Positions 1 to 64,000 of a DNA stretch of 64,000 nucleotides are shown in pieces. The stretch is from positions 1 to 64,000 of the IMG/VR virus record IMGVR_UViG_3300017917_001739; one strand, 5' to 3'. Source of the stretch: a virus. How positions within the stretch are numbered: position 1 is the first letter of the stretch; each line of letters begins with the position of its first letter. The notes beneath the pieces were generated by a model. The model was not told the origin of the DNA. It saw nothing but the letters and a program-made list of their open reading frames with translations, and ran no database searches. The translations under genes were made by a program, and so were the position numbers.

Positions 1-162
1 TATGATGCAGTAGTTTTGAATTTAGTTCCAAACAGCTGTGATCGTGAATGTAAGAAAAAACTATTTGAAGCAGAGATGGAAGAATCGATGCAACAAATGG
101 CTCGTAGTATTATGAGCGAAGTGTTATATCAAACAAAACAAATGACTAAGGAGAAACAATAA
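1..162 (+). CDS. Hypothetical protein, C-terminal part (gene starts before the window)
   Basis: An open frame runs from base 1 to a TAA at 160-162 and encodes the last 53 residues of a protein whose start is outside the window. The visible part is charged and helical and rich in Glu, Met and Gln, with no recognisable motif. Its stop overlaps the next ATG (TAATG), so the two genes are probably translationally coupled. Function unknown. Confidence 0.6.
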   Translation, partial: YDAVVLNLVPNSCDRECKKKLFEAEMEESMQQMARSIMSEVLYQTKQMTKEKQ

Positions 163-644
163 TGAACACCAAACGTTTTGGAAGACATTTAGAAAATCCC
201 AAAGTAAATGAAGAATCGTTTGAGAATAGAGAAAAAATGAGCACTCATAGAGAATGGGATTGGCAACCAAAAATTAAAATATCAAAATACACTAATTATA
301 AAACTGATTTAATCGGTGCGATTATATTTGCAATTATATTAGTATTACTTTTAACTTTTATGCCAAAATCTTCATATTCTTCTGAAAAACCAATTAAAGA
401 TGAAATTACAGAGTGGTACGAAAACACAACAATTTCTATTGCGAATGAAATAACTTCTTTAGGAAACTTTGTAGTTAATGTTCCTGATAAAATAGGAACT
501 GGATTATCTAATTTCTGGCAAGAAACAAAAACATATCAAATTGAAAGTTGGTCTAAAACAAGAGAAGAAAACCCACAAATATTTGACACTGTAAACAAAA
601 TTAAAGAATATTTTGTTCCAACTGTAGAAAGTAAAAAAGAATAA
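162..644 (+). CDS. Single-pass membrane protein, unknown function
   Basis: This 160-residue protein has about 48 polar residues, one strongly hydrophobic segment (about residues 49-68, ending LVLLLTFM), and a charged C-terminal domain of about 90 residues. That suggests an inner-membrane protein with one anchor. GGAG precedes the ATG. It opens a run of three coupled genes for envelope proteins. No family recognised. Confidence 0.7.
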   Translation: MNTKRFGRHLENPKVNEESFENREKMSTHREWDWQPKIKISKYTNYKTDLIGAIIFAIILVLLLTFMPKSSYSSEKPIKDEITEWYENTTISIANEITSLGNFVVNVPDKIGTGLSNFWQETKTYQIESWSKTREENPQIFDTVNKIKEYFVPTVESKKE

Positions 645-730
645 TGATATTAACTTATATATTTTTATTGTTCTTTTTTATTGCTGTAATTGGATTATGG
701 TTTATGATAATTTTTGATATGATTCAATAA
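644..730 (+). CDS. Membrane micro-protein (28 aa)
   Basis: The frame starts ATG-ATA-TTA and encodes 28 residues, almost all hydrophobic, so a single transmembrane helix is the only feature. Its ATG shares a base with the upstream stop and its TAA (728-730) overlaps the next ATG (TAATG at both ends). This exact coupling is the main reason to believe it is translated. Confidence 0.5.
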   Translation: MILTYIFLLFFFIAVIGLWFMIIFDMIQ

Positions 731-1095
731 TGAAAAAATCTTTAGTATTAGTTGCAAGTTTAACTCTATTATGTGCCACTAGCATGGCACAAATGAATTA
801 TTCTCGACAAATAACTGCCGAGAGTACTTGGATGGAGAAAATGGCTAATGCTAATGATGTAACATCAAACAAACGTATTCCAACAAATTCATGCATTTAT
901 GAAACTGAGACAAGTACTGTCGATGGCAAAATCATAAAGACGACTGAGCAAAAGAGGTGTCATGAAGAAATCCCAACAGGAGAGAAAAAAGATTCGGGAT
1001 TTAGTGAGTTCATAAGAACACCACTCGGCGAAACGTTAATCGTACTAGCTACTGTTGCTGTAATGCAACGTGTTGCTAATGCGAAAACGAGATAA
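730..1095 (+). CDS. Secreted or periplasmic protein, unknown function
   Basis: The 121-residue protein starts with a typical signal peptide (MKKSLVLVASLTLLCATSMA, probable cleavage before Q). The mature part has two Cys about 20 residues apart and a hydrophobic stretch near the C-terminus (LIVLATVAVM) that may act as a weak membrane anchor. It sits between the 28-aa membrane peptide and a lipoprotein gene, in a small cluster for the envelope. No family recognised. Confidence 0.65.
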   Translation: MKKSLVLVASLTLLCATSMAQMNYSRQITAESTWMEKMANANDVTSNKRIPTNSCIYETETSTVDGKIIKTTEQKRCHEEIPTGEKKDSGFSEFIRTPLGETLIVLATVAVMQRVANAKTR

Positions 1096-1112
1096 AGAAA
1101 GGAGGTATGAAA

Positions 1113-1565
1113 ATGAAAAAAATATTATTAATTGGTTCATTAATGTTTTTAGGAGCATGTGCTGGTAATCTTGATAAATTAAATCAGAAAACACAAATCG
1201 AAGGAAATGAAGATTTGATTAAAGCAGCATCTCTTATTTGTAATGAATATAAATCTACTGATTCAGTATTATATGGTTGCGGATCAGGTGTATCAAGTGA
1301 CTTAGAATTAAGTAAGTCGAAAGCAATACTACAAGCAAAAATATCAGTTGCTGACGTTATTTCTAACTCTTTAGTAAAAAATGAAACATTAACAACTAAA
1401 GAATCAACGAAAGACGGAGTATCAAGAGAATATAACTCGAGCGAAAAAAACCAAATATTTGAACAATCTTTGAACAGATATAAAGTTGTTTACGACAAAC
1501 AATTTACTGACCAAGGAAGATTCAGATCTTTCATAGTGATAGAGTATAAACTTAAATCGCTATAA
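1113..1565 (+). CDS. Lipoprotein resembling the LPP20 family
   Basis: The protein begins MKKILLIGSLMFLGACAGN, a signal peptide with lipobox LGAC, so Cys16 should be lipidated. I chose the ATG at 1113 over the in-frame ATG at 1107: the strong ribosome site AAAGGAGG (1098-1105) is only 1 nt from 1107 but 7 nt from 1113. The segment YGCGSGVSSDLELSKSKAI resembles the G-x-G...A-x-x-x-A core of LPP20-type lipoproteins. That assignment is from memory and moderate. A periplasmic or outer-membrane location is inferred. Confidence 0.65.
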   Translation: MKKILLIGSLMFLGACAGNLDKLNQKTQIEGNEDLIKAASLICNEYKSTDSVLYGCGSGVSSDLELSKSKAILQAKISVADVISNSLVKNETLTTKESTKDGVSREYNSSEKNQIFEQSLNRYKVVYDKQFTDQGRFRSFIVIEYKLKSL

Positions 1566-1567
1566 TC

Positions 1568-1596
1568 TTGCTTTGCAAGAAAAAAGGGAGTATAAT
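1568..1596 (+). promoter_or_regulatory. Sigma70-like promoter upstream of the 55-aa gene and uvsX
   Basis: TTGCTT (1568-1573), a 17-nt spacer that starts TGCAAG, and TATAAT (1591-1596). The same TnCAAG box right after the -35 hexamer recurs in seven other promoters of the window. Predicted start about 1603, upstream of the genes at 1628 and 1797. Confidence 0.7.
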
Positions 1597-1612
1597 ACTC
1601 TGTACTCCCTTT
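1583..1612. repeat. Perfect 10-bp inverted repeat overlapping the promoter -10 and start
   Basis: AAAGGGAGTA (1583-1592) and TACTCCCTTT (1603-1612) are perfect reverse complements with a 10-nt loop. The left arm runs into the -10 box and the right arm covers the predicted start. It could be an operator, or a hairpin at the end of the upstream lipoprotein gene. The T-tract after it is poor, so a terminator is less convincing. Confidence 0.6.
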
Positions 1613-1627
1613 AATAAAGGATATATT

Positions 1628-1795
1628 ATGAACATAGAACTATTAAAAAAACAATTAAAAGAATTAAAATACCAATTAGAATTTGAATCAAATTCAATAA
1701 AAATTAGAGAACTAGAAGAAGATATTTACGAAGTTGAAGATACAATATCAAAACTTGAAAAAGCAAATATATTACAACAACTAAGGAGTTATTAA
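1628..1795 (+). CDS. Small coiled-coil protein (55 aa)
   Basis: The start is the ATG at 1628, preceded by AAAGGA. An upstream TTG start at 1568 would put the promoter and inverted repeat inside the gene, so I rejected it. The protein is highly charged, with heptad-like Leu/Ile spacing, and should form one long helix. It lies just before uvsX on the same transcript. Function unknown. Confidence 0.6.
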   Translation: MNIELLKKQLKELKYQLEFESNSIKIRELEEDIYEVEDTISKLEKANILQQLRSY

Positions 1796-1796
1796 A

Positions 1797-2894
1797 ATGG
1801 CAGACTATTTAAAAGACGTAATTAAAAATATTAATAATGAATATGCTGGAACTGCTGATGGTGATATCGTAGGCGATAACACACAATTTATGGATACAGG
1901 ATCTTACGCATTTAATGCATTGTTAAGTGGTAGTATTTTTGGTGGTCTTCCAGGAAATAAAATAACTGCACTTGCAGGAGAAGCATCTACTGGTAAAACG
2001 TTTTTTGCATTGGGTATTTGTAAAACATTTCAAAAACTTGGTCCACAAGCTGGTGTGATTTATTTTGAAACAGAGGGTGCTATTACAAAAGAAATGCTTG
2101 CTGAAAGAGGTATAGATCCAAAAAGATTTGTACTAATTCCTGTTTCTACAGTTCAAGAATTTAGAACTCAAGCGATGAAAATATTAGATAATGTTTCTCA
2201 AGTACCAAAAGGATCAAGACATCCAGTATTATTTGTTCTAGATTCACTTGGCAATCTTTCAACTGAAAAAGAAGTAGCAGATACTTTAGAAGGAAAAGAT
2301 ACAAGAGATATGACAAGATCACAATTAATTCGTGGTGCTTTCAGAGTATTGGCTCTTAAATTATCTAAATTAGATATTCCAATGATAGTAACTAATCACA
2401 CTTATGATGTTATAGGTGCTTATGTGCCAACTAAAGAAATGGGTGGTGGTGGTGGATTAAAATATGCTGCAAGTACAATTGTGTATTTAAGCAAATCAAA
2501 AGATAAAGATGCAGATAAATCTGTCGTAGGAAATATTATAAAAGCAACATTACAAAAATCTAGATTTACAAGAGAATTTTTAAGAGTAGAATCTAAACTT
2601 TCTTTTGAAACAGGTCTAGATCGTTATCATGGATTGACTGATCTCGCAATTGAAGCTGGTATCTGGAAATCAGAGGGTGGACGTATTGATGTTGGAAGTA
2701 AAAAAGTATTCGGTAAAAATATATCTGAAAATCCTACTGAATTTTTTACTGATGATATATTAAAACAAATAGACGAATATACTCAAAAAACTTTTAAATA
2801 TGGCTCTTCCATTCCTGTATCTGAAAATGTAGCAGAAGTGCCAGAAGAAAAAGAAGAAAAAAAGAATGGAAAATCAAGACGATCTAAAGAATAA
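1797..2894 (+). CDS. uvsX: UvsX RecA-like recombinase
   Basis: UvsX is the T4-type RecA homologue. It coats single-stranded DNA and drives strand exchange for recombination-dependent replication and repair. This 365-residue protein has Walker A GEASTGKT at residues 61-68 and a Walker B-like strand VLFVLDS near residue 145. It also has the T4-type C-terminal part, and an acidic/basic low-complexity tail. AAGGAG precedes the ATG. It is followed, as in T4 relatives, by the replicative helicase gene with one small gene between. The tail overlaps the next gene by 29 nt and contains an A-AAA-AAG run that I judge not to be a frameshift site. Confidence 0.95.
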   Translation: MADYLKDVIKNINNEYAGTADGDIVGDNTQFMDTGSYAFNALLSGSIFGGLPGNKITALAGEASTGKTFFALGICKTFQKLGPQAGVIYFETEGAITKEMLAERGIDPKRFVLIPVSTVQEFRTQAMKILDNVSQVPKGSRHPVLFVLDSLGNLSTEKEVADTLEGKDTRDMTRSQLIRGAFRVLALKLSKLDIPMIVTNHTYDVIGAYVPTKEMGGGGGLKYAASTIVYLSKSKDKDADKSVVGNIIKATLQKSRFTREFLRVESKLSFETGLDRYHGLTDLAIEAGIWKSEGGRIDVGSKKVFGKNISENPTEFFTDDILKQIDEYTQKTFKYGSSIPVSENVAEVPEEKEEKKNGKSRRSKE

Positions 2895-3351
2895 TAATAT
2901 AAAACTCTTTCCTTTATTAGATCCTAATTCTTTTGAAAGCGAAGAGCATTATAATAAAGCAAGAGATGAATATCTTGCAACACTTCCTGCATCTATTCCT
3001 CCACATTTAATTCTAAAAGAAAAAGGTAAATGGGGTGGAACTAAAATACAATTTACATCTGGTGTGATGGAAAATGTAATTGTAAGTTTTGGACAAGTTA
3101 CATTTGTTCCAAAAGATGACGGCACTATTTCATTATCATATCAATACGACGTAGAAAATCTAGACCAAGAAAAATTAATTAAAATGGGAAGACCATTAAC
3201 ACAAGCTGAAATAGAAAAAATGCTTGGTGATTTTTTAATGGCAAGTATTGAAGATTCTTTGAAAAAAGGAAATATACTTTTTAGAGGTGGATTAGAAGAA
3301 ATGGAGAAATATGCGCATAGAGACAACGATTTTAAAGAATCTAATACATAA
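2866..3351 (+). CDS. Unknown protein between uvsX and gene 41
   Basis: This 161-residue protein overlaps uvsX by 29 nt and the helicase gene by 41 nt, so it is probably co-translated with replication proteins. It is soluble and acidic with no signal peptide. A central WGGTKIQFTSGVMENVIVSF segment predicts beta-structure, and the C-terminal half is helical. Position suggests a replication accessory role, but I recognise no family. Confidence 0.7.
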   Translation: MENQDDLKNNNIKLFPLLDPNSFESEEHYNKARDEYLATLPASIPPHLILKEKGKWGGTKIQFTSGVMENVIVSFGQVTFVPKDDGTISLSYQYDVENLDQEKLIKMGRPLTQAEIEKMLGDFLMASIEDSLKKGNILFRGGLEEMEKYAHRDNDFKESNT

Positions 3352-4705
3352 CGAAGATTATTGTAGAAAAGTAATACCTTTTATTAAAACTGAATATTTT
3401 TCAGATAATATAGAAAAAGCTATTGCTGGCGAATTTATAGCATTCTTTGCAAAATATAATAAACCTGCAACTATTGAAATTCTAAACGTAGAATTAAACA
3501 ATAATAAATCTCTTTTTGAAAAAGACTTTCAACAAGCACAAGCACTCCTACAAACATTAAAACCTGAAGAAACTAATCAAAAATGGTTAGTAGATGAAAC
3601 TGAAAAATTCTGTAAAAATAAAGCTGTTTATAATTCAATTATGGACAGTATTAAAATTATAGATGGTCGTGATAAAATAAGAAAACAAGATAGCATACCA
3701 TCTTTATTATCAGAAGCATTAAGTGTTTCTTTTGATAAATCAGTTGGACATGATTATATAGAAGATTATGAAGAACGATTTGATTTTTATACACGAGTTG
3801 AAGAAAAAATTCCTTTCGATTTAGATTTATTCAATACCATTACACGTGGAGGACTTAGCAATAAAACATTGACTGTTGCTCTTGCTGGTACTGGTGTTGG
3901 TAAATCTTTATTCATGTGTCATAATGCTGCAACTAATTTAATGAATGGATTAAATGTTCTTTATATAACACTTGAGATGGCTGAAGAACGTATTGCTGAA
4001 CGTATAGACGCAAATCTATTAAATATAACATTTGACGAGTTAAAGACTGTAGATAGAGAAAGTTATAAACGTAAAATTGACAAAATTAAATTTAAAACTC
4101 GTGGCAAATTAATCGTAAAAGAATATCCTACTGCAACTGCTCATGTTGGGCATTTTCGTTCATTACTTGAAGAGTTAGCAATTAAAAGAAATTTTACACC
4201 AGATATTATCTATGTTGATTATTTGAATATATGTACATCTGTAAGACTTAAATCTAATGGCAATTTTAATTCATATACAATTATTAAGAGTATTGCTGAA
4301 GAATTAAGAGGATTAGCAGTTGAGTATAATCTTCCAGTTGTAACAGCAACTCAAACAACTAGATCTGGTTTTACAAATACTGATGTTGGATTAGAAGATA
4401 CTTCTGAGTCTTTTGGTCTTCCAGCAACAGCTGATTTTATGTTTGCACTTATTTCTACTGAAGAACTACTTAGTCTTGGACAGATGATGGTGAAACAATT
4501 AAAAAATCGTTATAATGATCCAAACTATTATAAAAGATTTGTAATTGGTGTTGATAGATCTAAAATGAAATTATATAATGTTGAAATGTCTGCTCAAAAA
4601 AATATATCTGACAGTGGGCAAAAATTTAATGATGATAAACCTATATTCGACAAGAGCGCAATTGGTGAGCGAATCTTGCAAGAAAAGCCATTTAATTTTG
4701 AATAA
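3311..4705 (+). CDS. 41: Replicative DNA helicase, T4 gp41 / DnaB family
   Basis: gp41 is the hexameric 5'-3' helicase of the T4 replisome and works with primase gp61, encoded here at 25.8 kb. This protein has 464 residues, close to T4 gp41. The N-terminal domain (about 1-150) is helical. The RecA-like domain has Walker A GTGVGKS at residues 193-199, the DnaB-type TLEMAEERIAERIDANLL segment, Walker B DIIYVDYLNIC, and a TQTTRSG segment typical of DnaB motif 4. The start MRIETTILKN fits the N-terminus of T4 gp41. Confidence 0.93.
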   Translation: MRIETTILKNLIHNEDYCRKVIPFIKTEYFSDNIEKAIAGEFIAFFAKYNKPATIEILNVELNNNKSLFEKDFQQAQALLQTLKPEETNQKWLVDETEKFCKNKAVYNSIMDSIKIIDGRDKIRKQDSIPSLLSEALSVSFDKSVGHDYIEDYEERFDFYTRVEEKIPFDLDLFNTITRGGLSNKTLTVALAGTGVGKSLFMCHNAATNLMNGLNVLYITLEMAEERIAERIDANLLNITFDELKTVDRESYKRKIDKIKFKTRGKLIVKEYPTATAHVGHFRSLLEELAIKRNFTPDIIYVDYLNICTSVRLKSNGNFNSYTIIKSIAEELRGLAVEYNLPVVTATQTTRSGFTNTDVGLEDTSESFGLPATADFMFALISTEELLSLGQMMVKQLKNRYNDPNYYKRFVIGVDRSKMKLYNVEMSAQKNISDSGQKFNDDKPIFDKSAIGERILQEKPFNFE

Positions 4706-4741
4706 AAGACGAAATTGGAACACAATTTAAAGATATATAAT

Positions 4742-4770
4742 TTGCGTTGCAAGATTAAATATATTATAAT
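4742..4770 (+). promoter_or_regulatory. Sigma70-like promoter of the base-modification module
   Basis: TTGCGT (4742-4747), a 17-nt spacer starting TGCAAG, and TATAAT (4765-4770). Predicted start about 4777. The following ATG at 4788 has a good ribosome site (TTGGAG). It drives the TET-like, glycosyltransferase, phosphatase and HxD-protein genes. Confidence 0.7.
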
Positions 4771-4787
4771 ATGATTGGAGAATAAAA

Positions 4788-6083
4788 ATGGAAACTAAAA
4801 TATTAAATGCTAAAACTAAATTAGATTGCGAACACCTATTAGGAAAATTCGTAGATGAATCTAACTACGACACATTAGTAACATATGATGCAGATTTCTA
4901 TGCACCTACAATTGATGGTATCAATTCAGAAAAAAATATAATCTTTAAATTTCGTAAAAATTATTTCACTAAAGAACAACAATCAACTGCATATGCTGGA
5001 TTAAGAGAAGCAGCAATTGAAACTCAAAATCGTGGTATGGCAGCAGGTCCAAAATCTTCTAAATTAGGAAGTCGTGACTGGGTAACTGAATATCAAGAAG
5101 AAATGCTTGATAAATTGATGAACTTTAAATCAAATTTAGATGGAACACACCCAATTGATGAAGTAAACAAAAAATATAAATCTAAAAATAAAGCTGAAGT
5201 TTCTCCAAGAGGAAACGTTTGGTTGATTAATAAAGTTACTGACGAAGGATTTGTATTTGAAAACTGGCTTGATGAAGTGCGTTCTATGTCACAAGAAGAT
5301 GCTATTAAAGAAGCAACTCGTGTAAAAACTAAATTAACATCTACAACCACTTATGCTAATGCTGTATTTTCAGGTATTGCTGGTTATTTCGATAGATATC
5401 CACGTATTCCTTATGGTCGTGCAACTGCATTTACAGAAAAAAATCCTGAGAAATTTGCTATGGGATTTCCTTTTCTACAAGCATTATCGTCTGGATTTGA
5501 AAAGTTATTACCAGAAAGATTTGCAAAACAAAAGGAAGCATGTAATAAATTAGATAGTAAATTCGTAATTCCAGGAACTGTATTTACTACAATGACTGTA
5601 AATAAAACATTTAGAACTGCTGCTCATAGAGATGCTGGCGATTTAAATGAAGGATTTAGTAATTTAACAGTTGTATCGAATAATGGTAAATATACAGGTG
5701 GTTATCTAGTATTTCCAGAATATCGTGTTGCTGTTGATGTTCGTCCAGGAGATTTATTATTAGTGAATAATCACGAGGGTATTCATGGAAATACTGAAAT
5801 GAAAGCTGAAGCTGATTGTGAACGTATTTCATTCGTGTGTTATTTTAGAGAAAAAATGCTAGAACTTGGCTCATGGAACTATGAGATGACAAGAAAAAAT
5901 TATGTCGAAGATCGTAGAAAGAATAAAAACCATCCATTACAAAGAGAATTATGGAATGGTGTGAGCGAAGGAATGTGGGATCAAGAAGAGTGGTACAATT
6001 ATCTTGAGTCTAGATTGGGTGAAGAAATATTAATTAAATATCATCCTGAGTCACGTAAATCGTCGTTAGAATCATTCTTTTAA
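4788..6083 (+). CDS. TET/JBP-type 2OG-Fe(II) dioxygenase, probable DNA base hydroxylase
   Basis: Members of the TET/JBP family hydroxylate 5-methylcytosine (TET) or thymine (JBP) in DNA, using 2-oxoglutarate and Fe(II). This 431-residue protein has the full catalytic set: iron ligands H280 and D282 (AAHRDAGD), then GGYLVFPEYRVAVDVRPGD, iron ligand H333 (EGIHGN) and R346, placed to bind 2-oxoglutarate. The FPEY-V-RPGD block is a hallmark of TET/JBP proteins rather than other 2OG enzymes. A helical N-terminal part of about 200 residues and a C-terminal tail of 80 residues flank the core. The glycosyltransferase gene begins 4 nt downstream, so hydroxylation followed by glycosylation is the natural model. 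No C5-methyltransferase is visible in the window. Confidence 0.82.
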   Translation: METKILNAKTKLDCEHLLGKFVDESNYDTLVTYDADFYAPTIDGINSEKNIIFKFRKNYFTKEQQSTAYAGLREAAIETQNRGMAAGPKSSKLGSRDWVTEYQEEMLDKLMNFKSNLDGTHPIDEVNKKYKSKNKAEVSPRGNVWLINKVTDEGFVFENWLDEVRSMSQEDAIKEATRVKTKLTSTTTYANAVFSGIAGYFDRYPRIPYGRATAFTEKNPEKFAMGFPFLQALSSGFEKLLPERFAKQKEACNKLDSKFVIPGTVFTTMTVNKTFRTAAHRDAGDLNEGFSNLTVVSNNGKYTGGYLVFPEYRVAVDVRPGDLLLVNNHEGIHGNTEMKAEADCERISFVCYFREKMLELGSWNYEMTRKNYVEDRRKNKNHPLQRELWNGVSEGMWDQEEWYNYLESRLGEEILIKYHPESRKSSLESFF

Positions 6084-6087
6084 TCCT

Positions 6088-7092
6088 ATGTCTCTCCATG
6101 AATTTTTAGGAGAAGATAGACTTCTTGAATGGTATTATTCAGCCAATGCAAAAAACACAGGTCTGAAAATAGGATATCGTAGAGTATCTGGCAAAATAGG
6201 TCTTACAAATAACGAATCTGGTATTCGTGGTGCTTGGGTAGAAAAACGCATAGCACTTTTTAAAAATCTACTTTCTTCAAATTATCAAATAATTCCTTTA
6301 TCAACTCCGACAGAAGCAACCTATGCTGACGGATTTACATCTTTTGATTCATATACTCACTGTAATGTTCTTATACTAGAGTTTGGTGGAACGAATATAC
6401 AATTCTATAAAAAAGATTGGGATAAAACAATCGAAATAATCAATTCACATTCAGGTAGAATTATTTTTATTAATGACGATCCAGATCTTCCATTTCTTTG
6501 GGATCTATTACCAAATGAAAAATGGTCTAGATGGACTATTGCTGCAAATGCAACTAATCCAACTGAAGTTTCTAAAATACTTAAATGTCCACCTGATTGT
6601 AGGATTGTAGATTTACCAATGGCAAACGGAATGCAATTTGCTGAATTTTCAAATGGTTCAATTGATAAATGCGTATATATTGGTAGACCAAATGGAAGAA
6701 CAAAATATTTTAAAGAATTTTTAAAATCACCTTACTTAGAGATAGCAGGAAAACCAAAAGAATGGGATGGTTATAATGCAAATGTAATTGAAAATCCTCA
6801 ACAAAAAGATAGAAGAAATTTTTATAGAAATTATAAAGGTTGTTTAACAGTTTATGATAATAAACATAAAGAAGCAGGTTGGAGAACAGGTCGTGCCTTT
6901 CATGCTCTTTATGCAGGCATTCCTGTTTGTGCTCCTCGAGGAAATGATGGATTGTTATGGACTTTCCCAGTAGAAACTGCTGAAGATTTAAATAAATTTG
7001 TTTCTCTTTCAGCAGAAAAAAGAAAACTAATTTGGGAAAAACAAAAATCAATAGTCGACTACGAAACCAATATAGATCCAATATTATTATGA
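6088..7092 (+). CDS. GT-B-like glycosyltransferase, probably acting on hydroxylated DNA bases
   Basis: This 334-residue protein has the order of segments expected of T4 beta-glucosyltransferase and related GT-B enzymes. There is an N-terminal Rossmann half (VLILEFGGTNIQFY, IIFINDDPDLPF), a linker, then VYIGRPNGRTKYFKEFL and a C-terminal donor-binding-like half ending AFHALYAGIPVCAPRGNDG. Recognition is by architecture, not by a close match. It starts 4 nt after the TET-like gene and overlaps the HAD gene by 4 nt. I infer sugar transfer to hydroxymethyl-pyrimidine. A cell-surface or nucleotide target remains possible. Confidence 0.6.
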   Translation: MSLHEFLGEDRLLEWYYSANAKNTGLKIGYRRVSGKIGLTNNESGIRGAWVEKRIALFKNLLSSNYQIIPLSTPTEATYADGFTSFDSYTHCNVLILEFGGTNIQFYKKDWDKTIEIINSHSGRIIFINDDPDLPFLWDLLPNEKWSRWTIAANATNPTEVSKILKCPPDCRIVDLPMANGMQFAEFSNGSIDKCVYIGRPNGRTKYFKEFLKSPYLEIAGKPKEWDGYNANVIENPQQKDRRNFYRNYKGCLTVYDNKHKEAGWRTGRAFHALYAGIPVCAPRGNDGLLWTFPVETAEDLNKFVSLSAEKRKLIWEKQKSIVDYETNIDPILL

Positions 7093-7538
7093 TAGTTACT
7101 TACGATATGGATGGGGTTCTTGCTTTAAATCCACCACCAAATATAAAAAAATGGGGGCATATGAATGGTGCTGAAAGAAATGCAAGAAAGGAATTTTTAT
7201 ATGACTGGTATGAAAATGCTGAGTTGTTATTTAATCCTCCTGAAGAAAAATTCCATGTAATTTCTGCAAGAAAAAAAGACCAACGAACATGGGAAATAAC
7301 AAGTAACTGGTTGAATAAATATTTTCCGAATAGAATATTATCTATTAATCTTTTAAATACTTCAAGAACTGTGAAGAACGTTGTAGACTTTAAATCATCG
7401 ATTATTAATCATATTAATTCGATGGCTCATACAGAAGATAATGTAAGAGTATTAAAAGGACTAAAAAAATTGTGTCCAGAAACTAAATTATATTTCTGGG
7501 AAAAAGGAATGACTAATCCAATCATATTTCATGGCTAA
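7089..7538 (+). CDS. HAD-superfamily phosphatase-like protein
   Basis: The start is the ATG at 7089, which overlaps the previous stop (ATGA). An upstream in-frame start lies inside the glycosyltransferase gene. The N-terminus TYDMDGVLAL is the HAD catalytic motif DxDGV (Asp at residues 6 and 8), and VISARKKDQRTWEIT fits motif 2. At 149 residues it is a capless HAD. Its place in the TET/glycosyltransferase cluster suggests a nucleotide, polynucleotide or sugar phosphate substrate, but nothing in the sequence decides this. Confidence 0.65.
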   Translation: MIVTYDMDGVLALNPPPNIKKWGHMNGAERNARKEFLYDWYENAELLFNPPEEKFHVISARKKDQRTWEITSNWLNKYFPNRILSINLLNTSRTVKNVVDFKSSIINHINSMAHTEDNVRVLKGLKKLCPETKLYFWEKGMTNPIIFHG

Positions 7539-8127
7539 AAATTACTTTCATTTAAATATTCCTGGAATCACTTCACCATTAAATGAAGAAGGACAAATTT
7601 GGTTTAATAAACTTGGTCCTTGCTTTATTACAGTGCCGAAAGAATATTATAACCCAAAACTAATTTCGTGGGCAGAATCTCATGGATTAATGTATTGGGA
7701 TGCTGAAGTCTTTTCATTTCCTGCAAATTACTTTATGGAAATACATGTAGATGCAACTGAATTTAGTAATAAATGTAAATTAAATTGGGCATATTCAGAT
7801 AGTGAACATTATAATGTTTGGTATAAACCAAAATCTAATTGGGTTCCGAAAGCAACTGATGGAGAACAAGATGATGGTAAATATGATGATTATAGTTATT
7901 CATTTTTACCTGAAGAAGTTACTGAAGTTGAAAGATGTACTGTTCGAACACCAACATGTATTGTAAGTGGACAACCCCATAATGTAATTACTACTAATTC
8001 TCCAAGAAAAGCAATATCAGTATCTTTATACCCACTCGGATCGAATCCACCAACACTCCCAAAAGATTGGGGAATATCAATTGAAACTATGCGCGAAACT
8101 TTAAAAAATTATGTTGTCGAATATTAA
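7531..8127 (+). CDS. Family A oxygenase-like protein (HxD...H...R), member A0
   Basis: This 198-residue protein is a paralogue of the six tandem genes at 44-48 kb. It has H72-x-D74 (MEIHVDATEF), the LNWAYSDSE strand, H150 (GQPHNV) and R159, the spacing of a double-stranded beta-helix 2OG/Fe(II) enzyme. The PH-N-x-x-x-R pattern resembles aspartyl/asparaginyl beta-hydroxylases. It overlaps the HAD gene by 8 nt, so a copy of the large family belongs to the base-modification transcript. Substrate unknown. Confidence 0.6.
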   Translation: MAKNYFHLNIPGITSPLNEEGQIWFNKLGPCFITVPKEYYNPKLISWAESHGLMYWDAEVFSFPANYFMEIHVDATEFSNKCKLNWAYSDSEHYNVWYKPKSNWVPKATDGEQDDGKYDDYSYSFLPEEVTEVERCTVRTPTCIVSGQPHNVITTNSPRKAISVSLYPLGSNPPTLPKDWGISIETMRETLKNYVVEY

Positions 8128-8278
8128 ATCATTATTACTTTTATTATATACATTTTTTTGCACTATATTAATTACAATTAGTCTTACTATAATTGCAATT
8201 GTTTGTTTATTTTTAGTTATTATTGTTGATTTTATTTACAGATTTATTTCTTGGATATTTACTTCCACTAAAAAGTAG
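8111..8278 (+). CDS. Small membrane protein (55 aa)
   Basis: The ATG at 8111 overlaps the end of the previous gene by 17 nt. Nearly the whole 55-residue chain is hydrophobic, with one long or two short transmembrane helices, and it ends with the basic TSTKK. A putative promoter lies in its 3' end. Function unknown. Confidence 0.5.
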   Translation: MLSNIKSLLLLLYTFFCTILITISLTIIAIVCLFLVIIVDFIYRFISWIFTSTKK

Positions 8279-8286
8279 AGTATAAT
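8258..8286 (+). promoter_or_regulatory. Sigma70-like promoter
   Basis: TTTACT (8258-8263), 17-nt spacer, TATAAT (8281-8286), same geometry as the other promoters of the window. The predicted start (about 8293) lies just inside the 45-aa gene at 8287, so it more likely serves the genes from 8417 on. Confidence 0.6.
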
Positions 8287-8424
8287 ATGAGAAGAAGAAA
8301 TCCGATTGCAAAAGAATTAAGAACAACAAAATTTAAACAAAAAGTTGTAAAAAATAAAAAACATTATAACAGAAAAAATAAAACAATAGAAGAAATTAAT
8401 CATCACTTTGAAATATATGAATAA
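8287..8424 (+). CDS. Small basic protein (45 aa)
   Basis: A 45-residue, very basic protein (MRRRNPIAKE..., many Lys/Arg/Asn). It may bind nucleic acid. Its ATG directly follows the TATAAT box, so it is either translated from upstream transcripts or not expressed from that promoter. It overlaps the next gene by 8 nt. Confidence 0.45.
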   Translation: MRRRNPIAKELRTTKFKQKVVKNKKHYNRKNKTIEEINHHFEIYE

Positions 8425-8575
8425 ACAATATAATGAATATGACTCATTCGATTCTAATTGGTCAAATGAAATGGAATCAATAAATCCATCAGGACAAAGT
8501 CAAGGAAATGAAGAAATAGACAAATACAAAACATCATCACTATGGGAAGTGATTAAAGATATATTTAAATGGTAA
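8417..8575 (+). CDS. Small hypothetical protein (52 aa)
   Basis: A 52-residue acidic, Asn/Ser-rich protein that ends with a possible amphipathic helix (WEVIKDIFKW). It overlaps both neighbours by 7-8 nt, which supports translation in a coupled run. No family recognised. Confidence 0.45.
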   Translation: MNKQYNEYDSFDSNWSNEMESINPSGQSQGNEEIDKYKTSSLWEVIKDIFKW

Positions 8576-8778
8576 AAACTCGTCTTAATAAAGCATGGTC
8601 GTTTGAAGTAAATTTTAATAATTCTATATTAAAGTCTTGGTTCTATTCAGATTCAATAGAAGATGCAACTGATAGATTAACAAATTACATTGGAGCAAAA
8701 ATAATTAAACTAGAAGAAATTGAAGATCCACTTGGAATTATAAAATATGATAAATCTATCAAAACTAAAAAAGAGTAA
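8569..8778 (+). CDS. Small hypothetical protein (69 aa)
   Basis: A soluble protein of 69 residues with mixed alpha/beta pattern (WSFEVNFNN, DRLTNYIGAKII). It overlaps the upstream gene by 7 nt and the downstream membrane-protein gene by 32 nt. No recognised domain. Confidence 0.5.
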   Translation: MVKTRLNKAWSFEVNFNNSILKSWFYSDSIEDATDRLTNYIGAKIIKLEEIEDPLGIIKYDKSIKTKKE

Positions 8779-9013
8779 ATTCGATAGCTACGCAAGATGG
8801 GTTGCAGCAATATCTGGTTTAACAGCATGTATTATATTAAGTGAAGCGACTATTGCTACACAATGGATTGGCTGGGTAGTTTCTCTTCTTTCTTGTTCTC
8901 TATGGTTTTATGCAGCATCTGCAGATAAAGATACACCAAGAATCTTTATGAATCTTTTATATATTTTCCTTTGTATTCGAGCAATTTTTAACTGGATAAT
9001 GCATATTCAATAA
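8747..9013 (+). CDS. Small polytopic membrane protein (88 aa)
   Basis: Three hydrophobic segments are visible, about residues 17-34, 39-57 and 66-85, the last ending in an aromatic-rich helix. Similar small three-helix proteins are common in T4-like marine phages. A function such as a holin or transporter cannot be assigned. The start at 8747 overlaps the previous gene by 32 nt. Confidence 0.55.
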   Translation: MINLSKLKKSKFDSYARWVAAISGLTACIILSEATIATQWIGWVVSLLSCSLWFYAASADKDTPRIFMNLLYIFLCIRAIFNWIMHIQ

Positions 9014-9015
9014 AC

Positions 9016-9022
9016 CTAAATA
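9016..9022 (+). promoter_or_regulatory. Putative late-promoter motif CTAAATA
   Basis: CTAAATA lies 6 nt before the ATG at 9029. It resembles the TATAAATA box of T4 late promoters, for which transcription starts about 6 nt downstream. The same motif-to-ATG spacing recurs at 44814 and 50248. Confidence 0.4.
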
Positions 9023-9028
9023 ATACAT

Positions 9029-9517
9029 ATGGCAAGAATTACTTTTAGAGGTGGAACAAAAAAACAAAAAGAATATGCAAAATCTCTCGCAGAATTTTGC
9101 CTATCTAAACTCGTTTCAACAAGATTAAACAATCTTTTAGATATTCAAATTAATTTTAAATCAGATCTTTATAAAAAAACAGACTCCTATGGAGAAACTG
9201 CATATTATGAAGACTGTAGTCTTCCTCCAAGAGAATTTATTGTAGATCTATATTCTGATCTAACAATGAGAAGTCTGCTCGAAACACTTGCTCATGAAAT
9301 GGTACATATTAAACAGTGGGCGACTGGAGAAATGAGAGAAACAAAAAACAATTTCGTTACTAATTTTAGATCTAAAAAAATTAATTCTGAAAAAACAAGT
9401 TATTGGGATCAACCTTGGGAAATTGAAGCAATGGGTAGAGAAGAAGGATTGTTTATTCAATGGGTTGAAAAAATGGATCTAAGTAAAGAGCGATGGACAA
9501 AAAGAAAATTCTATTAA
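9029..9517 (+). CDS. SprT-like zinc metallopeptidase
   Basis: The 162-residue protein carries the HExxH zinc site LAHEMVHIKQW (near residue 90) inside a SprT-like layout: two N-terminal helices, a short beta-sheet, the active-site helix, and a C-terminal EIEAMGRE helix that may supply the third ligand. Such proteins are common in T4-like marine phages. Peptidase activity is inferred from the motif, and the substrate is unknown. Confidence 0.7.
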   Translation: MARITFRGGTKKQKEYAKSLAEFCLSKLVSTRLNNLLDIQINFKSDLYKKTDSYGETAYYEDCSLPPREFIVDLYSDLTMRSLLETLAHEMVHIKQWATGEMRETKNNFVTNFRSKKINSEKTSYWDQPWEIEAMGREEGLFIQWVEKMDLSKERWTKRKFY

Positions 9518-9518
9518 A

Positions 9519-10622
9519 ATGGCTACAACTCCAGAAAGCATATTATTTGATTTGCTTAAAGTAAAACTCAATGAAGTATTTACAGAAAAGCCAGCAAAAA
9601 TAGAATTTAAAAATAAAGACATAATTATCTATACTAAAGATAAATCTGCTCGAAGCGATAGTTTTAGTCAATTTAAAAATCGTTTAGATAAAGTCGTACT
9701 TAATCCAAAAGCATTTGTTAAATCTTATAAAATTACTCCTAGTTCTAAGTCTTCAATAGGTGTATTTCAATTATTTTCAGATCGAACTAAAACTAAGAAA
9801 ATATTTCTTGGGGATATATTATTTAAACCAATCATTAATAAAGGATCTGGTGGTAAGTTGTTCGAAAATGAACTAGAAGCTGATTTGAACAATTACTTTA
9901 AAGGAACATCTATTAAAGAATTAAAACACTCAGATACAATTACTGCATTATTTTCTAATAAAAAATTTATTACATATTATAAATTAAATACTCCTTCAAT
10001 TATTTCTCAATTAGAAGCAAAAGCTGTTGGAAGTCAAAATACAAAAAGGACTGCAGTTTGGTCAAATAATAAACTATTCATTGGTAATAACACAGGTCAA
10101 GCTGTAAGCGATATTAATATTCTATATAAAGGTCAAAACAAAATATTTTGTTCTCTTAAATTTACTGATTCTTATTATATCTATAACGGAAGCACTATTG
10201 CATATTTCGATAATGACTCGATTAAGCCATTAGCATATTCTTATTTTGGATTATCTGGTGCTGGTATGGCTGGATTTGGTTCAAAGTATGCTGCTAATGT
10301 TGCATCGCCAAAAAGTTTTGATAAAATAAAAGCTAATTTAGCTGATATTATTAATCAAGCACTTGGAAGAGATGTAGTTATTATTAACAAAATTACAGTT
10401 GGGAAAAATGATATTGATGTGATTCAAGGAGACAATCATAAAGTAAATATTACAACAACTCCAATTTACGTATATCCAGAATCTGGAAAAAGAAAATATG
10501 CAGCAATTAATTTTGAATGCATCATAAATAATGATAAGTACAAAGTAAGTTTTCAATTTAGAGGAACAACAGAGGGTGCACTTACACCTAGATATTTAAG
10601 AATATTGGTAAAACATCTATGA
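9519..10622 (+). CDS. Unknown protein, possible nuclease fold (weak)
   Basis: A 367-residue soluble protein with no signal peptide, starting just after the metallopeptidase gene and overlapping the ligase-like gene by 4 nt. GGKLFENELEADLNNYF followed by VSDINILYKGQNKIFCSLKF gives a D-(x)n-[S/E]-x-K arrangement that could be a PD-(D/E)XK nuclease core. This is only suggestive. The alternative is a structural protein. Rich in Lys, Asn and Ile like its neighbours. Confidence 0.55.
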   Translation: MATTPESILFDLLKVKLNEVFTEKPAKIEFKNKDIIIYTKDKSARSDSFSQFKNRLDKVVLNPKAFVKSYKITPSSKSSIGVFQLFSDRTKTKKIFLGDILFKPIINKGSGGKLFENELEADLNNYFKGTSIKELKHSDTITALFSNKKFITYYKLNTPSIISQLEAKAVGSQNTKRTAVWSNNKLFIGNNTGQAVSDINILYKGQNKIFCSLKFTDSYYIYNGSTIAYFDNDSIKPLAYSYFGLSGAGMAGFGSKYAANVASPKSFDKIKANLADIINQALGRDVVIINKITVGKNDIDVIQGDNHKVNITTTPIYVYPESGKRKYAAINFECIINNDKYKVSFQFRGTTEGALTPRYLRILVKHL

Positions 10623-11857
10623 TAAATTCGTTTGAAGATTATTTGGTAGAATCCGTGAACGCTCATATGGAGCATTTAGAAGATTTAGTATTCAACGAAG
10701 GAATTAAAGGAACTCGTCGTGCGATTGATTTTCTTTATGATCTTCGTGATATGTTAAAAGGTAAAAGCGATTCTAAAATTAAAGCTACTGTTAAGTGGGA
10801 TGGATCGCCAGCTATTTTTATTGGTGTAGATCCAAAAGATAAACGATTTTTTGTTGCAACTAAAAGTATTTTTAATGCGACTCCAAAAGTTTATAAAAGT
10901 TTAAAAGAAATACTTGCAGACGAAAAAGATTCAGATTTATCTGATAAGTTACAAACTGCCTTTACTGAATTTTCTAAATTAGGAATTAAAGCTGGAGTAT
11001 ATCAAGGTGATATAATGTTCACATCTAAAACATTAAAAACCGAACGCATCGATGGCGAATCTTATATCACATTCCATCCTAATACTATCGTTTATGCAAT
11101 CCCTGCAAAATCATTATTAGCAAGTAAAATTAGTAAAGCAAATATTGGTGTAGTATTTCATACATCATATACAGGAACATCATTAGAAAATTTAAAAGCA
11201 GAATTTGGTAAAAGTATTATAAACAAATTTAAACCTATCCCATCTATTTGGGTTGATGATGCTACATATAAGGACGTAACTGGTTCAGCTACATTTACTC
11301 GAAAAGAATTATCAGAATTAGAAGGATTAATGAATCGTATTGAAAAACTGTTTACAGACATTAAACCATCTGTAATTGAAGATATTCGTAAAAATACGGA
11401 ATTATTAGAACTAATTAAAATATATAATAATTCTCGAATTAAAGAGGGTGAGAAAATTACTAATGTTACAGCTCATGTATCAGGATTATTCCATTTTATT
11501 TCTGATCGATTCCAAAAAGATATAGATTCTAAAAAGACAGAAAAAGCCAAAGCAACTTGGATCGAAAAACGCAAGAACATTCTTTCTTACTTTACAGCCC
11601 ATAATCAAAAGGATATAATTTCTGTATTTGAACTTACCAATGCAATATCAGACGCTAAAAAGATGATTATCGATAAAATGAATGAAGCATCTGAAATAGG
11701 AACATTTTTAAAGACTGATAAAGGATTTAAACCAACAGGAGTCGAGGGTTTTGTAGCTATCGATCGTCTTGGAGGAAATGCAGTCAAAATAGTCGATCGT
11801 ATGGAGTTCTCTAAAGCTAATTTTTCAGCTGGTATTTTAAAGGGTTGGCAAAGATAG
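10619..11857 (+). CDS. Ligase-like nucleotidyltransferase with capsid-targeting-like N-terminus
   Basis: The 412-residue protein has the motifs of covalent nucleotidyltransferases (DNA/RNA ligases): motif I K59-W-D-G (TVKWDGSPAIF), a YQGDIMF segment at the motif III position, GVEGFVAI like motif IV, and AVKIVDRMEF like motif V. K59 would carry the AMP. The family is frequent in T4-like marine phages and usually left as a domain of unknown function, so activity is inferred. The N-terminus (NSFEDYLVES) resembles the T4 capsid-targeting sequence, with an LVE|S site that a gp21-type protease could cut. Confidence 0.65.
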   Translation: MINSFEDYLVESVNAHMEHLEDLVFNEGIKGTRRAIDFLYDLRDMLKGKSDSKIKATVKWDGSPAIFIGVDPKDKRFFVATKSIFNATPKVYKSLKEILADEKDSDLSDKLQTAFTEFSKLGIKAGVYQGDIMFTSKTLKTERIDGESYITFHPNTIVYAIPAKSLLASKISKANIGVVFHTSYTGTSLENLKAEFGKSIINKFKPIPSIWVDDATYKDVTGSATFTRKELSELEGLMNRIEKLFTDIKPSVIEDIRKNTELLELIKIYNNSRIKEGEKITNVTAHVSGLFHFISDRFQKDIDSKKTEKAKATWIEKRKNILSYFTAHNQKDIISVFELTNAISDAKKMIIDKMNEASEIGTFLKTDKGFKPTGVEGFVAIDRLGGNAVKIVDRMEFSKANFSAGILKGWQR

Positions 11858-11863
11858 AAATGC

Positions 11864-11870
11864 CTAAATA
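11864..11870 (+). promoter_or_regulatory. Putative late-promoter motif CTAAATA
   Basis: CTAAATA is followed after 5 nt by an ATG at 11876 that opens a 27-codon frame overlapping the next gene. It may drive the gene at 11931. Confidence 0.35.
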
Positions 11871-11930
11871 GAGGTATGAAAAAAATAGCTATAATGGCTA
11901 TGAATAATATAACGATGGAACTATTGGAAA

Positions 11931-14117
11931 ATGAAAACGTTAAGACAACTCATATCTGAATTACCAACTAAAAAATTAGTCTTTGCATTTGGTCGATTCA
12001 ACCCACCAACAAACGGACATGAAATACTTATTCATGCTGTTGATTCTGTAGCCACAAAACAGAATAGTCCCCATCGAATATACGCAACATCAACTCAAGA
12101 TAAAAAGAAAAATCCATTATCTCCAAAAGATAAAATTAAGTTTATGGAAAGATCTTTTCATACGAGTTCGATTTATCTTGCAGATTCAAACATTATAGAT
12201 TTACTTAAAGACATACAAAAAGAAGGATTTAAAGAAATTACTCTTGTTGTAGGTAGCGATCGCATAAAAGAATTTAATTTATTATTAAACAAATATAATG
12301 GTAAAGATTATAAGTTTGATAAAATTTCAGTAGTTTCTTCTGGTAAAAGAGATCCTGATAGCGATGAAGCTGATGGGATGTCAGCAAGTAAAATGAGAGA
12401 TGCTGCAATCCGTGGAGATTTTATAGCATTTGAAAAGGGTGTTACGCAAAAATTAACATCAACTGATACGAAAAGAATGTATAATGCTGTTCGTACAGGA
12501 TTAGGATTGCGTAATGAGTCATTTATTGGAATTAAATTAGGTGATAACGAAATAAGAGAAAAATATTTAAACAAAGAAATCTTTAACATCGGTTCATTTG
12601 TTAAAGATGATAAAGGAGTGTATGAAGTTATGGACAGAGGTGCAAACTATATCACAGTTGTAGATAAAAATGGTGCTTTAAGTAAAAAATGGTTAAATTC
12701 AGTTGTTGAAGTAATTACTGAGAATAATTTTAATAAAGAAGAAGTAAGCAAAGATCAAATAGAATTTAAAGGTTATGTAACTAAAAATTTTGACCAATGC
12801 CCAATGGCTACTCAAGCATTTAAACACATTATCGCTGGAGAAAGTCTTAAAGATCCAGTTGCGATATTAAATGCAATCAAATTAACTGATGAATACTTAG
12901 GAATAGAAAAGACTGCAGTTGAACGTGGTTATGCTCTTCAATCAGAAGTAAATAAATTTACAGTTATTGTTATGAAAGTAAGAGATGTAATTAAAGGAAT
13001 AGATAGTTTAGATAATCATGATCACTATATTAAAAATCACGAAAAAACTATGCAAGAATTATTAAATAAAAATGCAGATCCAGGAAAAGAAGACGTGCAT
13101 GAACAAATAATATTTACTTCTGCTGATAAAATAAAAGTGGGAAGAATTATAGCAGGTGCTCTTGGTGTTGATGAGCCAGAAAAAATGAGCAATCCTGAAC
13201 AATTAGTAAATCTAGGACTTCGTAAAATTCGTACAAAAAGAGTTACACCTGAGTTTGCTGCGATTGTAAATAAAATGTTAAAAACTGCTAAAATGGCAAA
13301 TATAGCTTATGATGAAAAATTAGTTCCATCATTAGTAGCAAAATCTGAACCTGTTGGCGATTTAGAAGAAGCAACTACATCTTTAGAAGAAAAGAGTAAA
13401 GGTTTGTGGGCAAATATTCAAGCAAGAAGAAAAGCTGGATTACGTAAATTGCGTCCAGGAGAAAAAGGATATCCTAAAACTTTAGATATTAAAGATAGTA
13501 TAGATGTAATGTCTCCGATCGCACAACAATCTAATGAGCCCGAGTCATTACCACAATATGTTAAAGAATTTGAAAAACCGCAAATACAAACACCAAATAA
13601 ATCACCAGAAGATTTAGAAAAAGAAAAAGAAATTGAAAAACCAACGAACACTCCATTTATTCCAAAAACATTACATACTCAAAGATTTAGACAAATGTAT
13701 GAAAGTGGCGAATTAACAGCTAAACAAAAAGTATTAGATGTTGATAAAGATGGTAAAATTGAAAAAGACGATCTAGAAAAGTTAAGAACTAAAAAAGAAG
13801 CATCAATTAATCTATTAAGAAGATTAAAAGAAGCTGGTAAAAAAACTATGTTAGTTGTTAATCCTAAAAAGAAAAAAACTGGAACCGATGGTGTAGTAAG
13901 AATACCAACATCTCGTTGGAATGATTATCGTGCAAAAGGTTATATTCAAGCCGAAGAAAAAGATTCAGATCCTTGTTGGACTGGTTATAAGCAAGTAGGT
14001 ATGAAAAAAAAAGATGGAAAAGAAGTTCCAAATTGTGTACCTGAAGCAAGTAGCCCTGCTCAACAAGCTGCAATTGCGATTGCAATGAAAAAAGCTGGCA
14101 AGAAACCAAAGGAATAA
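11931..14117 (+). CDS. Large virion-type protein with N-terminal cytidylyltransferase domain and EF-hand loop
   Basis: The 728-residue protein starts MKTLRQLISEL, very like the T4 capsid-targeting sequence (MKTYQEFIAEA). It then has a nucleotidyltransferase domain of the NMNAT/cytidylyltransferase type: GRFNPPTNGHE at 21-31 (HxGH-type site), VVGSDR near 106 and SASKMR at 151-156, the ISSTxxR equivalent. The remaining 500 residues are helical and charged. Around residue 603 there is an EF-hand-like loop DVDKDGKIEKDDLEKL. The tail has a CWTGYKQVGMKKKDGKEVP segment and an Ala/Lys-rich end. I infer an enzyme packaged in the capsid and delivered with the DNA; a link to NAD metabolism is possible. 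Confidence 0.65.
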   Translation: MKTLRQLISELPTKKLVFAFGRFNPPTNGHEILIHAVDSVATKQNSPHRIYATSTQDKKKNPLSPKDKIKFMERSFHTSSIYLADSNIIDLLKDIQKEGFKEITLVVGSDRIKEFNLLLNKYNGKDYKFDKISVVSSGKRDPDSDEADGMSASKMRDAAIRGDFIAFEKGVTQKLTSTDTKRMYNAVRTGLGLRNESFIGIKLGDNEIREKYLNKEIFNIGSFVKDDKGVYEVMDRGANYITVVDKNGALSKKWLNSVVEVITENNFNKEEVSKDQIEFKGYVTKNFDQCPMATQAFKHIIAGESLKDPVAILNAIKLTDEYLGIEKTAVERGYALQSEVNKFTVIVMKVRDVIKGIDSLDNHDHYIKNHEKTMQELLNKNADPGKEDVHEQIIFTSADKIKVGRIIAGALGVDEPEKMSNPEQLVNLGLRKIRTKRVTPEFAAIVNKMLKTAKMANIAYDEKLVPSLVAKSEPVGDLEEATTSLEEKSKGLWANIQARRKAGLRKLRPGEKGYPKTLDIKDSIDVMSPIAQQSNEPESLPQYVKEFEKPQIQTPNKSPEDLEKEKEIEKPTNTPFIPKTLHTQRFRQMYESGELTAKQKVLDVDKDGKIEKDDLEKLRTKKEASINLLRRLKEAGKKTMLVVNPKKKKTGTDGVVRIPTSRWNDYRAKGYIQAEEKDSDPCWTGYKQVGMKKKDGKEVPNCVPEASSPAQQAAIAIAMKKAGKKPKE

Positions 14118-14119
14118 AC

Positions 14120-14425
14120 ATGAAAACTCTTAAAGATTTTTTATCAGAACAAAAAGAAAAACCAGAATTAGCGAAACCATTTATACAACAAATAAAAAAA
14201 TATACTAATGAAAATAATCATTTTAGAGCAAGAGCATATATTGCTACATTAATGGGGAATAAAAGATTATCTAAATTATATGATGCATTAGAAGATTTGC
14301 ATGATGAATATTATAGTTATTTCGGAAATGATGTGATTGATCTTCGTTCAAAAATTGAAGTAAATTTAAAAAATGATATAAAAAACTATTACTCTAATGG
14401 GGAAGAAATAATTAGAGCATTATAA
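14120..14425 (+). CDS. Small protein with capsid-targeting-like N-terminus
   Basis: A 101-residue helical protein starting MKTLKDFLSEQ, which matches the T4 internal-protein leader MKTYQEFIAEA in length, charge pattern and the [LI]-x-E cleavage site at residues 8-10. It starts 2 nt after the 728-aa gene, which has the same kind of leader. A small internal head protein is a reasonable guess. No enzyme motif. Confidence 0.6.
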   Translation: MKTLKDFLSEQKEKPELAKPFIQQIKKYTNENNHFRARAYIATLMGNKRLSKLYDALEDLHDEYYSYFGNDVIDLRSKIEVNLKNDIKNYYSNGEEIIRAL

Positions 14426-14440
14426 AAAGAAGAAGGAAAC

Positions 14441-15073
14441 ATGAAAAGGACAATATACCTTTTATTATGTTTTGTTATAGGTTTAGCGAGTATGAGTTTG
14501 GTAGCAAATGCCCAAACACAAAATAATACGTCAGGAAGTAATACTGCCATTACTGGTGGGTACACTTCAAATTCAACATCCACATATCAATCTGGATCGA
14601 GCTCAAATACTACAACCACTAATTCGACAACAACGAATGCATATAGTGGTGATACAAGAGTAACTGCATCTGCAACTGCTCCGAGTATGTCAGCTTATTC
14701 ACAAGATTTGTGTTTGGTTGGTTATTCTGCTGGTGTGTCTACATTTGGTGTAGGTGTGACTGGTGGAAGTTATAAAGCAGATGAAAATTGCGAACGTATC
14801 AAATTATCTAAAGTGTTAAATGATCTAGGAATGAAAGTGGCAGCAGTTTCTATACTATGTCAAGATCCTAGAGTATTTTTTGCAATGGAACAATCTGGAA
14901 CTCCTTGTCCATTTGAAGGAAAAATTGGTGCAGAAGCAAGTGCTCAATGGTTAAAATATGATAAATTAAGACCAGACTATAATCAGTATGTTGATAAACT
15001 TACTGTAATTGAGAATGCACGTAAAGAAGAAGAACTTAAAAAGTTAAATGGAGGAACTACTGAAAAAAAGTAG
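14441..15073 (+). CDS. Secreted Ser/Thr-rich protein; probable programmed frameshift at its end
   Basis: The zero-frame product has 210 residues: a signal peptide (MKRTIYLLLCFVIGLASMSL, cleavage after ANA), a low-complexity Thr/Ser/Asn region (about 26-75), and a conserved-looking domain with four Cys. AAGAAGGAAAC precedes the ATG. The 3' end carries an A-AAA-AAG heptamer (15064-15070) immediately before the TAG, with GGAGG 9 nt upstream, the arrangement used by E. coli dnaX. A -1 shift adds 42 residues with a transmembrane helix. The protein would then exist as a secreted form and a tail-anchored form. Function unknown. Confidence 0.7.
   Translation: MKRTIYLLLCFVIGLASMSLVANAQTQNNTSGSNTAITGGYTSNSTSTYQSGSSSNTTTTNSTTTNAYSGDTRVTASATAPSMSAYSQDLCLVGYSAGVSTFGVGVTGGSYKADENCERIKLSKVLNDLGMKVAAVSILCQDPRVFFAMEQSGTPCPFEGKIGAEASAQWLKYDKLRPDYNQYVDKLTVIENARKEEELKKLNGGTTEKK
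15050..15070 (+). promoter_or_regulatory. Probable -1 programmed ribosomal frameshift signal
   Basis: GGAGG (15050-15054), a 9-nt spacer, the slippery heptamer A-AAA-AAG in the zero frame (15064-15070), then the TAG stop (15071-15073). An internal Shine-Dalgarno about 10 nt upstream of this same heptamer stimulates -1 shifting in dnaX. I see no strong downstream hairpin, only a weak 4-bp possibility. Confidence 0.6.
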
Positions 15074-15198
15074 TTACTAACATCGCTGATAATAATGTAA
15101 GTACGAGTGATAAGAATGAAAATTCAATCACAACCCAAGGAGAATCTTCATGGCGATACTTATTCTTATTATTATTATTATTTGGAGTGGTTATATAA
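15070..15198 (+). other. Minus-one-frame extension encoding a transmembrane tail
   Basis: In the -1 frame reading stays open for 42 codons to TAA at 15196-15198. The segment is a polar Asn/Ser linker followed by SSWRYLFLLLLLFGVVI, a convincing membrane helix. There is no ATG, GTG or TTG at the beginning of this frame, so it cannot easily be an independent gene. This is the main support for frameshifting. Confidence 0.55.
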
Positions 15199-15215
15199 TA
15201 ATTAAAGAAGATTAA
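15150..15215 (+). CDS. Possible 21-aa membrane peptide overlapping the frameshift tail
   Basis: The frame MAILILIIIIIWSG... has a good ribosome site (AAGGAG at 15137-15142) 7 nt before its ATG. It uses the third frame of the same T-rich tract that encodes the frameshift tail. Either or both may be translated. The repetitive TTA/ATT tract is hydrophobic in all frames, so composition alone proves nothing. Confidence 0.3.
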   Translation: MAILILIIIIIWSGYIIIKED

Positions 15216-15220
15216 AGTTT

Positions 15221-15463
15221 ATGAATAAAAAACGTAAACTTCCAATCTTATCAAGGTTAAAAAAGAAAGCACCACGAATACCAGAGTTCACTTGTCCAGA
15301 TATAGACCATATTATGCAATACGTGGAAGATCTTGACGTGCTTAAACGTGGACAATTAACTTATTTTAAACGACGCATGGAAAAACTAAGAAGTTCTAAT
15401 GATAGTTTAAGGGAAAGTGGTGCATATTGGTACGAAGAAATAAAAAAAATATTAGAAAAATAA
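15221..15463 (+). CDS. Small basic hypothetical protein (80 aa)
   Basis: An 80-residue protein with a very basic N-terminus (MNKKRKLPILSRLKKKAPR) and helical remainder (DIDHIMQYVEDLDVLKRG). No signal peptide or known motif. It lies between two genes for secreted proteins, with a 1-nt gap to the next. Confidence 0.55.
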   Translation: MNKKRKLPILSRLKKKAPRIPEFTCPDIDHIMQYVEDLDVLKRGQLTYFKRRMEKLRSSNDSLRESGAYWYEEIKKILEK

Positions 15464-15464
15464 T

Positions 15465-17189
15465 ATGAATAAAAAATGTTGGTTTGATAATTTACCGAAA
15501 CAATTAAGAATATTAATATTCTTAGTGATGCTAGTATCATGCTTTTTTATTGGTACTAAATTCGCAAAAGCTCAAACAACAACCACTGTGACAGTAAATG
15601 GTAATACAACCACAACTGTGACAACTACTACAACACCAATTACATCAACTACAGTACCAAATGTTCCAAATTATGGCGATCAAACAATTAATAGCACTAA
15701 CTCTGTAAATACTACAACGACAATTGTAGAATTAAACAAAAATTCAGGAAACTTATTAACTGGTAATTTTTGTACAGGTGGATGGACTGGCACACAGATT
15801 ACAAATAGTCCTTCTGGAAGCACAAGTGATTTAGGATGTAATTATATGACTGGTAAAGGTTCCACATATGCAGAAAAAACCATTACACTTACTGATAAAG
15901 GAATATCTAAAGTAGAACAAAATTTAGGATTTACACAATCAGCAAATGCGCAAACTGGGTTTTATTGGTATCATCCACAATCATTAATTATGTCTCATTC
16001 AGTAACTAATTTAGATACTGGAGAAACAATTACACAAAATCGTTATCTTTCAAAAAATTATGGATCAGATTCACAATATATGACAGTGAAGACATTAGAT
16101 AATATTACAATAGGATCTAATTCTTCAAATTTTGGTTATACAAGCAAGTTAAGATTTGATTTTGCAGATAGTGGTTCTGGTACTTGGAGAGGTGCAGATG
16201 TTATGAATCCAAATTTAAGTATTACATATACAAAATATACAGAAACAACAACTACTGCTATCACAAATACTTCAATAGTTATTTCTTGCGAATCGTTAGG
16301 AACTTGTTTTACAGCACCAACTATTCAAGAACCAAAAATCACATTATCAAGTTCTGGGTCAACGTCTTCAATTATTAATGAAGAGCAAATTAATCCAACA
16401 CCAAAATTAACAACAACTTCAACTTCAACAGCACCAGCACCAGAATTGAGTACATCAATTACAGGTATAACTTCACCAGTATCATCAATGGCACCAAAAG
16501 AAAGTTCAATTAAAACACAAGAAATGGCAATGGCAACACCTACGTCAGAACCAACTTCAACACCATCAACTTTGACAATGAATAAAACAAGTGACGATAA
16601 ACCTACAACAAAGGAATCATCAAATGTCAATTCAAGTTCAGAAACAACTACAAAAACGTCAAGCACGACAACTGAAAAAACAGAAACTACTACAGCTAAG
16701 TCTACTTCAAGCGAAAATACGAAAACAGAAGGATCGTCGTCAAAGACGTCATCATCTGAAAATGTATCGAATGAAAAGGGAAGCACTACTGCGTCAGGGA
16801 CTGTTAGTACCAGCAATGCTACTTCAAAAGATGAAAAAATCAGCGTAAGTGTAAAAGCTGCAGTTGAAAAAGTTGAAAAAGAATTAAAAAGTATAGGCGA
16901 TAAGACTAAAGCGATACAAGAAATTAAAATTGATGGAATAAAAGCAGGTGCTCCAAACTTAGCAGCATATGAGAATCGTGCTTTTTACGAACCTAAATAT
17001 TATAATGGAGTACCAAATCCAGATTTTTATTTGCAAGCTGATATAGCACAAAAGCCAGTTTATGCAAATGTGACGTTATTAGCATATACAAATAATGATC
17101 CGATCGGAAAACAACAAGCAGCAATGCAACAAATTCAAGATGAGATGAATGATATAATTATTCAACTTGAAGAACTAAAAAGGAAATAA
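15465..17189 (+). CDS. Large secreted Thr/Ser-rich protein
   Basis: The 574-residue protein has a positively charged start and a hydrophobic signal segment (LRILIFLVMLVSCFFIGTKF) followed by a likely cleavage site before QTTTT. The Thr-rich stretch (about 38-90) precedes a domain of about 170 residues with aromatic beta-strand pattern. A long Thr/Ser/Glu/Lys low-complexity linker (about 280-460) and a helical C-terminus follow. It resembles its neighbour at 14441 in its leader and Thr-rich region. Surface-exposed or virion-attached location is inferred. No enzymatic motif seen. Confidence 0.65.
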   Translation: MNKKCWFDNLPKQLRILIFLVMLVSCFFIGTKFAKAQTTTTVTVNGNTTTTVTTTTTPITSTTVPNVPNYGDQTINSTNSVNTTTTIVELNKNSGNLLTGNFCTGGWTGTQITNSPSGSTSDLGCNYMTGKGSTYAEKTITLTDKGISKVEQNLGFTQSANAQTGFYWYHPQSLIMSHSVTNLDTGETITQNRYLSKNYGSDSQYMTVKTLDNITIGSNSSNFGYTSKLRFDFADSGSGTWRGADVMNPNLSITYTKYTETTTTAITNTSIVISCESLGTCFTAPTIQEPKITLSSSGSTSSIINEEQINPTPKLTTTSTSTAPAPELSTSITGITSPVSSMAPKESSIKTQEMAMATPTSEPTSTPSTLTMNKTSDDKPTTKESSNVNSSSETTTKTSSTTTEKTETTTAKSTSSENTKTEGSSSKTSSSENVSNEKGSTTASGTVSTSNATSKDEKISVSVKAAVEKVEKELKSIGDKTKAIQEIKIDGIKAGAPNLAAYENRAFYEPKYYNGVPNPDFYLQADIAQKPVYANVTLLAYTNNDPIGKQQAAMQQIQDEMNDIIIQLEELKRK

Positions 17190-17192
17190 ACA

Positions 17193-17429
17193 ATGATAGA
17201 TAAAATAAAAAATAATCTAAAAGAAATAATCGCTACAGTAGCAATTATTGGTACAATAGGTGGTGGTTTTATCAAGTATGGTGAAATCATGAGTAAAATT
17301 GATAGCATTGATCCAGCAAAAGCAGGTGAAATGAAAAAAGATTTTGCTATTCTACAAAAAGAAGTAGATTTACTTAAAGTACAAATTAAAGAATTAAGAC
17401 AATTAAATTCAAACCCATTAGCAAGATAA
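17193..17429 (+). CDS. Small membrane-anchored coiled-coil protein (78 aa)
   Basis: Residues about 12-29 (IIATVAIIGTIGGGFIKY) form a membrane helix, and the C-terminal 45 residues are a predicted coiled coil (KKDFAILQKEVDLLKVQIKE). It starts 3 nt after the Thr-rich protein gene. Unknown role. Confidence 0.6.
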   Translation: MIDKIKNNLKEIIATVAIIGTIGGGFIKYGEIMSKIDSIDPAKAGEMKKDFAILQKEVDLLKVQIKELRQLNSNPLAR

Positions 17430-17433
17430 AAAT

Positions 17434-19191
17434 ATGAGCGAGCAAAAAAAATCAAATACCGAAGTAAATATATCGCGCAATGATAATATTGCTCGCTCCA
17501 TATTAACATATAAAGATTTTAAAAGATTATTAGATATTCAAAATGGTAAAATAAATGAGGGAATGTTTAAAAATATGGCGATCGATTTACAAGATCTATC
17601 AGCTGAAGATTTTAAACGCAAATACAAAATAACAAAAGCAGAAGCGATTCGTAAATATTCTGCAAAAGAATCTGTTATCGACGTACCACACAAAACCTAC
17701 GCAAAAGCTATTTTTGATAATGCGGATACTGAAGAGCCGAAATTAAAAGAAAGTATAAGACAGATTATATTAAAACAAATAGAAGAATTTAAAAAATATG
17801 CACCAGTAGTTAAGTTTACATTAATTGGTTCTATACTTACCAAACAATATAGAGATGATGCTGATTTAGATATTAATGTTTTATTTGACGTACCAGAAAA
17901 CGAAAGAGAAACAAAAAGAAAAGAAATAGCAAGTTCATTAAAAGATATAAATGGTAAAACTATTCCAGGAACTAATCATCCAATTAACTATTTTGTATTA
18001 ACTGATCCAGCATTAAAGGAAAGAAATGATAGATTAAGTGATGGGATATTTGATATAGTAAAAAACGAATTTGTTAAAAAGCCTGAACCATTTACGTTTA
18101 ATCCTGAAAAATATACAAAAGATTTTGATGCTAAAGTAAAACAATTAGATGTAGTTACAGGAGAATTAAAAAGAGATTTAATTGATTATGAGGATCTAAA
18201 ACGTATGGATAAAGAAGACGTAGAAGGATTAGAGAAAATATTATCGAACAAATTAAAAGAAATAGAAGATGGTATAAAGTCATTAATAGATTCTGGCGAT
18301 CAAACACTTAAAGATCGTAAAGAAGTATTTGATGCAGATTTAACTCCAGATGAAATACGTGAGTTTGGTAAAAAGAATGCGTTACCTAAAAATGTTATCT
18401 ACAAAATGTTAGAAAAATATCACTATTTAACTTTTTACAAAAAATTAAAAGAAGTAATGAAAGATGGCTCAATAACAGATGACGAATTATCTTCATTAAC
18501 AAAAGAATCTATTACAGAAGCAGACCAAGAAAGAATCGCAAAATTAAATAAAAAAATTAGTGATTTAACATCACAATTATCAGTATTAGATAAAGCAAAC
18601 CCTAAAAATAAAACAAGAGAAGCAATTCTTAAAGCAGATATCGCAAGTGCAAGAACTAGATTAGCTGATGCGAGAGTAAGTGAATCAATTGATCCAAATG
18701 ATATGTCAACTAAATTCGATTTCGGTTTAGATGATTTTGAAATGGATGCTATTATAAAAAAATATGATTCAGAAGATCCACTTGAAGACGATGATTATCT
18801 AGATATATATGACGATGACGAATTAGAAGTGCTTGATGACGAAGGAAAAAACCTTGATGAAAATGTTTCATTAAATGAAATACTTTCTCGTGCTGAACGT
18901 ATTAAATCAAGAATTAGATTTGCTCGTTCGAAAGCAAAAAGACAAAATAGAGTTCGTTTAGCTTTAAAACGAGTATCACCAATGACTACTATTAATAAAC
19001 GTGCAAAAAGATTAGCAATTAATAAAATTAAAAGAATGTTTTTTAAAAAATCACCAGCACAAATGTCAGTAGGTGAAAAAGAAAGAGCAGAAAGAAAACT
19101 TGCATCTCTACCTAAGAATTTTATTGATAGGTTTGCAATGAAATTAGTTCCAACTGTTCGTAAAATAGAAAGAACTAGATTGGCGAAATAA
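17434..19191 (+). CDS. Pol-beta-type nucleotidyltransferase-like protein with basic C-terminal domain
   Basis: The 585-residue protein contains, around residues 130-152, FTLIGSILTKQYRDDADLDI, which fits the GS...DxD active-site pattern of pol-beta nucleotidyltransferases. Then come charged helices, a DED-rich acidic segment (about 425-470) and a strongly basic C-terminal domain of about 100 residues (RAERIKSRIRFARSKAKRQN onward). Related basic tails occur in capsid-associated proteins of T4-like cyanophages as I remember them. I infer a DNA-binding internal head protein with a possible nucleotidyltransferase. Confidence 0.6.
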   Translation: MSEQKKSNTEVNISRNDNIARSILTYKDFKRLLDIQNGKINEGMFKNMAIDLQDLSAEDFKRKYKITKAEAIRKYSAKESVIDVPHKTYAKAIFDNADTEEPKLKESIRQIILKQIEEFKKYAPVVKFTLIGSILTKQYRDDADLDINVLFDVPENERETKRKEIASSLKDINGKTIPGTNHPINYFVLTDPALKERNDRLSDGIFDIVKNEFVKKPEPFTFNPEKYTKDFDAKVKQLDVVTGELKRDLIDYEDLKRMDKEDVEGLEKILSNKLKEIEDGIKSLIDSGDQTLKDRKEVFDADLTPDEIREFGKKNALPKNVIYKMLEKYHYLTFYKKLKEVMKDGSITDDELSSLTKESITEADQERIAKLNKKISDLTSQLSVLDKANPKNKTREAILKADIASARTRLADARVSESIDPNDMSTKFDFGLDDFEMDAIIKKYDSEDPLEDDDYLDIYDDDELEVLDDEGKNLDENVSLNEILSRAERIKSRIRFARSKAKRQNRVRLALKRVSPMTTINKRAKRLAINKIKRMFFKKSPAQMSVGEKERAERKLASLPKNFIDRFAMKLVPTVRKIERTRLAK

Positions 19192-19194
19192 AAT

Positions 19195-19542
19195 ATGAAA
19201 TATAAAGAATTTAAAGAAAACATTGTTGATTTAGTTTGTGAAACTCGTTCGTACAAAGATTTGATAGAAGAAGAATCAGAATATCAAGGACGAAAAGTAA
19301 CATTAAATAAACCATTTCGAACACCATCTGGACCAAAAAAATTTGCTGTCTATGTGAAGAACGATAAAGGTAATGTAATTATAGTAAGATTTGGCGATCC
19401 TAAAATGGAAATTAAAAGAGACGATCCAAATAGAAGAAAATCTTTTAGAGCAAGACATAATTGTGATACTGCAAAAGATCGAACTACAGCAAGATATTGG
19501 TCATGTTATCAATGGCGTGCTGGTTCAAAAGTACAAGGATAA
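19195..19542 (+). CDS. Conserved T4-like marine phage protein (115 aa)
   Basis: The segment PFRTPSGPKKFAVYVKN, the FGDPKMEIKRDDPNRRKSF strand-turn and the ending CDTAKD...ARYWSCYQWRAG belong to a compact family I know from many T4-like marine phages. It has two conserved Cys and a cluster of His/Asp/Arg that could bind metal. The N-terminus MKYKEFKENIVDLVCE loosely resembles the capsid-targeting leaders nearby. Function not established. Confidence 0.65.
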   Translation: MKYKEFKENIVDLVCETRSYKDLIEEESEYQGRKVTLNKPFRTPSGPKKFAVYVKNDKGNVIIVRFGDPKMEIKRDDPNRRKSFRARHNCDTAKDRTTARYWSCYQWRAGSKVQG

Positions 19543-19546
19543 TTGA

Positions 19547-20938
19547 ATGGCACAGTGGAATAAAAATACACAAACATATACAGGTGACAATAAAACACTT
19601 TTCGAAGTGAATCAAATTGCCACAAAAGATGGTAAGGTTGTACAAACTTCGAATCCATTCCCTGTATCATTTGGAGCAGGTCCAGGATTAGATGCATTTG
19701 GAAGATTAAGAATATCTGAACAATTTACTCTTGGTGATTATAAACACACTTATGGTATTGATCCTAATTTTAGAGATAAATTAATTAATGGTGGTACTAT
19801 TACACATTCAAGCAATCAAGCAGCAGCAAGATTAACTACTACAAATAATCCTAGCAGTAAAGCAATACATCAGACTAAATGTTACCATAACTACATGCCA
19901 GGAAAAAGTCAATTAATTAAATCTACAATTAATTTTTATGCAGCAACAACTAATGTAACTAAACGAACTGGTTATTTTGATGATTTAAATGGAATTTATT
20001 TTGAACAAACTGGTACAGGAGAATTAGCATTTGTAATTCGAACAAACACAAGTGGTTCACCTAGTGATGCTCGTAGAGTCACTCAATCTCAATGGAATCA
20101 AAATACTTGTAACACTTCAATCGCAGGAACTTCAACTGATGGTACGAATTTAGGAATGACTGGTTCTTGGGATTTAGATATTACAAAAACACAAATTTTC
20201 TTTGTTGATTTTCAATGGTTAGGTGTAGGACGTGTACGATGTGGATTTGTTCATAATGGAGAAACGATTGTAGCACACGAGTTTTATAACAGTAATTTTT
20301 TACCTGTAGTTTATATGAGTAATCCGAATCTTCCGATTCGTTGTGAAATACTAAACACTGGTGCAACTACAGGAGCATACTTTGATCAAATTTGTAGTAC
20401 AGTAGTATCAGAGGGTGGTTATATGGAATGTGGTACTGATTGGTTCGTTAATAGTGGCGTGACTGGTAAAACAGTTACACTTTTAAATGGCACATATCCA
20501 ATAATGGCGATTCGATTAAAAAATTCATTCCGATCATATCCAAACAGAGTAATTGTTCGAGCAGAAGATATAAGTGTTTATGCTACAGATAATCCAGTAT
20601 ATTGGAAATTAATTAAATTAGATGGTCTTGCAAATTTAACACTTTCAAGTGCTACATGGACTTCAGTTAATGACGATTCAGCAGTTGAATATAATTTAAC
20701 TGGCACAGCATTTACTGGTGGAGAAACTATAAGTGGTGGCATTGCTGGTACAACAAGTCCAGGAGGAAGTGCTAAAGGTACAGGAACTTCAGGAATAAAC
20801 AATCCAACATCTTCTAAGAAAAATTTTATTGCGCAAAATATCGATTCAAATGATAGTGAAATTTATTTACTATGCGCACAAGCAATTGGTGGAACATCTT
20901 ATGTTTGGTCTACTATGCAGTGGAGGGAGATCTATTAA
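19547..20938 (+). CDS. Virion structural protein, probable fibre or adhesin
   Basis: The 463-residue protein is Gly/Thr/Asn-rich with beta-structure pattern, no signal peptide and no transmembrane segment. GPGLDAFGRLRISEQFTLGD is a motif I associate with structural proteins of T4-like marine phages. The C-terminal Gly-rich region (about 395-430) looks like a flexible loop. A tail-fibre or capsid-fibre role is inferred from composition and neighbours. Confidence 0.6.
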   Translation: MAQWNKNTQTYTGDNKTLFEVNQIATKDGKVVQTSNPFPVSFGAGPGLDAFGRLRISEQFTLGDYKHTYGIDPNFRDKLINGGTITHSSNQAAARLTTTNNPSSKAIHQTKCYHNYMPGKSQLIKSTINFYAATTNVTKRTGYFDDLNGIYFEQTGTGELAFVIRTNTSGSPSDARRVTQSQWNQNTCNTSIAGTSTDGTNLGMTGSWDLDITKTQIFFVDFQWLGVGRVRCGFVHNGETIVAHEFYNSNFLPVVYMSNPNLPIRCEILNTGATTGAYFDQICSTVVSEGGYMECGTDWFVNSGVTGKTVTLLNGTYPIMAIRLKNSFRSYPNRVIVRAEDISVYATDNPVYWKLIKLDGLANLTLSSATWTSVNDDSAVEYNLTGTAFTGGETISGGIAGTTSPGGSAKGTGTSGINNPTSSKKNFIAQNIDSNDSEIYLLCAQAIGGTSYVWSTMQWREIY

Positions 20939-21507
20939 TGTCATTAGTTGATACAGTATTAAAAATGTTTACAAAAACTCCTAAAGATCCAAACGCACCA
21001 GCACCAGTCGTTGGATCGAGAAGCGAACGTGAAGCAAAAATTAAAGATAAAGCAGGATTAGTTATTAACATATTCGCATTACTCTTAGCAGTCAATGCTT
21101 GGTATGGTGGTAAATTAAGTTCAACCATATTAAACAATACCATTTCATCGAGCAATCAATGGGCTTGGTATCAGGCAAAAAACGTGCGTGAATCAATATA
21201 TGAAACAAGTGCATTACAAGCAACCAATGCAGAAAATAAAGAAAAAATGGTTTCAGAAGCAAAACGTATGGCGAATGATAAACGAGAAATTGCCGAAATT
21301 GCAAAGAAATTAGAAGCTGAAAGAGATGATGCAAAGAAAAGAAGTCCTTGGATTTCCTATGCATCTACAGCTTACCAATTAAGTATCGTATTACTTTCAG
21401 CGAGTATTTTAGCTGTAAGTATGCCATTATTCTATGGTAGTTACATAGTTGCAATAATTGGAGCAATCCTTTCAAGCCAAGGAGTCTGGCTTTGGTTACC
21501 ATTTTAA
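20938..21507 (+). CDS. DUF4337-like membrane protein
   Basis: I chose the ATG at 20938 (TAATG overlap with the previous stop, GGGAGA upstream). The 189-residue protein has a first membrane segment (VINIFALLLAVNAWYG), a coiled region with SSNQWAWYQAKNVRESIYET, and two closely spaced C-terminal membrane helices. This is the layout and W-x-Y-QAK motif of DUF4337 proteins. Function of the family is unknown. Confidence 0.65.
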   Translation: MSLVDTVLKMFTKTPKDPNAPAPVVGSRSEREAKIKDKAGLVINIFALLLAVNAWYGGKLSSTILNNTISSSNQWAWYQAKNVRESIYETSALQATNAENKEKMVSEAKRMANDKREIAEIAKKLEAERDDAKKRSPWISYASTAYQLSIVLLSASILAVSMPLFYGSYIVAIIGAILSSQGVWLWLPF

Positions 21508-21514
21508 AAATAAC

Positions 21515-21521
21515 CTAAATA
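21515..21521 (+). promoter_or_regulatory. Putative late-promoter motif CTAAATA
   Basis: AACCTAAATA lies 31 nt upstream of the ATG at 21553, which has its own ribosome site (AGAGG). It fits a T4-type late promoter for the following small structural genes. Confidence 0.45.
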
Positions 21522-21552
21522 GGACTATATAACAAATAAAAGAGGTATAATT

Positions 21553-21774
21553 ATGAGTGAAAATAAACAAGAGAATGTTGTGAAAAACGATGTAGTTGAG
21601 ACAACAAAAGTTGAAGCACCAAAGGCTGAAACACCTAAAGTTGAAGCAGCACCAGTGGAAGCACCTAAAGTTGAAGTGAAACCAGTGGAAGCACCTAAAG
21701 TTGAAGCACCTAAAAATAGATTAATTGATGGTGCAGTAAAAGCATTAGATAAATCTTTAGACTTTAGAAACTAA
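21553..21774 (+). CDS. KVEAPK-repeat protein (73 aa)
   Basis: Residues about 18-55 consist of imperfect Val-Glu-Ala-Pro-Lys repeats, an extended Pro/Ala/Lys/Glu-rich stalk. The C-terminus NRLIDGAVKALDKSL is helical. Good ribosome site (AGAGG). Probably a linker or stalk-like virion protein, or a packaged protein. No family recognised. Confidence 0.6.
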   Translation: MSENKQENVVKNDVVETTKVEAPKAETPKVEAAPVEAPKVEVKPVEAPKVEAPKNRLIDGAVKALDKSLDFRN

Positions 21775-21788
21775 AAAAGGGTATTTAA

Positions 21789-22142
21789 ATGAGTGTAGAA
21801 TTAAGTGAATCTTTTAAAAAAAAGATCATTAAAAAATTGAGCACGCCAGTAAAAGAATCTCCAGATGAAGTTTCTGCTGGAGAGTACGATTACGAAGGAG
21901 ATATGGCTAAAACTCAATTAACTTCGATCATAAGAAATTCAAAACAAATTATTGATATAATTTCAGATAATCAAAATTTACCAGAATGGGTGCAAAGTAA
22001 AATTACAAAAGCTGAAGACTATATTTCGACTGTAAAAGATTATATGGCTTCAGAAACTGAAAGAAATATCACACAAACAAATGAAGGAAAAAAAACTAAA
22101 AAAACCTTTAAAGAGTTTGTTACAAAAAGTTTGAAGAAATAA
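21789..22142 (+). CDS. Conserved phage virion-associated protein (117 aa)
   Basis: The segment EYDYEGDMAKTQLTSIIR, then LPEWVQSKITKAEDYISTVK, matches a small family I know from virion regions of T4-like marine phages. It is all-helical with a basic C-terminus ending in KTFKEFVTKSLKK. Function unknown. It sits among structural genes. Confidence 0.6.
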   Translation: MSVELSESFKKKIIKKLSTPVKESPDEVSAGEYDYEGDMAKTQLTSIIRNSKQIIDIISDNQNLPEWVQSKITKAEDYISTVKDYMASETERNITQTNEGKKTKKTFKEFVTKSLKK

Positions 22143-22183
22143 TACTACATTATAGATCTATAATACAAACAAGGAAAATAAAC

Positions 22184-22663
22184 ATGTCACTATTTGGAAA
22201 CAAAGATGTAAAAGCTATAACTGGAACAGTTGCCGTATCTAATGGTTCAGCAACTGTAACAGGAACAGGCACAGCTTTTTTGACAGAATTAAAACCTGGA
22301 AACACGTTGTTTATTGTAAGTTCTGGTAACACTCAAGAGTATCGTGTGCTAAAAATTACAAGCAATACAAGTTTAACACTAGAAGGAAATTTTGGTGGTA
22401 TAACACAAACTGGTATTACTATTACTGCAAATGAACAACCTGCTTACATACCACTAGCTGATTTAGAATCAGTTTATGGTGTAAGTGCTGCTGAAGCTGC
22501 GGTAACTTCAAACAAAGCAAAAGGTATTAATACTGCTGGTTGGGTTAAGTATAACACATATACTGACGCACAAGGTGCTACTCGACATAAAGCTGAAACA
22601 TTAGTTGCAATGGGAACAATCACAGGCGATGCTGGTGATGATTCTGTTGTTGCTGATGCGTAA
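22184..22663 (+). CDS. Small virion structural protein (159 aa)
   Basis: Beta-rich protein with TVTGTGTAFLTELKPGNTLF, a motif of small tail or capsid-decoration proteins, followed by an Ala-rich helical part. No signal peptide. AAGGAAAATAAAC precedes the ATG. A hairpin lies just after the gene. Confidence 0.6.
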   Translation: MSLFGNKDVKAITGTVAVSNGSATVTGTGTAFLTELKPGNTLFIVSSGNTQEYRVLKITSNTSLTLEGNFGGITQTGITITANEQPAYIPLADLESVYGVSAAEAAVTSNKAKGINTAGWVKYNTYTDAQGATRHKAETLVAMGTITGDAGDDSVVADA

Positions 22664-22682
22664 TAAATAAAAATATAATCCT

Positions 22683-22720
22683 AGAGTTGGGATAGTTAGA
22701 TAATAATAGCTATCCCCTCT
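22683..22720 (+). terminator. Intergenic hairpin, possible terminator or processing site
   Basis: GGGATAG (22689-22695) pairs with CTATCCC (22710-22716), and AGAG/CTCT extends the stem with a 2-nt bulge; the loop is 14 nt. There is no U-run after it, so it is a weak intrinsic terminator and may instead protect or process mRNA between two virion genes. Confidence 0.45.
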
Positions 22721-22743
22721 ATAACATTGAATAGGAGAAAACA

Positions 22744-23343
22744 ATGGCTGATCAAAAAATATCAGATTTAACTGCTGCAACCAGTGCTGCTGGTGCAGAT
22801 CTATTTACACTCGTACAGGGTGGTTCGAATAAAAAAATAACTGTAACTAATTTTCTTGCGAATCTTAATTCGCCTGTAGTTATTAACTCAAACAATTCAG
22901 ATCAAGATACAAGAATTGCTGGAGATAACGATAATAATTTAATTTTCGTTGATGCTTCAGCTGATAAAGTTGGATTTGGAACATCAACACCTGCAGAAAA
23001 AGCAGATGTTGCTGGCAATCTTACCATATCAAATGGTTTTTTAAGTTTTTCACAAACTCCACAAAGTGCGAGCGGAAATGCTTCAGCTTCTTTATCAACA
23101 GCAATTACTAACTTTACATTGACTACTGGATCGGACACATTAACACTTGCGAATGGTTCAAATGGACAAATTAAAATTATTACAGTAATTGCAGGTGCTG
23201 GTTCATTAACAATTACACCAGCTACAAGATTAGGATACAATTCTATTACAGCAACAAATATTGGTGATGCTGTAGTATTAATGTACATTAATAATACTTC
23301 TGGTTGGGCAGTTTTGTCTAATCAAGGTTGTTCATTGAATTAA
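22744..23343 (+). CDS. Virion structural protein, tail-fibre-like (199 aa)
   Basis: Begins MADQKISDLTAATSAAGADL, the typical start of a group of phage tail/fibre-associated proteins, then a DNNLIFVDASADKVGFGTST segment as in trimeric fibre heads, and a C-terminal beta-rich domain. GGAG precedes the ATG. It probably forms part of the tail or a capsid fibre. No catalytic motif. Confidence 0.65.
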   Translation: MADQKISDLTAATSAAGADLFTLVQGGSNKKITVTNFLANLNSPVVINSNNSDQDTRIAGDNDNNLIFVDASADKVGFGTSTPAEKADVAGNLTISNGFLSFSQTPQSASGNASASLSTAITNFTLTTGSDTLTLANGSNGQIKIITVIAGAGSLTITPATRLGYNSITATNIGDAVVLMYINNTSGWAVLSNQGCSLN

Positions 23344-23363
23344 TATATTATTAAGGATAAATT

Positions 23364-23564
23364 ATGACTTATAATGCAAAAGAAAAATTAGAAGAGTACA
23401 GAAAAATTTTAAACGAAAAAGTTACGTTTTTAAATCAGTTAAGAACTACGTTTAATCAAACGTCAAAAGAAATTGATTTATTAACTGGTGCAGTTCAAGC
23501 ACTTACTGAAGTTGTAAAATCTTCTGAAAAAATAAATGACACAACAAATCCTGTCGGAAAATAA
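23364..23564 (+). CDS. Small coiled-coil protein (66 aa)
   Basis: A single long amphipathic helix with heptads (LNEKVTFLNQLRTTFNQ, KEIDLLTGAVQALTEVV). AAGGA precedes the ATG. It overlaps the next gene by 29 nt. Probably a small virion or assembly protein. Confidence 0.6.
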   Translation: MTYNAKEKLEEYRKILNEKVTFLNQLRTTFNQTSKEIDLLTGAVQALTEVVKSSEKINDTTNPVGK

Positions 23565-23928
23565 TTTTCTACAGTATGCTTTAAAGAACTATGACAATCC
23601 ATCGTGTACGATTGTTGCAGAATTTGAAGATGATTTAAAAAGATTTTTATATTTAAAGAAATTATTTAAAAGATATAAAATTTCAAAAGATTTAAATGAG
23701 TTGAAAGTAAGACTTATTTTAAATCATATCATTATCATCTTTAATCTTTGGGGCGATGTCGCAACGAATATGTTATTCTTTAAGGTAGAGAAAGAAAATT
23801 GGGACTCATTAATTCCTTTTCTTATCTACCTTGGAAGATTACCAGAATTTATACCAAGTACAAATATTCGTACAACTGAAATACAGTTCGACGAACAAAT
23901 ATTGATTAAAATTCATAAGGAAGTGTAA
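23536..23928 (+). CDS. Conserved T4-like marine phage protein (130 aa)
   Basis: A helical protein with VAEFEDDLKRFLYLKKLFKR and RLILNHIIIIFNLWG, a combination familiar from T4-like cyanophage virion gene clusters, always next to the gene that follows here. The final A of its TAA is the first base of the next ATG. Function unknown. Confidence 0.65.
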   Translation: MTQQILSENNFLQYALKNYDNPSCTIVAEFEDDLKRFLYLKKLFKRYKISKDLNELKVRLILNHIIIIFNLWGDVATNMLFFKVEKENWDSLIPFLIYLGRLPEFIPSTNIRTTEIQFDEQILIKIHKEV

Positions 23929-24701
23929 TGGCAACATTTACGGATAATTTAATTGCAATTCGTATTTTATATCTATTGGTAACACCATTCGATAAAACGA
24001 AAGCATTTGAATATAAAATTATAGATGAAAATGGTAATGTACTGCGTAAGTACAAGGATCTGACTACACAAGATGAAAAAGATTCTTATAGTTATTTACA
24101 TCGTCTCGTATTTTCATTAAAAAGATTATTAGCAAAACTTCCTGGAGGTGATAATAAATTAAAATCTATTGCTGCAGCATATTATTTAATTAAAGAATAT
24201 TATATTTCTCAAGAATCAACAATAACAATTGAAGAAAGATTTAATAATATTCTTTCATCAAACATTACTTTAGTTGAAGAAGAAATAGAAATAGCTGATT
24301 TTTTATTACATAATTTTATAACAGAAGATAAAAAAGTAATTGAAGATGCTCCAGCAAATGTAACAGGAGCAGGAGTATCAACTGATATTCCAGTAATTAG
24401 TGTTAAAGCTGCAAGAAAATATGCAACATTTAATGTTAATGATTCAATATTTAATCGTTTTTCTAAAGGTAAAAGAAAATTTTCAAGATGGTCTGAGTAT
24501 TTAAATTTAGAAAACGAAAGCGAATCACAAATATATCATTATGCAAGAAAAAATCCAAAAGGAATTATTGTATTAAAAAATGGTGATAAAATTAAAGCAA
24601 TAAGATTTAATCGTTATGGTGGTGGTGTGTGGAATTCAATTAAAAGAGGAACACCAGAAGCAGACGTAACACAAGTGGTAGCAACAGAGGTAATTAATTA
24701 A
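23928..24701 (+). CDS. Conserved T4-like marine phage virion-region protein (257 aa)
   Basis: N-terminal TDNLIAIRILYLLVTPFDKT and KDSYSYLHRLVFSLKRLL are strongly conserved in this family as I know it from cyanophages. The middle is variable, and the C-terminal part (RFSKGKRKFSRWSEYL..., RYGGGVWNSIKRG) is basic. No signal peptide or enzyme motif. TAATG coupling on both sides. A structural or assembly role is inferred from the neighbourhood. Confidence 0.65.
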   Translation: MATFTDNLIAIRILYLLVTPFDKTKAFEYKIIDENGNVLRKYKDLTTQDEKDSYSYLHRLVFSLKRLLAKLPGGDNKLKSIAAAYYLIKEYYISQESTITIEERFNNILSSNITLVEEEIEIADFLLHNFITEDKKVIEDAPANVTGAGVSTDIPVISVKAARKYATFNVNDSIFNRFSKGKRKFSRWSEYLNLENESESQIYHYARKNPKGIIVLKNGDKIKAIRFNRYGGGVWNSIKRGTPEADVTQVVATEVIN

Positions 24702-25333
24702 TGTTCGATTTATTTTTTTCAGGATTTAGTGTTACATGGTTATTAAGTTTAATACCAAATTTTTTAATTCACGGAATATTTTTATTCGGTTTAATCGGAT
24801 TCATAGTTCTTTCACTTCCAGTTCCACTTCCATCAAAAACTTTATATAAAATAGTTGCTGGAATTACTTTACTACTTGGTACGTGGTTAGAGGGTGCAGT
24901 TTTAACTAGCAATGAAATGTTAGCAGAAATTAAAAAGCAAAGAGCAAAAATAATTGCTTTAGAAAAAGAAGCAAAACAAACAAGTGCAAATCTTGCAAAA
25001 GATTTTGAAAGTATAGCAAAACAAATCAACCAAAGAGGAGATAATGTACTATCACGAATTACTGACGTCATCACTAAAAAAGATGATAATTCTTGCAGTC
25101 TTCCTAATGACATCAGGGTGCTTCATGACGAAGCAGCCACTTCAAATGAAGTTTCCAACTCCACCAGACGTGTTGATGGAAAAACCAGATCAACTGAAGA
25201 AACTGTAAAATTATCTGATTTAACAAAAACTACTGTGGAAAATTACACTACATGTAATGAAACACGAGCGCAATTAGAAGCATTACAAAATTGGGTAAGA
25301 GCAATGGAAAGAATACACAATGTCAGAAAATAA
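24701..25333 (+). CDS. Probable i-spanin (Rz-like inner-membrane lysis protein)
   Basis: Spanins disrupt the outer membrane at the end of lysis. This 210-residue protein has two N-terminal membrane segments (about 12-43 and 48-66) followed by a long periplasmic coiled coil (LAEIKKQRAKIIALEKEAK onward) and a C-terminal helix with TCNETRAQLEALQNWVRAME, which resembles Rz. A lipoprotein frame typical of Rz1 is nested inside it in the +1 frame. The two-helix anchor is unusual for Rz, so the assignment rests mostly on the nested partner. Confidence 0.55.
   Translation: MFDLFFSGFSVTWLLSLIPNFLIHGIFLFGLIGFIVLSLPVPLPSKTLYKIVAGITLLLGTWLEGAVLTSNEMLAEIKKQRAKIIALEKEAKQTSANLAKDFESIAKQINQRGDNVLSRITDVITKKDDNSCSLPNDIRVLHDEAATSNEVSNSTRRVDGKTRSTEETVKLSDLTKTTVENYTTCNETRAQLEALQNWVRAMERIHNVRK
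25044..25208 (+). CDS. Nested o-spanin lipoprotein (Rz1-like, 54 aa)
   Basis: This frame lies wholly inside the i-spanin gene, shifted +1. It encodes a lipoprotein signal (KKMIILAVFLMTSGC, Cys26) and a short Pro-rich mature chain (MKFPTPPDVLMEKP). GAGGAG (25035-25040) stands 3 nt before its ATG, a little close. Nested order, size, lipobox and proline content are exactly those of Rz1 within Rz. The residue at -3 of the lipobox is Thr rather than Leu, a minor weakness. Confidence 0.6.
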   Translation: MYYHELLTSSLKKMIILAVFLMTSGCFMTKQPLQMKFPTPPDVLMEKPDQLKKL

Positions 25334-25769
25334 TGGCAATGGTAATAGCAACGGATCTAAATTTCGTGAGGGATTTAATAAACTCACAACGGACGTTGAA
25401 GTATTAAAATCATTAGTTCATAGACTTGACGATGGTGTAAATAAACTTGCAGATGCTTCGTTAGAAGTGAGTAAATTAATCAATAAGCATGAAGCAAGAC
25501 TTGACCATGCTGAAAAAAAAGACGAAATGGTAAATGAAGAAATTCATATTCTTCATCACCGAATATCAGAAACTGCAGAACAAATTATAAAAGAATTAAA
25601 AGAAGTTTCGAATAATCTTGATAAATCTAGTCAAACTACATTGGAAACAATAGGTAATAGATTAAGAGATCTTGAAAAATGGAAATGGTATGCTGCAGGA
25701 GCGATTATTGCAATAGCAATTGGAGCAGAATATAAGAGTATTGCAACAATTCTTTCCAAGATTTTTTAG
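25320..25769 (+). CDS. Coiled-coil protein with C-terminal membrane anchor
   Basis: The 149-residue protein has a Gly/Asn/Ser-rich N-terminus, a long coiled coil (about 15-115) and one C-terminal membrane helix (WYAAGAIIAIAIGAEY). This layout resembles XhlA-type haemolysin/holin-associated proteins. It overlaps the i-spanin gene by 14 nt, so a role in lysis is plausible. Confidence 0.55.
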   Translation: MSENNGNGNSNGSKFREGFNKLTTDVEVLKSLVHRLDDGVNKLADASLEVSKLINKHEARLDHAEKKDEMVNEEIHILHHRISETAEQIIKELKEVSNNLDKSSQTTLETIGNRLRDLEKWKWYAAGAIIAIAIGAEYKSIATILSKIF

Positions 25770-25777
25770 TATATAAT
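25749..25777 (+). promoter_or_regulatory. Promoter P1 upstream of primase
   Basis: ATTCTT (25749-25754), a 17-nt spacer starting TCCAAG, TATAAT (25772-25777). The -35 is weak but the TnCAAG box and the TTTAGTATATAAT context match the promoter at 58986. Confidence 0.5.
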
Positions 25778-25780
25778 ATA

Positions 25781-25809
25781 TATCTTTACAAGTAAATTTA
25801 GAGTATAAT
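25781..25809 (+). promoter_or_regulatory. Promoter P2, giving a leaderless primase mRNA
   Basis: TATCTT (25781-25786), a 17-nt spacer starting TACAAG, TATAAT (25804-25809). The expected start, 6-7 nt after the -10, is at the ATG of the primase gene (25816). Confidence 0.55.
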
Positions 25810-25815
25810 AAAGGT

Positions 25816-26841
25816 ATGTTATATATCGATACGAAATACGCAGAGCAACTATCACATCGATTAAGAAACTTTAAAAAGAATAAAGATTATCTTTGGAATT
25901 TTAGTTGTCCAATTTGTGGTGATTCTGCAAGAAATAAACTAAAGGCACGTGGTTATATTTATCGAAGAGAAAACGATTTATTCGTTAAATGTCATAACTG
26001 TTCTTATGGTGCAAATTTAGGAAATTTTCTAAAAGAAGTAGATAAAAGATTATATGATTTATATGTTGTAGAAAGATATTCAAGTAATGCGAGTAAACAT
26101 ATTTCGCATAAAACTCCTGATTTCTTTGACAGCTTTAAAACGACAATGAAAAAAAATATATTATTAACAGGTGCAAATAAAGTCTCTGATTTAGAAGATT
26201 CTCATCCTATCAAAAAATACGTTCTTAAAAGACAAATTCCTAGTCGATTTTATTCTGAAATATATTGGGTTAATGCTTTCAAAAAATGGATTAATGAGCA
26301 TGTTACACCTAAATTCGCATCTACTGCGGATGACCATCCTCGTTTAGTATTTCCTTTTATTGATGAGAATAACAATTTAATTGCAGTTCAAGGAAGATCT
26401 TTTGGTAAAGAAAAACCGAAGTATTATACAATTAAAACGGATGAAACTAACGAAAAAATATATGGTTTAAATCGTTTAAATACAAACGAAAGAATATATG
26501 CAGTTGAAGGACCAATAGATAGTTTGTTTATTCCTAATTGTATAGCAGTTGCAGGTGCATCGTTTGATATTCCATTTATCTTTAATTCTAAGAATAATAT
26601 TACTATTGTGCCTGATAATGAGCCAAGAAACGTAGAGATTTGTAAACAGATAAATAAATTGATATTGACTAATCATAGTGTTTGTTTATTTCCATCGAAT
26701 ATAAAGGGAAAAGATTTAAATGAGATGGTATTAAATAATCCTAAGATAAAAGATGATCTAATAGAGATCATAAATAAGAATACTTACACAGGATTAGAAG
26801 CTCAAATGGCTTTTAAATCTTGGGTAAAATGTAAAATATAA
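25816..26841 (+). CDS. 61: DNA primase, T4 gp61 family
   Basis: gp61 makes RNA primers for lagging-strand synthesis on the gp41 helicase. This 341-residue protein has the N-terminal zinc finger (CPICGDSARN at about 34-43 and VKCHNCSYG at about 61-69), then a TOPRIM-like domain with YAVEGPIDSLF (catalytic Glu), and TIVPDNEPRN as the DxD-type metal site. Length equals T4 gp61. It has its own two promoters. Confidence 0.92.
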   Translation: MLYIDTKYAEQLSHRLRNFKKNKDYLWNFSCPICGDSARNKLKARGYIYRRENDLFVKCHNCSYGANLGNFLKEVDKRLYDLYVVERYSSNASKHISHKTPDFFDSFKTTMKKNILLTGANKVSDLEDSHPIKKYVLKRQIPSRFYSEIYWVNAFKKWINEHVTPKFASTADDHPRLVFPFIDENNNLIAVQGRSFGKEKPKYYTIKTDETNEKIYGLNRLNTNERIYAVEGPIDSLFIPNCIAVAGASFDIPFIFNSKNNITIVPDNEPRNVEICKQINKLILTNHSVCLFPSNIKGKDLNEMVLNNPKIKDDLIEIINKNTYTGLEAQMAFKSWVKCKI

Positions 26842-26853
26842 TAAGGAACAAAT

Positions 26854-27252
26854 ATGAGTGACGATAACTCTAAAACACCAAGTGATAAAGAAAAAGTGAT
26901 AGACTTACAGGATATTCAAGAGAGTCATAAACGTATAGAACATGAACAAAATACGTTATTGAGTCCATTATGGAGATCTTTAACAAATATTAAAACACCT
27001 AGACAAGCAATTTCTTGTGCTTCAGCAATGATTATTGCAGGAAAAGATTTATTGCTTTTAGAATTAGGAGAACAGACTACAAGATCATATATAGAATCGC
27101 TAAGATACGATACACTAGAAATGATAACTTCTCAAAGAAAAGCAATGGAAGATGAAATGGCTAGGATTGAAAAAGAAGCAAAAGAAACTAAAGATAATGT
27201 TGTTCCATTTAAAAAAGAAGACAAAAAGGAAGAAACAAATGGCAATCAATAA
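26854..27252 (+). CDS. Hypothetical helical protein (132 aa)
   Basis: The protein has acidic N- and C-termini and a helical core (RQAISCASAMIIAGKDLLLL). AAGGAACAAAT precedes the ATG. It lies directly after primase on the same transcript and overlaps the next gene by 14 nt. No family recognised. Confidence 0.55.
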   Translation: MSDDNSKTPSDKEKVIDLQDIQESHKRIEHEQNTLLSPLWRSLTNIKTPRQAISCASAMIIAGKDLLLLELGEQTTRSYIESLRYDTLEMITSQRKAMEDEMARIEKEAKETKDNVVPFKKEDKKEETNGNQ

Positions 27253-27439
27253 AATGGAAAGAATGATGGCAATTTATCAAGCTAATCAAGACCTTGATAA
27301 AAAAAATAAAACTTTATTGAAAAGTCGCAAAGAAGTAGAAATCAATGCGAATGGTACTTCTGGATATAAAATTAAAGAAGGAAAAAATAAAGGTAAAGTA
27401 GTTGGTCACATTCAAAGAGATAAAAAAATTATAGATTAA
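27239..27439 (+). CDS. Small basic protein (66 aa)
   Basis: I chose the ATG at 27239 (AAAAAGGAAG upstream) instead of a more upstream in-frame start that would overlap the previous gene by 100 nt. The C-terminal segment YKIKEGKNKGKVVGHIQRD is a beta-hairpin-like basic motif. Function unknown. Confidence 0.55.
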   Translation: MAINKMERMMAIYQANQDLDKKNKTLLKSRKEVEINANGTSGYKIKEGKNKGKVVGHIQRDKKIID

Positions 27440-27443
27440 ACAA

Positions 27444-27653
27444 ATGCGTAATTGGTTATTTTGGTCGGTGCCAATTAATAGAAGAATTCATTATATACTA
27501 TGTATGGTTCTTCTACTTTGGATTGTGCCAGAATACATATTCCTTGTTCAATTATCAGTATTAGGACAAGTAATTAATTTTATATGTTACGATTTAATTT
27601 ATTATAGATGTTATCAATTTGAGCAAGAATTTTTAAATAAAGATGATGACTAA
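27444..27653 (+). CDS. Small membrane protein (69 aa)
   Basis: Two hydrophobic segments (about residues 17-33 and 33-50) and a charged C-terminus. Starts 4 nt after the preceding gene. No family recognised. Confidence 0.5.
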   Translation: MRNWLFWSVPINRRIHYILCMVLLLWIVPEYIFLVQLSVLGQVINFICYDLIYYRCYQFEQEFLNKDDD

Positions 27654-27671
27654 AAAATAAGGGTGAATATT

Positions 27672-28262
27672 ATGACAATACGAACAAGATCAACATGGAA
27701 AGATTATTCATATATTGAAATAGAAGGAAGACCACTTCATATTTTTGATAATTTATATTCTGCAGCTGATCGCGAAAGACTTTATCATTTTTGTTCTAAT
27801 CGAAACTTTACTACTTCTGGGAGTGATACAGATAGATTAGAATACAAAGGAGATTTTAATTTATATTCAAATATAATTGGAAAACAATTAGAAGAATCTG
27901 GTTTTCTAAATTTAGAGAATACTAAATATTTAACGGAATTACTTCGTGGCTATGAAATAATTCAAGCACGAGTAAATTTAAGTACACTGCACGATCGCAA
28001 TCGTTTTCATTGTGATGCTGCAGGTGGTAATGATGTACGAACTATATTATACTATCCTAACATGGAGTGGAATCGTGAGTGGGGTGGTTATACTTTATTT
28101 ACAAACCAACAAACTCATAAATTAGAATACTGTTCTTTTTATATTCCAGGAAGAGTTATATTATTCGATGGCACAATCCCACATTGCATCTCAAGCCCAA
28201 GTATCACAGCACCAACCTACAGATTCAGTTTCGTTATACAATACTATCGACCAACAGAATAA
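27672..28262 (+). CDS. 2OG-Fe(II) oxygenase (prolyl-hydroxylase-like)
   Basis: The ATG at 27672 has AAGGG 8 nt upstream and is preferred over the GTG at 27663. The 196-residue protein has H113-x-D115 (RFHCDAAGG), WGGYTLF, GRVILFDGTIPH with H171, and R184, in the order and spacing of the 2OG-Fe(II) superfamily. The GRVILFDG-x-x-x-H block is classical for the P4H/PKHD type. It lies directly before nrdA. The substrate is unknown. A protein or nucleotide target is equally possible. Confidence 0.75.
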   Translation: MTIRTRSTWKDYSYIEIEGRPLHIFDNLYSAADRERLYHFCSNRNFTTSGSDTDRLEYKGDFNLYSNIIGKQLEESGFLNLENTKYLTELLRGYEIIQARVNLSTLHDRNRFHCDAAGGNDVRTILYYPNMEWNREWGGYTLFTNQQTHKLEYCSFYIPGRVILFDGTIPHCISSPSITAPTYRFSFVIQYYRPTE

Positions 28263-28269
28263 AATTATT

Positions 28270-30072
28270 ATGACAGCTGAAACTATACACGACATTAGAG
28301 TAGACTACGACAGAGATAAACTTTTAGATTCTGCTGGTTTAAAACGTATGCGAGAATCATATATGAAAGAAGATGAAACTTCTCCACAACAAAGATTCGC
28401 ATTCGTATCAAAAACATTTTCATCAAATACAGAACACGCACAAAGATTATATGACTATTCAAGTCGTCATTGGTTATCATATGCTACTCCTATTCTTTCA
28501 TTTGGAAGATCTAAAAAAGGAATGCCTATTTCTTGTTTCTTAAATTATATTGAAGATACAGCAGAAGGATTAGTTAAAAATTTATCAGAAACTAATTGGC
28601 TATCAATGATTGGTGGTGGAGTTGGTATAGGTTTTGGTATTCGTTCAGCAGATGATAAATCTACAGGAGTAATGCCACATTTAAAAATTTACGATGCTTC
28701 TAGTTTAGCATATCGTCAAGGAAGAACAAGAAGAGGTTCTTATGCTGCATACTTAGATATAAGTCATCCTGATATTATATCATTCTTAGAGATGAGAAAA
28801 CCAACAGGTGATCAAAATTTAAGATGTTTAAATATGCATCACGGAATTAACATTACAGATGACTTTATGAAAATCATAGAGAAATGTATGTTAGATCCAA
28901 AAGCTGATGATAAGTGGGCATTAAAAGATCCACATAATGGAGATGTTAAAAGTTATATAAGTGCAAGAGATATATGGCAACGTATATTAGAAATGCGAAT
29001 GATGACTGGTGAGCCATACTTACATTTTATCGATACATCAAATGCAGCAATCCCTAACTTTTTAAAATCTAAAGGATTAAAAATACATCAATCAAATTTA
29101 TGTTCTGAAATTATATTACCAACTAATGTTGAAAGAACTGCTGTATGTTGTTTATCATCATTAAATATAGAATATTTTGATGAATGGAATAAGAACGATT
29201 TATTCATACAAGATGTTGCTGAAATGTTAGATAATGTACTTACTTATTTTATTTCAAATGCTCCATCTGCTATTAGTCGTGCTAAATTTTCAGCCGAAAG
29301 AGAAAGAAGTATAGGAGTTGGTGCTCTTGGTTTTCATGCATATTTGCAAAGCAAAAATATTCCATGGGAATCAGCTATGGCTACTGGACAAAACCATAAA
29401 ATATTTAAACATATAAGAACTTCATTAGATAAGGCAAATATAAAATTAGGTAAAGAAAGAGGTGAAGCTCCAGATGCAGTAGGAACTGGACTTAGATTTT
29501 CTCATGTAATGGCAATCGCACCAAATGCTTCGTCATCTATATTAATGGGAAATACTTCGCCGTCTATTGAACCATTTAGAGCAAATGTATATAGACAAGA
29601 TACATTAAGTGGTTCTTCTACAAATAAAAACAAATATCTTGATGCTATTATAAAGAAATATATAGAAAAAGATAAAAAATTAAATTATGATGAAATTTGG
29701 TCAAGTATTATTGCCAATGATGGTAGTTGCCAACATCTAGAATTTTTAAAAGATAATGAAAAAGATGTATTTAAAACAGCAATGGAAATAGATCAAAGAT
29801 GGATTATACAACATGCTGCAGATAGACAAGAATATGTAGATCAAGCACAATCAGTAAATCTATTTTTCCGTCCTGATACGGATGTTAAATACTTACATGC
29901 GACACACTATCAAGCATGGAAACAAGGTTTAAAAACATTATATTATTGTCGTAGCGAAAAGATTGGAAGAGCAGATAGAGTTGCGAAAAAAATAGAACGT
30001 AAAGTGATTGAAGAAATCGATTTAAAACAATTAGCAAGCGAAGAAGAAGTTTGTCTTGCTTGTGAAGGATAA
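28270..30072 (+). CDS. nrdA: Ribonucleotide reductase alpha subunit, class Ia (compact)
   Basis: NrdA reduces ribonucleoside diphosphates for phage DNA synthesis. The ATG at 28270 gives 600 residues and fits the family start. Active-site elements are present: the first redox Cys (ISCFLNY), N-x-C-x-E (NLCSEI), CCLSSLN, the radical-transfer YY (LYYCRSEK) and the C-terminal CLAC pair. There is no N-terminal ATP-cone, so dATP feedback inhibition is probably lost, and the enzyme is shorter than T4 NrdA (about 750). The partner nrdB follows at 32136 after four inserted genes. Confidence 0.93.
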   Translation: MTAETIHDIRVDYDRDKLLDSAGLKRMRESYMKEDETSPQQRFAFVSKTFSSNTEHAQRLYDYSSRHWLSYATPILSFGRSKKGMPISCFLNYIEDTAEGLVKNLSETNWLSMIGGGVGIGFGIRSADDKSTGVMPHLKIYDASSLAYRQGRTRRGSYAAYLDISHPDIISFLEMRKPTGDQNLRCLNMHHGINITDDFMKIIEKCMLDPKADDKWALKDPHNGDVKSYISARDIWQRILEMRMMTGEPYLHFIDTSNAAIPNFLKSKGLKIHQSNLCSEIILPTNVERTAVCCLSSLNIEYFDEWNKNDLFIQDVAEMLDNVLTYFISNAPSAISRAKFSAERERSIGVGALGFHAYLQSKNIPWESAMATGQNHKIFKHIRTSLDKANIKLGKERGEAPDAVGTGLRFSHVMAIAPNASSSILMGNTSPSIEPFRANVYRQDTLSGSSTNKNKYLDAIIKKYIEKDKKLNYDEIWSSIIANDGSCQHLEFLKDNEKDVFKTAMEIDQRWIIQHAADRQEYVDQAQSVNLFFRPDTDVKYLHATHYQAWKQGLKTLYYCRSEKIGRADRVAKKIERKVIEEIDLKQLASEEEVCLACEG

Positions 30073-30073
30073 T

Positions 30074-30484
30074 ATGAAAAAAACAATAGCAGTTTTATCA
30101 TTACTTGTATTATTAAATAGTTGTATTGCAGCTGGTATCGGTGCAGTAGTATCTAAAATACTACCATCTTCATGGGATGATAATGAGATGTTAATGATCT
30201 CAAATATAAGATACGATATTCGTAAAATAAAATGTAAAGGAACTGGCTCTGCTGAAAGTATAGAAAAAGTTTGGAGTCAAAAAGAAAAATTATGGTATTA
30301 TGCAGAATCAGCAAATCATAATGATGTTGTTGAATTGATAGTACCATTTAGTGAGAGTATGCAAGGATTATACGATCAATCTAAAGCAGGAACTCTTCGT
30401 GAACCATATTGTGTAAACAAAGTGGTAAATTTAACAACGCAAGCTGACATGATAGCAAGTGCGCTTGCATCTAGGAACAAATAA
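30074..30484 (+). CDS. Lipoprotein, unknown function (136 aa)
   Basis: The ATG at 30074 has AAGGA upstream and starts MKKTIAVLSLLVLLNSCIAA, a lipoprotein signal with lipobox LNSC (Cys17). The mature part is helical with two Cys. It lies between nrdA and nrdB. Envelope location inferred. Confidence 0.65.
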   Translation: MKKTIAVLSLLVLLNSCIAAGIGAVVSKILPSSWDDNEMLMISNIRYDIRKIKCKGTGSAESIEKVWSQKEKLWYYAESANHNDVVELIVPFSESMQGLYDQSKAGTLREPYCVNKVVNLTTQADMIASALASRNK

Positions 30485-30485
30485 A

Positions 30486-30740
30486 ATGACATTGGATACA
30501 GATTCAGCATTGGCAAATATTCGTGAGTTGCTTAATGATGAAGACGATTGGACAAGACAAAAAGCAATGCGTGCTCTTCAGTATCACGAACAATATACTA
30601 ATGGGCAATTAAATGAGTATGAATATAAAGATTTAATGGAAGATCTTGTAAGAACAGACACTATTAATGATTTATCAAATCAAATGAAATTTAAAGCAAA
30701 CGTGGAAAAATTATTAACAATAGTATCAAAATTATATTAA
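30486..30740 (+). CDS. Hypothetical protein (84 aa)
   Basis: I chose the ATG at 30486, just after the lipoprotein stop. The protein is acidic and all-helical (DSALANIRELLNDEDDW). No family recognised. It ends directly at the next ATG. Confidence 0.55.
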   Translation: MTLDTDSALANIRELLNDEDDWTRQKAMRALQYHEQYTNGQLNEYEYKDLMEDLVRTDTINDLSNQMKFKANVEKLLTIVSKLY

Positions 30741-31436
30741 ATGTTTGAAATAAAAACTATTGACAATTGGTTATCGAACGAAGAACGAGAAAGTATTTCG
30801 AATAGAATCAATGGTCAAAGACATAATTGGAAACATATAAGAGATTTTCCTTTAGCAAAATCTATTTCGTTGCTCTCAACACAAAATCCAGATTTATATA
30901 AATCTGCAGAAAATCAATATTTTCTTGGAGATGCAACATATGTGTTAGAAAATTTAGCACAAAGAAATTTAGAATTAGAAACTGTTTTAAATTATAAGTT
31001 TGAAGATTTATATAATAAAATACTTGAAACTATAAAACAAGTTACAGGACTGCCGACATCTTATGCGAGTGGGTTTCCACGTCCAGGATTTCATATATTT
31101 AAAGGAATACAAACACCACATCCATTTGAATATCATGTAGATACTACAATTTGTAGATATGATTCTAGATATTCTCCGAATAATTGTTACTCGTTTTTAA
31201 GTTTAATTGAAAGCCCTGCTGATCAAGCTGGATTAGAATATAAAGATACTACTGATTGGGAATTAAAAGATCAAGTACCAGAAAAAACTTTTATATATAA
31301 TACTAATTCGTTATATTTATGGAAAGGCGACTCTTTACATAGAATGAAAAAATTTAAAATGGACGAGGGTGAAACAAGAATTACATTACAAGGTCATTAT
31401 GTAATTCATAATTACGAAACTTTGATTTATTGGTAA
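30741..31436 (+). CDS. 2OG-Fe(II) oxygenase-like protein, first of a tandem pair
   Basis: The 231-residue protein has H132-x-D134 (EYHVDTT), the SLYLWKGDSLHRM block with H200, and R213 in ETRITLQGHY. The N-terminal half is helical. It is clearly related to the next gene: both contain PGFHIF, a YH-x-D site and an ETRITLQGH ending. The pair lies between nrdA and nrdB. Substrate unknown. Confidence 0.65.
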   Translation: MFEIKTIDNWLSNEERESISNRINGQRHNWKHIRDFPLAKSISLLSTQNPDLYKSAENQYFLGDATYVLENLAQRNLELETVLNYKFEDLYNKILETIKQVTGLPTSYASGFPRPGFHIFKGIQTPHPFEYHVDTTICRYDSRYSPNNCYSFLSLIESPADQAGLEYKDTTDWELKDQVPEKTFIYNTNSLYLWKGDSLHRMKKFKMDEGETRITLQGHYVIHNYETLIYW

Positions 31437-31437
31437 T

Positions 31438-32118
31438 ATGAGAGTTTTTGCATTTAGCGAGATAAAAGATTTCTTTACAGATGGTGAAAGAAGCCAGATA
31501 GCAAGAAAAATATACGATCTAAAACCTTTTTGGAAAAAATTACACGATTATGATGTATATAAAGACCCAACAGAAATAAAAGAAAGTTTTTCTAAAAATC
31601 AATATTTACTCGGTGATAGCATTTACCCTATAAAACCTAAAAATTATTCAGAAATTAATCAAGAAACGCAAAAAATACTTAAAGCACAATTTACAGATTT
31701 AATATATAGTAAGCTATTTTCTACATTTCCTAAATTTTTTGAAGAGTTTGGTGGTATTGAATATTATCCGAATTTACCAATTCCTGGATTTCATATATTT
31801 TCAGGAAAACAAAAAGAAGAACCATTTGGTTATCATGAAGATACATCATTAATGCTTTGGGATGAAAATATAAAACCTAAAAGATTATTTTCATTTTTAT
31901 CGCCGATATTACTTCCACAAAATGGTGCTCATTTAGAATGGTTAGATAGTAATATGAGTGAACGAAAATTACCATATAAATATAACACATTACATATATG
32001 GCATGGTTTAGTAAAACATAGAATTGGTAGACACGCACTTAATAATTTTGAAACAAGAATTACATTACAGGGACATTTATATATTACACCTGAACATAAA
32101 ATACAATTATTTTTTTAA
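31438..32118 (+). CDS. 2OG-Fe(II) oxygenase-like protein, second of a tandem pair
   Basis: A 226-residue paralogue of the gene ending 1 nt upstream. It has H133-x-D135 (GYHEDTS), LHIWHGLVKHRI with H194, and R207 in ETRITLQGHL. The two share overall layout but differ in most positions, so the duplication is old. Probably same reaction type with a different or dimeric use. Confidence 0.65.
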   Translation: MRVFAFSEIKDFFTDGERSQIARKIYDLKPFWKKLHDYDVYKDPTEIKESFSKNQYLLGDSIYPIKPKNYSEINQETQKILKAQFTDLIYSKLFSTFPKFFEEFGGIEYYPNLPIPGFHIFSGKQKEEPFGYHEDTSLMLWDENIKPKRLFSFLSPILLPQNGAHLEWLDSNMSERKLPYKYNTLHIWHGLVKHRIGRHALNNFETRITLQGHLYITPEHKIQLFF

Positions 32119-32135
32119 TTTAACCATAGAGGAAC

Positions 32136-33164
32136 ATGATAGTGCCAAATAAAGAAGATAAAACTTTAAATTTAACTAAAGAAAGAAGTTATTTCAAACC
32201 TTTCAATTACCCATGGGCATATGAGGCATGGCTTAAACATGAACAATCTCATTGGTTACATACAGAAGTGCCTATGTTGGAAGATGTTAAAGATTGGAAA
32301 ACTAAATTATCACCAGCACAAAAACACTTTCTTACAAATATCTTTAGATTTTTTACACAAGGAGATATAGATGTAGCTGGTGGATATGTAATGAACTATC
32401 TTCCTTATTTCCCACAACCAGAAGTACGTATGATGATGTGTGGTTTTGCAGCACGTGAAGCATTACACATAGCAGCATATTCTCATTTAATTGAGACATT
32501 AGGAATGCCAGAAGCTACTTATAAAGAATTTAATAACTATAAAGAAATGGCTGCAAAACATAATTACTTTGTAGATTTATCTTCAAAAGCAACAAATAAA
32601 TCTTCTATTGCTACAAGTATAGCAGCATTCTCAGCATTTACAGAGGGTATGCAATTATTTTCGTCATTTATTATGTTACTTAATTTTCCTCGTCATGGAT
32701 TAATGAAAGGAATGGGTCAAATAGTAACTTGGTCTATTGTAGATGAAACGCAACATTGCGAAAATATGATAAGAATATTCCGTACATATATCGAAGAAAA
32801 TAAAGAAATATGGAATGATACTTTAAAGAAAAAGATATATGATATTGCAGAAAAAATGGTAGAACTAGAAGATAAATTTATAGATTTAGCATTTGGTATG
32901 GGCGATATGCAAAATTTAACAGCAAATGATGTTAAAGAATATATTCGTTATATATGTGATCGAAGACTTATAAGTCTTGGATTAAGAGGAATAAATAAAC
33001 GTAAAGTGAATCCACTTCCTTGGGTTGAAGAGATGATCAATGCTCCAACTCATGGTAACTTCTTTGAAAATAGAGTAACTGACTATGCGAAAGGTGCATT
33101 AAAAGGAGACTGGGAAGATGTCTGGGGTGTACCTGTAAAAGATAAAACAGAAAAGGCAGCATAA
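32136..33164 (+). CDS. nrdB: Ribonucleotide reductase beta subunit, class Ia
   Basis: NrdB holds the di-iron tyrosyl radical for NrdA. The 342-residue protein has the first metal ligand in FTQGDIDVAGG, then REALHIAAYSH, which aligns E115, H118 and the radical Y122 of E. coli, and later TEGMQLF and DETQHCENM for the remaining Glu/Glu/His ligands. Radical Tyr is present. The ATG at 32136 is very near GAGG; a GTG at 32142 has better spacing and could be the real start. Confidence 0.92.
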   Translation: MIVPNKEDKTLNLTKERSYFKPFNYPWAYEAWLKHEQSHWLHTEVPMLEDVKDWKTKLSPAQKHFLTNIFRFFTQGDIDVAGGYVMNYLPYFPQPEVRMMMCGFAAREALHIAAYSHLIETLGMPEATYKEFNNYKEMAAKHNYFVDLSSKATNKSSIATSIAAFSAFTEGMQLFSSFIMLLNFPRHGLMKGMGQIVTWSIVDETQHCENMIRIFRTYIEENKEIWNDTLKKKIYDIAEKMVELEDKFIDLAFGMGDMQNLTANDVKEYIRYICDRRLISLGLRGINKRKVNPLPWVEEMINAPTHGNFFENRVTDYAKGALKGDWEDVWGVPVKDKTEKAA

Positions 33165-33335
33165 ATGAAAAGCAAGAAATTTACATGTAATTCGTGCAGT
33201 GTAGAAGGAATAATTAAATTCCACGATGATGAAGATACATTTACTGAAAGTGATGTGGCTTATTGTCCATTTTGCGCACATGATATACAAGATGATTTTA
33301 TAGAAGAAGAAGACTCAGATTCAGAAGAAGAATAA
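33165..33335 (+). CDS. Small zinc-ribbon protein (56 aa)
   Basis: The ATG directly follows the nrdB stop. CNSC (residues 8-11) and CPFC (34-37) form a CxxC...CxxC zinc ribbon, followed by a very acidic tail. It could be a regulator or a partner of NrdB or another enzyme. Too short for firm assignment. Confidence 0.6.
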   Translation: MKSKKFTCNSCSVEGIIKFHDDEDTFTESDVAYCPFCAHDIQDDFIEEEDSDSEEE

Positions 33336-33338
33336 ATA
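33331..33338 (+). promoter_or_regulatory. Putative late-promoter motif AATAAATA
   Basis: AATAAATA lies 5 nt before the ATG at 33344 and differs by one base from the T4 late box TATAAATA. It overlaps the stop of the zinc-ribbon gene. Confidence 0.35.
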
Positions 33339-33343
33339 GTTAT

Positions 33344-33769
33344 ATGGATTGGACATATAACGATCAACCATTTGTAGATGCAAAAGGATGGTTCGGATTT
33401 ATCTACGAAATTACTTGTATCCCTACTGGTAAAAAATACATAGGTCGAAAATATTTTACTTCAGCAAAAACAAAACAACCACTTAAAGGACGTGTAAATA
33501 AAAGACGTTCGAGAGTAGAAAATGATTGGAAAGATTATTGGGGATCTTCAAATGTATTACTTGCTGATATAGAAAAGTACGGAAAGAATTTATTTAAACG
33601 TGAAATAATTCGTTTATGCAAAACAAGAGGAGAAGTAAATTATTGGGAAGCCAAACTTCAATTTGAAGCTGACGTGTTAAATGCACGTTTAGAAAATGGC
33701 GAGTTTTCTTACTATAATGAAAACATCATGATGAAATTTACTCGCAAGAACATAGGAAAATTAAAATGA
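33344..33769 (+). CDS. GIY-YIG-type endonuclease-like protein
   Basis: The 141-residue protein has FGFIYEITC and GKKYIGRKYF, the GIY and YIG strands, and a conserved Glu further on (VNYWEAKLQFE). Such single-domain proteins are common in T4-like phages, often as free-standing endonucleases. Here it is embedded in a tightly packed gene run with no sign of an intron, so a processing or repair function is also possible. Confidence 0.65.
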   Translation: MDWTYNDQPFVDAKGWFGFIYEITCIPTGKKYIGRKYFTSAKTKQPLKGRVNKRRSRVENDWKDYWGSSNVLLADIEKYGKNLFKREIIRLCKTRGEVNYWEAKLQFEADVLNARLENGEFSYYNENIMMKFTRKNIGKLK

Positions 33770-34824
33770 CATATTTACTACTGATAAATGCATTATTTTT
33801 ATCAGGAATTGCTGCTTTTTATGCAGTGAGTGGTCTTATAGCAATATTTGCAACTGCAGTAATTCCCATCGCAATTATGGGAACAGCTTTAGAAACAGCA
33901 AAGTTAGTTGTAGCTTCATGGCTTTATAGAAGATGGAACGATATCACTCGAATAATGAGATGGTATTTTAGTGCATCATTAATCGTATTAATGCTTTTGA
34001 CAAGTATGGGTATTTTTGGATATCTTTCAAAAGCACATTTAGATCAAGCAGTACCATCAGGAGAAATATCTTCAAAAGTATATCTTTTAGATGATAAAAT
34101 TAAATATCAAAAGGGTATAGTTGATCGAAACAATAAAACGATTAAACAATTAGATGATTTAGTAGAACAATCTATTGGAAGAACTACAGATGAAAAAGGT
34201 ATTAATTCTGCTACTGAACTTAGAAGAAAACAAGAACAACAAAGAAACAAATTAGTATCTGAAATAGATCGTGCACAAGCTGAATTGAATAAATTAAACA
34301 ATGAACGTGCACCTATTGCTTCACAATTAAGAAAAGTTGAAGCAGAAGTGGGACCAATTAAATACATCGCAGCACTTATATATGGTGATAGAATAGATGA
34401 AAATTTATTAGAAAAGGCTGTAAGATTTGTAATTATTGTAATCGTATTTGTTTTTGATCCATTAGCAGTAATGATGTTGATTGCTTGGAATAGAGAAATG
34501 GCATTGCAAGGCAAAACACCAAATAATTCGCCAATCATACCATCAAATATACCAGAAGCGAAACCGATAAAGATTATAGAAAAAGTAGTTGAGAAAGTAA
34601 TGAATAATGTTGTAGATCCTGCTACACAAAAGTTAAGAAAAAAACTTCAAGTAATGGGAACTCTATATACTGAAAAGAAAAGAAAGTTGAGAGAATCATT
34701 AAAGCCAAAAGCAACTGATGAAGAAGTAAGACCAACTGCTTTTTATGAATTGGATAAAACAGATATATATGATAAGGTAAGCAGACCAACTGATGCAAGA
34801 CCTGAAAAATTTAATAGAGAATAA
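33766..34824 (+). CDS. Polytopic membrane protein with coiled coil (352 aa)
   Basis: Three N-terminal membrane helices (about 5-45 and 67-88), a cytoplasmic or periplasmic coiled coil (about 105-190, DKIKYQKGIVDRNNKTIKQ onward), and a fourth membrane helix (FVIIVIVFVFDPLAVMMLIA). This architecture is frequent in T4-like marine phages. It overlaps the GIY-YIG gene by 4 nt and is followed by a holin-like gene, so a lysis or membrane-remodelling role is possible. Confidence 0.6.
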   Translation: MTYLLLINALFLSGIAAFYAVSGLIAIFATAVIPIAIMGTALETAKLVVASWLYRRWNDITRIMRWYFSASLIVLMLLTSMGIFGYLSKAHLDQAVPSGEISSKVYLLDDKIKYQKGIVDRNNKTIKQLDDLVEQSIGRTTDEKGINSATELRRKQEQQRNKLVSEIDRAQAELNKLNNERAPIASQLRKVEAEVGPIKYIAALIYGDRIDENLLEKAVRFVIIVIVFVFDPLAVMMLIAWNREMALQGKTPNNSPIIPSNIPEAKPIKIIEKVVEKVMNNVVDPATQKLRKKLQVMGTLYTEKKRKLRESLKPKATDEEVRPTAFYELDKTDIYDKVSRPTDARPEKFNRE

Positions 34825-34826
34825 AA

Positions 34827-35225
34827 ATGACTGAGAATAATAAAATTGATATAAAAGGATTATGGCGTCCGATGATGGGATGGATGTACCTTTTAGTATG
34901 TATAACTGATTTTATAATTTTTCCAATTTTATGGAATTTGGCACAAGCAACATATTTAAAGAATTTAGTGTTTACTCAATGGAATCCTTTAACGTTACAA
35001 GGTGCTGGATTTTTTCATATAGCAATGGGTGCTGTATTAGGAATATCAGCATATGGTAGAACACAAGAAAAAATAAATGGAGTAAACCCACCAAATTTAG
35101 CATCACCAAGTTTAACGAATGGTAATAATGGAGTTGGAATGACAGCTTCAACAGTAGCATCGTCATTACCACCATTAAGAAGACCATCACCAAGTCAACC
35201 AAATCCTCCTGTAATCGGAGACTAA
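34827..35225 (+). CDS. Holin-like membrane protein
   Basis: Starts GLWRPMMGWMYLLVCITDF, the Trp-Arg-Pro entry seen in three-helix holin-like proteins, with membrane helices about 16-38 and 60-75 and a short Pro-rich C-terminus. WNPLTLQGAGFFHIAMGAVL is typical of the T4-like marine phage version. Holin function is a family inference, since the endolysin gene is 20 kb away. Confidence 0.55.
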   Translation: MTENNKIDIKGLWRPMMGWMYLLVCITDFIIFPILWNLAQATYLKNLVFTQWNPLTLQGAGFFHIAMGAVLGISAYGRTQEKINGVNPPNLASPSLTNGNNGVGMTASTVASSLPPLRRPSPSQPNPPVIGD

Positions 35226-35228
35226 ATA
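35222..35228 (+). promoter_or_regulatory. Putative late-promoter motif CTAAATA
   Basis: CTAAATA overlaps the stop of the holin-like gene, 14 nt before the ATG of the basic protein at 35243. Confidence 0.35.
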
Positions 35229-35242
35229 ATTAGGAATATATT

Positions 35243-35392
35243 ATGGCAAAACGAGCATCAAATTATGGAACAAATACTAAAAAAGATGCACGTCCTAAAA
35301 AAACAAGTATTGGACGTGGACATTTTAGTAAAAAAACATTAAATAAATCTAAAAGAAGATCTTTTAAAAAATATCGTGGTCAAGGTAGATAA
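35243..35392 (+). CDS. Conserved basic phage protein (49 aa)
   Basis: The chain MAKRASNYGTNTKKDARPKK, then IGRG and the ending KKYRGQGR, belongs to a short basic family that I know from many T4-like marine phages. TAGGAA precedes the ATG. Probably binds nucleic acid or is virion-associated. Function unknown. Confidence 0.6.
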   Translation: MAKRASNYGTNTKKDARPKKTSIGRGHFSKKTLNKSKRRSFKKYRGQGR

Positions 35393-35519
35393 AAAAAAGA
35401 AATGTTGTGGTAATTGTGGGCATAAAGCTCATAAATCCCCATTACGCAAAAAAGTAGTTGGTGGAGATAGTACACCAATAGAAATAGAAATATGTTCAAC
35501 AAAATCAAAGAACGTTTAA
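35376..35519 (+). CDS. Small Cys-rich, zinc-finger-like protein (47 aa, GTG start)
   Basis: From a GTG at 35376 the frame gives a Lys-rich start, then CCGNCGHKAHK and a final Cys, so a CxxC-H-H or CC-C-C zinc site is possible. It overlaps both neighbours. The GTG start and lack of a clear ribosome site limit confidence. Confidence 0.4.
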   Translation: MVKVDKKKKCCGNCGHKAHKSPLRKKVVGGDSTPIEIEICSTKSKNV

Positions 35520-35617
35520 TTACACATATAAATTCTCATAGAGAGTTTTATATACAATATGCAGCAGTATGTTTCCTTTTGGTATGCGTACTTATTGCAT
35601 TCAACTTAACACACTAA
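35492..35617 (+). CDS. Membrane micro-protein (41 aa)
   Basis: MFNKIKERLI then a membrane helix (YAAVCFLLVCVLIAFNL). It overlaps the gene before it by 28 nt, and the next ATG follows by 1 nt. One in a string of four tiny genes. Confidence 0.45.
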   Translation: MFNKIKERLITHINSHREFYIQYAAVCFLLVCVLIAFNLTH

Positions 35618-35618
35618 T

Positions 35619-35747
35619 ATGCATTATAATTTTGAATTTTTAAAATCGTCACCTCGTATCTGTAAAAAAGAACTAAAGACGATTAAATATTTAATATTAC
35701 CATTGATGGCAATATTTGTATTGCTATTATTCACTATTGTATTATAA
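35619..35747 (+). CDS. Membrane micro-protein (42 aa)
   Basis: A basic N-terminal half and a C-terminal membrane helix (YLILPLMAIFVLLLFTIVL). Its TAA overlaps the next ATG (TAATG). No family recognised. Confidence 0.45.
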   Translation: MHYNFEFLKSSPRICKKELKTIKYLILPLMAIFVLLLFTIVL

Positions 35748-35815
35748 TGGATCCAGTTATATTGGTTGCTGGATTGATTATATTAGCAGTAGAAATTTAT
35801 ATTCGATTATGGTGA
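35747..35815 (+). CDS. Possible membrane micro-protein (22 aa)
   Basis: A frame of 22 residues, hydrophobic with a C-terminal Arg-Leu-Trp, placed exactly between the TAATG of the previous stop and the start of the next gene (ATGGTGA). Placement is the only evidence. Confidence 0.35.
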   Translation: MDPVILVAGLIILAVEIYIRLW

Positions 35816-35997
35816 AAAAAGTCGATAAGTATAAAATGATACTTACTTATCCAAATAAAGATGGTAGCGAAAAAGAGTGGCACGAATTTATACAAGATAA
35901 ATATAGTAATATAGAAAAATTAGTAGAAAAACATTATGAAAAGGGTGCTCTTGCTGTTGAACTTATTCTTATAGAAGAAGACGTTTTATTGCAATAA
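35809..35997 (+). CDS. Small hypothetical protein (62 aa)
   Basis: The ATG at 35809 overlaps the preceding stop. A further upstream start would cover two micro-genes and was rejected. The chain alternates beta and alpha (KMILTYPNKDGSEKEWHEFI, ALAVELILIEED). Function unknown. Confidence 0.5.
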   Translation: MVKKVDKYKMILTYPNKDGSEKEWHEFIQDKYSNIEKLVEKHYEKGALAVELILIEEDVLLQ

Positions 35998-36006
35998 AAA
36001 TATTAT

Positions 36007-36576
36007 ATGGAAAAACTTGGTAATTATAAAATGGTCATTACTGGTCATTTAGGAACAATCGGAAATACAATTTATAGATATTATTCTGGACAATCTAATT
36101 GGCAAGTTATTGGTTATGATCTTAAATCTTCACAAAATCTTCACGAACAAACAATCTATTCATCATTTATTTCAAACTGTAAAGATGCAACTCATATTGT
36201 ATTAAACGCACATACAGGAGAACAACATTCTTGTTTAAAAGAATTACATGAACTTTATGGAACTTCAAAAAAACTTTGTATTGTAATTGGAAGTATGGCT
36301 ACTTCTTATTGGGATGAAGAAAGTGAAGTACAATATGGATTTAATGATTATTGGAAATATAAAAAATTATTAGATAAAGAAACAAGAAGAATACAAAAGT
36401 TACACACTCCATTTAAAGTTACAATGATTAGACCATCTTGGGTAGAAACACCATTAGCGAACGAATATACTGGAAAAAAACTTACAGTAGATAACGTTGT
36501 AGATATGATTAAATATGCAATTGAATATGAAGATTATATTCATTTTCCAACAGTTGAACTAGAAGCAAAGGAGTAA
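36007..36576 (+). CDS. Short-chain dehydrogenase/epimerase-like protein
   Basis: The 189-residue protein has a Rossmann start MVITGHLGTIGNTIYRY (G-x-x-G-x-x-G) and YWKYKKLLDKE, which supplies the Tyr-x-x-x-Lys pair of extended SDRs, followed by the VTMIRPSWVETP segment typical of NAD(P)-dependent epimerases. It is short, about two thirds of usual length. Next to an aminotransferase and an FkbM methyltransferase, it suggests sugar or small-molecule modification. Confidence 0.65.
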   Translation: MEKLGNYKMVITGHLGTIGNTIYRYYSGQSNWQVIGYDLKSSQNLHEQTIYSSFISNCKDATHIVLNAHTGEQHSCLKELHELYGTSKKLCIVIGSMATSYWDEESEVQYGFNDYWKYKKLLDKETRRIQKLHTPFKVTMIRPSWVETPLANEYTGKKLTVDNVVDMIKYAIEYEDYIHFPTVELEAKE

Positions 36577-36577
36577 T

Positions 36578-36682
36578 ATGTTTTATATTTGGCACACATT
36601 ATTAATTGCGAGTTTTATTGCTTTAGCATTTGGTATGGGTTATAGTATGGGTAAAAAATCAATTAAGAGAAAAATAAAATAA
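36578..36682 (+). CDS. Membrane micro-protein (34 aa)
   Basis: One membrane helix (LLIASFIALAFGMGYSM) and a basic tail (KKSIKRKIK). AAAGGAG precedes the ATG, and its TAA overlaps the ATG of the aminotransferase gene. Confidence 0.5.
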   Translation: MFYIWHTLLIASFIALAFGMGYSMGKKSIKRKIK

Positions 36683-37902
36683 TGTATGAATTAAGAAATA
36701 TTTCTCACGGAGAAATAGAAAAAACAGTTGTAAAAACTGACAGATATTGGATAGTAATGTCTGATGGCACAAAACTATTAGACATGCAATCAGGCAATAG
36801 TGCTTATACACTTGGTTATAATAATACTGAGATTATAGAAGCAATGAATGATAAATTAAAGAATGTAACTTTTATTCGTGGAAATACTGGAGAAACTGAA
36901 GCTGATACAAAAGCAATGGCACAATTTGCGATGAATGCTGGTAAATTTGATGTTTTGGCTTGGGCTATCTCAGGAAGTAGTGCAGTTGAAGCTGCAATTC
37001 ATATGAATGATCTTTATTGGAAAAGAGTAAATCCAGAAAAAGAATTAATTATTACTATGGCTCCAGGATATCATGGAACAACTCATTTAACAAGAGCAAT
37101 GGGCAATCCATATACAATGGAGTTTCCGCACAATCGTATTCGTTCTGTAAATGCGCCAACATGGCAATTTTATACTGAAAGAGAAAAAGCAGAAAAAACG
37201 TCATTAGAATTATTAGTAAAACGTTTTGAAAGAGATTCAAAAACTATTGGTGCCTTTGTAATGGAAACATGTCCTTGGATTCATGGAATATTACCATACA
37301 GTGAAAATTGGTGGAAAACAGTTCGAGAACTTTGTACTCGTTATAATATTAATATGATTACAGATGATGTAGCAATATGTTGGGGTAAATCATTATCTTA
37401 TTTTGGATATAGTACTGCAGGATATAATATTAAACCAGATATTACAGCAATTGGTAAAGCATTAACTGCAGGATATGCACCACATGGAGCAGCACTTGGA
37501 AACGAAAGAATTGGTTCAGTATTAAAAGTGAATGAGTGGGAATGGGGACATACTTGGCAACCAAATATGGCTGGTATAGGTGCAATGAAAAAAGTAAAAG
37601 AAATAATTGAAAGAGATAATTTATTCGAAAAAGGTAAAAATATTGTAGAAAAATTAACATTAATTGGAGAAGAATTAAAGGCAGATGGTTTTGTAACAAA
37701 CATGAGAGCATCTGGGTTATTTCTTGCTCTTGACACTAAAGTAGGTCTAGGATTTCAGAGCATTTCTAATTTTGTAAAAGCTGGTTTAACTGCAACAACA
37801 ACACAAACAGGAGCAATAAAAATTATTTGCAATTTATTGGCAGATGACGAGTATTTCTTTGAATTACGAAAAAGATTACGTGTTTTCTTTGAAAAACAAT
37901 AA
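36682..37902 (+). CDS. Class III PLP-dependent aminotransferase, copy 1
   Basis: The 406-residue protein has the fold-type I class III pattern: WAISGSSAVEAAI (phosphate-binding), APGYHGTTHLTRA, MITDDVAICWGK with the PLP-nitrogen Asp at 228, and the Schiff-base Lys at 259 in ITAIGKALTAGYAPHGAAL. The usual DE-V is D-D-V. A paralogue lies at 57241. Family members use glutamate, ornithine, beta-alanine or glutamate-1-semialdehyde. The real substrate is not evident. Confidence 0.8.
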   Translation: MYELRNISHGEIEKTVVKTDRYWIVMSDGTKLLDMQSGNSAYTLGYNNTEIIEAMNDKLKNVTFIRGNTGETEADTKAMAQFAMNAGKFDVLAWAISGSSAVEAAIHMNDLYWKRVNPEKELIITMAPGYHGTTHLTRAMGNPYTMEFPHNRIRSVNAPTWQFYTEREKAEKTSLELLVKRFERDSKTIGAFVMETCPWIHGILPYSENWWKTVRELCTRYNINMITDDVAICWGKSLSYFGYSTAGYNIKPDITAIGKALTAGYAPHGAALGNERIGSVLKVNEWEWGHTWQPNMAGIGAMKKVKEIIERDNLFEKGKNIVEKLTLIGEELKADGFVTNMRASGLFLALDTKVGLGFQSISNFVKAGLTATTTQTGAIKIICNLLADDEYFFELRKRLRVFFEKQ

Positions 37903-37931
37903 TTGCTTTGCAAGATATAATAGTATATAAT
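37903..37931 (+). promoter_or_regulatory. Sigma70-like promoter with TGCAAG box
   Basis: TTGCTT (37903-37908), a 17-nt spacer starting TGCAAG, TATAAT (37926-37931). Expected start about 37938, only about 5 nt before the ATG at 37943, which has no ribosome site. Confidence 0.7.
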
Positions 37932-37942
37932 TATTAAATATT

Positions 37943-38398
37943 ATGCCTAATTGGTGTTCAAATACAGCAAACATATCACACGAAGATCCTTCGAAAATCG
38001 ATCTTATCGAGCACGAATGCAATTCACCACAACCATCCCAACTATTTGAAAAATTATTTCCAAATAAAGAAAACGATACATGGGATTACGATTGGTGCAT
38101 TGAAAATTGGGGAACTAAGTGGGAAGGAACTATTACAGGATATAATCGTAATTCTCCAAATTCCATTACTATTGAAATGGATACAGCTTGGTCACCACCA
38201 ATAAATTTTTATGACCATATAGTAGAAAAACATGGATATAATGTTGAAGCATACTATTATGAACAGAGTGTAGGATTTGTTGGATGGTATAATAATGGTG
38301 ATGATGAATCTTTTGAAATGATAAAATCTAATTGGGAAATTCTTCCTGTAGAAATAGCCACACATTATAATTTAACTGAAGAAGATTTTAATGGTTAA
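37943..38398 (+). CDS. Api92/DUF1281-like ferredoxin-like-fold protein
   Basis: Begins MPNWCSNTANISHEDPSKID and contains CIENWGTKWEG and AWSPPINFYDHIVEKHG, the conserved pattern of the DUF1281/YubB family often found in phages and plasmids. Function unknown. First gene of a transcript running into FkbM methyltransferase and rnh, overlapping the methyltransferase by 8 nt. Confidence 0.7.
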   Translation: MPNWCSNTANISHEDPSKIDLIEHECNSPQPSQLFEKLFPNKENDTWDYDWCIENWGTKWEGTITGYNRNSPNSITIEMDTAWSPPINFYDHIVEKHGYNVEAYYYEQSVGFVGWYNNGDDESFEMIKSNWEILPVEIATHYNLTEEDFNG

Positions 38399-39230
38399 AG
38401 AATCTGTTATAATTACATCTGCGACTGGAAGAAAATACCACGTAGAAAAGGGTGATGGTTTTTATACACAAAGACTTGCTTCTGCTGGTTATCAAGTAAA
38501 CAATTTGAGATATTTTAGATCTTGTACAAAAAATGCAAGAACTATTATTGATGTAGGTGGTCACTTAGGAACAAATACAATAGAATATGCTACATGGGCA
38601 AAATCAGTTAAAACTTTTGAACCCACTTCATACTTAAGAGAATGGTTACTTAAAAATATAGAATTAAATAAAGTAAAGAATCCTTCTCCTAAAGGATGGT
38701 ATGTAATCGATAAAAAGAAAAAAATTTATGCAGATCTTACACTAACTGGAGATATAGAAGTATTTCCTTATGCTCTTAGTGATGTTGAGGGAAGAGCGAC
38801 TATTATCGATCATAATAAATCTTCTGGGCATAACCATTTAGAATTAGATTTTAATGGAAAGAAATTAACTAAAAAGGGTTGGATTAAAAAGGCAGCAAGT
38901 CGTTCTAAAAGAACTACACCAAAATTTGTTTATACTAAAACATTAGATAGTTTTGAATTTAAAGATGTAGATGGAATTAAAATAGATGTAGAAGGATTAG
39001 AGTTTCAAGTAATTAAAGGTGGTTTAGAAACTATAAAAAAATACAGACCAGTTATTCAAACTGAAATACAAGAAAATATGTGCCGAAGAGCAGGTTATGA
39101 AGCGAACGATTTATGTAAATTTATGGCAGACTTAGGATATAAACAATCTCTTTCTGATGGTACAATCGTAGAAGCATCTAAGTTTGTAGAGACAAAAGGT
39201 AAAATAGATAGATTTTGGTTACCAGCATGA
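38391..39230 (+). CDS. FkbM-type methyltransferase
   Basis: The 279-residue protein has the SAM-binding motif IIDVGGHLGTNTIEYA, the KTFEPTSYLREWLLKNIELN acidic loop, and the FkbM signature DGIKIDVEGLEFQVIKGGL. Members methylate hydroxyls of sugars or small molecules, so a secondary-metabolite or glycan substrate is expected, not DNA C5. It overlaps rnh by 4 nt. Confidence 0.8.
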   Translation: MVKESVIITSATGRKYHVEKGDGFYTQRLASAGYQVNNLRYFRSCTKNARTIIDVGGHLGTNTIEYATWAKSVKTFEPTSYLREWLLKNIELNKVKNPSPKGWYVIDKKKKIYADLTLTGDIEVFPYALSDVEGRATIIDHNKSSGHNHLELDFNGKKLTKKGWIKKAASRSKRTTPKFVYTKTLDSFEFKDVDGIKIDVEGLEFQVIKGGLETIKKYRPVIQTEIQENMCRRAGYEANDLCKFMADLGYKQSLSDGTIVEASKFVETKGKIDRFWLPA

Positions 39231-40090
39231 TTCTTATAGATTATTCACAAGTAGCAATTTCAAATATATTATCGTTTAAACCTGATTTAGTTAAAGGTGG
39301 CGATGCTAATTCTGTAAAAAATATTATAAGACATGCTGTTATTTCTACTCTTAAATTTTATAAAAAGAAATATGCTGACTATGGAGAATTAGTAGTTTGT
39401 GCAGATGGTAAAGACTATTGGAGAAAAAGAGTATTTCCTTTATATAAAGCACATCGTAAACAAGCGAGAGAAGATAGTGGTTTAGATTGGAAATTAATAT
39501 TCGATACAATGTCAGAAATAAGAAAAGATTTAGTTGAATATTTTCCATACAAAGTGATGCATTTAGATAACACAGAAGCTGATGATGTGATTGCGACATT
39601 AGTTAAATCGTATCCATTAGAAAAACATATTATAATATCTTCTGATAAAGATTTTAAACAGTTACAAAAACATGGTAACGTAGAACAATTTTCACCAATA
39701 CAAAAGAAAAAAGTTACATTAAGATATGATGAACTTGACAATTTTATTATAGAACATATAGTACGTGGTGATTCTGGAGATGGTATTCCTAATATATTAT
39801 CTCCTGACGACATATTCACTCAACCTGATGCACGTCAGCGACCAATTACTAAAAAAAGACTTACACCTTTTTTCAGTAAAGGTATTAATGCTTGTGAGAA
39901 TGATGAGCAAAGACGTAATTGGGAAAGGAATGAAGCATTAGTAAATCTTGATAAAATCCCTGAAGATATTACTAAAAATATAATGGAAGTGTACTTGAAT
40001 AACAAACCAAAGGGTGATAAGATGAGTATATACACTTATCTTATGAATAATCGTTGTAATTTATTATTACAAGAAATAGAGGAGTTTTAA
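39227..40090 (+). CDS. rnh: RNase H, T4 Rnh 5'-3' exonuclease family
   Basis: T4 RNase H removes RNA primers from Okazaki fragments. The ATG at 39227 overlaps the previous stop. The 287-residue protein has the FEN-1-type acidic residues: ILIDYSQ, VVCADGKDYWRK, NTEADDVIATL, ISSDKDFKQL, and VRGDSGDGIPNI in the helix-hairpin-helix part. Length is close to T4 Rnh (305). Confidence 0.9.
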   Translation: MILIDYSQVAISNILSFKPDLVKGGDANSVKNIIRHAVISTLKFYKKKYADYGELVVCADGKDYWRKRVFPLYKAHRKQAREDSGLDWKLIFDTMSEIRKDLVEYFPYKVMHLDNTEADDVIATLVKSYPLEKHIIISSDKDFKQLQKHGNVEQFSPIQKKKVTLRYDELDNFIIEHIVRGDSGDGIPNILSPDDIFTQPDARQRPITKKRLTPFFSKGINACENDEQRRNWERNEALVNLDKIPEDITKNIMEVYLNNKPKGDKMSIYTYLMNNRCNLLLQEIEEF

Positions 40091-40488
40091 TGACGAAGTA
40101 TATTTGGGAAATCTTAGAAGAGATAAATAACGATATAACTAAGATTAATAACTATAAATCAAACACAGCATTAAAATTAATATTACAAAATAATTTTGAT
40201 GTTAATTTAAAATGGTTATTACCAGAAACAACCCCACCATATAAATCAGCTGTTGAACCATCAGGAATGGCAGCATCTAATTTATATATGGAAGCAAAAA
40301 AGTTTTATATCTTTAGAAGAGCAGATTTACCTGCTTTAAAAAGAGAATCTTTGTTTATTCAATTATTAGAAAGTGTAGATCCAAAAGAAGCAAAAATTAT
40401 TCTTGCAATTAAAGATCAATCATTAACTAAATTGTATAATAACATAACTAAAGAAGTAGCAAAAATGTTACTTCCATCACTAACATAG
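40090..40488 (+). CDS. DUF6433-like conserved phage protein
   Basis: A 132-residue helical protein with LILQNNFDVNLKWLLPETTP and PYKSA, typical of a small family placed directly after rnh in T4-like marine phages. TAATG coupling to rnh suggests a DNA-metabolism role. Family number given from memory. Function unknown. Confidence 0.55.
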   Translation: MTKYIWEILEEINNDITKINNYKSNTALKLILQNNFDVNLKWLLPETTPPYKSAVEPSGMAASNLYMEAKKFYIFRRADLPALKRESLFIQLLESVDPKEAKIILAIKDQSLTKLYNNITKEVAKMLLPSLT

Positions 40489-40492
40489 GAAA

Positions 40493-40750
40493 ATGTTAAA
40501 AATAAGTAATATTGTAGAAAAGTCTACAAATAAATCTTATCCAGCTGAAATACGTGGTTGGGAAGAAAATAAATTAACAACAGTCCATCGTTCATCTGTT
40601 ACAAATAAATTAGAAACGAATGAATTTACTCTGTTCCATAAAGATAATGGAATATGGGAAAACGATTTATATACTGTTAAATATCCTAAGATTGATAAAA
40701 CAACTAAAATAGAAACATTAGTAAGAGTTCCAAAAAAACAATCAAAATAA
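40493..40750 (+). CDS. Hypothetical protein (85 aa)
   Basis: A beta-rich basic protein with no known motif (YPAEIRGWEENKLTTVHRSS). AGGAAA precedes the ATG. Probably on the rnh transcript. Confidence 0.55.
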   Translation: MLKISNIVEKSTNKSYPAEIRGWEENKLTTVHRSSVTNKLETNEFTLFHKDNGIWENDLYTVKYPKIDKTTKIETLVRVPKKQSK

Positions 40751-40756
40751 ATTATT

Positions 40757-41185
40757 ATGAAGTTAGTGCCGAAAATACGAACTAAGTTCGCTACTTTGCG
40801 AAACGAAGTTTGTCATATTGATATAAATGGATTTCAATTAAAAACAACTGTAGATAATATTGATGAGTTGTTTGAAGATCCAATCATAAGATATTGTGTC
40901 AATTCAGTATTTTTCGTATTAGATAAATCAAGACAAGATTTAATCAATCATAACTCACCAAACGTTTTATCAGGTTTCGATAATGTCGCAAATATTGAAA
41001 ATCAAAGAGTACATATAAAAGTTAAAGTCGATGATATAGATAACACTTATCCTCGTTATTGTGTCAAAGATTCTACTGGAACATCATGGGATATTCATAC
41101 AAATAAAGATGCTCCAAATAATTTACACAAAATCAACTATGAAACTGGACTACTTGATAAGGAAGAGTCAACTAGCATACATTAA
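40757..41185 (+). CDS. Hypothetical protein (142 aa)
   Basis: The chain has a beta-strand-rich pattern (QLKTTVDNIDELFED, VHIKVKVDDIDNTYPRY) and four dispersed Cys. No signal peptide. TAATG coupling to the next gene. No family recognised. Confidence 0.55.
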   Translation: MKLVPKIRTKFATLRNEVCHIDINGFQLKTTVDNIDELFEDPIIRYCVNSVFFVLDKSRQDLINHNSPNVLSGFDNVANIENQRVHIKVKVDDIDNTYPRYCVKDSTGTSWDIHTNKDAPNNLHKINYETGLLDKEESTSIH

Positions 41186-41394
41186 TGTCAAATAAAACAT
41201 TCTTTTTAAAACCTAAAAAATACGTTAGAAAAAATAAAATAGTAAGTTTTAAATCTATTTGTGCTGATGTTGATAGACTTCAATCTGATGCGAATAAATT
41301 GGGTGGAGTAGTTAAGTCATATATAGACGAATTAAAGAGAAAAATAGATAATATTAAGAAGTCCGAGAGACATATAAGTCAATATGACGACTAA
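41185..41394 (+). CDS. Small basic coiled-coil protein (69 aa)
   Basis: Basic N-terminus (FFLKPKKYVRKNKI) and a helical remainder (VKSYIDELKRKIDNIKKSE). Its stop is followed by the TAAGTCATTGATTT element and an early-type promoter, so it ends a transcription unit. Confidence 0.5.
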   Translation: MSNKTFFLKPKKYVRKNKIVSFKSICADVDRLQSDANKLGGVVKSYIDELKRKIDNIKKSERHISQYDD

Positions 41395-41405
41395 GTCATT
41401 GATTT
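41392..41405 (+). repeat. TAAGTCATTGATTT element, copy 1
   Basis: A 14-base element found five times in the window (four direct, one inverted), each next to an early-type promoter. Here it is 28 nt upstream of the -35 and is followed by a T-rich tract shared with the copies at 60164 and 62123. Confidence 0.6.
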
Positions 41406-41432
41406 ATATACCTTTTTTATTTTGCAGAAGTA

Positions 41433-41461
41433 TTTACTTTATAGCTAAAATATGCTAGAAT
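41433..41461 (+). promoter_or_regulatory. Early-type promoter with extended -10
   Basis: TTTACT (41433-41438), 17-nt spacer, TAGAAT (41456-41461) preceded by TATGC, like the T4 early consensus TATGCTATAAT. Near-identical to the promoter at 60215. Confidence 0.7.
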
Positions 41462-41494
41462 ATACTCATAAACAAATAAAATAGGAGTTATATT

Positions 41495-41701
41495 ATGGGA
41501 CAAGTTAAAAATTGGGTAATGGAAATGGAAGACGATGCATTCGTATTATCTAGAGAAGAATTCGCCAAAAAACATGGTGAAAGACAAGCTAAGAATATAT
41601 TTGATAAATTACAAGATCCAGAGTTTGATTTAAATGACGCACAACAAGCGATGGCTGAAGTTGCATTAGATTTACAAATAGCATCAGAGGAGGGTAGATA
41701 A
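41495..41701 (+). CDS. Small acidic protein (68 aa)
   Basis: First gene after the early-type promoter, with TAGGAG upstream. Helical and acidic (WVMEMEDDAFVLSREEFAKK, DLNDAQQAMAEVALDLQI). Small acidic early proteins of T4-like phages often bind host targets, but no function can be assigned. Confidence 0.55.
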   Translation: MGQVKNWVMEMEDDAFVLSREEFAKKHGERQAKNIFDKLQDPEFDLNDAQQAMAEVALDLQIASEEGR

Positions 41702-41702
41702 T

Positions 41703-41855
41703 ATGGATATATTTTTTTTCTTATCTGTCGCTCTTGTTATAATTTTTGTATGCACTTTCGTATATTGTGGCTTTTTACTTATAGATATTAAACACGATAT
41801 AAAAGATACGAGAAGAACTTTAAATAATCTTAAGAGAAAATTAGAGGATATTTAA
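41703..41855 (+). CDS. Membrane micro-protein (50 aa)
   Basis: An N-terminal membrane helix (FFFLSVALVIIFVCTFVYCG) and a charged C-terminal helix (KDTRRTLNNLKRKLEDI). It starts within 2 nt of the previous stop. No family recognised. Confidence 0.5.
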   Translation: MDIFFFLSVALVIIFVCTFVYCGFLLIDIKHDIKDTRRTLNNLKRKLEDI

Positions 41856-41856
41856 A

Positions 41857-42165
41857 ATGGACAAAATAGGATACGCAACATTTGGTATAGCTAATTATGC
41901 TCCAACACCACATAGAATTACTTTATTAAAAGTTGTAAATGGTGTTTGGAAAGATTATACCAATGGAATCATTTCAGATGCACTTTCTACTGAAGATGGA
42001 ATTTATGAAGTGATGGCAAAACCAACAACAGTAAGTAATGAGTTTGCAAAAAGAATTTCAGCATTTGAAGATGCTGATTCAATCTTTAATGATCCTAACT
42101 ATTTAACGATGAAAGAAGATCTAGAAATATTCGTAGATGAGAATAATATAGCATCTTATAATTAA
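41857..42165 (+). CDS. Hypothetical protein (102 aa)
   Basis: A soluble alpha/beta protein (ATFGIANYAPTPHRITLLKV, EDLEIFVDENNIASYN). TAATG coupling with the next gene. No recognised domain. Confidence 0.55.
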   Translation: MDKIGYATFGIANYAPTPHRITLLKVVNGVWKDYTNGIISDALSTEDGIYEVMAKPTTVSNEFAKRISAFEDADSIFNDPNYLTMKEDLEIFVDENNIASYN

Positions 42166-42374
42166 TGAACGACAACGTAATAAAAATAGAAGAATATAAA
42201 AAGAAAATTGACTTGCAAGAAAAACAAATCGCAAGACAATCATTTGTTATTCACGATTTAAAAGATGTGATTGATAGAATGAACGAAGATATAGAAAATT
42301 TAAAACGTATCATTCATAAACAAGCTGAGAAAACGACATCAGAAGCAATAGATAACATGCCATTTAAAGATTAA
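42165..42374 (+). CDS. Small coiled-coil protein (69 aa)
   Basis: Nearly all of the chain (about residues 5-55) is a coiled coil (YKKKIDLQEKQIARQSFVIH). Start couples to the previous stop. Function unknown. Confidence 0.55.
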   Translation: MNDNVIKIEEYKKKIDLQEKQIARQSFVIHDLKDVIDRMNEDIENLKRIIHKQAEKTTSEAIDNMPFKD

Positions 42375-42376
42375 TA

Positions 42377-42937
42377 ATGGTGAAAAAAGAGAATCTAAAT
42401 AATAATCCAATTAAGCCGATTATTACTGATTGCGGATATTATAGAAGACCAACACCAGAAGAGTTATATGGTATTGAGAAATTAATACAAAAATCTAAAT
42501 TTCATCAAAATACTAAAGACATGATGTATATGTGTATTGCTAATTTACACGATTTTACTATGTGTCATGGATTTGATGATTATGGTGCTATTGGTTTCGC
42601 TAAACTTTTAAAAGAATGTGGAATCAGTTTAGATAATTATATTACTCGTAAAAGAGAAAGCACTTCAAATTATGCATCAGTTATATTTACTGAGATAGTT
42701 AAATTATTTGAAGAAAACGATAATGATAAATCTAAAAGAGTTAAGGGTATAGGAAGACGTATATTAATTGCTAAATTAAAAGAATTACTTCCGAATGTTA
42801 AATCTAGTTTTATATCTAAGTCGATTAATTCGAATATAAAATTACAAGTATTAACATATATTACTCAAAGTAAATCAAGAAAATTGCTTATTAAGGGACA
42901 ATATTGGAATACGTATGTTAAATCTAACAAAGTTTAA
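42377..42937 (+). CDS. Hypothetical protein (186 aa)
   Basis: A basic helical protein with no recognised motif (PTPEELYGIEKLIQKSKFHQ, RVKGIGRRILIAKLKELL). It overlaps the desaturase gene by 23 nt. Might bind DNA or RNA judging by charge, but that is a guess. Confidence 0.55.
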   Translation: MVKKENLNNNPIKPIITDCGYYRRPTPEELYGIEKLIQKSKFHQNTKDMMYMCIANLHDFTMCHGFDDYGAIGFAKLLKECGISLDNYITRKRESTSNYASVIFTEIVKLFEENDNDKSKRVKGIGRRILIAKLKELLPNVKSSFISKSINSNIKLQVLTYITQSKSRKLLIKGQYWNTYVKSNKV

Positions 42938-43769
42938 ATCTTTTTTTAAAGATATATCTACTCGAAACAATCTTTATTTAAGAGTGGCTTATTATATTTT
43001 TGTACATTATTTGGCATTACTTGCTTTTAAATATGGAACGATTACTACAATTTTTGTTGCGATCAGTTTTTGGTTTATTGGCGCATTTGCAGTATCAGGA
43101 TATGCGCATCGTGCACTCGCACATGGTTCAGTAAAATTTAAAAGTAAAACATTAGAACATTTATCTAATATATTTGCAATATATTCTGGTATTGGAACAC
43201 CACTTGGTTGGGCAGCACTGCATAGAATGCATCATAGTTACTTAGATACGGATAAAGATCCACATAGTCCATGGAGAATAGGATTTTGGCGATCTTATTT
43301 TCATTTATGGGATTGGCGAAAAGAAGATGTACCACCAAAAATGACGGCAGGATTACACAGAAATACGATTGCATTACGATATCATTTTAAAGCAGTACAA
43401 ACTTTAATTATTTTTTGGGTATCTCTTTTTGTATTTGCAGAATTAGCTAAAGTTCATCTAAACATATTAGGTGGATTGCCTGTAATTACTGGTGCAGCAA
43501 TTGCTGTTGTATTTGGTATTCATGGAATGGGAATAACGAACGCAGTAAGTCATTCTGGGGAAAAGCCAAAAGATATAGTTTCATTGAATCCAATCGGTGG
43601 AGCATTTATCAATTTCGGAGAAGGACAACACGAGTATCATCATTATAAACCAATGGATTATAGTTTTGGAGGTGGAATAAGCGATCCGACTGCAAGAGCA
43701 CTAGAACTTGCAGAAAAATTAAATCTAGTACAAATTAATCGAACAATAACGAGTGAATTAAATGGATAA
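42915..43769 (+). CDS. Fatty acid desaturase (membrane, three His boxes)
   Basis: Membrane fatty-acyl desaturases use a di-iron centre held by three His boxes. All are present in this 284-residue protein: HRALAH (HxxxxH), HRMHHSYLDTDKDPHS (HxxHH) and HEYHHYKP (HxxHH), with hydrophobic membrane segments before and between. The layout is that of acyl-CoA or acyl-lipid delta-9 desaturases. It lies 4.3 kb before a ketoacyl synthase gene, so acyl-chain tailoring is plausible. Confidence 0.8.
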   Translation: MLNLTKFKSFFKDISTRNNLYLRVAYYIFVHYLALLAFKYGTITTIFVAISFWFIGAFAVSGYAHRALAHGSVKFKSKTLEHLSNIFAIYSGIGTPLGWAALHRMHHSYLDTDKDPHSPWRIGFWRSYFHLWDWRKEDVPPKMTAGLHRNTIALRYHFKAVQTLIIFWVSLFVFAELAKVHLNILGGLPVITGAAIAVVFGIHGMGITNAVSHSGEKPKDIVSLNPIGGAFINFGEGQHEYHHYKPMDYSFGGGISDPTARALELAEKLNLVQINRTITSELNG

Positions 43770-43917
43770 AACTTTATATAAAACTTTTATATTTTTTGCT
43801 ACAATAACAATTATAGCATTTTTTTTAATTTCTTGTACAAATACTCCAAAGGAAACTACTACACCGATGGACAAAGTTGTAGATGGATTAAAAAGTATAG
43901 TCATACCAACACCATAA
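43762..43917 (+). CDS. Small lipoprotein (51 aa)
   Basis: The ATG overlaps the desaturase stop by 8 nt. The N-terminus is a hydrophobic signal with lipobox LISC (FATITIIAFFLISCTN), Cys25, followed by a short Thr/Pro-rich mature part. Likely a membrane-anchored lipoprotein. Function unknown. Confidence 0.55.
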   Translation: MDKTLYKTFIFFATITIIAFFLISCTNTPKETTTPMDKVVDGLKSIVIPTP

Positions 43918-43927
43918 TCTATTTTAT

Positions 43928-44003
43928 TCACTCGTAGTTCAATGGATAGAATGCCAGACTACGAATCTGGAGGTTGCAAGTTCGAGTCTTGCCGAGTGAG
44001 CCA
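43928..44003 (+). tRNA. tRNA-Arg (anticodon ACG) with encoded CCA
   Basis: The 76-nt sequence folds as a full cloverleaf. The acceptor stem is TCACTCG/CGAGTGA, with discriminator G and CCA encoded at 44001-44003. The D stem is GTTC/GAAT, and the anticodon stem CCAGA/TCTGG holds loop CTACGAA, anticodon ACG. The T stem is GCAAG/CTTGC with loop TTCGAGT. A34 would be read as inosine after TadA editing, decoding CGT/CGC/CGA. It stands directly upstream of the oxygenase island. Confidence 0.93.
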
Positions 44004-44011
44004 AAATTAAT

Positions 44012-44800
44012 ATGATTAGTTATGAACCATATGCAGTTCGTCTGCAATTACCAAAACCATTTTTAAAACCATATTCTTTGGAATCTTGGTTTTCGTTACT
44101 TCCATATCCAAAAAGATGGGAAATTAATCCAAGAAAAGAATATAAACCATATTCTTCAATACTTCATCCTACAATTCATAATTACTCAAAACAAATAGTC
44201 TGGAATAAAACAACTATCAACGAATCAGGTTATACATCTGGTGTAAGATATACTCAATCTAAAGATGATATTGAAAAATTTTCTAGTTATTCTAAAATAA
44301 GTTATTCTGAAAATAGAATAGAAATACCATATATTGGAGCACCTGAAGAATGGGAAGATAGTATCGATATTGTAGATAATGAAGTGTGTGATGAGTTAGT
44401 GTCTCCTCGTTTTACTTCTTTTTTAAATTCTAGAAAACTTAAACTGCTTGGTTGGGATATTTTTATTTCTGGTCCGAATGGTTGGTTAAGAACGCACCAA
44501 GATACTACATATGAATGTACTAAATTAAATTTTGTATATTGTTTTGATAAAAATGGATTAAGTCAACAAAACTATTATGATGAAAACGATAAACTTATTT
44601 ACGAACACAATTTATCTAATGATTGGACACAACCATCATTAACTAATGTAGGAAGAATGCATAATGTAGTAAATAAAAGTAGTGGTGTAAGAATTTGTTT
44701 ATCTTATAAAATTGGTCTTTTTCAAGCTGAATATTATGGTGATGAATACACACATTGGAAAGCAATTTATCCTATTTTATCCGATTTAGTTTTAAATTAA
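44012..44800 (+). CDS. Family A oxygenase-like protein, member A1
   Basis: First of six tandem paralogues. The 262-residue protein has an N-terminal YAVRLQLPKPFLKPYS segment (an LxLPxPF motif shared by most family A members), H162-x-D164 (RTHQDTTYECTKLNFVYCF), H217 (GRMHNVVN) and R227 (VRICLSY). These fit the 2OG/Fe(II) double-stranded beta-helix, nearest to aspartyl/asparaginyl beta-hydroxylases. The ATG is 9 nt after the tRNA. Long members A1 and A2 carry a 70-residue N-terminal insertion relative to A3-A6. Confidence 0.6.
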   Translation: MISYEPYAVRLQLPKPFLKPYSLESWFSLLPYPKRWEINPRKEYKPYSSILHPTIHNYSKQIVWNKTTINESGYTSGVRYTQSKDDIEKFSSYSKISYSENRIEIPYIGAPEEWEDSIDIVDNEVCDELVSPRFTSFLNSRKLKLLGWDIFISGPNGWLRTHQDTTYECTKLNFVYCFDKNGLSQQNYYDENDKLIYEHNLSNDWTQPSLTNVGRMHNVVNKSSGVRICLSYKIGLFQAEYYGDEYTHWKAIYPILSDLVLN

Positions 44801-44801
44801 C

Positions 44802-44808
44802 CTAAATA
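44802..44808 (+). promoter_or_regulatory. Putative late-promoter motif CTAAATA
   Basis: AACCTAAATA with 5 nt between the motif and the ATG at 44814. A T4-type late start would be at or next to the ATG. Confidence 0.4.
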
Positions 44809-44813
44809 GTAGC

Positions 44814-45620
44814 ATGAGTATATTTACAATTTATCCAGAAACACACATAGGCAATAGTTGTCCACCTTATGCAGTAAGGTTACAAATGCCAGCAGGCTTT
44901 ACAAAACCATATACATCTCAGGAATGGTTTGATTCGCTTCCAATACCACCATATTGGTTTGATGAGAAAGTCATACCAAAAGAAATTCAAGCAATCGAAT
45001 ATTTAATCCATCCACTTAAATGGGAAAGAAATTTAAAAGAAGCATCATATACTTCTAAAGAACCAATCATTAAATGGCATGATAAATTGCCATTTTGGTA
45101 TAGTTGCATCGATATTATTGATAATGATGTAAATGAAGACTTTATACATCCAAGATTTACGCGTGTATTAAAAGATGTTGGATTAGAAATTGCTCATTGG
45201 GATATTTTTATTACACCAGCAAATATGTGGTTGGGTGCTCATAAAGATGCTTGGCAGCAATCAACTAAACTTAATTTCGTTTATTGTTTTAAACAAGATG
45301 GATTAAGTCAACAAAATTATTTTAATATAGACGAATCAACAAAAGATAATGTTCCAGGAGATCATGATGTAAAATACTATATCGTAAAAGAAGTAGCACT
45401 ATCAGATGGTCCTAACAGTCCTCGTATGGTTCATCAACACAATTTATCATTCGATTTAACACAACCATCATTAACAAATATTGGTATATATCATAATGTT
45501 GTAAATACTACATCTGGTCCGAGAGTTTGTTTAAGTTATTCGCTTAAATTAATTGGAAAAGATTCTATTGGTAGATGGGATGAAGTATATCCTCGTTTAC
45601 AGCATTTACAAATTAATTAA
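44814..45620 (+). CDS. Family A oxygenase-like protein, member A2
   Basis: The 268-residue protein is the closest relative of A1: both have TKLNFVYCF, NGLSQQNY or DGLSQQNY, and TQPSLTN. Predicted iron ligands are H143 and D145 (GAHKDAWQQ) and H227 (GIYHNVVN), with R237 for 2-oxoglutarate. It probably arose by duplication from A1. Confidence 0.6.
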   Translation: MSIFTIYPETHIGNSCPPYAVRLQMPAGFTKPYTSQEWFDSLPIPPYWFDEKVIPKEIQAIEYLIHPLKWERNLKEASYTSKEPIIKWHDKLPFWYSCIDIIDNDVNEDFIHPRFTRVLKDVGLEIAHWDIFITPANMWLGAHKDAWQQSTKLNFVYCFKQDGLSQQNYFNIDESTKDNVPGDHDVKYYIVKEVALSDGPNSPRMVHQHNLSFDLTQPSLTNIGIYHNVVNTTSGPRVCLSYSLKLIGKDSIGRWDEVYPRLQHLQIN

Positions 45621-45623
45621 ATT

Positions 45624-46226
45624 ATGAAATACATCGTCGATTTGTCATTACCCTTTAAATCACCAACACCATTTGGTTTAGAATCATATAGAGAAATAGC
45701 ATTAAAAGAAATAGAGAAAGATCCATTAGTTCAAAATTATGGATTAGATCTACCACCATCAGCTGCAAGTTCAGTAGCACATTCTTTTTTTAAATCATAC
45801 GGATATCTTATAGTTGGTTGTGAATACTTTTATTTTCAACCGAAGTTTGCTATGGGTATTCATATTGATGGCTCTCGATATTGCCATAAAGCAAAATTTA
45901 ACTGGGCATTTGGTGGAAAACATTCATTCAGATTTTTTGAACCATTAACTTCAGGAGTTAGTGATGGTGTATCAAATAATGCGAATAGTCCATACAGTCT
46001 TCAATTTAAAGAAAATGAGGTTGAAGAAAAGGCAAATCAAACTACAGGAAGTCCATCTTTAGTTTGTGTAGGAGTACCACATCAAGTTATTAATGGATCT
46101 GAACCACTTGAATTATTTAATATTAGTATTTGGAAAGAAGGATTAAAACGAGAACAAGAATTTATAGATCTTGGTGGAATGAATATGGAAGAAGGATTAG
46201 AAGTTTTTAAAAAATATGTTATTTAA
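45624..46226 (+). CDS. Family A oxygenase-like protein, member A3 (2OG-binding Arg absent)
   Basis: The 200-residue protein has H80-x-D82 (GIHIDGSRYCHKAKFNWAF) and H153 (GVPHQVIN), but the conserved Arg ten residues later is missing (GSEPLELFNISIW). That could mean a changed co-substrate, use of another basic residue, or a dead enzyme. It overlaps A4 by 11 nt. Confidence 0.55.
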   Translation: MKYIVDLSLPFKSPTPFGLESYREIALKEIEKDPLVQNYGLDLPPSAASSVAHSFFKSYGYLIVGCEYFYFQPKFAMGIHIDGSRYCHKAKFNWAFGGKHSFRFFEPLTSGVSDGVSNNANSPYSLQFKENEVEEKANQTTGSPSLVCVGVPHQVINGSEPLELFNISIWKEGLKREQEFIDLGGMNMEEGLEVFKKYVI

Positions 46227-46899
46227 TTTTAAACATTTAAATAAAGAAAATATTCCAGAACCATTAACAAAAGAAGGAATGGATTGGATGCAGTCATATT
46301 CATTTACAAAACAAACTAAAATTTGGGTTGAAACAAAATATCATAATCCAGAATATTTGTTATGGTTAGAAACAATAGGATTAAGCATTACTGATATAGA
46401 ATTATTTTTAAATCCTGCAAATCATTCTATGCCTATTCATATAGATGGAAATGAATTACATGACGAGTTTAAATTAAATTTTGCATATAATCCTAGAGGA
46501 AATAGTTTAATGAATTGGTTTTCTCCACATAAAGAAGCGAAGGCAAAAAGAGAAGGAGTGTTATATGCTAATCAAGATGCAAGACCAATTAATACAAAAG
46601 ATTTATATTGGTATCCTGAAGAAGTTGATTTAATTGATTCTGCAGATATAGATGTAGCAATAGTACAAGTTGGGCAACCACATAATGTAAAAACTACATT
46701 TAGTCCAAGAAGATGTTTATCTTGTGTATTTGATAAAATTTTAATTAAAGATGTATTTACTACAAATGAAGCAATATTAAAAGGTATGCCACTTGAGACA
46801 ATCGCAATCGAAAGAGATAAAGCTGTAGACGCAAAGATATTACAAAATATTGTTACAATGCCTGAAGCAATAGAATTATTTAAGGATTATATAATATGA
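46216..46899 (+). CDS. Family A oxygenase-like protein, member A4
   Basis: The 227-residue protein has H75-x-D77 (MPIHIDGNELHDEFKLNFAY), H156 (GQPHNVKT) and R165 (SPRRCLSC). It is similar to A0 at 7531 in size and motif spacing (GQPHNV...SPR). It overlaps both neighbours (11 and 4 nt), which supports translation in one operon. Confidence 0.6.
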   Translation: MLFNFKHLNKENIPEPLTKEGMDWMQSYSFTKQTKIWVETKYHNPEYLLWLETIGLSITDIELFLNPANHSMPIHIDGNELHDEFKLNFAYNPRGNSLMNWFSPHKEAKAKREGVLYANQDARPINTKDLYWYPEEVDLIDSADIDVAIVQVGQPHNVKTTFSPRRCLSCVFDKILIKDVFTTNEAILKGMPLETIAIERDKAVDAKILQNIVTMPEAIELFKDYII

Positions 46900-47474
46900 A
46901 CAAATATTGCGTTCATTTAAATTTGCCATTTAAAAAATTATTTAACGTAGAAGATTGGAAAAAACTACTTCCAAAAAAAGGACATTTTCCAGTACCAAAA
47001 AATTTAATTGATAAAGAATTAATAGATTGGTTTGAATTAAAGGGATTTATATTAAAGAATGCAGATGTTTTTATTTCACCTCCTGCGTTTCGATTACCTA
47101 TCCATGTTGATGGTGAACAAATGAGCGATTCAGTTGCGATTAATTGGCAATTTTGTGAAGAATCAGGTTCTTATATGGAATGGTGGCAACCAAAAGATCC
47201 TAAAAAACATTCAATGGTTGCTCCAGGAACAGAAAAAGAAGCATATGCTATTTCGACAACACCATATGCACTCAACTGGAAAGATGATGAATGTAATTTA
47301 TTACATAGATCTGAAATAAAATTTCCATCATTAGTGAACATTGGAGTACCACATTCAATGACTAATGCTACTAGCAGTACAAGATGGGCAGTAAGTTTAA
47401 CTTGGTTTAATTATAAAGATATTAACATAGAATGGGATTATGCAATTACAAAACTTAAATCGTTCATTTCGTAA
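46896..47474 (+). CDS. Family A oxygenase-like protein, member A5
   Basis: The 192-residue protein has H70-x-D72 (LPIHVDGEQMSDSVAINWQF), H153 (GVPHSMTN) and R163 (STRWAVSLTW). The YCVHLNLPFKKLF start shows the family LxLPF motif. The ATG overlaps the previous stop by 4 nt. Confidence 0.6.
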   Translation: MNKYCVHLNLPFKKLFNVEDWKKLLPKKGHFPVPKNLIDKELIDWFELKGFILKNADVFISPPAFRLPIHVDGEQMSDSVAINWQFCEESGSYMEWWQPKDPKKHSMVAPGTEKEAYAISTTPYALNWKDDECNLLHRSEIKFPSLVNIGVPHSMTNATSSTRWAVSLTWFNYKDINIEWDYAITKLKSFIS

Positions 47475-48108
47475 ATTAAAATTACCATTTGAACATCCAT
47501 TTACAAACGATTATGTTTTTCCAAAAGAAAAAGATCAATCGATTGATGCGAAATACGCAGATCATTATGGAGAAAGACATTTAATTAATCCAAGTTTAAT
47601 TGATTGGGCAAAAAATATAGGATTGGGTGTATTAAGAATAGAAAGATTTTCAAGTAAACCAAATTATCGTATGTATGTACATACTGATAATGACGATTGG
47701 ATAGACAATATTGTTAAAATTATATGGTGTTATTGTCCAACTAACGATCATTCAATGGTTTGGTATGACGTAAAAGATCCGTCATGGTATGATACTATTA
47801 CAACTAATGACAGTGGTCCGACGATGAAATTTCCTGATTTTAATTTAAAAAAAGAAATAGCAAGACATACTATATTGCCGAATGAACCCATATTAGCAAA
47901 TACTGGACAGCCACATAACATAGAAAATGGCTCTAATTATCGTCATGTAGTTTGTGCTTGGTTTTATAAATTAAACTCAAACGAGTCTATAAACGTCGAT
48001 GGATTAACTTATCCGAAACCTCTTGAGTGGGACGATGCACTAAATAGTATGAAGAATTTTATAATTAATGATGAATTAAACGTTGATGATGCGAATCAAA
48101 TAATATGA
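47440..48108 (+). CDS. Family A oxygenase-like protein, member A6
   Basis: The 222-residue protein begins with LKLPFEHPF, has H81-x-D83 (YVHTDNDDWIDNIVKIIW), H159 (GQPHNIEN) and R168 (YRHVVCAWF). It overlaps A5 by 35 nt and the ketoacyl synthase gene by 4 nt, so the last oxygenase and the synthase are tightly coupled. Confidence 0.6.
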   Translation: MQLQNLNRSFRKLKLPFEHPFTNDYVFPKEKDQSIDAKYADHYGERHLINPSLIDWAKNIGLGVLRIERFSSKPNYRMYVHTDNDDWIDNIVKIIWCYCPTNDHSMVWYDVKDPSWYDTITTNDSGPTMKFPDFNLKKEIARHTILPNEPILANTGQPHNIENGSNYRHVVCAWFYKLNSNESINVDGLTYPKPLEWDDALNSMKNFIINDELNVDDANQII

Positions 48109-49283
48109 TGAATAAAATTTATGTTGTAGGTTATGGTATGATTGATAGTCTTGGGAATAATCCTAAAGATTGTTTTGATCGAATGTTAGATAATAATGAT
48201 TATTCTAAAGATATACCAGAACTGATTGCGGATAATAGTAAAGTATATAGAGGAGCAATATTTGATCCTAATACTTGTATTATACCAAAAGAATTTGACA
48301 ATAAGATGTTACGTTCATTAACAAATGCACAGAAAATGATGTTGCATGCTGTGAATGATGCACTGATTATGTCAAAATTACCACATCACTACGATGTGGC
48401 AACTCTTCTATCAACTGTGTCAAATGATACAGAATTTTTAGATGAGTTGTATTTACCGACGAAAAGTAATAAAAGAGTAAACCCACGTAAGAGTGCTAAT
48501 CGTATTCCAGATATGGGATGTTCTCATATTACTTCTCATTACAAATTTATGGGTCTAAGTGCTGCAACTTTCGCGAGTTGTTCAACTGGACTTGTAACTA
48601 TTGATTATGGAATGCGTCTCTGCGATGAATATGAATATGTCATTGTAGGAGGTGCAGATGCAGGTTGTTTTCCTATGGCGATTAAATATTTTAACACCTT
48701 AGGTGCAGTTGCGAATACAAGTATGCCTTTCGATGATTCTCGTGCAGGATTTCTGATGGGAGATGGATGTGGTGTACTTATATTACAAAGTGAAAAAATG
48801 GTCAAGAAATATGGCAGTACAGTGCATGCAACTTTATATCCTTGTGGTATGGCGAGTGATGCACTTGATATGACAAGTCCTGCAAATGATGGACGAGGTG
48901 CTCGTATTTCTATGTCTAAAGCAATGGGTCATGTGAATGATATAGATTTTGTGTGTGCGCACGCAACTTCTACACCAATTGGTGATCCAATCGAGTATGA
49001 AACAGTAGTCAGTTTCGTAGGTGAAAAACCTATTTGGGCTCCAAAATCCAAAATAGGACACACTCTTGCTGCAGCTGGTATATTAGAATGTATTTACTCA
49101 ATCCTTTCAATGAAAGAGGGAATCGTTCCACATATACAAAATTTAAAACAGGCATCTTGCGATACAAAAGGAATTTTGGTTCGTGAGAATTTAAAAACAA
49201 ACAAAAAAGTCTTGCGTACATTAAATAATTCTTTCGGTTTCGGAGGAAAATGTATGTCGCAAGTAATAGAGGTAAATAAGTAA
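48105..49283 (+). CDS. Beta-ketoacyl synthase (KAS II/FabF-like)
   Basis: KAS enzymes condense an acyl thioester with malonyl-ACP. This 392-residue thiolase-fold protein has the Cys-His-His triad: C159 in FASCSTGL, H286 in VCAHATSTPIGD and H319 in KSKIGHTLAAAG, so it should be active. The GFGG ending (NNSFGFGGKCMS) is also typical. No ACP, ketoreductase or other fatty-acid gene is visible in the window, so it would use host ACP. Placement inside an oxygenase operon is unusual for phage. Confidence 0.85.
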   Translation: MMNKIYVVGYGMIDSLGNNPKDCFDRMLDNNDYSKDIPELIADNSKVYRGAIFDPNTCIIPKEFDNKMLRSLTNAQKMMLHAVNDALIMSKLPHHYDVATLLSTVSNDTEFLDELYLPTKSNKRVNPRKSANRIPDMGCSHITSHYKFMGLSAATFASCSTGLVTIDYGMRLCDEYEYVIVGGADAGCFPMAIKYFNTLGAVANTSMPFDDSRAGFLMGDGCGVLILQSEKMVKKYGSTVHATLYPCGMASDALDMTSPANDGRGARISMSKAMGHVNDIDFVCAHATSTPIGDPIEYETVVSFVGEKPIWAPKSKIGHTLAAAGILECIYSILSMKEGIVPHIQNLKQASCDTKGILVRENLKTNKKVLRTLNNSFGFGGKCMSQVIEVNK

Positions 49284-49286
49284 AAG

Positions 49287-49778
49287 ATGACTCAAGCAAA
49301 GTTAAATCTACAGGAGTTTCCCCAACGCGAAACTTCAAAAATAAAATCTGTTCCTTCTTCACTTGAGAACAGTGGAAATAATAATGTGGGAAGAGTATTC
49401 CATGAAAAATATGCAGATACTGCTATTCAATCATGGGGTTATCACTTAATATTAGATGCGAAAGGATGTAAAAAGAATTTTAACGAACCTAAAATTCTAG
49501 AAACTTTCGTAGTGGATTTATTAAAAAGAATAAAGATGAATGCATGGGGAACCCCATGGATTACACACTTTGCTGAAAAGCCAGAAATTGCTGGTTGGAC
49601 AGTAATACAACCATTGACAACAAGTTCATTAACTATACACTTTTTAGATATAAATGGTGATATGTATTTTGATTTGTTTTCATGTAAAACTTTTGATATT
49701 GAAATGGTGAAAAGTATGATTATAGAATATTTTGATCCTATTTCAATGAAGGATCAATATCTTGTACGACAAGCATAA
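49287..49778 (+). CDS. SpeD-like pyruvoyl-dependent decarboxylase
   Basis: SpeD decarboxylates S-adenosylmethionine for spermidine synthesis. Phage homologues may also have become ornithine or arginine decarboxylases. The 163-residue protein has a GYHLILDAKGC start, TTSSLTIHF and YFDLFSCKTFD. Aligned with bacterial SpeD, S113 is the Ser that becomes pyruvoyl, H118 and C133 keep the exact 15-residue spacing of H68 and C83. The Glu before the cleavage site is Thr112 and the following His is Ser114. A 45-residue N-terminal extension precedes the core. Confidence 0.75.
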   Translation: MTQAKLNLQEFPQRETSKIKSVPSSLENSGNNNVGRVFHEKYADTAIQSWGYHLILDAKGCKKNFNEPKILETFVVDLLKRIKMNAWGTPWITHFAEKPEIAGWTVIQPLTTSSLTIHFLDINGDMYFDLFSCKTFDIEMVKSMIIEYFDPISMKDQYLVRQA

Positions 49779-50241
49779 TATAACACCAAAAGAAGCATTA
49801 CAAGAGTGGCTGGCGAGGATTAAAATTCCTCGTCAAGCACTCGATGGTCATTCTATTTGTCCTTTCAGTAAAGGTATTAGTGTGCCAACTCCAGAATATT
49901 TACATATGGACGAAAATTTTATAGCTCCATCTGTTGAGAATATTCGAAGAATTAAAGTATATACAGTTACAAATTTAAACATTACACCTGAATCTATGGA
50001 TTCTTGGTGTTCTTTCTATGCGAACAAATTTCCAGATTTAATATTTTTAGCTGACCATAAAGATCGTAAAACATTTATAAATGGCGTACAAACAAATAAT
50101 GGTTATTATAATTTTATGTTATGCCAACCTAAAAAAGAATTAAATGAAGCAAGAGATTCACTAATTAAAACAAATTATTATAGTTTTTGGGATGAGAATT
50201 ATCTCAAAGATGTATGGGGTAAAGATTATCAACCTAAATAA
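49762..50241 (+). CDS. Unknown protein with CPFSKG motif (159 aa, TTG start)
   Basis: The frame starts at TTG 49762, with AAGGA 8 nt before it and overlapping SpeD by 17 nt. No better start exists without losing the first conserved part. The motif GHSICPFSKG at about residues 29-38 could be a metal or catalytic Cys site. The rest is alpha/beta. I recognise no family. It always stands between SpeD and the amidinotransferase here, so it may be part of the pathway. Confidence 0.55.
   Translation: MYDKHNITPKEALQEWLARIKIPRQALDGHSICPFSKGISVPTPEYLHMDENFIAPSVENIRRIKVYTVTNLNITPESMDSWCSFYANKFPDLIFLADHKDRKTFINGVQTNNGYYNFMLCQPKKELNEARDSLIKTNYYSFWDENYLKDVWGKDYQPK
50234..50240 (+). promoter_or_regulatory. 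Putative late-promoter motif CTAAATA at the amidinotransferase start
   Basis: AACCTAAATA overlaps the upstream stop codon with 7 nt to the ATG at 50248. The overlap with coding sequence makes chance more likely, but spacing matches 9029 and 44814. Confidence 0.35.
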
Positions 50242-50247
50242 ATTATT

Positions 50248-51336
50248 ATGAGTGTTTGGACAGATTATGATCCTTTAGAGGAAATTATAGTAGGAAATAT
50301 TCCTACACCTGATTATTATAAATCGTTTGTAAGTGCAGAAGTAATGCGTGTGTTAGAACCCATTATTCTTGAAACTAAAGAAGATTTAGATAATATGCAA
50401 AAAGTATTTGAATCTTTAAATGTAAAGGTTTATCGTCCAGAAATACTTCCGTTTGAAAGTAATTTAAAACTTCCTAAATTTAAAATTAAAAATCCTATCG
50501 CACCAATTGTTCCAAGAGATTCCTATATTGTTTATGGAAATACAATCTATTCAGCATATACTTCAATGGCTGATCGATGGTTAGAGTCATTAGCATTTTA
50601 TAATATATTTTTAGAAAAGTACACAAAAAATTCTTATAACTGGATAAGTACACCAGTTCCACTACTTAAAGATTTTCCACCTGACACTCAATGGTTTACA
50701 CATGGTGGCGACAGATATGGAAGAGATTTGGTGAATAGAATATTATGGCATACTGCAACAATGTATAAAGTTGGCGATTCAATAATTGTAAATTCAGCTG
50801 GTCCTGGAACAGCATTAGGATTAGATTGGATGAAAAGAAATATTCCTTCTACAAAATTTATTGATAATGTAAATAAGCCACATCGTGGTTGGGGACATAT
50901 CGATCAGTTCTTTTTTATGACTAATGACACTACTTGTTTTTGTACAGATATAAATTATGTACCAGAAGCTATATTGAAAAATAAAAATATAAATGTACAT
51001 TCTTTTGGTCATTTAATTACAAATATAGATATGATACAATACGATCATCGAATGACAGCTTCAGAAGGAAAATATAGTATTGAATGGATTAAAGAATGGA
51101 TATCTGAGTGGCGTGGATTCGCACAAGAAGTTGCTTTTGATAGTAATGTCGTAGTGGTAGATGAATCGAACATAGTTGTAAGCAATCATCAACCAAAATT
51201 AGAAGAATTTTTTAAATCGCATGGAATTAAATTACATGTGGCAAATCAAAGACAAGGTGGTTTTTGGGATGGTGGTGTTCATTGTTTAACACTTGATATA
51301 AAAAGAAAAGGGGAACGAAGAAATGTCTTGGATTAA
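50248..51336 (+). CDS. Amidinotransferase (AGAT-like, pentein fold)
   Basis: Arginine amidinotransferases move the amidino group of arginine to an amine such as glycine, or are the related arginine deiminases. The 362-residue protein has PRDSYIVYGNTIY, WFTHGGDRYGRD, RGWGHIDQFFF (catalytic His with the HxD pattern) and C346 in GGVHCLTLDI as nucleophile. The start VWTDYDPLEEIIVGN is typical of the family. In this operon it may act on a product of the neighbouring SpeD/KAS/oxygenase enzymes. Confidence 0.82.
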   Translation: MSVWTDYDPLEEIIVGNIPTPDYYKSFVSAEVMRVLEPIILETKEDLDNMQKVFESLNVKVYRPEILPFESNLKLPKFKIKNPIAPIVPRDSYIVYGNTIYSAYTSMADRWLESLAFYNIFLEKYTKNSYNWISTPVPLLKDFPPDTQWFTHGGDRYGRDLVNRILWHTATMYKVGDSIIVNSAGPGTALGLDWMKRNIPSTKFIDNVNKPHRGWGHIDQFFFMTNDTTCFCTDINYVPEAILKNKNINVHSFGHLITNIDMIQYDHRMTASEGKYSIEWIKEWISEWRGFAQEVAFDSNVVVVDESNIVVSNHQPKLEEFFKSHGIKLHVANQRQGGFWDGGVHCLTLDIKRKGERRNVLD

Positions 51337-52366
51337 TATAAAAAATTATAATCATTATTCTGATTTAGAAAAAATAGTTCCATACTTACAACAAGATATA
51401 TTAGCTTGGGTACAAAAACATAATATAGAAACAGATGCATTAAGTGCTTATGGTACTGGAGATAAAGCAAAAACTAAAATTAGCCGTTTAACGACTGTAC
51501 CAAAACAATATGTTGGCGAATTGACTGAAGTTCCTTCAAATAATTTAGAATTTAAACATGCAGATGATTGGAAAACTATTCCATGTTATTATAATAGAGT
51601 TTGGGATAAAATAGTTTTTCCTAAGTCTTGGGAAGCATTGAGTAAATTAAATGGAGTGTATCAAATACTTATAAATTTTATCAAACCACATGGTAAAATA
51701 ACTCCACATAAAGATACAAGTAATTGGGATCGTATTGAAGAACAATTAAAAAGAAAAGTAGATGGTTATAGTGCGGTTGTTACATTATTTTCTGGAATGA
51801 AAAACAAAAATGAAAAAACAGTAGGAATGGATGTCGAAGGAATTCAAAAATATCCACTAGCAGGAGAAATAGTTTGTTTTGATGGTAAAGAAGCTGGCCA
51901 TAGTATGTGGAATGACACGAATGAGTGGAGAATTACAGCAGTTATAGATATTGATAAAAAACATTTTATTAATGAGAGATTAAAAGAAATTATTATTAAT
52001 GGTAATAAAGAAACAATTATATTACCTAAAAAACCACATCCGATAATTAAATTAGAAAACGATCATTATGTAACTTTAAAAGAACCAACTATAAGAGAGA
52101 TAAATATAGTTGTAGATTCAGAAAATGAAAGCATTATCTATAAACATATTCTTTCGAATGTTAAATATTTAACAGATAATGGTGGAATAAAACATTATGT
52201 TGATTCAGTACCAGACGATGAATTGCTTTTTTATTGGAACAATTTAGGATCTAAAACGATTAATTTATTAAAACAGTATTTTATAGAATATAAAGAATAT
52301 CATAATATAATGAATTATATAGAATTACATGCAGAAGAAATGATAGAGGATTCAAAGGGAGAATAG
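51323..52366 (+). CDS. Family B Asp/Asn-hydroxylase-like protein, member B1
   Basis: First of four tandem paralogues, overlapping the amidinotransferase gene by 14 nt. The 347-residue protein has H129-x-D131 (ITPHKDTSNWDRIEE), GEIVCFDGKEAGHSMWN with H193, and R203 (EWRITAVID). The FDG...H...N...WR-x-x-x-x-D block is close to aspartyl/asparaginyl beta-hydroxylases. It alone carries a C-terminal extension of about 130 residues without known motif. Confidence 0.68.
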   Translation: MSWINIKNYNHYSDLEKIVPYLQQDILAWVQKHNIETDALSAYGTGDKAKTKISRLTTVPKQYVGELTEVPSNNLEFKHADDWKTIPCYYNRVWDKIVFPKSWEALSKLNGVYQILINFIKPHGKITPHKDTSNWDRIEEQLKRKVDGYSAVVTLFSGMKNKNEKTVGMDVEGIQKYPLAGEIVCFDGKEAGHSMWNDTNEWRITAVIDIDKKHFINERLKEIIINGNKETIILPKKPHPIIKLENDHYVTLKEPTIREINIVVDSENESIIYKHILSNVKYLTDNGGIKHYVDSVPDDELLFYWNNLGSKTINLLKQYFIEYKEYHNIMNYIELHAEEMIEDSKGE

Positions 52367-52370
52367 AATT

Positions 52371-53090
52371 ATGTGGATTGATACTAAATTATATAAAAAT
52401 TATGACGATTTAATGTTTTTAGGCAAAGTAATACAATCAGACTTTGAAAAATGGAAACTTAAATATGGTACAAATGAAGCATATGCAAAACGTATTCAAG
52501 TTCAAAAATTTGAACATCATGACGTCTATCCAGATTATGCTCATGTAAAAGGTGGTGACGATCTATACCATAGACCAGAATCTATTGAAGATCGACATAA
52601 TCCAAACGAATATTGGTTTTGCGATGCAGTATTTACTGATTGTGGAAATAAGAAAATGAAAAATTTTGAAGACTGGAAAGAGTCAGCAGAATTGGCTTTA
52701 AAACTTCCAGGAATAGTACAATTTATTGTTAATTTTGTAAAACCAAAATCAGAATTGCCATCTCATGATGATACAGGTGGATGGAAAAGAATTGAAAAAG
52801 ATATAGGAAGACCACTAAATGGATTCAGTAATGTATTAGGATTAGCAACTAATGCTACTAATATGGGATTTGTTTTTAAAAATAGATACACTGGAGTACC
52901 AGAAAAAAAAGGTTGGAATAGTGGTGAGTGGGTTTCTTTCGAAGGAAAAACACATTATCATGATGTATATAATCATAGCAACGACTGGCGTGTTACAGCA
53001 ATTATAGATTTAGAATATACGCAATATAATTTAAAAAATTCAGACCTCTATTATTTACAAAATAGATGGGCTACTTATACAGGAGAATAA
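52371..53090 (+). CDS. Family B Asp/Asn-hydroxylase-like protein, member B2
   Basis: The 239-residue protein starts MWIDTKLYKNYDDL, like B3 and B4. Predicted ligands H132 and D134 (LPSHDDTGGWKRIE), H197 (HYHDVYNHSNDWR) and R207. GGGAG precedes the ATG. An insertion around residues 45-75 distinguishes it from B3. Confidence 0.68.
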   Translation: MWIDTKLYKNYDDLMFLGKVIQSDFEKWKLKYGTNEAYAKRIQVQKFEHHDVYPDYAHVKGGDDLYHRPESIEDRHNPNEYWFCDAVFTDCGNKKMKNFEDWKESAELALKLPGIVQFIVNFVKPKSELPSHDDTGGWKRIEKDIGRPLNGFSNVLGLATNATNMGFVFKNRYTGVPEKKGWNSGEWVSFEGKTHYHDVYNHSNDWRVTAIIDLEYTQYNLKNSDLYYLQNRWATYTGE

Positions 53091-53091
53091 T

Positions 53092-53667
53092 ATGTGGATA
53101 GATCCAAAAAAATTCAAACATTATGAAATGTTAAAATCGTTATCAGTTGCTTTACAAGCAGACTATTCTACATTTTCAAGGAATCATAATATTAAAGAAA
53201 AAGGAATTAATGTTTTTCGTTACGAATATCCAAATGCAGAACATGAACATGCAGATTCTTGGTGGGCTATTCCACTTATACAAGGAACAAAAGCTGTACC
53301 TAATGACTGGCATCGTTCTACTGCAGTTTTAAAAGAAATTCCTGGAGTATTCCAATCAATAGTAAATTTCATTACACCATTTGGTGGATTACCATTACAT
53401 AAAGATTTTGGTAGTTGGCAAAGAATTGAAGAATCAGTTGGTCATGCTGTAAAAGGCTGGACTATTGCAATCGGTATTGATATGCCAAGCAATGATCCGA
53501 AAATACTTGGAATAGAATTTGAAAACGATTCAGCTCCAAGAGCATATGCAAATAACGAAATAGTTGCTTTTGATGGAAGAAATTATATGCATAAAGTTTG
53601 GAATAAAACTGGAAATTGGAGAGTGTCTGCAATTGTAGATACAAATGAAACAGAGTGGGCTTTATAG
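53092..53667 (+). CDS. Family B Asp/Asn-hydroxylase-like protein, member B3
   Basis: The 191-residue protein is the shortest member and shows the core: MWIDPKKFKHYEML start, PGVFQSIVNFITPFGGLPLH with H103-x-D105, then EIVAFDGRNYMHKVWN with H167, and R177 (NWRVSAIVD). ACAGGAGAA precedes the ATG. Confidence 0.68.
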   Translation: MWIDPKKFKHYEMLKSLSVALQADYSTFSRNHNIKEKGINVFRYEYPNAEHEHADSWWAIPLIQGTKAVPNDWHRSTAVLKEIPGVFQSIVNFITPFGGLPLHKDFGSWQRIEESVGHAVKGWTIAIGIDMPSNDPKILGIEFENDSAPRAYANNEIVAFDGRNYMHKVWNKTGNWRVSAIVDTNETEWAL

Positions 53668-53677
53668 AGGAGGAATT

Positions 53678-54259
53678 ATGTGGTTAGGTGATCCAATACA
53701 ATATAAAGATTATGGTGCATTGCAAAAGCTCATGCAAGCCCTTTTAAACGATTATGCAGCATGGAGAAAGAATTTTAGTATAGAAACTGATACTGTGAAC
53801 GCAGACGAAAGATACGCAATGCCTGAAGCGAATAAAGGGGGTTTTAAGGCTCTTCCTGTAATAGATGGTCGAAAAGTACAAGAAAGGTGGAGTTTAGGTT
53901 GGAATCGAAGCATGAAAGCAGCATTTGAAATTGAAGGAATGATTGATATGTGTATTAATTTTATTCGTCCAGGAAAAATGCTTCCAGTCCATCATGATGG
54001 TTATGTTTGGGATTGGATACGTCAAAGTGTTGGAGATCCATCAATTAGTGGATATACAGTAAGTTTTGGAATTGATATACCAGATCCAGAAAATCAAGCA
54101 TTGATATTTGATGGAATTAAAAGAGTTTGGAAAACTGGAGAATTTAGAGCATTTAATGGACATGATATTCAACATCAATTAGTAAATAATGCAACTAATC
54201 CAGAACATTGGAGAGTAACTGCAGTAATGGAAATAGAGGGTAAATATTTTAACATATAA
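53678..54259 (+). CDS. Family B Asp/Asn-hydroxylase-like protein, member B4
   Basis: The ATG at 53678 follows a very strong ribosome site (GAGGAGG), preferred over an upstream ATG at 53645 inside B3. The 193-residue protein has H105-x-D107 (LPVHHDGYVWDWIRQS), H166 (IQHQLVNN) and R179 (HWRVTAVME). An Asn-Pro insertion lies between the last His and Arg. It ends the island, and a promoter follows within 6 nt. Confidence 0.66.
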   Translation: MWLGDPIQYKDYGALQKLMQALLNDYAAWRKNFSIETDTVNADERYAMPEANKGGFKALPVIDGRKVQERWSLGWNRSMKAAFEIEGMIDMCINFIRPGKMLPVHHDGYVWDWIRQSVGDPSISGYTVSFGIDIPDPENQALIFDGIKRVWKTGEFRAFNGHDIQHQLVNNATNPEHWRVTAVMEIEGKYFNI

Positions 54260-54264
54260 AGAAC

Positions 54265-54293
54265 TTTACTTGCAAGGTTTTTTATTATAAAAT
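54265..54293 (+). promoter_or_regulatory. Promoter with TGCAAG box, start at or near the ATG
   Basis: TTTACT (54265-54270), a 17-nt spacer starting TGCAAG, TAAAAT (54288-54293). The expected start (about 54300) coincides with the second ATG of the next gene. Confidence 0.55.
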
Positions 54294-54557
54294 ATGTCTA
54301 TGGAAGAAGATATATTACAGCAAAAAATATTTGATGAATTGTTTATGTCTGCAATGAATATATTAATTGAACATAAAGATAATGAATCAGCAAGTCAATT
54401 AGTTTCGAGCACAATGCTTGCAATCGCAATTCGTTTGTATAAATCAGCTTTAACACCAGAAGATTATGAAAAATTTTTAGATTCAGTAGTTGAAGTTGGT
54501 AGATCAGCAAAACCTTTTGGAATGACTGATATTATGCATAAAAAACATTTACATTAA
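54294..54557 (+). CDS. Hypothetical helical protein (87 aa)
   Basis: All-helical protein (ILQQKIFDELFMSAMNILIE). Two ATGs are possible, 54294 and 54300; the second coincides with the predicted transcription start and would give a leaderless mRNA with 85 residues. No ribosome site is visible for either. Confidence 0.6.
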   Translation: MSMEEDILQQKIFDELFMSAMNILIEHKDNESASQLVSSTMLAIAIRLYKSALTPEDYEKFLDSVVEVGRSAKPFGMTDIMHKKHLH

Positions 54558-54566
54558 AACATATTT

Positions 54567-54595
54567 TTGACTAAATAATACGTTCTTTATATGAT
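54567..54595 (+). promoter_or_regulatory. Consensus-like sigma70 promoter
   Basis: TTGACT (54567-54572), 17-nt spacer, TATGAT (54590-54595). The CTAAATA motif (54571-54577) overlaps it. The next ATG at 54618 has AAAAAGGAG upstream. Confidence 0.65.
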
Positions 54596-54617
54596 GATAT
54601 AAAAAAAGGAGTTACTT

Positions 54618-54737
54618 ATGGCAATCGTGCAAAGTAATTTGTTATTTCCTTCGTCATCTAATTTTAATGAATTAATTATACTATATATTTCTGCTATACT
54701 ATGTTTATATTTTATATACAATATATTTAAACACTAA
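54618..54737 (+). CDS. Membrane micro-protein (39 aa)
   Basis: Polar N-terminus and a C-terminal membrane helix (LIILYISAILCLYFIYNIF). A good promoter and ribosome site precede it, making this one of the better supported micro-genes. Confidence 0.6.
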   Translation: MAIVQSNLLFPSSSNFNELIILYISAILCLYFIYNIFKH

Positions 54738-54754
54738 TGAAATAAATTTATATT

Positions 54755-55327
54755 ATGAATATATTTTTTCTAGATAAAAATCCACAAATTTGTGCGACAA
54801 TGCACTGCGATAAGCATGTAGTTAAAATGATTATAGAATATGCGCAGTTATTGTCGACTGCGCATCGCGTTCTAGACGGCAATCCTGTAAATTCAAAATC
54901 TATCAATAATCGCAAATACACTTCCTATAATCACCCAACAATGAATGATGTATTGTATAAAGCAACAATGAAAAATCATCCGAGTGCTATATGGGTTCGT
55001 GAGAGTAAAACTCATTATGAATATCTTTATACATTGTGGGTTTCTTTATGTAATGAATATACTCATCGATATGGTAAAATACACAGTACCTATTCTAAAT
55101 TGAAAGATGCTTTATCTATTACTCCAAAAAATATTCCAGTTTTATCTTTTTCAGAACCACCACCAGCAATGAAGCATTTTCCACAATGTATAGTTCCAAA
55201 TAACTCTATTCAATCTTATCATAATTATTATAGAGTTGCAAAAGCATACTTCGCTAAATGGACTAATAGATCTATTCCAGAGTGGTATCTAAATAAAAAT
55301 AAAGGATTAGAACATGCCAATATATAG
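54755..55327 (+). CDS. Conserved phage protein (190 aa)
   Basis: Begins MNIFFLDKNPQICATMHCDK and continues HVVKMIIEYAQLLSTAHR, a start I know from a conserved phage family sometimes likened to pyrimidine-dimer glycosylases. Later NHPSAIWVRES and a PPPAMKHFP segment are typical. The likeness to DenV is weak, so I leave function open. It overlaps the next gene by 14 nt. Confidence 0.65.
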   Translation: MNIFFLDKNPQICATMHCDKHVVKMIIEYAQLLSTAHRVLDGNPVNSKSINNRKYTSYNHPTMNDVLYKATMKNHPSAIWVRESKTHYEYLYTLWVSLCNEYTHRYGKIHSTYSKLKDALSITPKNIPVLSFSEPPPAMKHFPQCIVPNNSIQSYHNYYRVAKAYFAKWTNRSIPEWYLNKNKGLEHANI

Positions 55328-55574
55328 TTTTGAAAATACAAAAACTGGTGAAACGTTTGAACAAGAAATGAAGTATGAAGAATTAGAAAAATATTTAAAA
55401 AAGAATAAAAACATTATTCAAATTTTTACTAAATTTCCTGGAACCATAGCACCATGGAATGCAACTGGAAATACTGGTGCAGCAAAAGGAAGAAAGAAAG
55501 ATTTTAAAGAAGTGCTGAACAAAATACATAAGAAAACTCCAGGATCAGTATTAAATAAAACAACGGATTTATAA
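55314..55574 (+). CDS. FmdB-like small protein without zinc Cys (86 aa)
   Basis: The start MPIYSFENTKTGETFEQEM is FmdB-like, but the zinc-binding Cys are lacking. The end KDFKEVLNKIHKKTPGSVLN is typical of the phage version. Role unknown. The same family is common in T4-like marine phages. Confidence 0.6.
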   Translation: MPIYSFENTKTGETFEQEMKYEELEKYLKKNKNIIQIFTKFPGTIAPWNATGNTGAAKGRKKDFKEVLNKIHKKTPGSVLNKTTDL

Positions 55575-55575
55575 T

Positions 55576-55704
55576 ATGGATTTATATGACGCAATCATTT
55601 TTACGATTGAACTGACATCTACTATAATATTATTGACGATTGTAGTTGCTTTATTCGGAATTCATTTAATTCGAGCAATTAAAAGGAAATTAAAATGGAA
55701 ATAA
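55576..55704 (+). CDS. Membrane micro-protein overlapping the endolysin start, possible holin
   Basis: A 42-residue protein with one membrane helix (STIILLTIVVALFGIHLI) and a strongly basic tail (RAIKRKLKWK). It overlaps the endolysin ATG by 10 nt. A tiny membrane protein coupled to an endolysin gene is a typical place for a holin or pinholin, but this is by position only. Confidence 0.45.
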   Translation: MDLYDAIIFTIELTSTIILLTIVVALFGIHLIRAIKRKLKWK

Positions 55705-56315
55705 ATTTTACAGAATCTAAATTAAATTTAATCATCGGTCCTAACGAGTACATTTCAGATTGGTTTCTTTCATTAAATACGATTTTACCAAAATATGGAA
55801 TTAATAATTTAAATAGAGTGGCAGCATTCCTTGCTCAAACTGCCCATGAATCAGGCAAATATAAATTTTTACAAGAAAATCTTAATTATAGCGATAAAGG
55901 TTTATTGAAAACGTTTCCAAAATACTTTAATGAAAGTAATGTGATGGATTATGCTCGTAAACCAGAAGCGATTGCGAATAGAGTTTATGCGAATAGAATG
56001 GGTAATGGTCCAGAAGAATCTGGAGATGGCTGGTTATATTGTGGAAGAGGATTAATCCAATTAACTGGCAAGAATAATTATACTGCATTCGCTAAAAGTA
56101 TAGAGTTTCCTGTTGAAGAATTAGCTGACTATCTTATGACATTTGATGGTGCTGTTACTTCAGCATGTTGGTTTTGGCATAAGAACAATTTAAATGACTT
56201 TGCTGATACTGGCGATCTAGTAATGATGACCAAAAAAATTAATGGTGGAACTATTGGATTGGAAGATCGAGTAAAACATTATAACCATGCAATAGAGGTA
56301 TTATCACATGACTAA
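55695..56315 (+). CDS. GH19-type endolysin
   Basis: GH19 (chitinase-fold) endolysins cleave the glycan of peptidoglycan. The 206-residue protein has AAFLAQTAHESGKYKFLQEN with the general-acid Glu, YANRMGNGPEESGDGWLYCG with the second Glu, and GRGLIQLTGKNNY, the family signature. No signal peptide is visible, so it needs a holin. AAAAGGAAA precedes the ATG. Confidence 0.88.
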   Translation: MEINFTESKLNLIIGPNEYISDWFLSLNTILPKYGINNLNRVAAFLAQTAHESGKYKFLQENLNYSDKGLLKTFPKYFNESNVMDYARKPEAIANRVYANRMGNGPEESGDGWLYCGRGLIQLTGKNNYTAFAKSIEFPVEELADYLMTFDGAVTSACWFWHKNNLNDFADTGDLVMMTKKINGGTIGLEDRVKHYNHAIEVLSHD

Positions 56316-56475
56316 ATTATATTTAAACGGCGAAGATTTACAATGGGAAGAGGGTACTATTGAAGAGTCTCCGAAAGACAAAGAACTAAAAGAAAAGGGT
56401 TTAAAAGGAATTAAACTTACTTACGACACTAATGAAGAAGAAAACGAATATTCAGTATTTGGAACTAAATTGTAA
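56308..56475 (+). CDS. Small acidic protein (55 aa)
   Basis: Acidic protein with beta-strand ends (TKLYLNGEDLQWEEG, EYSVFGTKL). It overlaps the endolysin gene by 8 nt and the exonuclease gene by 1 nt (TAATG). Function unknown. Confidence 0.5.
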   Translation: MTKLYLNGEDLQWEEGTIEESPKDKELKEKGLKGIKLTYDTNEEENEYSVFGTKL

Positions 56476-57152
56476 TGACCACTACACTTACCACTAAAAA
56501 GTGGTACACTCATATATCAACATCATTTCCTAAATTAGAAAAAATAGAAGGATCTACTCGAACCTATTTAACACCAACAGGAAAGAAATATCCATCAGTT
56601 ACGAGTGTGACATCTTTAGAATCTGCAGCAGGAATCGCAGCATGGCGAGCGTCAATTGGGAATGAAAAAGCAAACGCAATATCTGGTAAAGCGATGAGAA
56701 GAGGAACTTCTATTCATAATCTTTGCGAATCGTATCTATTAAATGATGGTATTGATGAGTCTATATTTGAATCGCATGAATTTAAACTATTAATTCCTTA
56801 TTTGAATAAAATAGATAATATCTATGCATTAGAAACACCAATGTATAGTGACCATTTAACTTCTGCTGGTACTGTAGATTGTGTAGCTGAATATGATAAA
56901 TCATTATGTGTGATTGATTTTAAAACAAGTAATAAAAGCAAAACTCCAGATAAAATTAAAGGTTATTTTATGCAGACTGCTGCATATGCTGTTATGTTTG
57001 AAGAACACACTAAAATTCCTGTACCAAATATTAAAATTATAATGCTTGTACAAAATCCACTATCAGTATTAATCTTTGATGCTAAAAGAAACGATTATAT
57101 AAAAGATTATATACAGTTAAGAGAAACATATAGAAAATTAAAAAATTTATAA
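56475..57152 (+). CDS. PD-(D/E)XK exonuclease (RecB/Cas4-like)
   Basis: The 225-residue protein has the nuclease core: helical part with GTSIHNLCESYL, the active-site strands TVDCVAEYDKSLCVIDFKTS (D...D-x-K), then GYFMQTAAYAVMFEE, the QxxxY motif of RecB nucleases. It is the T4-like marine phage exonuclease type, probably for DNA degradation or recombination. Followed by TAATG coupling. Confidence 0.8.
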   Translation: MTTTLTTKKWYTHISTSFPKLEKIEGSTRTYLTPTGKKYPSVTSVTSLESAAGIAAWRASIGNEKANAISGKAMRRGTSIHNLCESYLLNDGIDESIFESHEFKLLIPYLNKIDNIYALETPMYSDHLTSAGTVDCVAEYDKSLCVIDFKTSNKSKTPDKIKGYFMQTAAYAVMFEEHTKIPVPNIKIIMLVQNPLSVLIFDAKRNDYIKDYIQLRETYRKLKNL

Positions 57153-57244
57153 TGAATATAAAACAACATAAACCTAGTATTTGGGTAGTGCTAATTATTA
57201 TTGGTTGGTTATTAGCTATCGTATCCATTGTTTGTTACTTATGA
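57152..57244 (+). CDS. Membrane micro-protein (30 aa)
   Basis: A basic start (MNIKQHKPS) and one membrane helix (IWVVLIIIGWLLAIVSIV). It overlaps the stop of the exonuclease and the ATG of the aminotransferase gene. Confidence 0.45.
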   Translation: MNIKQHKPSIWVVLIIIGWLLAIVSIVCYL

Positions 57245-58470
57245 TTGAATTAAAACCAAATAGCACTCAAGAACATATTAAAGAAATTGCCTTTACAGAA
57301 AAATATTGGGTACATTATTTAAATGCACCTCCACATTTAGAAATACAATCTGGTAATGCTGCTTTCGGTTTAGGTTATCAAGCTGAAGATTTAAGAGATA
57401 TACTTTCAAAAAATAAAATAGATTTTATTCGTGGAAATAGTGGTGAAACAAGTGAAGTTGTTGAAAAATTAAATGAGACACTTTGTTCTACTGCAAATAT
57501 GGAAAGTATCGCTTATGCAGTTTCAGGCTCAGATGCAAACGAAGCTGCCATTTATATGCATGATACTTATTGGGTAAATATTGGAAAACCAAAAACACAT
57601 TTAGTAAGTTTTTATCCTTGCTATCATGGAACTACATATTTAAATCGACAATTTAAAAATGATATGCTTCCGAGCAAAGAACTAAGTCGTGTTAAAATGA
57701 TTCGTGGTAAAGAATGGTACACGGACGCTGAACGTATAGAACATGAAACAATGCTTACTGATTCTTTCATTACCACTTTACAAGCAAATCCAACTATTGG
57801 TGGATGTATAATGGAAAGTATGCCTTGGAATGAAACGATTGCGCCATATAGTCAAGAATTTTGGAAAACTATTCGACAAATTTGTGATGAATTTAATATA
57901 TTAATGATTGTTGATGATGTAGCAGGATATGGTGGTAAAGTAGGAACACTTTTTACACATACATATTATGGAGTAACTCCAGATATTGTAACAATCGGAA
58001 AAGCATTAACAAATGGAATGGTTCCTTTAAGTGCAGCATTAGCGAATGAAAAAGTTACAAAAGGAGTTCGTAAAAAGAATTGGGATTGGGGGCACACTTG
58101 GCAACCAAACATGTACGGAGTAGAACTTGCGAATAGAGTAATTGAGATATTAAATTCTAAAGGTTATTTAACGACGGATCATCAAAATTATATTGGTAAA
58201 AAGATAAAAGAATTAGAAACATTCCTTGTGAATGAAAAACTTGCGACATCTATAATTGGTAAAGGTTGCTGGAGATCAATTCAAACTAATCCAATTGCAA
58301 CTCCTATTGGTTTATATCATTTAAGTAATGCTGGAATGGCAGCAACTACTTCTCATAAAATGATTAAATTAATTTTGCCACTGATTGTAGATGACGAATA
58401 TTTTGACGAATTAAAGGCGAGAACGACTTTATGTTTAACAACTAGAAAAGAGGAGATAGAAAACTTATGA
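57241..58470 (+). CDS. Class III PLP-dependent aminotransferase, copy 2
   Basis: The ATG at 57241 matches the family start, and a longer frame would cover the micro-protein. The 409-residue protein is a paralogue of the enzyme at 36682: both have IQSGNAAFGLGYQ or MQSGNSAYTLGYN, FIRGN-G-T, a GY-HGTT loop, MIVDDVAGYGGK and the Schiff-base Lys in IVTIGKALTNG. As in copy 1, the usual D-E-V is D-D-V. The pair may act on different steps of one pathway or form a hetero-oligomer. It overlaps the next gene by 4 nt. Confidence 0.8.
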   Translation: MIELKPNSTQEHIKEIAFTEKYWVHYLNAPPHLEIQSGNAAFGLGYQAEDLRDILSKNKIDFIRGNSGETSEVVEKLNETLCSTANMESIAYAVSGSDANEAAIYMHDTYWVNIGKPKTHLVSFYPCYHGTTYLNRQFKNDMLPSKELSRVKMIRGKEWYTDAERIEHETMLTDSFITTLQANPTIGGCIMESMPWNETIAPYSQEFWKTIRQICDEFNILMIVDDVAGYGGKVGTLFTHTYYGVTPDIVTIGKALTNGMVPLSAALANEKVTKGVRKKNWDWGHTWQPNMYGVELANRVIEILNSKGYLTTDHQNYIGKKIKELETFLVNEKLATSIIGKGCWRSIQTNPIATPIGLYHLSNAGMAATTSHKMIKLILPLIVDDEYFDELKARTTLCLTTRKEEIENL

Positions 58471-58946
58471 ATCAAGTAATACATGAACAAATGGAACCGA
58501 TTGCTCCTTGGTGGATAAATTATTCAGAGGGCATCCCATCATTTGTTGACGAATACAAATCAAGATTATTAGAATTATCGAACAAAGATCGAACATTTGT
58601 AAATACCATTGCACTAGCAACTGCATTTACTCTTAAATCACCAGATCTATTACATGATATATCTCAAACAATGTTTGATGATAGACAAGTCGATTTAAGA
58701 GATGATATAATTCGAATGTCAGCAGAAGCAACTGAAGATTTTATTACTCGAACAGATTTACTTTGTTCTCAAGATAATGAGTCTTCTGATTTAGAAGCAC
58801 AAGTAAGATACGCAATCGCAGTTGCAGGAAGATTCGATAAATCAGTAAAAAATGCTCATTCAAAAGCAAATATATCATTACCAAAAGACGAAGAATCTAT
58901 AAGAGAATTAGTTGCTCTTGTTACAGTAATTGCAAAATTACTCTAA
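58467..58946 (+). CDS. Hypothetical helical protein (159 aa)
   Basis: All-helical (FVNTIALATAFTLKSPDLL, VRYAIAVAGRFDKSVKNAH) with no motif I recognise. ATGA overlap with the aminotransferase gene. Last gene before a promoter and the bS21 gene. Confidence 0.55.
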   Translation: MNQVIHEQMEPIAPWWINYSEGIPSFVDEYKSRLLELSNKDRTFVNTIALATAFTLKSPDLLHDISQTMFDDRQVDLRDDIIRMSAEATEDFITRTDLLCSQDNESSDLEAQVRYAIAVAGRFDKSVKNAHSKANISLPKDEESIRELVALVTVIAKLL

Positions 58947-58985
58947 AATCATTAATTTAGGCTCTTTTTATTAACGTAAAAGTAG

Positions 58986-59014
58986 TATATTTCCAAGATA
59001 TTTTAGTATATAAT
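58986..59014 (+). promoter_or_regulatory. Promoter of the bS21 gene
   Basis: TATATT (58986-58991), a 17-nt spacer starting TCCAAG, TATAAT (59009-59014). The expected start about 59021 leaves a leader of about 67 nt, long for this phage. The leader has an imperfect inverted repeat (GTGGAATT and AATTCAC) that could regulate translation. Confidence 0.55.
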
Positions 59015-59087
59015 AGACTAAATATACACTGTGGAATTGCTATATCTCAATTATTATAGAATTCACGTGAACTTAACAATGGAATAA

Positions 59088-59384
59088 ATGAAGCCATATA
59101 ATAAAAACTTTCGGTCTAGAGATCGTCAAAATTTTGATCCTACACGAGATAAACGTTCGAACTATGTTCGACCAAAAGAAACAGGAATTACTGTTTTCGT
59201 GGAGGAAGGAAAATTAGAACAAGCCATCCGACGATTCAAAAAGAAAGTAGATCGTGCTGGGATCATTAAAGAAATACGTGATCGTCAAGCATATTCGAAA
59301 CCAAGCGAGAAGAGAAAATTAGCTAAAGAAGCAGCAAGAGTTCGCTGGCATAAACAAAAAAAGCTAATGGACAGATACATGTAG
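59088..59384 (+). CDS. rpsU: Ribosomal protein bS21 homologue
   Basis: bS21 helps initiation on the 30S subunit. The 98-residue phage protein has an N-terminal arm of about 30 residues (MKPYNKNFRSRDRQNFDPTR) and then the S21 core: VEEGKLEQAIRRFKKKVDRA and GIIKEIRDRQAYSKPSEKRK, with the basic C-terminal helix. Phage-encoded S21 has been reported for several marine viruses. It may replace host S21 in the ribosome and favour phage mRNAs. Confidence 0.9.
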   Translation: MKPYNKNFRSRDRQNFDPTRDKRSNYVRPKETGITVFVEEGKLEQAIRRFKKKVDRAGIIKEIRDRQAYSKPSEKRKLAKEAARVRWHKQKKLMDRYM

Positions 59385-59457
59385 TGTAAATACTGTATTA
59401 TTAATACAATGAGTTATTAATTTAAACTACATCATTTCCTAAAAAATAAAAGCATTT

Positions 59458-59471
59458 AAAATCAATGACTT
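59458..59471 (-). repeat. TAAGTCATTGATTT element, inverted copy
   Basis: The reverse complement AAATCAATGACTTA stands 23 nt upstream of the -35 of the SleB-like gene promoter. It is the only inverted copy, and it faces the direct copy at 60122 across that gene. Confidence 0.55.
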
Positions 59472-59494
59472 AGCTTGTCATTGTAATTTTTACC

Positions 59495-59523
59495 TTGCTT
59501 TTTGAGTTTTTTTATAGTAGAAT
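59495..59523 (+). promoter_or_regulatory. Early-type promoter of the SleB-like gene
   Basis: TTGCTT (59495-59500), 17-nt spacer, TAGAAT (59518-59523) in the context TATAGTAGAAT, the same as at 62164. The ribosome site AAAAAAGGAG precedes the ATG. Confidence 0.65.
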
Positions 59524-59547
59524 GGTGCAAGAAAAAAGGAGTAATGA

Positions 59548-60102
59548 ATGTTTAATAAGACATTGTTACAACACAGGATCTTACCAATAGTGGTAATTCT
59601 GTTATTAACAATTTTTTTTATTAAGTTTGCTTCAAGTGAAGAAAACAGACCATCAAACATTTCAGCAGAAGAGTTTGAGTGTCTTGTTGAAAATATATAT
59701 CACGAAGCAGGTGGCGAATCCATGCGTGGTAAAATAGCAGTTGGTGTAGTCACAATGAATCGTACTAAGGATGAAAGATATCCAAAGACGATTTGCGGAG
59801 TAGTAAAACAAGGACCCATCAATAAATGGCATTGGGAACAAAGACAAGCGATCGTTCCAATTAAACATCGATGCCAATTTTCATGGTGGTGTGATGGTAA
59901 GAAAGAACGTATTGATTATGGTTCTTTAAAATATTATGATTCAATAGTTGCGGCACGCAAAGTGCTAACAGGTAACTATGATGATTTAGTAGGTGGTGCA
60001 ACGCACTATCATGCTGAATATGTGAATCCAGAATGGGCATCTCGATTAATTCGAATCGTTCAAATAGATTCTCATATATTCTACAAATATAAGAATATCT
60101 AA
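59548..60102 (+). CDS. SleB/CwlJ-type cell wall hydrolase with membrane anchor
   Basis: The 184-residue protein has an N-terminal signal-anchor (LPIVVILLLTIFFIKFASSE) and the hydrolase domain: ENIYHEAGGESMRGKIAVG with the catalytic Glu, VVTMNRTKDERYPKTICGVV, FSWWCDGK, and THYHAEYVNPEWA. Such domains cleave peptidoglycan. With its own early-type promoter it is probably not the main lysis enzyme. A role in early infection, superinfection exclusion or cell-wall access is possible. Confidence 0.75.
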   Translation: MFNKTLLQHRILPIVVILLLTIFFIKFASSEENRPSNISAEEFECLVENIYHEAGGESMRGKIAVGVVTMNRTKDERYPKTICGVVKQGPINKWHWEQRQAIVPIKHRCQFSWWCDGKKERIDYGSLKYYDSIVAARKVLTGNYDDLVGGATHYHAEYVNPEWASRLIRIVQIDSHIFYKYKNI

Positions 60103-60107
60103 TGAAT

Positions 60108-60162
60108 AAAATGGGGTTGAATAAGTCATTGATTTTAAATGATTTTATTTTAACCCCATTTT
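60108..60162 (+). terminator. Long-loop hairpin terminator after the SleB-like gene
   Basis: AAAATGGGGTT (60108-60118) is perfectly complementary to AACCCCATTTT (60152-60162). The loop of 33 nt has its own small stem (TCATT/AATGA), and the right arm ends in a T4 run. An 11-bp stem with GC core followed by U4 fits an intrinsic terminator, just upstream of a new promoter. Confidence 0.6.
60122..60135 (+). repeat. TAAGTCATTGATTT element, copy 2 (inside the hairpin loop)
   Basis: A direct copy within the loop of the hairpin at 60108-60162. Confidence 0.5.
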
Positions 60163-60163
60163 C

Positions 60164-60177
60164 TAAGTCATTGATTT
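60164..60177 (+). repeat. TAAGTCATTGATTT element, copy 3
   Basis: A direct copy 38 nt upstream of the -35 at 60215. As at 41392, it is followed by ATAT(A/C) and a T-rich tract. Confidence 0.55.
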
Positions 60178-60214
60178 ATATATCTTTTTTTTTCAATAAA
60201 TTCCCCCATAACCA

Positions 60215-60243
60215 TTTACTTTATTCGGCAAATATGCTAGAAT
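60215..60243 (+). promoter_or_regulatory. Early-type promoter with extended -10
   Basis: TTTACT (60215-60220), 17-nt spacer, TAGAAT (60238-60243) preceded by TATGC. Expected start about 60250, only 5 nt before the next ATG. Confidence 0.7.
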
Positions 60244-60254
60244 AGTCGGTATAT

Positions 60255-60377
60255 ATGATGAAAAACTTTTTTAATGAAATTAAAATACCTTTATTGGCGT
60301 TCGCGATCATGGTATTATTTTCTTATTCTTCAATGGTTGCTATTATTAAAATAGCTGAATGGATGGGTAGAATATAA
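60255..60377 (+). CDS. Membrane micro-protein (40 aa)
   Basis: Starts with two Met, has one membrane helix (IPLLAFAIMVLFSYSSMVAII). TAATG coupling to the next gene. No ribosome site. Near-leaderless from the promoter at 60215. Confidence 0.5.
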   Translation: MMKNFFNEIKIPLLAFAIMVLFSYSSMVAIIKIAEWMGRI

Positions 60378-60754
60378 TGTGTGATAGAATGATTAAAAAA
60401 ATTTCACCTGAGTTAATGAATTATATCAAAAATTCTAATTCTAAAATTCGTGCTGATAAAAGCATTATTGGTGGTATAATGTCTGAAGATCCTAAAGATT
60501 GGGCTGATATGGGCATTTTTACTCTTGATGATTTACAAAAGTATGATTTACAAATGTATATTTGGGATCGTTTTCGTGATGTAAATGGTCATCGTCCTCG
60601 TCATTTAAATTTTAAAAGAATGACTTTAAGTGAACTTGAAACGATGGCTAATTCTTTAAGAAATGAAAAAACACTTGCTCAAAAAGAAGAAGAGTGGGAA
60701 AATGAACATAAACATCTTCTGAATCCAGAAGAATATATGAAAGGTATATTATGA
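60377..60754 (+). CDS. Conserved phage hypothetical protein (125 aa)
   Basis: Contains MYIWDRFRDVNGHRPRHLNF and MTLSELETM, a motif shared by small early proteins of many T4-like marine phages. Function unknown. Overlaps the next gene by 4 nt (ATGA). Confidence 0.6.
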   Translation: MCDRMIKKISPELMNYIKNSNSKIRADKSIIGGIMSEDPKDWADMGIFTLDDLQKYDLQMYIWDRFRDVNGHRPRHLNFKRMTLSELETMANSLRNEKTLAQKEEEWENEHKHLLNPEEYMKGIL

Positions 60755-61065
60755 TCTATTTAAATAAAAACGATTTAGGCAAAAATGTGTATAGAATTAC
60801 ACTACAACATATTCTTACTACATCTTACTATGTAAAGGCAAACAGTAGAGATGAAGCAGGAGATATAGTGAGCGATTTTGGTGGAATTAACAATGATGAA
60901 ATAAGATCAATTGTTGATGAAAATTCTGAACAACTATCATTAGATTTTGTAAATGCTGACTATGACAGCCAATCAATTGAATTCGTTGGTAAAGTAGTTA
61001 GTGACGAAAATGACAATGACGAAGTAGAATTAGATAAACTTGCAACTGAATTAAAAACAGCATGA
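60751..61065 (+). CDS. Hypothetical acidic protein (104 aa)
   Basis: Acidic alpha/beta protein (NVYRITLQHILTTSYYVKAN, SDENDNDEVELDKLATELK). ATGA overlaps at both ends. No family recognised. Confidence 0.55.
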   Translation: MIYLNKNDLGKNVYRITLQHILTTSYYVKANSRDEAGDIVSDFGGINNDEIRSIVDENSEQLSLDFVNADYDSQSIEFVGKVVSDENDNDEVELDKLATELKTA

Positions 61066-61328
61066 GAGCAGTATCAGTAGATCCAAGAATCGATCATTTC
61101 TATGCAGATGCATACGCACATGCTTCGAAAACAGGAGAAATTTCTTTTGTAACTAATTATATGAATGTAAACTATATTCTTATTGCTGAGATATTTTATA
61201 GTTTAAAACACAACCTTACTTTTGTAGATATATATGATAGCAACGAAGGCAGTTTTATAGATTGCAAAAAATTTAAAGGCAAAGTTTCAAAACTTCAACT
61301 TAAAGAATATTTCGAAAAAAAATGGTAA
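61062..61328 (+). CDS. Hypothetical protein (88 aa)
   Basis: Alpha/beta protein with aromatic residues (PRIDHFYADAYAHASKTGEI, YILIAEIFYSLKHNLTFVD). Overlaps the next gene by 7 nt. No family recognised. Confidence 0.55.
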   Translation: MRAVSVDPRIDHFYADAYAHASKTGEISFVTNYMNVNYILIAEIFYSLKHNLTFVDIYDSNEGSFIDCKKFKGKVSKLQLKEYFEKKW

Positions 61329-61495
61329 AAAAGAAACATTTAATTAACTTTGGCAAAAATGTTTGGGATGAAGATATCTTTATAGTAGAATATAAAGGTG
61401 CAAAAAACGTTTTACCAGAATCTGAAATAAAAAGATGGATATCTGAGATTGACGATTCTGAAACTTTCTTTGCAAGAAAAAACAATATACAATAG
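61322..61495 (+). CDS. Small hypothetical protein (57 aa)
   Basis: Basic start, acidic C-terminal helix (ESEIKRWISEIDDSETFF). The next promoter lies inside its 3' end. No family recognised. Confidence 0.5.
   Translation: MVKKKHLINFGKNVWDEDIFIVEYKGAKNVLPESEIKRWISEIDDSETFFARKNNIQ
61465..61493 (+). promoter_or_regulatory. Promoter with TGCAAG box
   Basis: TTTCTT (61465-61470), a 17-nt spacer starting TGCAAG, TACAAT (61488-61493). Expected start about 61500, 4 nt before the ATG at 61504. Confidence 0.6.
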
Positions 61496-61503
61496 GATAC
61501 ATT

Positions 61504-61785
61504 ATGATAGACTTAAATAAAGTAGTTGATGATTTAAATGATGTGTTAGATTATATACAAGATGGAATGTACAAGGCAGCAACACATCGAATATCTTTAA
61601 TCAAAAAAGATATAATTAAAAGTAAAAAATTTAGAGCAAAAAAAGTAAAATCTAATTTAACTGTTGATGGATATTATTTTGATAAAACAGGCTCATATAC
61701 TTTATATAAAGATGAAACAGGAAAATCAACAATAATCAAAGAAAAAAATAATCATGGGAAAACGAAGAAAAAAACAAGCAAGTAA
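61504..61785 (+). CDS. Hypothetical basic protein (93 aa)
   Basis: Helical N-terminal half (VVDDLNDVLDYIQDGMYKAA) and a basic beta-rich second half with a Lys-rich tail. Overlaps the next gene by 32 nt. No family recognised. Confidence 0.55.
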   Translation: MIDLNKVVDDLNDVLDYIQDGMYKAATHRISLIKKDIIKSKKFRAKKVKSNLTVDGYYFDKTGSYTLYKDETGKSTIIKEKNNHGKTKKKTSK

Positions 61786-61930
61786 TAAAGAACGAGTTTC
61801 TTCATTTGGTGCTGAATACGATATAAGCCCACCAAGAATGACAAACGAAGAACGAGAAAAAATGATGCAAGAATTTTTGTCAAAGGGCGGACAAATTCAA
61901 CGTATAGGAAAGTTCGGAGAAAATGTCTAA
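61754..61930 (+). CDS. Small basic protein (58 aa)
   Basis: Basic N-terminus (MGKRRKKQASNKERV) and helical middle (MTNEEREKMMQEFLSKGG). Overlaps both neighbours. No family recognised. Confidence 0.5.
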   Translation: MGKRRKKQASNKERVSSFGAEYDISPPRMTNEEREKMMQEFLSKGGQIQRIGKFGENV

Positions 61931-62120
61931 TTATTCTCAAAAAATTATAGTGCATTTTAATACCAGCGATGGTAAACAAATATCTCAAGTCTTTGAAAAT
62001 AAAGATTTTGAAGTAATGCAAGTTGAAGCAGTGAGATATATGGATTCTTTAAAAGCATCAAATAAAACAGCAAAATTGACTAAAAAAACTCTTTTAATAG
62101 AGTTTCATTATAATCAATAA
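61923..62120 (+). CDS. Small hypothetical protein (65 aa)
   Basis: Alpha/beta protein (KIIVHFNTSDGKQISQVFEN). Last gene before the TAAGTCATTGATTT element and a promoter. No family recognised. Confidence 0.5.
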   Translation: MSNYSQKIIVHFNTSDGKQISQVFENKDFEVMQVEAVRYMDSLKASNKTAKLTKKTLLIEFHYNQ

Positions 62121-62122
62121 TA

Positions 62123-62136
62123 TAAGTCATTGATTT
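62123..62136 (+). repeat. TAAGTCATTGATTT element, copy 4
   Basis: A direct copy 28 nt upstream of the -35 at 62164, followed by ATATACCTTTTTTATTTT exactly as in copy 1. Confidence 0.6.
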
Positions 62137-62163
62137 ATATACCTTTTTTATTTTATGGAAGCA

Positions 62164-62192
62164 TTTACTTTTAGAGGGTTTTATAGTAGAAT
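62164..62192 (+). promoter_or_regulatory. Early-type promoter
   Basis: TTTACT (62164-62169), 17-nt spacer, TAGAAT (62187-62192) in the context TATAGTAGAAT. The downstream ATG at 62228 has AAAAGGAAA. Confidence 0.7.
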
Positions 62193-62227
62193 AGAGGGTG
62201 AATTTAACAAATAAAAGGAAATATAAT

Positions 62228-62461
62228 ATGAATATGTTTGAATTAGTAAATGAATATAAAGATAAGGGTCTTTCGAATAATGATATTGCTGATGAACTTG
62301 GCATTTCTACTAAACAAGTGAAAAATATTTTATCTAAAAATGCCTATGAAATTGATAGTATTGAAAACGACTATAATCATGGTGCATATTATGATGATGA
62401 TGCTTCTGACGTAAAAGATGAAATACTTTCTGAAGCTGGATATTATAATAACAATTATTAA
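62228..62461 (+). CDS. Small helix-turn-helix DNA-binding protein (77 aa)
   Basis: I start at 62228, after the ribosome site. Residues about 13-36 (YKDKGLSNNDIADELGISTK then QVKNILSK) form a clear helix-turn-helix of the sigma-region-4/LuxR type. The C-terminal half is acidic. First gene behind an early-type promoter that carries the TAAGTCATTGATTT element, so it is a good candidate for a regulator of that element. Confidence 0.65.
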   Translation: MNMFELVNEYKDKGLSNNDIADELGISTKQVKNILSKNAYEIDSIENDYNHGAYYDDDASDVKDEILSEAGYYNNNY

Positions 62462-62466
62462 TACAC

Positions 62467-62473
62467 CTAAATA
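62467..62473 (+). promoter_or_regulatory. Putative late-promoter motif CTAAATA
   Basis: CACCTAAATA, 48 nt before the ATG at 62522, which has its own ribosome site (AAGGAG). Confidence 0.4.
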
Positions 62474-62521
62474 GGAGTATATTAATTGCAATTAATATTA
62501 ATTAAATAAGGAGTTAAAATT

Positions 62522-62794
62522 ATGGCAGAAAAAAAAAGATACGTATTCATTCTTAAAGGCAAAAGAACGCATACAATCATATCTGACAGTGAAGCAAATG
62601 CAAGAGCATTCTTTGCTGAAAATCCATCAATAAATCAATATGAAATTATTGATGTGTTAGAAGAAAATTTAGTGGTTGCGGAACCATATAAAATCGCAGA
62701 AAATCCAGACGTAAACGTGCATACGTATGCTGAAATTAAACCACATACTTTCGATGCAACACCACCTGCTGGATCAATTAAAGTAGGATATTAA
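62522..62794 (+). CDS. Hypothetical protein (90 aa)
   Basis: The N-terminal YVFILKGKRTHTIISDSEAN suggests a small alpha/beta fold, with an extended Pro-containing tail. Good ribosome site. No family recognised. Confidence 0.6.
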   Translation: MAEKKRYVFILKGKRTHTIISDSEANARAFFAENPSINQYEIIDVLEENLVVAEPYKIAENPDVNVHTYAEIKPHTFDATPPAGSIKVGY

Positions 62795-62815
62795 TACTTA
62801 CTAAATTTTTATATT

Positions 62816-63178
62816 ATGCCTTTGATGCCAATATATTATACGAGTTTAAATTTAAACCCTCGTGCATCTATGAAAAGTTCTAAAAAAAATAGACAAGCAA
62901 ATTTGAACCATGAAGAATGGCTTAAATCACGAGGGTTACACTCGAGTCAATTATCGGCTAAAAAAACTGAAGATAAAACCCCAGCAAAATTTGATATACC
63001 ACTTCGAAACGTTCCATATAATACTAATCATAATATCACAGGTTCTACACCTAAAGCTGAGAGTAAAGTCTATACAGGTACATTAATTAAAGGGATTGCA
63101 ACGATGCATAAATCAAATGCAGTTCCAATTATAAGCGACGAACAAGCACAAGAAATATCTAAAATGAGAAGAGGATAA
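62816..63178 (+). CDS. Conserved marine-phage hypothetical protein (120 aa)
   Basis: Starts MPLMPIYYTSLNLNPR and ends KGIATMHKSNAVPIISDEQA, a pattern I associate with short proteins of marine phages. Basic, mostly disordered middle. Function unknown. Confidence 0.6.
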   Translation: MPLMPIYYTSLNLNPRASMKSSKKNRQANLNHEEWLKSRGLHSSQLSAKKTEDKTPAKFDIPLRNVPYNTNHNITGSTPKAESKVYTGTLIKGIATMHKSNAVPIISDEQAQEISKMRRG

Positions 63179-63179
63179 T

Positions 63180-63428
63180 ATGTTAGAAGAAATAGCTATT
63201 CCATTGTTAATGATAGGTACTGGATTGTTTGGTCTTGGTTATTGGTTCGGTAGAGGAAATAGAGATAAAGAAGTTCCAAAAATAATTGATTGGACAATTA
63301 ATCAATTAGTTGTCAATGGTTATATAAAAATGAAAAAAGAAACACTTTTTGGTATGCAAATGGAACGAATGGTGAGATGGAATGAAATGCCTGAAAAGAA
63401 ACAAAAACTTAACAATCTTGACAAATAA
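63180..63428 (+). CDS. Small membrane-anchored protein (82 aa)
   Basis: N-terminal membrane helix (IPLLMIGTGLFGLGYWFG) followed by a basic soluble part (IDWTINQLVVNGYIKMKKE). TAATATG spacing to the previous stop. No family recognised. Confidence 0.55.
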   Translation: MLEEIAIPLLMIGTGLFGLGYWFGRGNRDKEVPKIIDWTINQLVVNGYIKMKKETLFGMQMERMVRWNEMPEKKQKLNNLDK

Positions 63429-63431
63429 TTC

Positions 63432-63460
63432 TTTACTTACACGATAAAATATTATACAAT
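63432..63460 (+). promoter_or_regulatory. Sigma70-like promoter
   Basis: TTTACT (63432-63437), 17-nt spacer beginning TACACG, TACAAT (63455-63460). Expected start about 63467, 4 nt before the ATG at 63471. Confidence 0.6.
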
Positions 63461-63470
63461 AGACGTTGCT

Positions 63471-63824
63471 ATGACTATATTAACTGAAGATAAGATTAAA
63501 GCTAAAATTTCAAATTACTGTCTGCATAAAGATATTACTAAACTAGAGTATCTTTATGTAGACTTGACTATCCAAGTTCGAAGACTCAATAAATGGTTCT
63601 CAAAATATCTAGACATATTCTCAACACAAATGGATCTAGATCCGAATAGAAGTTCACCTATTTGGCAATTATATCACAAAAAATATAACGAATTAGAAGT
63701 TTATAAAGAAGCAATCAACACAATTCAACATAAGATTAAACTTTTTAAAAACCCAAACTATATTCCATCAGTAAAGGAAGATACGAAATTAGAAATAGAT
63801 CATGTTAAAGTTCTCAGATCATAA
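63471..63824 (+). CDS. Hypothetical helical protein (117 aa)
   Basis: Mostly helical (YVDLTIQVRRLNKWFSKYLD, YNELEVYKEAINTIQHKIK). No ribosome site before the ATG, in line with a near-leaderless mRNA. Overlaps the gp33-like gene by 23 nt. Confidence 0.55.
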   Translation: MTILTEDKIKAKISNYCLHKDITKLEYLYVDLTIQVRRLNKWFSKYLDIFSTQMDLDPNRSSPIWQLYHKKYNELEVYKEAINTIQHKIKLFKNPNYIPSVKEDTKLEIDHVKVLRS

Positions 63825-64000
63825 ATCTTTCTCTCAATTTATTGAGTTAAAAGTTCAAGATAAAAACAACTATGAATTCTATAATCATTTAGATGCTGTA
63901 TTAGAATATGCTGCTGAAAATGATATTGAAGTAGATTCTCTTAAAAATTTAATACAGGGTTCTCTTAAGCAAAAGATTGAAGCAAATGCTATGGATAAGA
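63802..64000 (+). CDS. 33: Probable late-transcription coactivator, T4 gp33-like (cut by window end)
   Basis: gp33 links RNA polymerase and the sliding clamp to activate late promoters. The visible 66 residues (FSQFIELKV, then NHLDAVLEYAAENDIEVDSL and LIQGSLKQKIEANAM) match the pattern of phage late-transcription coactivators: one helix that ends in Glu/Ile-x-Val and a second with LKxKIExxA. The C-terminus is outside the window. Its presence agrees with the CTAAATA late-type motifs. Confidence 0.55.
   Translation, partial: MLKFSDHKSFSQFIELKVQDKNNYEFYNHLDAVLEYAAENDIEVDSLKNLIQGSLKQKIEANAMDK

Follow-up and report, generated by a model that had tools for sequence, protein, structure and literature searches.

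A conserved slip signal is predicted to add a hydrophobic tail to a putatively secreted protein of viruses chiefly infecting SAR11 bacteria

A putatively secreted protein of ocean and freshwater viruses, chiefly those that infect SAR11 bacteria, carries a conserved slip signal that should make some copies with an extra hydrophobic, probably membrane-binding, tail. We regard it as highly likely that this is a programmed −1 frameshift at A_AAA_AAG, helped by a Shine-Dalgarno-like (SD) GGAGG, giving two proteins from one mRNA: a free, exported 210-aa form, and a form that continues past the stop in the −1 frame for 42 residues and most likely is held by its tail on the inner membrane from the periplasmic side. 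The site, its phase, the SD-like element, the tail, their conservation and the linkage of site to tail are read from sequence, whereas the frameshifting itself and its efficiency, export, membrane attachment and a role in remodelling or opening the host envelope are inferred. Relatives keep the two-product coding capacity although the slip signal has been swapped several times in evolution, and it is this output, not one particular slip mechanism, that selection appears to keep.

The recoding site and its gene

The window (the whole 64,000-nt stretch of DNA analysed) lies in a 68,128-bp IMG/VR virus record with T4-like genes (UvsX-like recombinase, DnaB-like helicase, primase and ribonucleotide reductase). 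The initial annotation had proposed a dnaX-like −1 frameshift adding a membrane tail to a secreted protein, and its description of the site is correct to the base. The zero frame ends GAA AAA AAG TAG. The −1 frame is closed by a TGA just upstream of the heptamer, its only start codon thereafter is a GTG three codons before the stop, and it encodes the tail VVTNIADNNVSTSDKNENSITTQGESSWRYLFLLLLLFGVVI. Because the next ORF follows the tail, the tail fills what would otherwise be a gap of about 150 nt, where the neighbouring gaps are 2–23 nt. Chance is a poor explanation: ORFs of 100 aa or more in the window hold four in-frame A_AAA_AAG in 19,319 codons, and only this one has GGAG/GAGG at the right distance. 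The dnaX analogy nevertheless lacks its third element here, as the sequence 3′ of the window heptamer has no significant stem-loop (z about 0).

Table 1 Features of the frameshift gene, its neighbours and other loci in the window
Feature	Coordinates	Strand	Description
Zero-frame gene	14441..15073	+	210-aa exported protein of an uncharacterised phage family (PHROG 20531)
Putative Sec signal peptide	14441..14512	+	Residues 1–24 (ANA^QT), judged by eye on the translation; N-terminal helix 3–16 in the AlphaFold2 model; relatives also start with hydrophobic segments
Conserved core	14714..15046	+	Residues 92–202, with invariant Cys117, Cys140 and Cys156 (Cys91 just before it)
SD-like GGAGG	15050..15054	+	9 nt 5′ of the heptamer; proposed 5′ stimulator
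Slippery heptamer A_AAA_AAG	15064..15070	+	In zero-frame phase
Zero-frame stop TAG	15071..15073	+	Directly after the heptamer
−1-frame tail	15070..15198	+	42 codons (15070–15195) plus TAA (15196–15198); polar linker and hydrophobic end
Hydrophobic stretch of the tail	15157..15195	+	C-terminal YLFLLLLLFGVVI, 13 residues
80-aa ORF	15221..15463	+	Between the frameshift gene and the large secreted protein; basic; also in L001 and L005
Cassette gene 2	15465..17189	+	574-aa predicted secreted protein, Thr-rich
Cassette gene 3	17193..17429	+	78-aa protein with N-terminal hydrophobic helix and probable coiled coil; weak match to an Rz-like spanin PHROG (E=0.02)
431-aa protein	4788–6083		Strong match to PHROG 24024 and weak match to queuine tRNA-ribosyltransferase; possibly a deazaguanine base-modification enzyme
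tRNA-Arg (anticodon acg)	43928–44003		Only tRNA gene in the window

The putative signal peptide (MKRTIYLLLCFVIGLASMSLVANA^QT) is followed by a Ser/Thr/Asn-rich stretch and then by the core. The best profile match is PHROG 20531 (E=3.2e-13), which has no assigned function, and Pfam, PHROG and PDB profile searches gave no functional family. An AlphaFold2 model of the 210-aa protein (mean pLDDT 62; core about 83) has a low-confidence segment at 20–89 and a small folded core from about 92 to 202. The model had no PDB fold match (best E 1.7) and, at E<=0.001, matched only uncharacterised or unnamed viral proteins in BFVD. A scan of bacterial and archaeal genomes hit only metagenome- or single-cell-derived contigs (L411–L437; L numbers denote loci of our surveys), assigned to taxa as unlike as Woesearchaeota, Actinomycetota and Flavobacteriaceae; these are most likely phage contigs binned with the wrong organism and so carry no host information.

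Slip sites and tails among relatives

To ask whether the arrangement is conserved, we surveyed 411 loci (404 complete genes, 303 distinct). Of the distinct genes, 65 have a short hydrophobic −1-frame tail, 61 have a hydrophobic C terminus in frame and 177 have neither, although two of these 177 (L222 and L234) were later found by eye to have the −1 tail. A second survey of 85 further distinct genes added 32 more −1 tails, 29 of them in the distant HTVC115P-like clade, giving about 99 distinct relatives. Tails usually end in (L/F)FG(V/I/L) plus a few hydrophobic residues (window LLLFGVVI, L011 PLLFGLLLL, L043 ILFFGIIF, L064 LIFFGMII, Mosig MLFFGVAF, L348 MFFGVPLFF, L469 MFFGIPPFLIF); the L061 group ends ILFVFFLI instead, and the window's nearest relatives FVGVLI.

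The closest relatives (L001–L004, 85–89% identical) keep GGAGG, heptamer and −1 tail. The L011 clade (71–73%), the cultured Pelagibacter phage Mosig (72%) and L079 (65% over its best segment) keep the heptamer, an SD-like site and a hydrophobic −1 tail, with the SD-like bases read as different amino acids (GGA-GGA in the window, CAG-GAG in L011, AAG-GAG in Mosig and CTG-GAG in L079). Loss with the zero frame kept does occur, but in the close relative L005 tail and heptamer are lost together (GAG AAA AAA TAG, no hydrophobic tail), as linked function predicts; many other clades also lack the tail, which is thus not essential everywhere.

Slip sites fall into two classes. Class I is A_AAA_AAG: all 25 distinct cases of the first survey are in the correct phase and all have GGAG/GAGG 5′ at the right place. 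Class II is A9/A10 (once A8), where the base after the run falls on codon position 1, 2 and 3 in 20, 11 and 8 cases, and only 2 of 39 have an SD-like site (Fisher 9e-16; on representatives 7/7 versus 1/22, p 5e-6). The classes were split on run length, so phase and SD are independent observations. This matches the two known dnaX solutions, ribosomal shifting at A_AAA_AAG in Escherichia coli and transcriptional slippage at nine As in Thermus (PMC3711429), and class II sites look like RNA-polymerase slippage sites. There are exceptions: L222 has A_AAA_AAC with GGAG, L444 and L450 have A_AAA_AAG without an SD, and L219 keeps the −1 tail but has GGGGAAAAAG as its slip site, within a GGGGA/TCCCC inverted repeat, by an unclear mechanism. 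In L100 and L211 the A9 run sits in the loop of a GAGTC-A9-GACTC hairpin (z −4.4 for L100) with AAGGAG upstream, a possible structure-aided slippage site.

Mosig EXVC030M (MT647606), sequenced by Illumina at 348x (PMC7892664), has AAGGAG, A_AAA_AAG, 6 nt and then a stem-loop, CCGGTG-GAGAA-CACCGG (−11.2 kcal/mol, z −3.2). Its −1 frame, KKVHTGGEHRREINKLWITIPLMLFFGVAF, is not in the GenBank annotation, which shows only the 257-aa zero frame. L171 also has the heptamer, SD and tail and keeps the same stem-loop (z −2.2; 6–7 nt 3′ of the heptamer in the two), whereas its relatives L172 and L174 have A9 instead and keep the tail; a significant stem-loop was sought and not found in the window and L011 clades. 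One group is reversed: L048, L051, L052 and L053 have a tail like that of the L011 clade (EINQWYEAKDNSS versus EIDAWYEAKENSW), but in the zero frame, downstream of A10T, where a −1 slip gives KKN-stop at once. Two products could still be made, with short and long swapped.

Site and tail go together. An A9+ run or an SD plus A_AAA_AAG lies near the 3′ end in 63 of 65 −1-tail genes, against 8 of 238 other genes, of which four are the reversed group and one (L234) is a tail gene missed by the filter (Fisher 2e-53; on 150 representatives 28/30 versus 4/120, p 8e-24). These p-values ignore shared ancestry; on the core tree the class I label needs 4 changes and class II 8, so the association is replicated, but not 65 times. 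A9+ runs occur at 0.028 per kb elsewhere in the loci and 4.77 per kb at the site, about 170 times denser, which is partly by definition of the class. On the coding strand of all fetched loci such runs are very rare (20 in 716 kb) despite the AT-rich sequence, suggesting avoidance of slippage-prone runs elsewhere.

Pairwise omega in the −1 frame after the zero-frame stop is 0.41 in the window clade, 0.21 in the L061 clade, 0.32 in the L043 clade, 0.32 in the Mosig clade, 0.38 in the WILLPL clade, 0.75 in the L011 clade, 0.90 in the LFGVLL clade and 0.40 in the HTVC115P-like clade (linker 0.27). Counts are small for single clades, purifying selection is not clear in the L011 and LFGVLL clades, and overlap with a neighbouring ORF weakens omega in some clades. 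In clades without an overlapping gene, variable states fall on −1 codon positions as [24, 9, 32] (chi-square p=0.002).

ALTERNATIVES

Because the site is a homopolymer, where indel errors concentrate, and because in-frame tails do exist in some relatives, a sequencing or assembly error hiding a single, tailed product has to be considered, as does phase variation, given that A9/A10 runs are classical contingency loci and that the L048 group has its tail in frame at an A10 run. We consider both very unlikely. Among 498 pairs of loci more than 90% identical upstream, 2 differ in run length, and these are one comparison because L098 and L186 are the same contig; no close pair switches between shifted and in-frame tail. 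Mosig has A7 at 348x coverage, and A7 runs are short for phase variation. An error would not explain the SD-like site in 25/25 class I genes, the phase restriction or the conserved zero-frame stops, and the SD-like site has no role in a phase-variation switch. It is similarly improbable that the −1 frame is an untranslated by-product of a neighbouring signal peptide or small ORF. Overlaps are real in the L011, Mosig and HTVC115P-like clades, but in the window, L043, L061, L064 and L079 clades the tail ends before the next gene starts; in the Mosig clade pairwise differences are [13, 14, 52] by −1 codon position, the pattern of a coding −1 frame, and the HTVC115P-like linker has the low omega given above. 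In the Mosig-like clades (L172 +10..+124, L175 +13..+133 and L219 +13..+139 after the zero-frame stop) a separate small ORF with a hydrophobic helix and a conserved NPY(N/D)F motif overlaps the tail in another frame, starting at an ATGA overlap instead in the podovirus-like relatives. We rejected the small '(F)ADDINPYNF' ORF as the tail moved to its own gene, because a like ORF coexists with the −1 tail in L178, L172 and others.

A further reading accepts frameshifting but makes the C terminus a protease or PDZ-type tag or an assembly surface, with slippage setting the turnover or oligomeric state of the exported protein. In most clades, the window's included, the uncharged C-terminal stretch is 11–16 residues, short for a membrane span, is always at the extreme C terminus and has no basic residue after it, and periplasmic tail-specific proteases may read nonpolar C termini. 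Against this, uniform high hydrophobicity is kept while the individual residues change, and the HTVC115P-like clade has longer hydrophobic ends (19–26 residues) that could span a membrane. We judge this alternative unlikely, though not excluded, and membrane attachment the likely role. The 'membrane helix' of the initial annotation is plausible rather than shown for the window tail, and its 'secreted' and 'envelope' labels rest on the signal peptide judged by eye. Outer-membrane beta-signal and PEP-CTERM readings of the tail were rejected by eye, as hydrophobicity does not alternate and no basic cluster follows.

Known recoding systems and gene context

E. coli dnaX (tau/gamma) uses the same heptamer, with an SD-like element about 10 nt upstream and two products sharing an N terminus (PMC3711429), but in an unrelated protein, and there the shift shortens the product, where here it would lengthen it and add a hydrophobic tail; the L048 group has the shortening polarity. 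The nine-A precedent of Thermus thermophilus dnaX resembles the class II relatives, although in a different gene, whereas the window has only A7. In the Ebola virus glycoprotein, slippage at a run of As decides between a soluble secreted and a membrane-anchored form (PMC5009743), but in an unrelated protein of an RNA virus of animals, by the viral RNA polymerase. Phage tail-assembly chaperone (G/GT) and capsid-protein frameshifts likewise give a C-terminal extension in a tailed phage; those are virion-assembly genes, from which recoding in tailed phages is best known, whereas the neighbours here are a cytidylyltransferase-like gene and secreted/membrane proteins. The 210-aa protein has no cysteine at its predicted cleavage site and does not carry the lipoprotein signal of an outer-membrane spanin. 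We found no report of this family's frameshift in the open-access literature. It would be a conserved case, in phages of SAR11 (among the most abundant marine bacteria), where recoding decides whether an exported protein carries a hydrophobic tail, and the repeated exchange of ribosomal for apparent transcriptional slippage within one gene family makes it a natural experiment on what selection sees: the products, not the mechanism. It also adds an unannotated coding tail to about a hundred distinct viral sequences and one cultured phage.

The gene heads a conserved, uncharacterised three-gene cassette of secreted/membrane proteins. Of 237 loci with enough sequence, 170 have a large ORF right after the gene, and 160 of these then have a small ORF with an N-terminal hydrophobic helix; cassette gene 3 of the window matches 156 of those 160. 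In five phage records (HTVC023P, HTVC033P, ctXG6705, CRP-207 and CRP-810) the family lies within a few genes of a lysozyme or peptidase M15. We tentatively propose that the cassette acts in the host envelope late in infection, perhaps in lysis, and that frameshifting sets the ratio of free to membrane-held protein. It is possible, though somewhat less likely than not, that selection has preserved this ratio while the recoding mechanism turned over repeatedly (SD-stimulated ribosomal slippage, polymerase slippage at A9/A10, reversed polarity), the output serving as a topological dosage switch in a new three-protein envelope, perhaps lysis, system of SAR11 phages. The conserved pair downstream comprises a large Thr-rich predicted secreted protein, with a weak CBM_4_9 match in AP013540, and a small helix/coiled-coil protein with an IGGGFxKYGE-like motif.

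Follow-up and report, generated by a model that had tools for sequence, protein, structure and literature searches.

A recurrent SpeD-CPF-AMT gene set in phages and a possible guanidine-tailoring cassette beside a tRNA-Arg in a T4-like phage

The window, that is, the whole 64,000-nucleotide stretch analysed from virus record IMGVR_UViG_3300017917_001739, comes from a T4-like, water-borne phage and carries at 44012-54259 an island of 14 tightly packed protein genes on one strand, 3′ of a tRNA-Arg(ACG). Ten of the 14 encode Fe/2OG oxygenases (six of family A, four of family B); the others encode a beta-ketoacyl-ACP synthase (KAS), an amidinotransferase homologue (AMT), the CPF protein and a SpeD homologue. 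With a confidence just short of even, we read it as two enzyme modules fused in this phage, of which module 2 would be a mobile guanidine-tailoring cassette. Module 2 would comprise SpeD-CPF-AMT and family B, probably also the SDR-like gene and the class III aminotransferases that lie elsewhere in the window. The features are as follows.

7531..8127, +, A7, seventh family A oxygenase, outside the island
36007..36576, +, SDR/epimerase-like gene, next to AT1 in the window
36682..37902, +, AT1, class III aminotransferase (PF00202, 7e-51)
42915..43769, +, DES, membrane fatty-acid desaturase, module 1 (three His boxes)
43928..44003, +, tRNA-Arg(ACG), directly upstream of the island (ARAGORN)
44012..44800, +, A1, family A Fe/2OG oxygenase (HxD162 and H217..R)
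44814..45620, +, A2, family A Fe/2OG oxygenase (motif)
45624..46226, +, A3, family A Fe/2OG oxygenase, without the 2OG-binding Arg
46216..46899, +, A4, family A Fe/2OG oxygenase (adjoins KAS also in 57% relatives)
46896..47474, +, A5, family A Fe/2OG oxygenase (AF2 model, fold match)
47440..48108, +, A6, family A Fe/2OG oxygenase (motif)
48105..49283, +, KAS, phage-type beta-ketoacyl-ACP synthase, module 1 (Pfam, catalytic residues)
49287..49778, +, SpeD homologue, probably a pyruvoyl ornithine decarboxylase, module 2 (PF02675, signature residues)
49762..50241, +, CPF, candidate thiolate-haem oxygenase, module 2 (invariant C33-P34, DUF6875, AglA)
50248..51336, +, AMT, pentein amidinotransferase homologue, module 2 (profile matches)
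51323..52366, +, B1, family B (PF05118-like) Fe/2OG oxygenase with a C-terminal extension
52371..53090, +, B2, family B Fe/2OG oxygenase
53092..53667, +, B3, family B Fe/2OG oxygenase
53645..54259, +, B4, family B Fe/2OG oxygenase
57181..58470, +, AT2, class III aminotransferase (PF00202, 2e-42)

All island genes and the tRNA-Arg were found where the first-pass annotation had placed them, except that its total of 13 protein genes disagreed with its own list, which sums to 6+1+1+1+1+4 = 14. The intergenic spacing of -35 to +13 nt indicates that the genes are closely coupled, while the shared strand alone is no operon evidence, as nearly all window genes lie on the same strand. The tRNA-Arg(ACG) occupies an identical position in close relatives according to ARAGORN, and no exact match to its pattern was found in genome_contigs, where a link to Ca. 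Fonsibacter was sought. The two class III aminotransferases, the FkbM protein and the desaturase that had been named elsewhere in the window all exist; the 'SDR' at 36007 has an N-terminal TGxxGxIG motif but lacks Pfam or NCBIfam support.

The linkage of the module 2 genes was evaluated by a neighbourhood scan starting from CPF, in which CPF clusters were formed at 70% identity (n=35) and AMT was counted within 6 kb. AMT was found in 19 of the 35 clusters, immediately adjacent in 14, and these came from unrelated phages; SpeD adjoined CPF in 6/35, a class III aminotransferase was present in 11/35 and an SDR-like gene in 7/35. By comparison, AMT lay nearby in only one of 19 KAS clusters (AMT near CPF vs. 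near KAS, Fisher p=3e-4). A tandem SpeD-CPF-AMT arrangement was observed at loci L132/L196, L195, L197, L198, L199, L214 and L350, and the order CPF-A-AT-AMT-SpeD at loci L205-L207. These results show a genuine and mobile cassette, formed by SpeD-CPF-AMT with its oxygenases, aminotransferase (class III) and SDR-like gene. Further, relatives of the window's SDR-like gene adjoin CPF-AMT in other phages and AT1 relatives adjoin AMT, and their position inside cassettes supports the earlier guess that both gene types feed the island. SpeD itself is not tied to the cassette, since CPF or AMT was nearby in only 3/29 SpeD clusters; in viral_contigs, a single-protein scan with SpeD gave none and an alignment query retrieved relatives. 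In cyanophages, CPF adjoins baseplate genes, and no AMT was found there. Halogenase-like and radical SAM genes were also seen to recur as neighbours of the cassette.

The SpeD homologue named at first pass is present (PF02675, 1e-12) and has the self-processing and catalytic residues S113, H118 and C133. Its Q108, T112, F119 and Y127 correspond to the Gln, Thr, Phe and Tyr reported as diagnostic of ornithine decarboxylase (ODC) in the text description of PMC10407285, from which the positions were assigned, and the phiN3 AdoMetDC lacks the diagnostic Thr. SpeD homologues from freshwater myophages are ODCs in vitro (PMC9992855), and the window SpeD shares both residue sets with these phage SpeDC ODCs (LBP, UCP01-04), whereas its own activity is predicted and CPF and AMT follow it as if in an operon. 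Judging from these residues, it is probably a pyruvoyl ornithine decarboxylase.

AMT matched no Pfam family above threshold; its profile matches were to HsvA (3e-49), StrB (2e-45) and AGAT (4e-44), also to SxtG, and the pentein homology covers most of the protein. HsvA, a polyamine amidinotransferase, was the best solved match by a small margin. Residues C346, H217, D219 and D91 of AMT correspond to AGAT C407, H303, D305 and D170, and this Cys, His and two Asp are kept in 95 to 99 of 99 homologues. A profile scan of genome_contigs gave no bacterial relative of AMT. A creatine pathway, suggested by the GAMT carried by ocean viruses (PMC11360552), was rejected, as no methyltransferase adjoins AMT, except for the distant FkbM gene.

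The ODC signature in SpeD, the match of AMT to HsvA and the wide distribution of polyamine genes in phages (PMC9992855) are also consistent with a polyamine supply, in which SpeD would make putrescine from ornithine, an HsvA-like AMT would guanidinylate polyamines such as putrescine, and these would be modified by the hydroxylases. During infection, the products would act in translation or as counter-ions of DNA, and no natural product in the strict sense would be made. However, this explanation accounts neither for the high number of oxygenases nor for the aminotransferase, SDR, halogenase-like and radical SAM genes that recur beside the cassette, and we consider it unlikely, if still plausible.

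KAS matched PF00109 (3e-23) and PF02801 (1e-21), and the Cys-His-His triad that had been described as intact is indeed so: C159, H286 and H319, as well as K314, are invariant. Against the FabF equivalog TIGR03150 it scored 205 bits, below the curated cut-off of 493.75, and on this score it is not taken for a FabF ortholog but classed as a KAS of phage type. DES carries the His boxes HRALAH, HRMHH and HEYHH and matched the NCBIfam DesA family at 5e-9, below the cut-off. The desaturase was linked to KAS in 6/19 KAS clusters, and desaturase, family A and KAS travel jointly in other phages, without the SpeD-CPF-AMT set; they are a second module, usually without module 2. Neither the record of the window nor its close relatives yielded an acyl carrier protein, so the ACP used by KAS would be that of the host.

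This separation bears on the first-pass view of a single pathway, of which the recurrent linkage of SpeD-CPF-AMT and oxygenases, in varied arrangements, stands; with KAS, desaturase and family A usually separate, one pathway joining acyl condensation to amidino transfer is not shown. An alternative explanation is that the slot by the tRNA is hypervariable and holds auxiliary genes without linkage, namely desaturase and KAS for host membrane lipids, SpeD for polyamines, and oxygenases as separate modifiers of proteins or the host. Consistently, KAS and SpeD are mostly found without the rest of the set, the oxygenase copy number in the slot varies, and PMC7029224 lists such genes separately, with an Asp/Asn hydroxylase core to pelagimyophages. 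The adjoining CPF-AMT in many unrelated phages and the recurring SpeD-CPF-AMT order argue against it, and we hold it to be rather unlikely.

The first-pass call of an amidinotransferase with a catalytic Cys was borne out in its homology and the conserved C346, but His168 occupies the column of the AGAT catalytic Asp254, unlike in HsvA, StrB, AGAT and SxtG, so AMT was placed among divergent homologues rather than proven members, with amidino transfer predicted from its sequence. His was present in this column in 42/53 AMTs from CPF-bearing loci and in 11/11 from loci with an aminotransferase and without CPF. Such a replacement could point to a hydrolase or other guanidine enzyme, and the cassette would then degrade arginine to ornithine and putrescine for N and C. 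That is improbable, as pure catabolism needs neither CPF nor ten oxygenases, and the closest profile matches of AMT are transferases.

CPF matched no Pfam family above threshold; within its family, Cys33-Pro34 is invariant. DUF6875, a family of haem proteins that act in Trp oxidation, gave weak matches in 9/31 CPF members (best 3.5e-4; the next family in 2), with all scores seen below the 24.5-bit Pfam cut-off. The CPF model ranked AglA first, but weakly (Z 5.0 over 143 residues, rmsd 4.7; next row 3.5), and a Z of 5.0 falls in the range of chance arrangements. No match was obtained with the PF08892 profile (YqcI/YcgG), with Foldseek against the PDB (E 0.001) or by sequence comparison with AglA, and CPF was not found in the plasmids searched. 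AglA is a thiolate-haem arginine-guanidine N-hydroxylase (PMC12866846). CPF resembles AglA, YqcI/YcgG and DUF6875 in the conserved Cys and four-stranded model, but differs in its profile scores and a length shorter than AglA, and its haem is predicted. We regard CPF as a candidate thiolate-haem oxygenase of the AglA/DUF6875 type; a ferredoxin gene was searched for and none was found, which counts against this assignment.

All ten oxygenases reported at first pass (six in family A, four in family B) were confirmed; each has HxD...H, and A3 alone lacks the 2OG-binding Arg. Family A matched no Pfam family above threshold; the A5 model (AF2, pLDDT 90.8) had small-molecule and amino-acid hydroxylases as best structural matches (Z 10.4 to 8; top match 7v4m, VIA Z 10.4). 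As judged from this model, family A is a genuine Fe/2OG fold despite the missing Pfam match. B1-B4 gave weak matches to PF05118 (Asp/Arg hydroxylase; 7e-6 to 9e-3), and no B1 or A5 relative was detected in the phage collection at E 1e-3. A weak profile match of family B to a Naegleria Tet-like dioxygenase (E 0.014) recalls the hypermodification pathway raised at first pass, here of DNA or RNA, but this is very improbable, as PF05118 fits family B better and, against a DNA thymidine type, neither the record nor five relatives (the size of one being 144.8 kb) yielded a thymidylate-synthase-type gene (PF00303), although these records may be incomplete.

From the observed gene content, motifs and cross-phage linkage, the activities, step order and product of the guanidine-tailoring cassette may be proposed. 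SDR and aminotransferase would prepare an amine acceptor (a carbonyl becoming an amine and then a guanidine, as on the route to streptidine), and AMT would transfer the amidino group of arginine to it. SpeD, as an ODC, would convert the by-product ornithine to putrescine and so pull the reversible AMT reaction forward, while CPF, as an AglA/DUF6875-type oxygenase, and the Fe/2OG enzymes would oxidise N and C positions of the product. As in streptidine biosynthesis (dehydrogenase, aminotransferase, StrB), SDR-like, aminotransferase and amidinotransferase genes are adjacent in other phages; however, the phage aminotransferase is class III and no inositol or sugar genes were identified, so the likeness is an analogy only. 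Module 1 (desaturase, family A, KAS) would act on host acyl-ACP or lipids, and may be independent of the guanidine cassette. That a complete, exchanged phage cassette makes an N-oxidised guanidino metabolite in infection, possibly an acylated guanidino lipid where the acyl module is present, is a doubtful extension.

The island had been put forward as a candidate undescribed one. Its gene types were in part already listed singly, as speH, fabF, stearoyl-CoA desaturase and a 2OGFeDO are given as unique to 'fonsimyophages' (PMC7029224), and fonsimyophages PMP-MAVG-15/-20 (group PMP-D) are, like the source phage, T4-like, with these genes and tRNA genes. In contrast, the text of PMC7029224, compared by its listed gene inventory, makes no mention of an amidinotransferase, CPF or a linked cassette, and our literature search found no description of a SpeD-CPF-AMT cassette.

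Phage metabolic genes are usually viewed as single helpers of host metabolism. The occurrence of an arginine-amidinotransferase-like, ODC-like and possible haem-enzyme set, with hydroxylases, in many unrelated phages suggests that phages make a guanidine-type small molecule. If true, one cassette would combine the transfer of amidino groups from arginine, a drain for ornithine, numerous Fe/2OG hydroxylases and thiolate-haem oxygenases that form a new branch in phages. The cassette also gives a function-linked home to phrog_10325, a protein family without assigned function. SpeD, CPF and AMT are three small soluble proteins and directly testable. That unrelated phages have retained the core is a sign that phages make a metabolite whose role in infection is under selection.

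The island comprises 14 protein genes, A1–A6 (family A Fe/2OG oxygenases), KAS (a β-ketoacyl-ACP synthase homologue), SpeD, CPF (the 'CPFSKG' protein), AMT (a pentein amidinotransferase homologue) and B1–B4 (family B oxygenases), spaced by −35 to +13 nt:

43928-44003, tRNA-Arg(ACG), just 5′ of the island
44012-54259, + strand, island of 14 protein genes, directly after the tRNA-Arg(ACG)

The first-pass annotation correctly placed the run behind the tRNA, but counted 13 genes, while its own list gives 14. The record is a virus fragment of 68,128 bases with T4-like genes, and the closest relatives of its UvsX in the phage collection were T4-like cyanophages and Methylophilales phages (57–58% identity). 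A ribonucleotide reductase small chain (32136-33164; PF00268, 9e-73) is also encoded, and downstream of the island lie a pyrimidine-dimer glycosylase-like gene (54755-55327) and a GH19 chitinase-like gene, a probable endolysin (55695-56315).

Close relatives (KAS identity 85–88%; 78% in locus L026) keep the desaturase, family A, KAS, SpeD, CPF, AMT, family B and the flanking T4-like genes, mostly with a tRNA-Arg just 5′ of the island, and differ in oxygenase copy number. In relatives with about 57% KAS identity, SpeD, CPF and AMT are missing, while the desaturase, a pair of family A genes and KAS are retained. Because those genes themselves had served in part to retrieve the AMT and CPF loci, CPF-first and KAS-first scans were compared, with clusters counted among fetched loci only (best 80 per scan, 70% identity clusters, ignoring phylogeny). 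In the CPF-first scan, AMT was within 6 kb in 19/35 clusters, and the immediate neighbour in 14 of these, along with a class III aminotransferase (11/35), an SDR-like gene (7/35) and SpeD (7/35). In contrast, the KAS-first scan found AMT within 6 kb in only 1/19 clusters, and the desaturase in 6/19. Of the co-occurrence proposed for a single pathway, the CPF-AMT linkage is supported, and KAS is mostly without a nearby AMT. In the AMT-first set, CPF was within 40 nt in 6/26 clusters (60% identity). The tandem SpeD-CPF-AMT recurred in L132/L196, L195, L197, L198, L199, L214 and L350, and the order CPF-A-aminotransferase-AMT-SpeD in L205-L207. CPF or AMT was present in only 3/29 SpeD clusters, so SpeD is a frequent but non-exclusive partner. 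In L132/L196, the acyl module (desaturase, family A, KAS) and the SpeD-CPF-AMT cassette occur on a single contig with some 6.5 kb between them. This favours the view that the two are distinct units residing in one genome and joined in the window.

Among 35 sampled CPF-AMT loci, 16 carried a radical SAM/SPASM protein and 12 a Trp-halogenase-family protein, many also with further Fe/2OG genes. CPF-AMT lies inside large tailoring clusters, which include ATP-PPase-like genes as well, in L040:1-21071, L039, L058, L200-L205, L220, L227, L228, L263 and L266. Large phages (L094, L097-L099) encode a pair of distinct AMT homologues separated by a single gene, and the first of the pair immediately follows CPF; the Campylobacter phage CP220 homologue (L110:7992-9053) lies amid radical SAM and nucleotide-sugar genes. 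In cyanophages, CPF is just upstream of baseplate wedge genes (L111:5890-6414) and a 2OG oxygenase gene lies roughly 5 kb away; the cyanophage records yielded no AMT.

The AMT family profile matched HsvA (3e-49), and also StrB, AGAT and SxtG. AGAT C407, H303, D305 and D170 correspond to conserved C346, H217, D219 and D91 of AMT, bearing out the catalytic Cys annotated at first pass. At the position of AGAT D254, the third triad residue, AMT has His168, so it resembles an amidinotransferase but lacks one defining feature. His occupied this position in 42/53 AMTs from CPF-carrying loci and in 11/11 from loci with an aminotransferase and without CPF; Asp was found only in the remaining group.

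CPF (159 aa) has an invariant Cys-Pro, Gln122, Tyr140 and Trp143. Scanned singly, 9/31 diverse members matched Pfam DUF6875 (best 3.5e-4, the individual scores listed being under the Pfam cut-off; next family 2/31), whose proteins have been described as haem-binding tryptophan-oxidising enzymes (PMC13307353). A Foldseek search with the predicted structure (pLDDT 88) gave no match, while a second structural alignment ranked apo-AglA first with Z 5.0 over 143/159 residues, which alone is weak (next chain 3.5). AglA, a thiolate-haem enzyme whose fold is a four-stranded sandwich, hydroxylates an arginine guanidine (PMC12866846); the PF08892 profile did not match CPF. Since two independent methods point to thiolate-haem oxygenases, one of them guanidine-acting, beside an arginine amidinotransferase homologue, a candidate thiolate-haem oxygenase is a good lead for CPF.

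SpeD has the Ser, His and Cys for self-processing and catalysis (S113, H118, C133), and shares Q108, T112, F119 and Y127 with its phage relatives. By our own assignment of positions, these are the Gln, Thr, Phe and Tyr that PMC10407285 names as diagnostic of ornithine decarboxylase. Freshwater myophage SpeD homologues decarboxylate ornithine (PMC9992855), and in phage phiN3, whose enzyme is a genuine AdoMetDC, Asp replaces the Thr; SpeD is therefore likely an ornithine decarboxylase.

KAS contains both Pfam domains, and C159, H286, H319 and K314 are invariant across seven phage homologues, in agreement with the intact Cys-His-His noted earlier, but KAS reaches only 205 bits, below the FabF equivalog cut-off of 493.75. 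Family B weakly matched the Asp/Arg hydroxylase PF05118, and family A had no Pfam match. The predicted A5 structure (pLDDT 90.8) is a double-stranded β-helix that best matched small-molecule hydroxylases, the nucleoside-antibiotic hydroxylase 7v4m first (Z 10.4), with proline 3-hydroxylase, GriE and lysine halogenases among the other top matches. HxD...H is intact in 10/10 island oxygenases, including A3, which lacks the Arg. These active sites thus look usable rather than decayed. B1 (51323-52366) extends at its C-terminus by some 120 residues that B2-B4 do not share and for which no match was found. A seventh family A oxygenase (7531-8127) and a further Fe/2OG-like gene (27663-28262; PF13640, 7e-4, below cut-off) lie distant from and outside the island, respectively.

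From family chemistry, the SDR and aminotransferase would ready an amine acceptor, to which AMT would transfer the amidino group of arginine; SpeD would convert the ornithine to putrescine, making the transfer one-way, and CPF and the Fe/2OG enzymes would perform N- or C-oxidation. More simply, putrescine from SpeD could itself be the amidino acceptor. Neither the record nor its close relatives yielded a phage ACP, and the host membrane may be the sole target of the acyl module.

The island had been called a candidate undescribed one. The genes given as unique to freshwater fonsimyophages include speH, fabF, a desaturase gene and one for a 2OG protein, and an Asp/Asn hydroxylase is core to pelagimyophages (PMC7029224), so part of the inventory is already published; that inventory is also the only basis on which Ca. 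Fonsibacter is a putative host, as a search of genome contigs with the tRNA-Arg pattern gave no exact match. In the literature searched, neither CPF-AMT nor the cassette was found to be described; as clustered phage metabolic genes, the cassette belongs to a known class.

Follow-up and report, generated by a model that had tools for sequence, protein, structure and literature searches.

An array of oxygenase-like paralogs within a conserved gene module of uncultured T4-like phages

Why a single phage of aquatic bacteria should carry six diverged oxygenase-like genes in a row is the question raised by a 64,000-nucleotide stretch of viral DNA, referred to here as the window (IMG/VR record IMGVR_UViG_3300017917_001739, positions 1 to 64,000). 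The initial annotation, made from the sequence alone, described six adjacent genes (A1 to A6) encoding proteins of 192 to 268 residues behind a tRNA-Arg gene, with a seventh copy (A0) elsewhere. The coordinates and sizes of the open reading frames agree with that description, and the tRNA gene and the seventh copy were both located.

7531..8127, + strand: A0, predicted A-family oxygenase adjoining the TET/JBP cluster
43928..44003, + strand: tRNA-Arg(ACG), preceding the A array
44012..44800, + strand: A1, predicted A-family oxygenase
44814..45620, + strand: A2, predicted A-family oxygenase, recent-duplication partner of A1
45624..46226, + strand: A3, A-family protein with HxD...H and without the Arg
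46216..46899, + strand: A4, predicted A-family oxygenase
46896..47474, + strand: A5, predicted A-family oxygenase, modeled as a double-stranded beta-helix (DSBH)
47440..48108, + strand: A6, predicted A-family oxygenase, with a 4-nt overlap with the synthase start

Paralogy, motifs, and fold of the A family

All-against-all BLASTP joined A0 to A6 in one set (E values from 3e-53 to about 2e-3), as the initial annotation had proposed, and joined no other protein of the window to them. The A positions correspond to old groups of orthologs that other phages share; A1 and A2 pair as the recent duplication. Values of dN/dS of about 0.02 to 0.3 between close relatives indicate purifying selection on A4 to A6. 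A0 to A6 are real paralogs, and this orthology and selection put the array far beyond chance. The several substrates or successive hydroxylations suggested earlier would be compatible with old, separately conserved orthologous groups. The alignment of A0 to A6 contains copies too diverged for it to serve as a scan query.

The motif first described for the family comprised HxD, a distal H-x-x-x-N, and an Arg about ten residues on, and it stands in part. The HxD...H metal triad is found in all seven window copies and in 22 to 25 of 25 sequences across the A family. The Arg, a presumed 2-oxoglutarate (2OG) anchor at the strand that follows the distal His, is present in A0, A1, A2, A4, A5, and A6 but absent from A3, where the region reads VPHQVINGSEPLELFNIS, and from the first copy of a marine-type lineage described below. 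The Asn is replaced by Thr in A4 and A0, and one embedded A copy has lost HxD. Given the missing Arg residues and the HxD loss, not every copy need be a 2OG enzyme.

AlphaFold models of A5 (pLDDT 90.3) and A2 (pLDDT 80.6) resemble cupin-type 2OG/Fe(II) DSBH enzymes (Foldseek probability 1.0, E about 1e-4), with TM scores of only about 0.3 to 0.4 and identities of 10 to 16%. In the A5 model, H70 and D72 end one core strand, H153 opens another, and R163 opens the next, which is the canonical order of metal- and 2OG-binding residues along the strands. A DSBH is predicted in both members modeled, so the outcome named beforehand as refuting the proposed enzyme type, a lack of this fold, did not occur in these two. 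The accompanying placement among aspartyl/asparaginyl hydroxylases (PF05118) was abandoned, since none of 27 A proteins matched PF05118 in Pfam (E 0.1) and the A profile did not align with that of the PF05118-type B genes described below (hhalign probability 2.9%, 22 columns aligned). The A proteins matched no curated family, PF05118 included, and a search of PDB sequences with the A profile returned chance-level matches only.

The PF05118 family (AspH, LpxO, and OlsC) shares with the A proteins the HxD...H...R order, with the Arg 9 to 10 residues past the distal His, and the DSBH fold; however, its Pfam model is unmatched by A, and within the sample covered the A family is confined to viruses. 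NO66, FIH, YcfD, EvdO2, and KanJ share the predicted cupin/DSBH fold and the same residue order, but most of them are larger, and TM scores and identities are low. Judging from the models and conserved residues, the A genes probably encode DSBH oxygenases dependent on Fe(II) and 2OG.

Members of the A family turned up in virus records, whereas a sample of 793 bacterial genomes yielded none. That sample comprised 398 genomes from the phylum containing Marinomonas and 395 from that of a Flavobacteriales metagenome-assembled genome (MAG), searched with the A profile and with virus records as the positive control. Searches of 50,697 phage records by tblastn with A0, A2, and A5 found nothing, as did a close-relative scan of viral contigs with A2 alone or A5 alone. 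In the sample searched, the family is virus restricted.

A packed 14-gene run and its recurrence

The feature annotated initially ended at position 48108, but the gene run goes on to 54259 with four more oxygenase-like genes (B1 to B4). From A1 to B4 (44012 to 54259), one packed run of 14 genes has intergenic distances of -35 to +13 nt. It consists of the six A genes, a FabF-like synthase, a SpeD-family decarboxylase, one gene of no assigned function, an amidinotransferase, and the four B genes, giving ten oxygenase-like genes. A desaturase gene lies upstream.

42915..43769, + strand: fatty-acid desaturase, conserved upstream neighbor of the A array
48105..49283, + strand: FabF-like ketoacyl synthase, catalytic residues intact
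49287..49778, + strand: SpeD-family pyruvoyl decarboxylase (PF02675), perhaps an ornithine decarboxylase
49762..50241, + strand: conserved gene, phrog_10325
50248..51336, + strand: amidinotransferase-like protein, nearest solved structure HsvA
51323..52366, + strand: B1, PF05118-type hydroxylase, over the Pfam cutoff
52371..53090, + strand: B2, PF05118-type hydroxylase, under the Pfam cutoff, B1 paralog
53092..53667, + strand: B3, PF05118-type hydroxylase, under the Pfam cutoff, B1 paralog
53645..54259, + strand: B4, PF05118-type hydroxylase, under the Pfam cutoff, B1 paralog

The solved relatives of the desaturase are acyl-CoA desaturases (E 1e-5). The synthase matches PF00109 and PF02801 and has a Cys-His-His triad (C159, H286, and H319); these residues and Lys314 are invariant across ten phage sequences. 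It scores under the NCBIfam fabF equivalog cutoff (205 versus 493.75 bits), and a cellular scan retrieved FabF-like proteins at about 30% identity and one phage contig in a MAG. The SpeD protein scores 25.3 bits against the 75.65-bit cutoff of TIGR03330. It contains VIQ, TTSS, IHF, and YFDLFSC, so that Gln, Thr, Phe, and Tyr occur around its processing site. These four residues are reported as the set of SpeD-derived ornithine decarboxylases (PMC10407285), and freshwater phage SpeD homologs decarboxylated ornithine in vitro (PMC9992855); by its residues, the window protein is perhaps such an enzyme. The amidinotransferase matched no Pfam or NCBIfam model but is related to HsvA (E 3e-19) and to StrB and AGAT (about 1e-15), with GHID and GGxHCxT regions present. 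B1 matches PF05118 with 26.4 bits against a cutoff of 22.6, whereas B2 to B4 fall below the cutoff (E 1e-2 to 2e-4).

Three phage lineages share the order desaturase, A array, synthase. Searching from the A side gave 28 loci; the desaturase is upstream in every one, and the synthase is downstream in all 25 of these with enough sequence. One A locus (L178) seemed to lack the synthase, but its contig stops short of where that gene would lie, following an inserted hydrolase-like gene. Three contig fragments (L025, L030, and L051) contain the synthase without A genes. The freshwater-type lineage and the third lineage extend the module with SpeD, amidinotransferase, and PF05118-type hydroxylase genes. 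The marine-type lineage has none of these; its two A genes overlap each other, with the synthase or a small gene directly after. An A gene lies inside the B array in three loci (L018, L019, and L008), which ties the A and B genes together. The tRNA-Arg(ACG) gene is kept ahead of the array in the freshwater-type clade, and tRNA genes part the desaturase from the array in several phages; it is probably outside the pathway considered below.

A candidate tailoring pathway and its alternatives

The reading that we prefer, though at somewhat less than an even chance, is a phage tailoring pathway with the desaturase, the A array, and the FabF-like synthase as its core, in which the A enzymes hydroxylate an acyl-derived substrate. 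The desaturase and synthase would act on an acyl chain of the host, carried by host acyl carrier protein (ACP) or CoA, and shape it; one A enzyme after another would then hydroxylate this chain or its conjugate, each at a different position. LpxO and OlsC provide an AspH-family precedent for action on acyl chains (PMC5767591). In the two lineages with the extended module, the SpeD-type decarboxylase would probably convert ornithine to putrescine, and the HsvA-like amidinotransferase may transfer the amidino group of arginine to an amine, releasing ornithine. Given these two enzymes and the PF05118-type hydroxylases, the product could be a modified lipid of the host or a polyamine-acyl conjugate that is both hydroxylated and guanidinylated, presumably used during infection. 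A more specific version is unlikely but conceivable: the 14 genes, with their ten oxygenases, would be a T4-like phage biosynthetic gene cluster that yields, in the course of infection, either a remodeled host lipid or an acyl-polyamine that is guanidinylated and hydroxylated several times, with each paralog of the virus-only oxygenase family acting at one position. A crude motif scan of two long relatives gave no convincing ACP candidate, and gene adjacency is no proof of a shared pathway.

Three other explanations were weighed. It is rather improbable that the A (and B) enzymes oxidize or decorate hypermodified phage DNA bases in concert with genes of the TET/JBP, glycosyltransferase-like, and amino acid:DNA transferase types; SpeD and the amidinotransferase would in that case supply polyamine and guanidino groups for attachment to the bases. 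TET/JBP (PF12851) occurs in seven of the eight searched records of 60 kb or more, A0 lies within the TET cluster both in the window and in record G006, and an amino acid:DNA transferase, a P-loop kinase, and an inositol-phosphate synthase follow TET in marine-type relatives. However, the array itself is about 40 kb from that cluster and tracks the ketoacyl synthase and desaturase, neither of which has a known place in base modification. The A0 ortholog of L145/L146 sits in the array and is not known to adjoin TET, and A genes are missing from Methylophilales phage Melnitz, which does have a TET/JBP match.

Hydroxylation of host or virion proteins, with different targets for each paralog in the manner of FIH, NO66, YcfD, and AspH, has a small chance of being the role of the A and B enzymes. 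Although NO66, FIH, and YcfD are among the nearest solved folds of the A models and the B genes resemble AspH-type hydroxylases, the fold matches are weak and extend to the small-molecule oxygenases KanJ, EvdO2, and MysH, and the synthase, desaturase, SpeD, and amidinotransferase would be left unexplained. There may equally be no single pathway, a similarly slim prospect, if individually useful genes (for 2OG drawdown, polyamine supply, and lipid changes) were gathered in a hyperplastic region. Cyanophage 2OG oxygenases have been proposed to modulate host 2OG (PMC3037559), and both the reduced gene content of the marine-type lineage and the loss of catalytic residues in some A copies fit such a collection; one order in three lineages, with 1- to 4-nt overlaps and purifying selection, argues against it. 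On balance, the module may encode active enzymes of a shared, acyl-tailoring pathway.

Relation to other phages and implications

Like the window virus, T4-like cyanophages carry several 2OG enzymes per genome, with up to about five 2OG genes tabulated, and P-HM1 and P-HM2 encode two asparaginyl hydroxylases, an ACP, and an ACP synthase (PMC3037559). In P-HM1, however, the genes for the hydroxylases, the ACP, and its synthase lie scattered over the genome, so a direct acyl-carrier link was rejected there, and no A-family member is present. The T4-like Campylobacter phages CP220 and CPt10 have five radical SAM genes around a related amidinotransferase (PMC2853527). That cluster contains oxygen-independent enzymes and sugar-transferase-like genes but no synthase, SpeD, or A genes, and the amidinotransferase is the only gene homologous to the window run; CP220 gp085 was compared with the gene at 49762 and rejected as its counterpart. 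The SpeD of the window operon resembles phage SpeD-derived ornithine/arginine decarboxylases, whose descriptions, as searched here, mention neither an amidinotransferase nor hydroxylases. A literature search found no precedent for a ketoacyl synthase and a desaturase in one phage and, as far as found, no description in such viruses of chemistry that builds and decorates a fatty or polyamine-like molecule.

The A array is one block of a conserved module rather than an isolated curiosity. If the tailoring pathway is real, uncultured T4-like phages would encode a multistep small-molecule or lipid pathway, built around an enzyme family seen here only in viruses and unnamed in the curated libraries searched. 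The synthase, decarboxylase, amidinotransferase, and ten oxygenases would offer handles on why aquatic T4-like phages accumulate 2OG oxygenases.

Fold and motifs of the tandem A genes

The window belongs to a 68-kb virus record with T4-like genes, and its gp41 is ~61% identical to that of isolates of the Kyanoviridae, among them Methylophilales phage Melnitz and Synechococcus phages. The initial annotation described six tandem oxygenase-like genes (A1 to A6) behind a tRNA-Arg and a seventh copy (A0), an arrangement borne out by ORF calling and BLASTP.

4788-8127: TET/JBP cluster; PF12851 gene right after gp41, then genes at 6088 and 7032, then A0
7531: A0, 198 aa, seventh A copy
43928-44003: tRNA-Arg(ACG), before A1 to A6
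44012-48108, plus strand: A1 to A6, six adjoining ORFs of 262, 268, 200, 227, 192, and 222 aa
From 48105: FabF-like ketoacyl synthase (PF00109/PF02801)
From 49287: SpeD-family protein
From 49762: conserved gene without a named function
From 50248: amidinotransferase-like protein; among solved structures closest to HsvA, followed by StrB and AGAT
51323-54259: B1 to B4, four PF05118-type genes

A0 to A6 are mutually paralogous and have no BLASTP match to other window proteins. All seven carry the HxD and distal His originally attributed to them, but the Arg 9 to 10 residues past that His is found in only six; A3 lacks it, as does its orthologue in the related contig L032. No credible match to the A proteins was found in Pfam, PHROGs, or PDB sequences. 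AlphaFold2 models were obtained for A5 (pLDDT 90.3, pTM 0.87; alignment of 27 family members) and A2 (pLDDT 80.6, pTM 0.82; 19 members). Foldseek matched the A models to NO66, FIH, YcfD, KanJ, EvdO2, TYW5, and cysteine dioxygenases in the PDB with a probability of 1.0 but modest E values (~1e-4) and low TM scores (~0.3 to 0.4); the predicted fold class is therefore clear, but no single nearest enzyme stands out. In the A5 model, strand 65-72 ends with H70 and D72, strand 153-157 begins at H153, and strand 163-171 begins at R163, which is the usual order of metal and Arg residues in 2OG oxygenases. Many unnamed "uncultured Caudovirales phage" proteins among viral models match with TM scores up to 0.87, so relatives without a described function are present in UniProt. 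In profile searches, 20 of 21 virus records contained the family, and a sample of 793 bacterial genomes drawn from two phyla gave no match.

Elsewhere in the window, a second pair of paralogues in tandem, with H-x-D...H-R motifs (30741-32118, 5' of nrdB), has no Pfam match; its members are further candidate 2OG oxygenases, and the pair recurs in a related virus record (G006). A weak PF13640 2OG oxygenase-like gene lies 5' of nrdA (27663-28262), and its PHROG name, "DNA endonuclease V," looks like a mislabel.

Recurrence and age of the module

A synthase-based scan recovered 28 viral loci. Since that scan ascertains on the synthase, a second was started from the A side, with many contigs common to both. 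In the latter, a desaturase lay upstream in 28/28 loci and the synthase just downstream in all 25 with sequence reaching far enough; the virus records are fragments and may be incomplete.

Three lineages carry the desaturase/A array/synthase module ("freshwater" and "marine" are working clade labels, not annotated habitats). In the freshwater-type clade (L007 to L020, L032, and the window), SpeD, amidinotransferase, and B genes complete the set wherever contigs extend far enough, and the marine-type clade (L021 to L024, L026 to L029, L033, and L034) has a minimal set of desaturase, two A genes, and synthase. In the third lineage (L145 and L146), the synthase is preceded by four or five A genes, of which the first is divergent, and in L145 it is followed by SpeD, a 49762-type gene, amidinotransferase, and B.

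An A-family gene also occurs inside the B array of three contigs.

L018 14960-15655
L019 14941-15741
L008 5590-6285

The L019 and L008 copies lack HxD in the alignment, and the embedded gene is likely a non-catalytic paralogue. The freshwater-type clade has, 3' of the tRNA-Arg and ahead of the array, a gene for a 223-aa protein absent from the window (L007 7290-7961); it matches phrog_3704, "ferredoxin," but no iron-sulphur cysteine motif is apparent in it. In one marine-type contig, an alpha/beta-hydrolase-like gene with a GNSMG motif and a Pfam match below cut-off (L178 7047-7604) separates the A genes from the place where the synthase would be expected. A phage contig in a Flavobacteriales MAG (L051 3607-6397) carries a related ketoacyl synthase beside genes that we read as IscA-, TusA-, and IscU-like.

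In the tree, A6, A4, A5, A0, A3, and A1+A2 each cluster with orthologues of other phages, mostly with strong support; the copies are therefore old and largely kept in order, with A1/A2 as the recent pair. Among close relatives (distant pairs were set aside for saturation), dN/dS was 0.08 to 0.29 for A4, 0.06 to 0.08 for A5, and 0.02 to 0.14 for A6, values comparable to those for the synthase (0.09 to 0.13).

Candidate substrates and product

DNA hypermodification by the A and B enzymes is a serious rival to the acyl-substrate reading given below because module-bearing phages also have TET/JBP (PF12851), found in seven of eight searched records of at least 60 kb. In the freshwater-type clade it lies close to A0, and the window cluster, with a glycosyltransferase-like gene by our reading (6088) and a polynucleotide-kinase/HAD-like gene (7032), is a probable DNA base-modification cluster. 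The marine-type clade has the following regions.

L045 12928-18510: TET/JBP region
L175 6026-11527: TET/JBP region

Here TET/JBP is followed by an FkbM methyltransferase, an amino acid:DNA transferase (PF18724), an inositol-phosphate synthase, a small unassigned gene, and a P-loop kinase (PF18751). However, the A array does not track the TET/JBP locus. Protein hydroxylation by the A and B enzymes is possible.

In the window, a desaturase lies upstream of the array, and its relatives of solved structure are acyl-CoA desaturases. That a desaturase and a ketoacyl synthase keeping its Cys-His-Lys-His residues consistently accompany the A genes argues for an acyl substrate of the A enzymes. As a precedent, the AspH-family enzymes LpxO and OlsC hydroxylate acyl groups (PMC5767591). 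The synthase through B4 continue unbroken 3' of the array, with A1-to-B4 intergenic distances of -35 to +13 nt. Class III aminotransferase paralogues (35% identical) occur on both sides of the module (36682-37902 and 57181-58470).

The SpeD protein has Gln, Thr, Phe, and Tyr near its processing site, the residue set attributed to SpeD-derived ornithine decarboxylases in PMC10407285, and five uncultured phage SpeD homologues decarboxylated ornithine in vitro (PMC9992855). By known chemistry, an amidinotransferase taking the amidino group of arginine would release ornithine, a possible input for such a decarboxylase. In Campylobacter phages, a module in which radical SAM enzymes cluster with an amidinotransferase (PMC2853527) offers an interesting parallel, although the amidinotransferase is the sole homologous part. 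Taken together, the desaturase and synthase, the SpeD residues, and the amidinotransferase suggest that the product may be a guanidinylated polyamine or acyl conjugate bearing hydroxyl groups added by the A and B enzymes.
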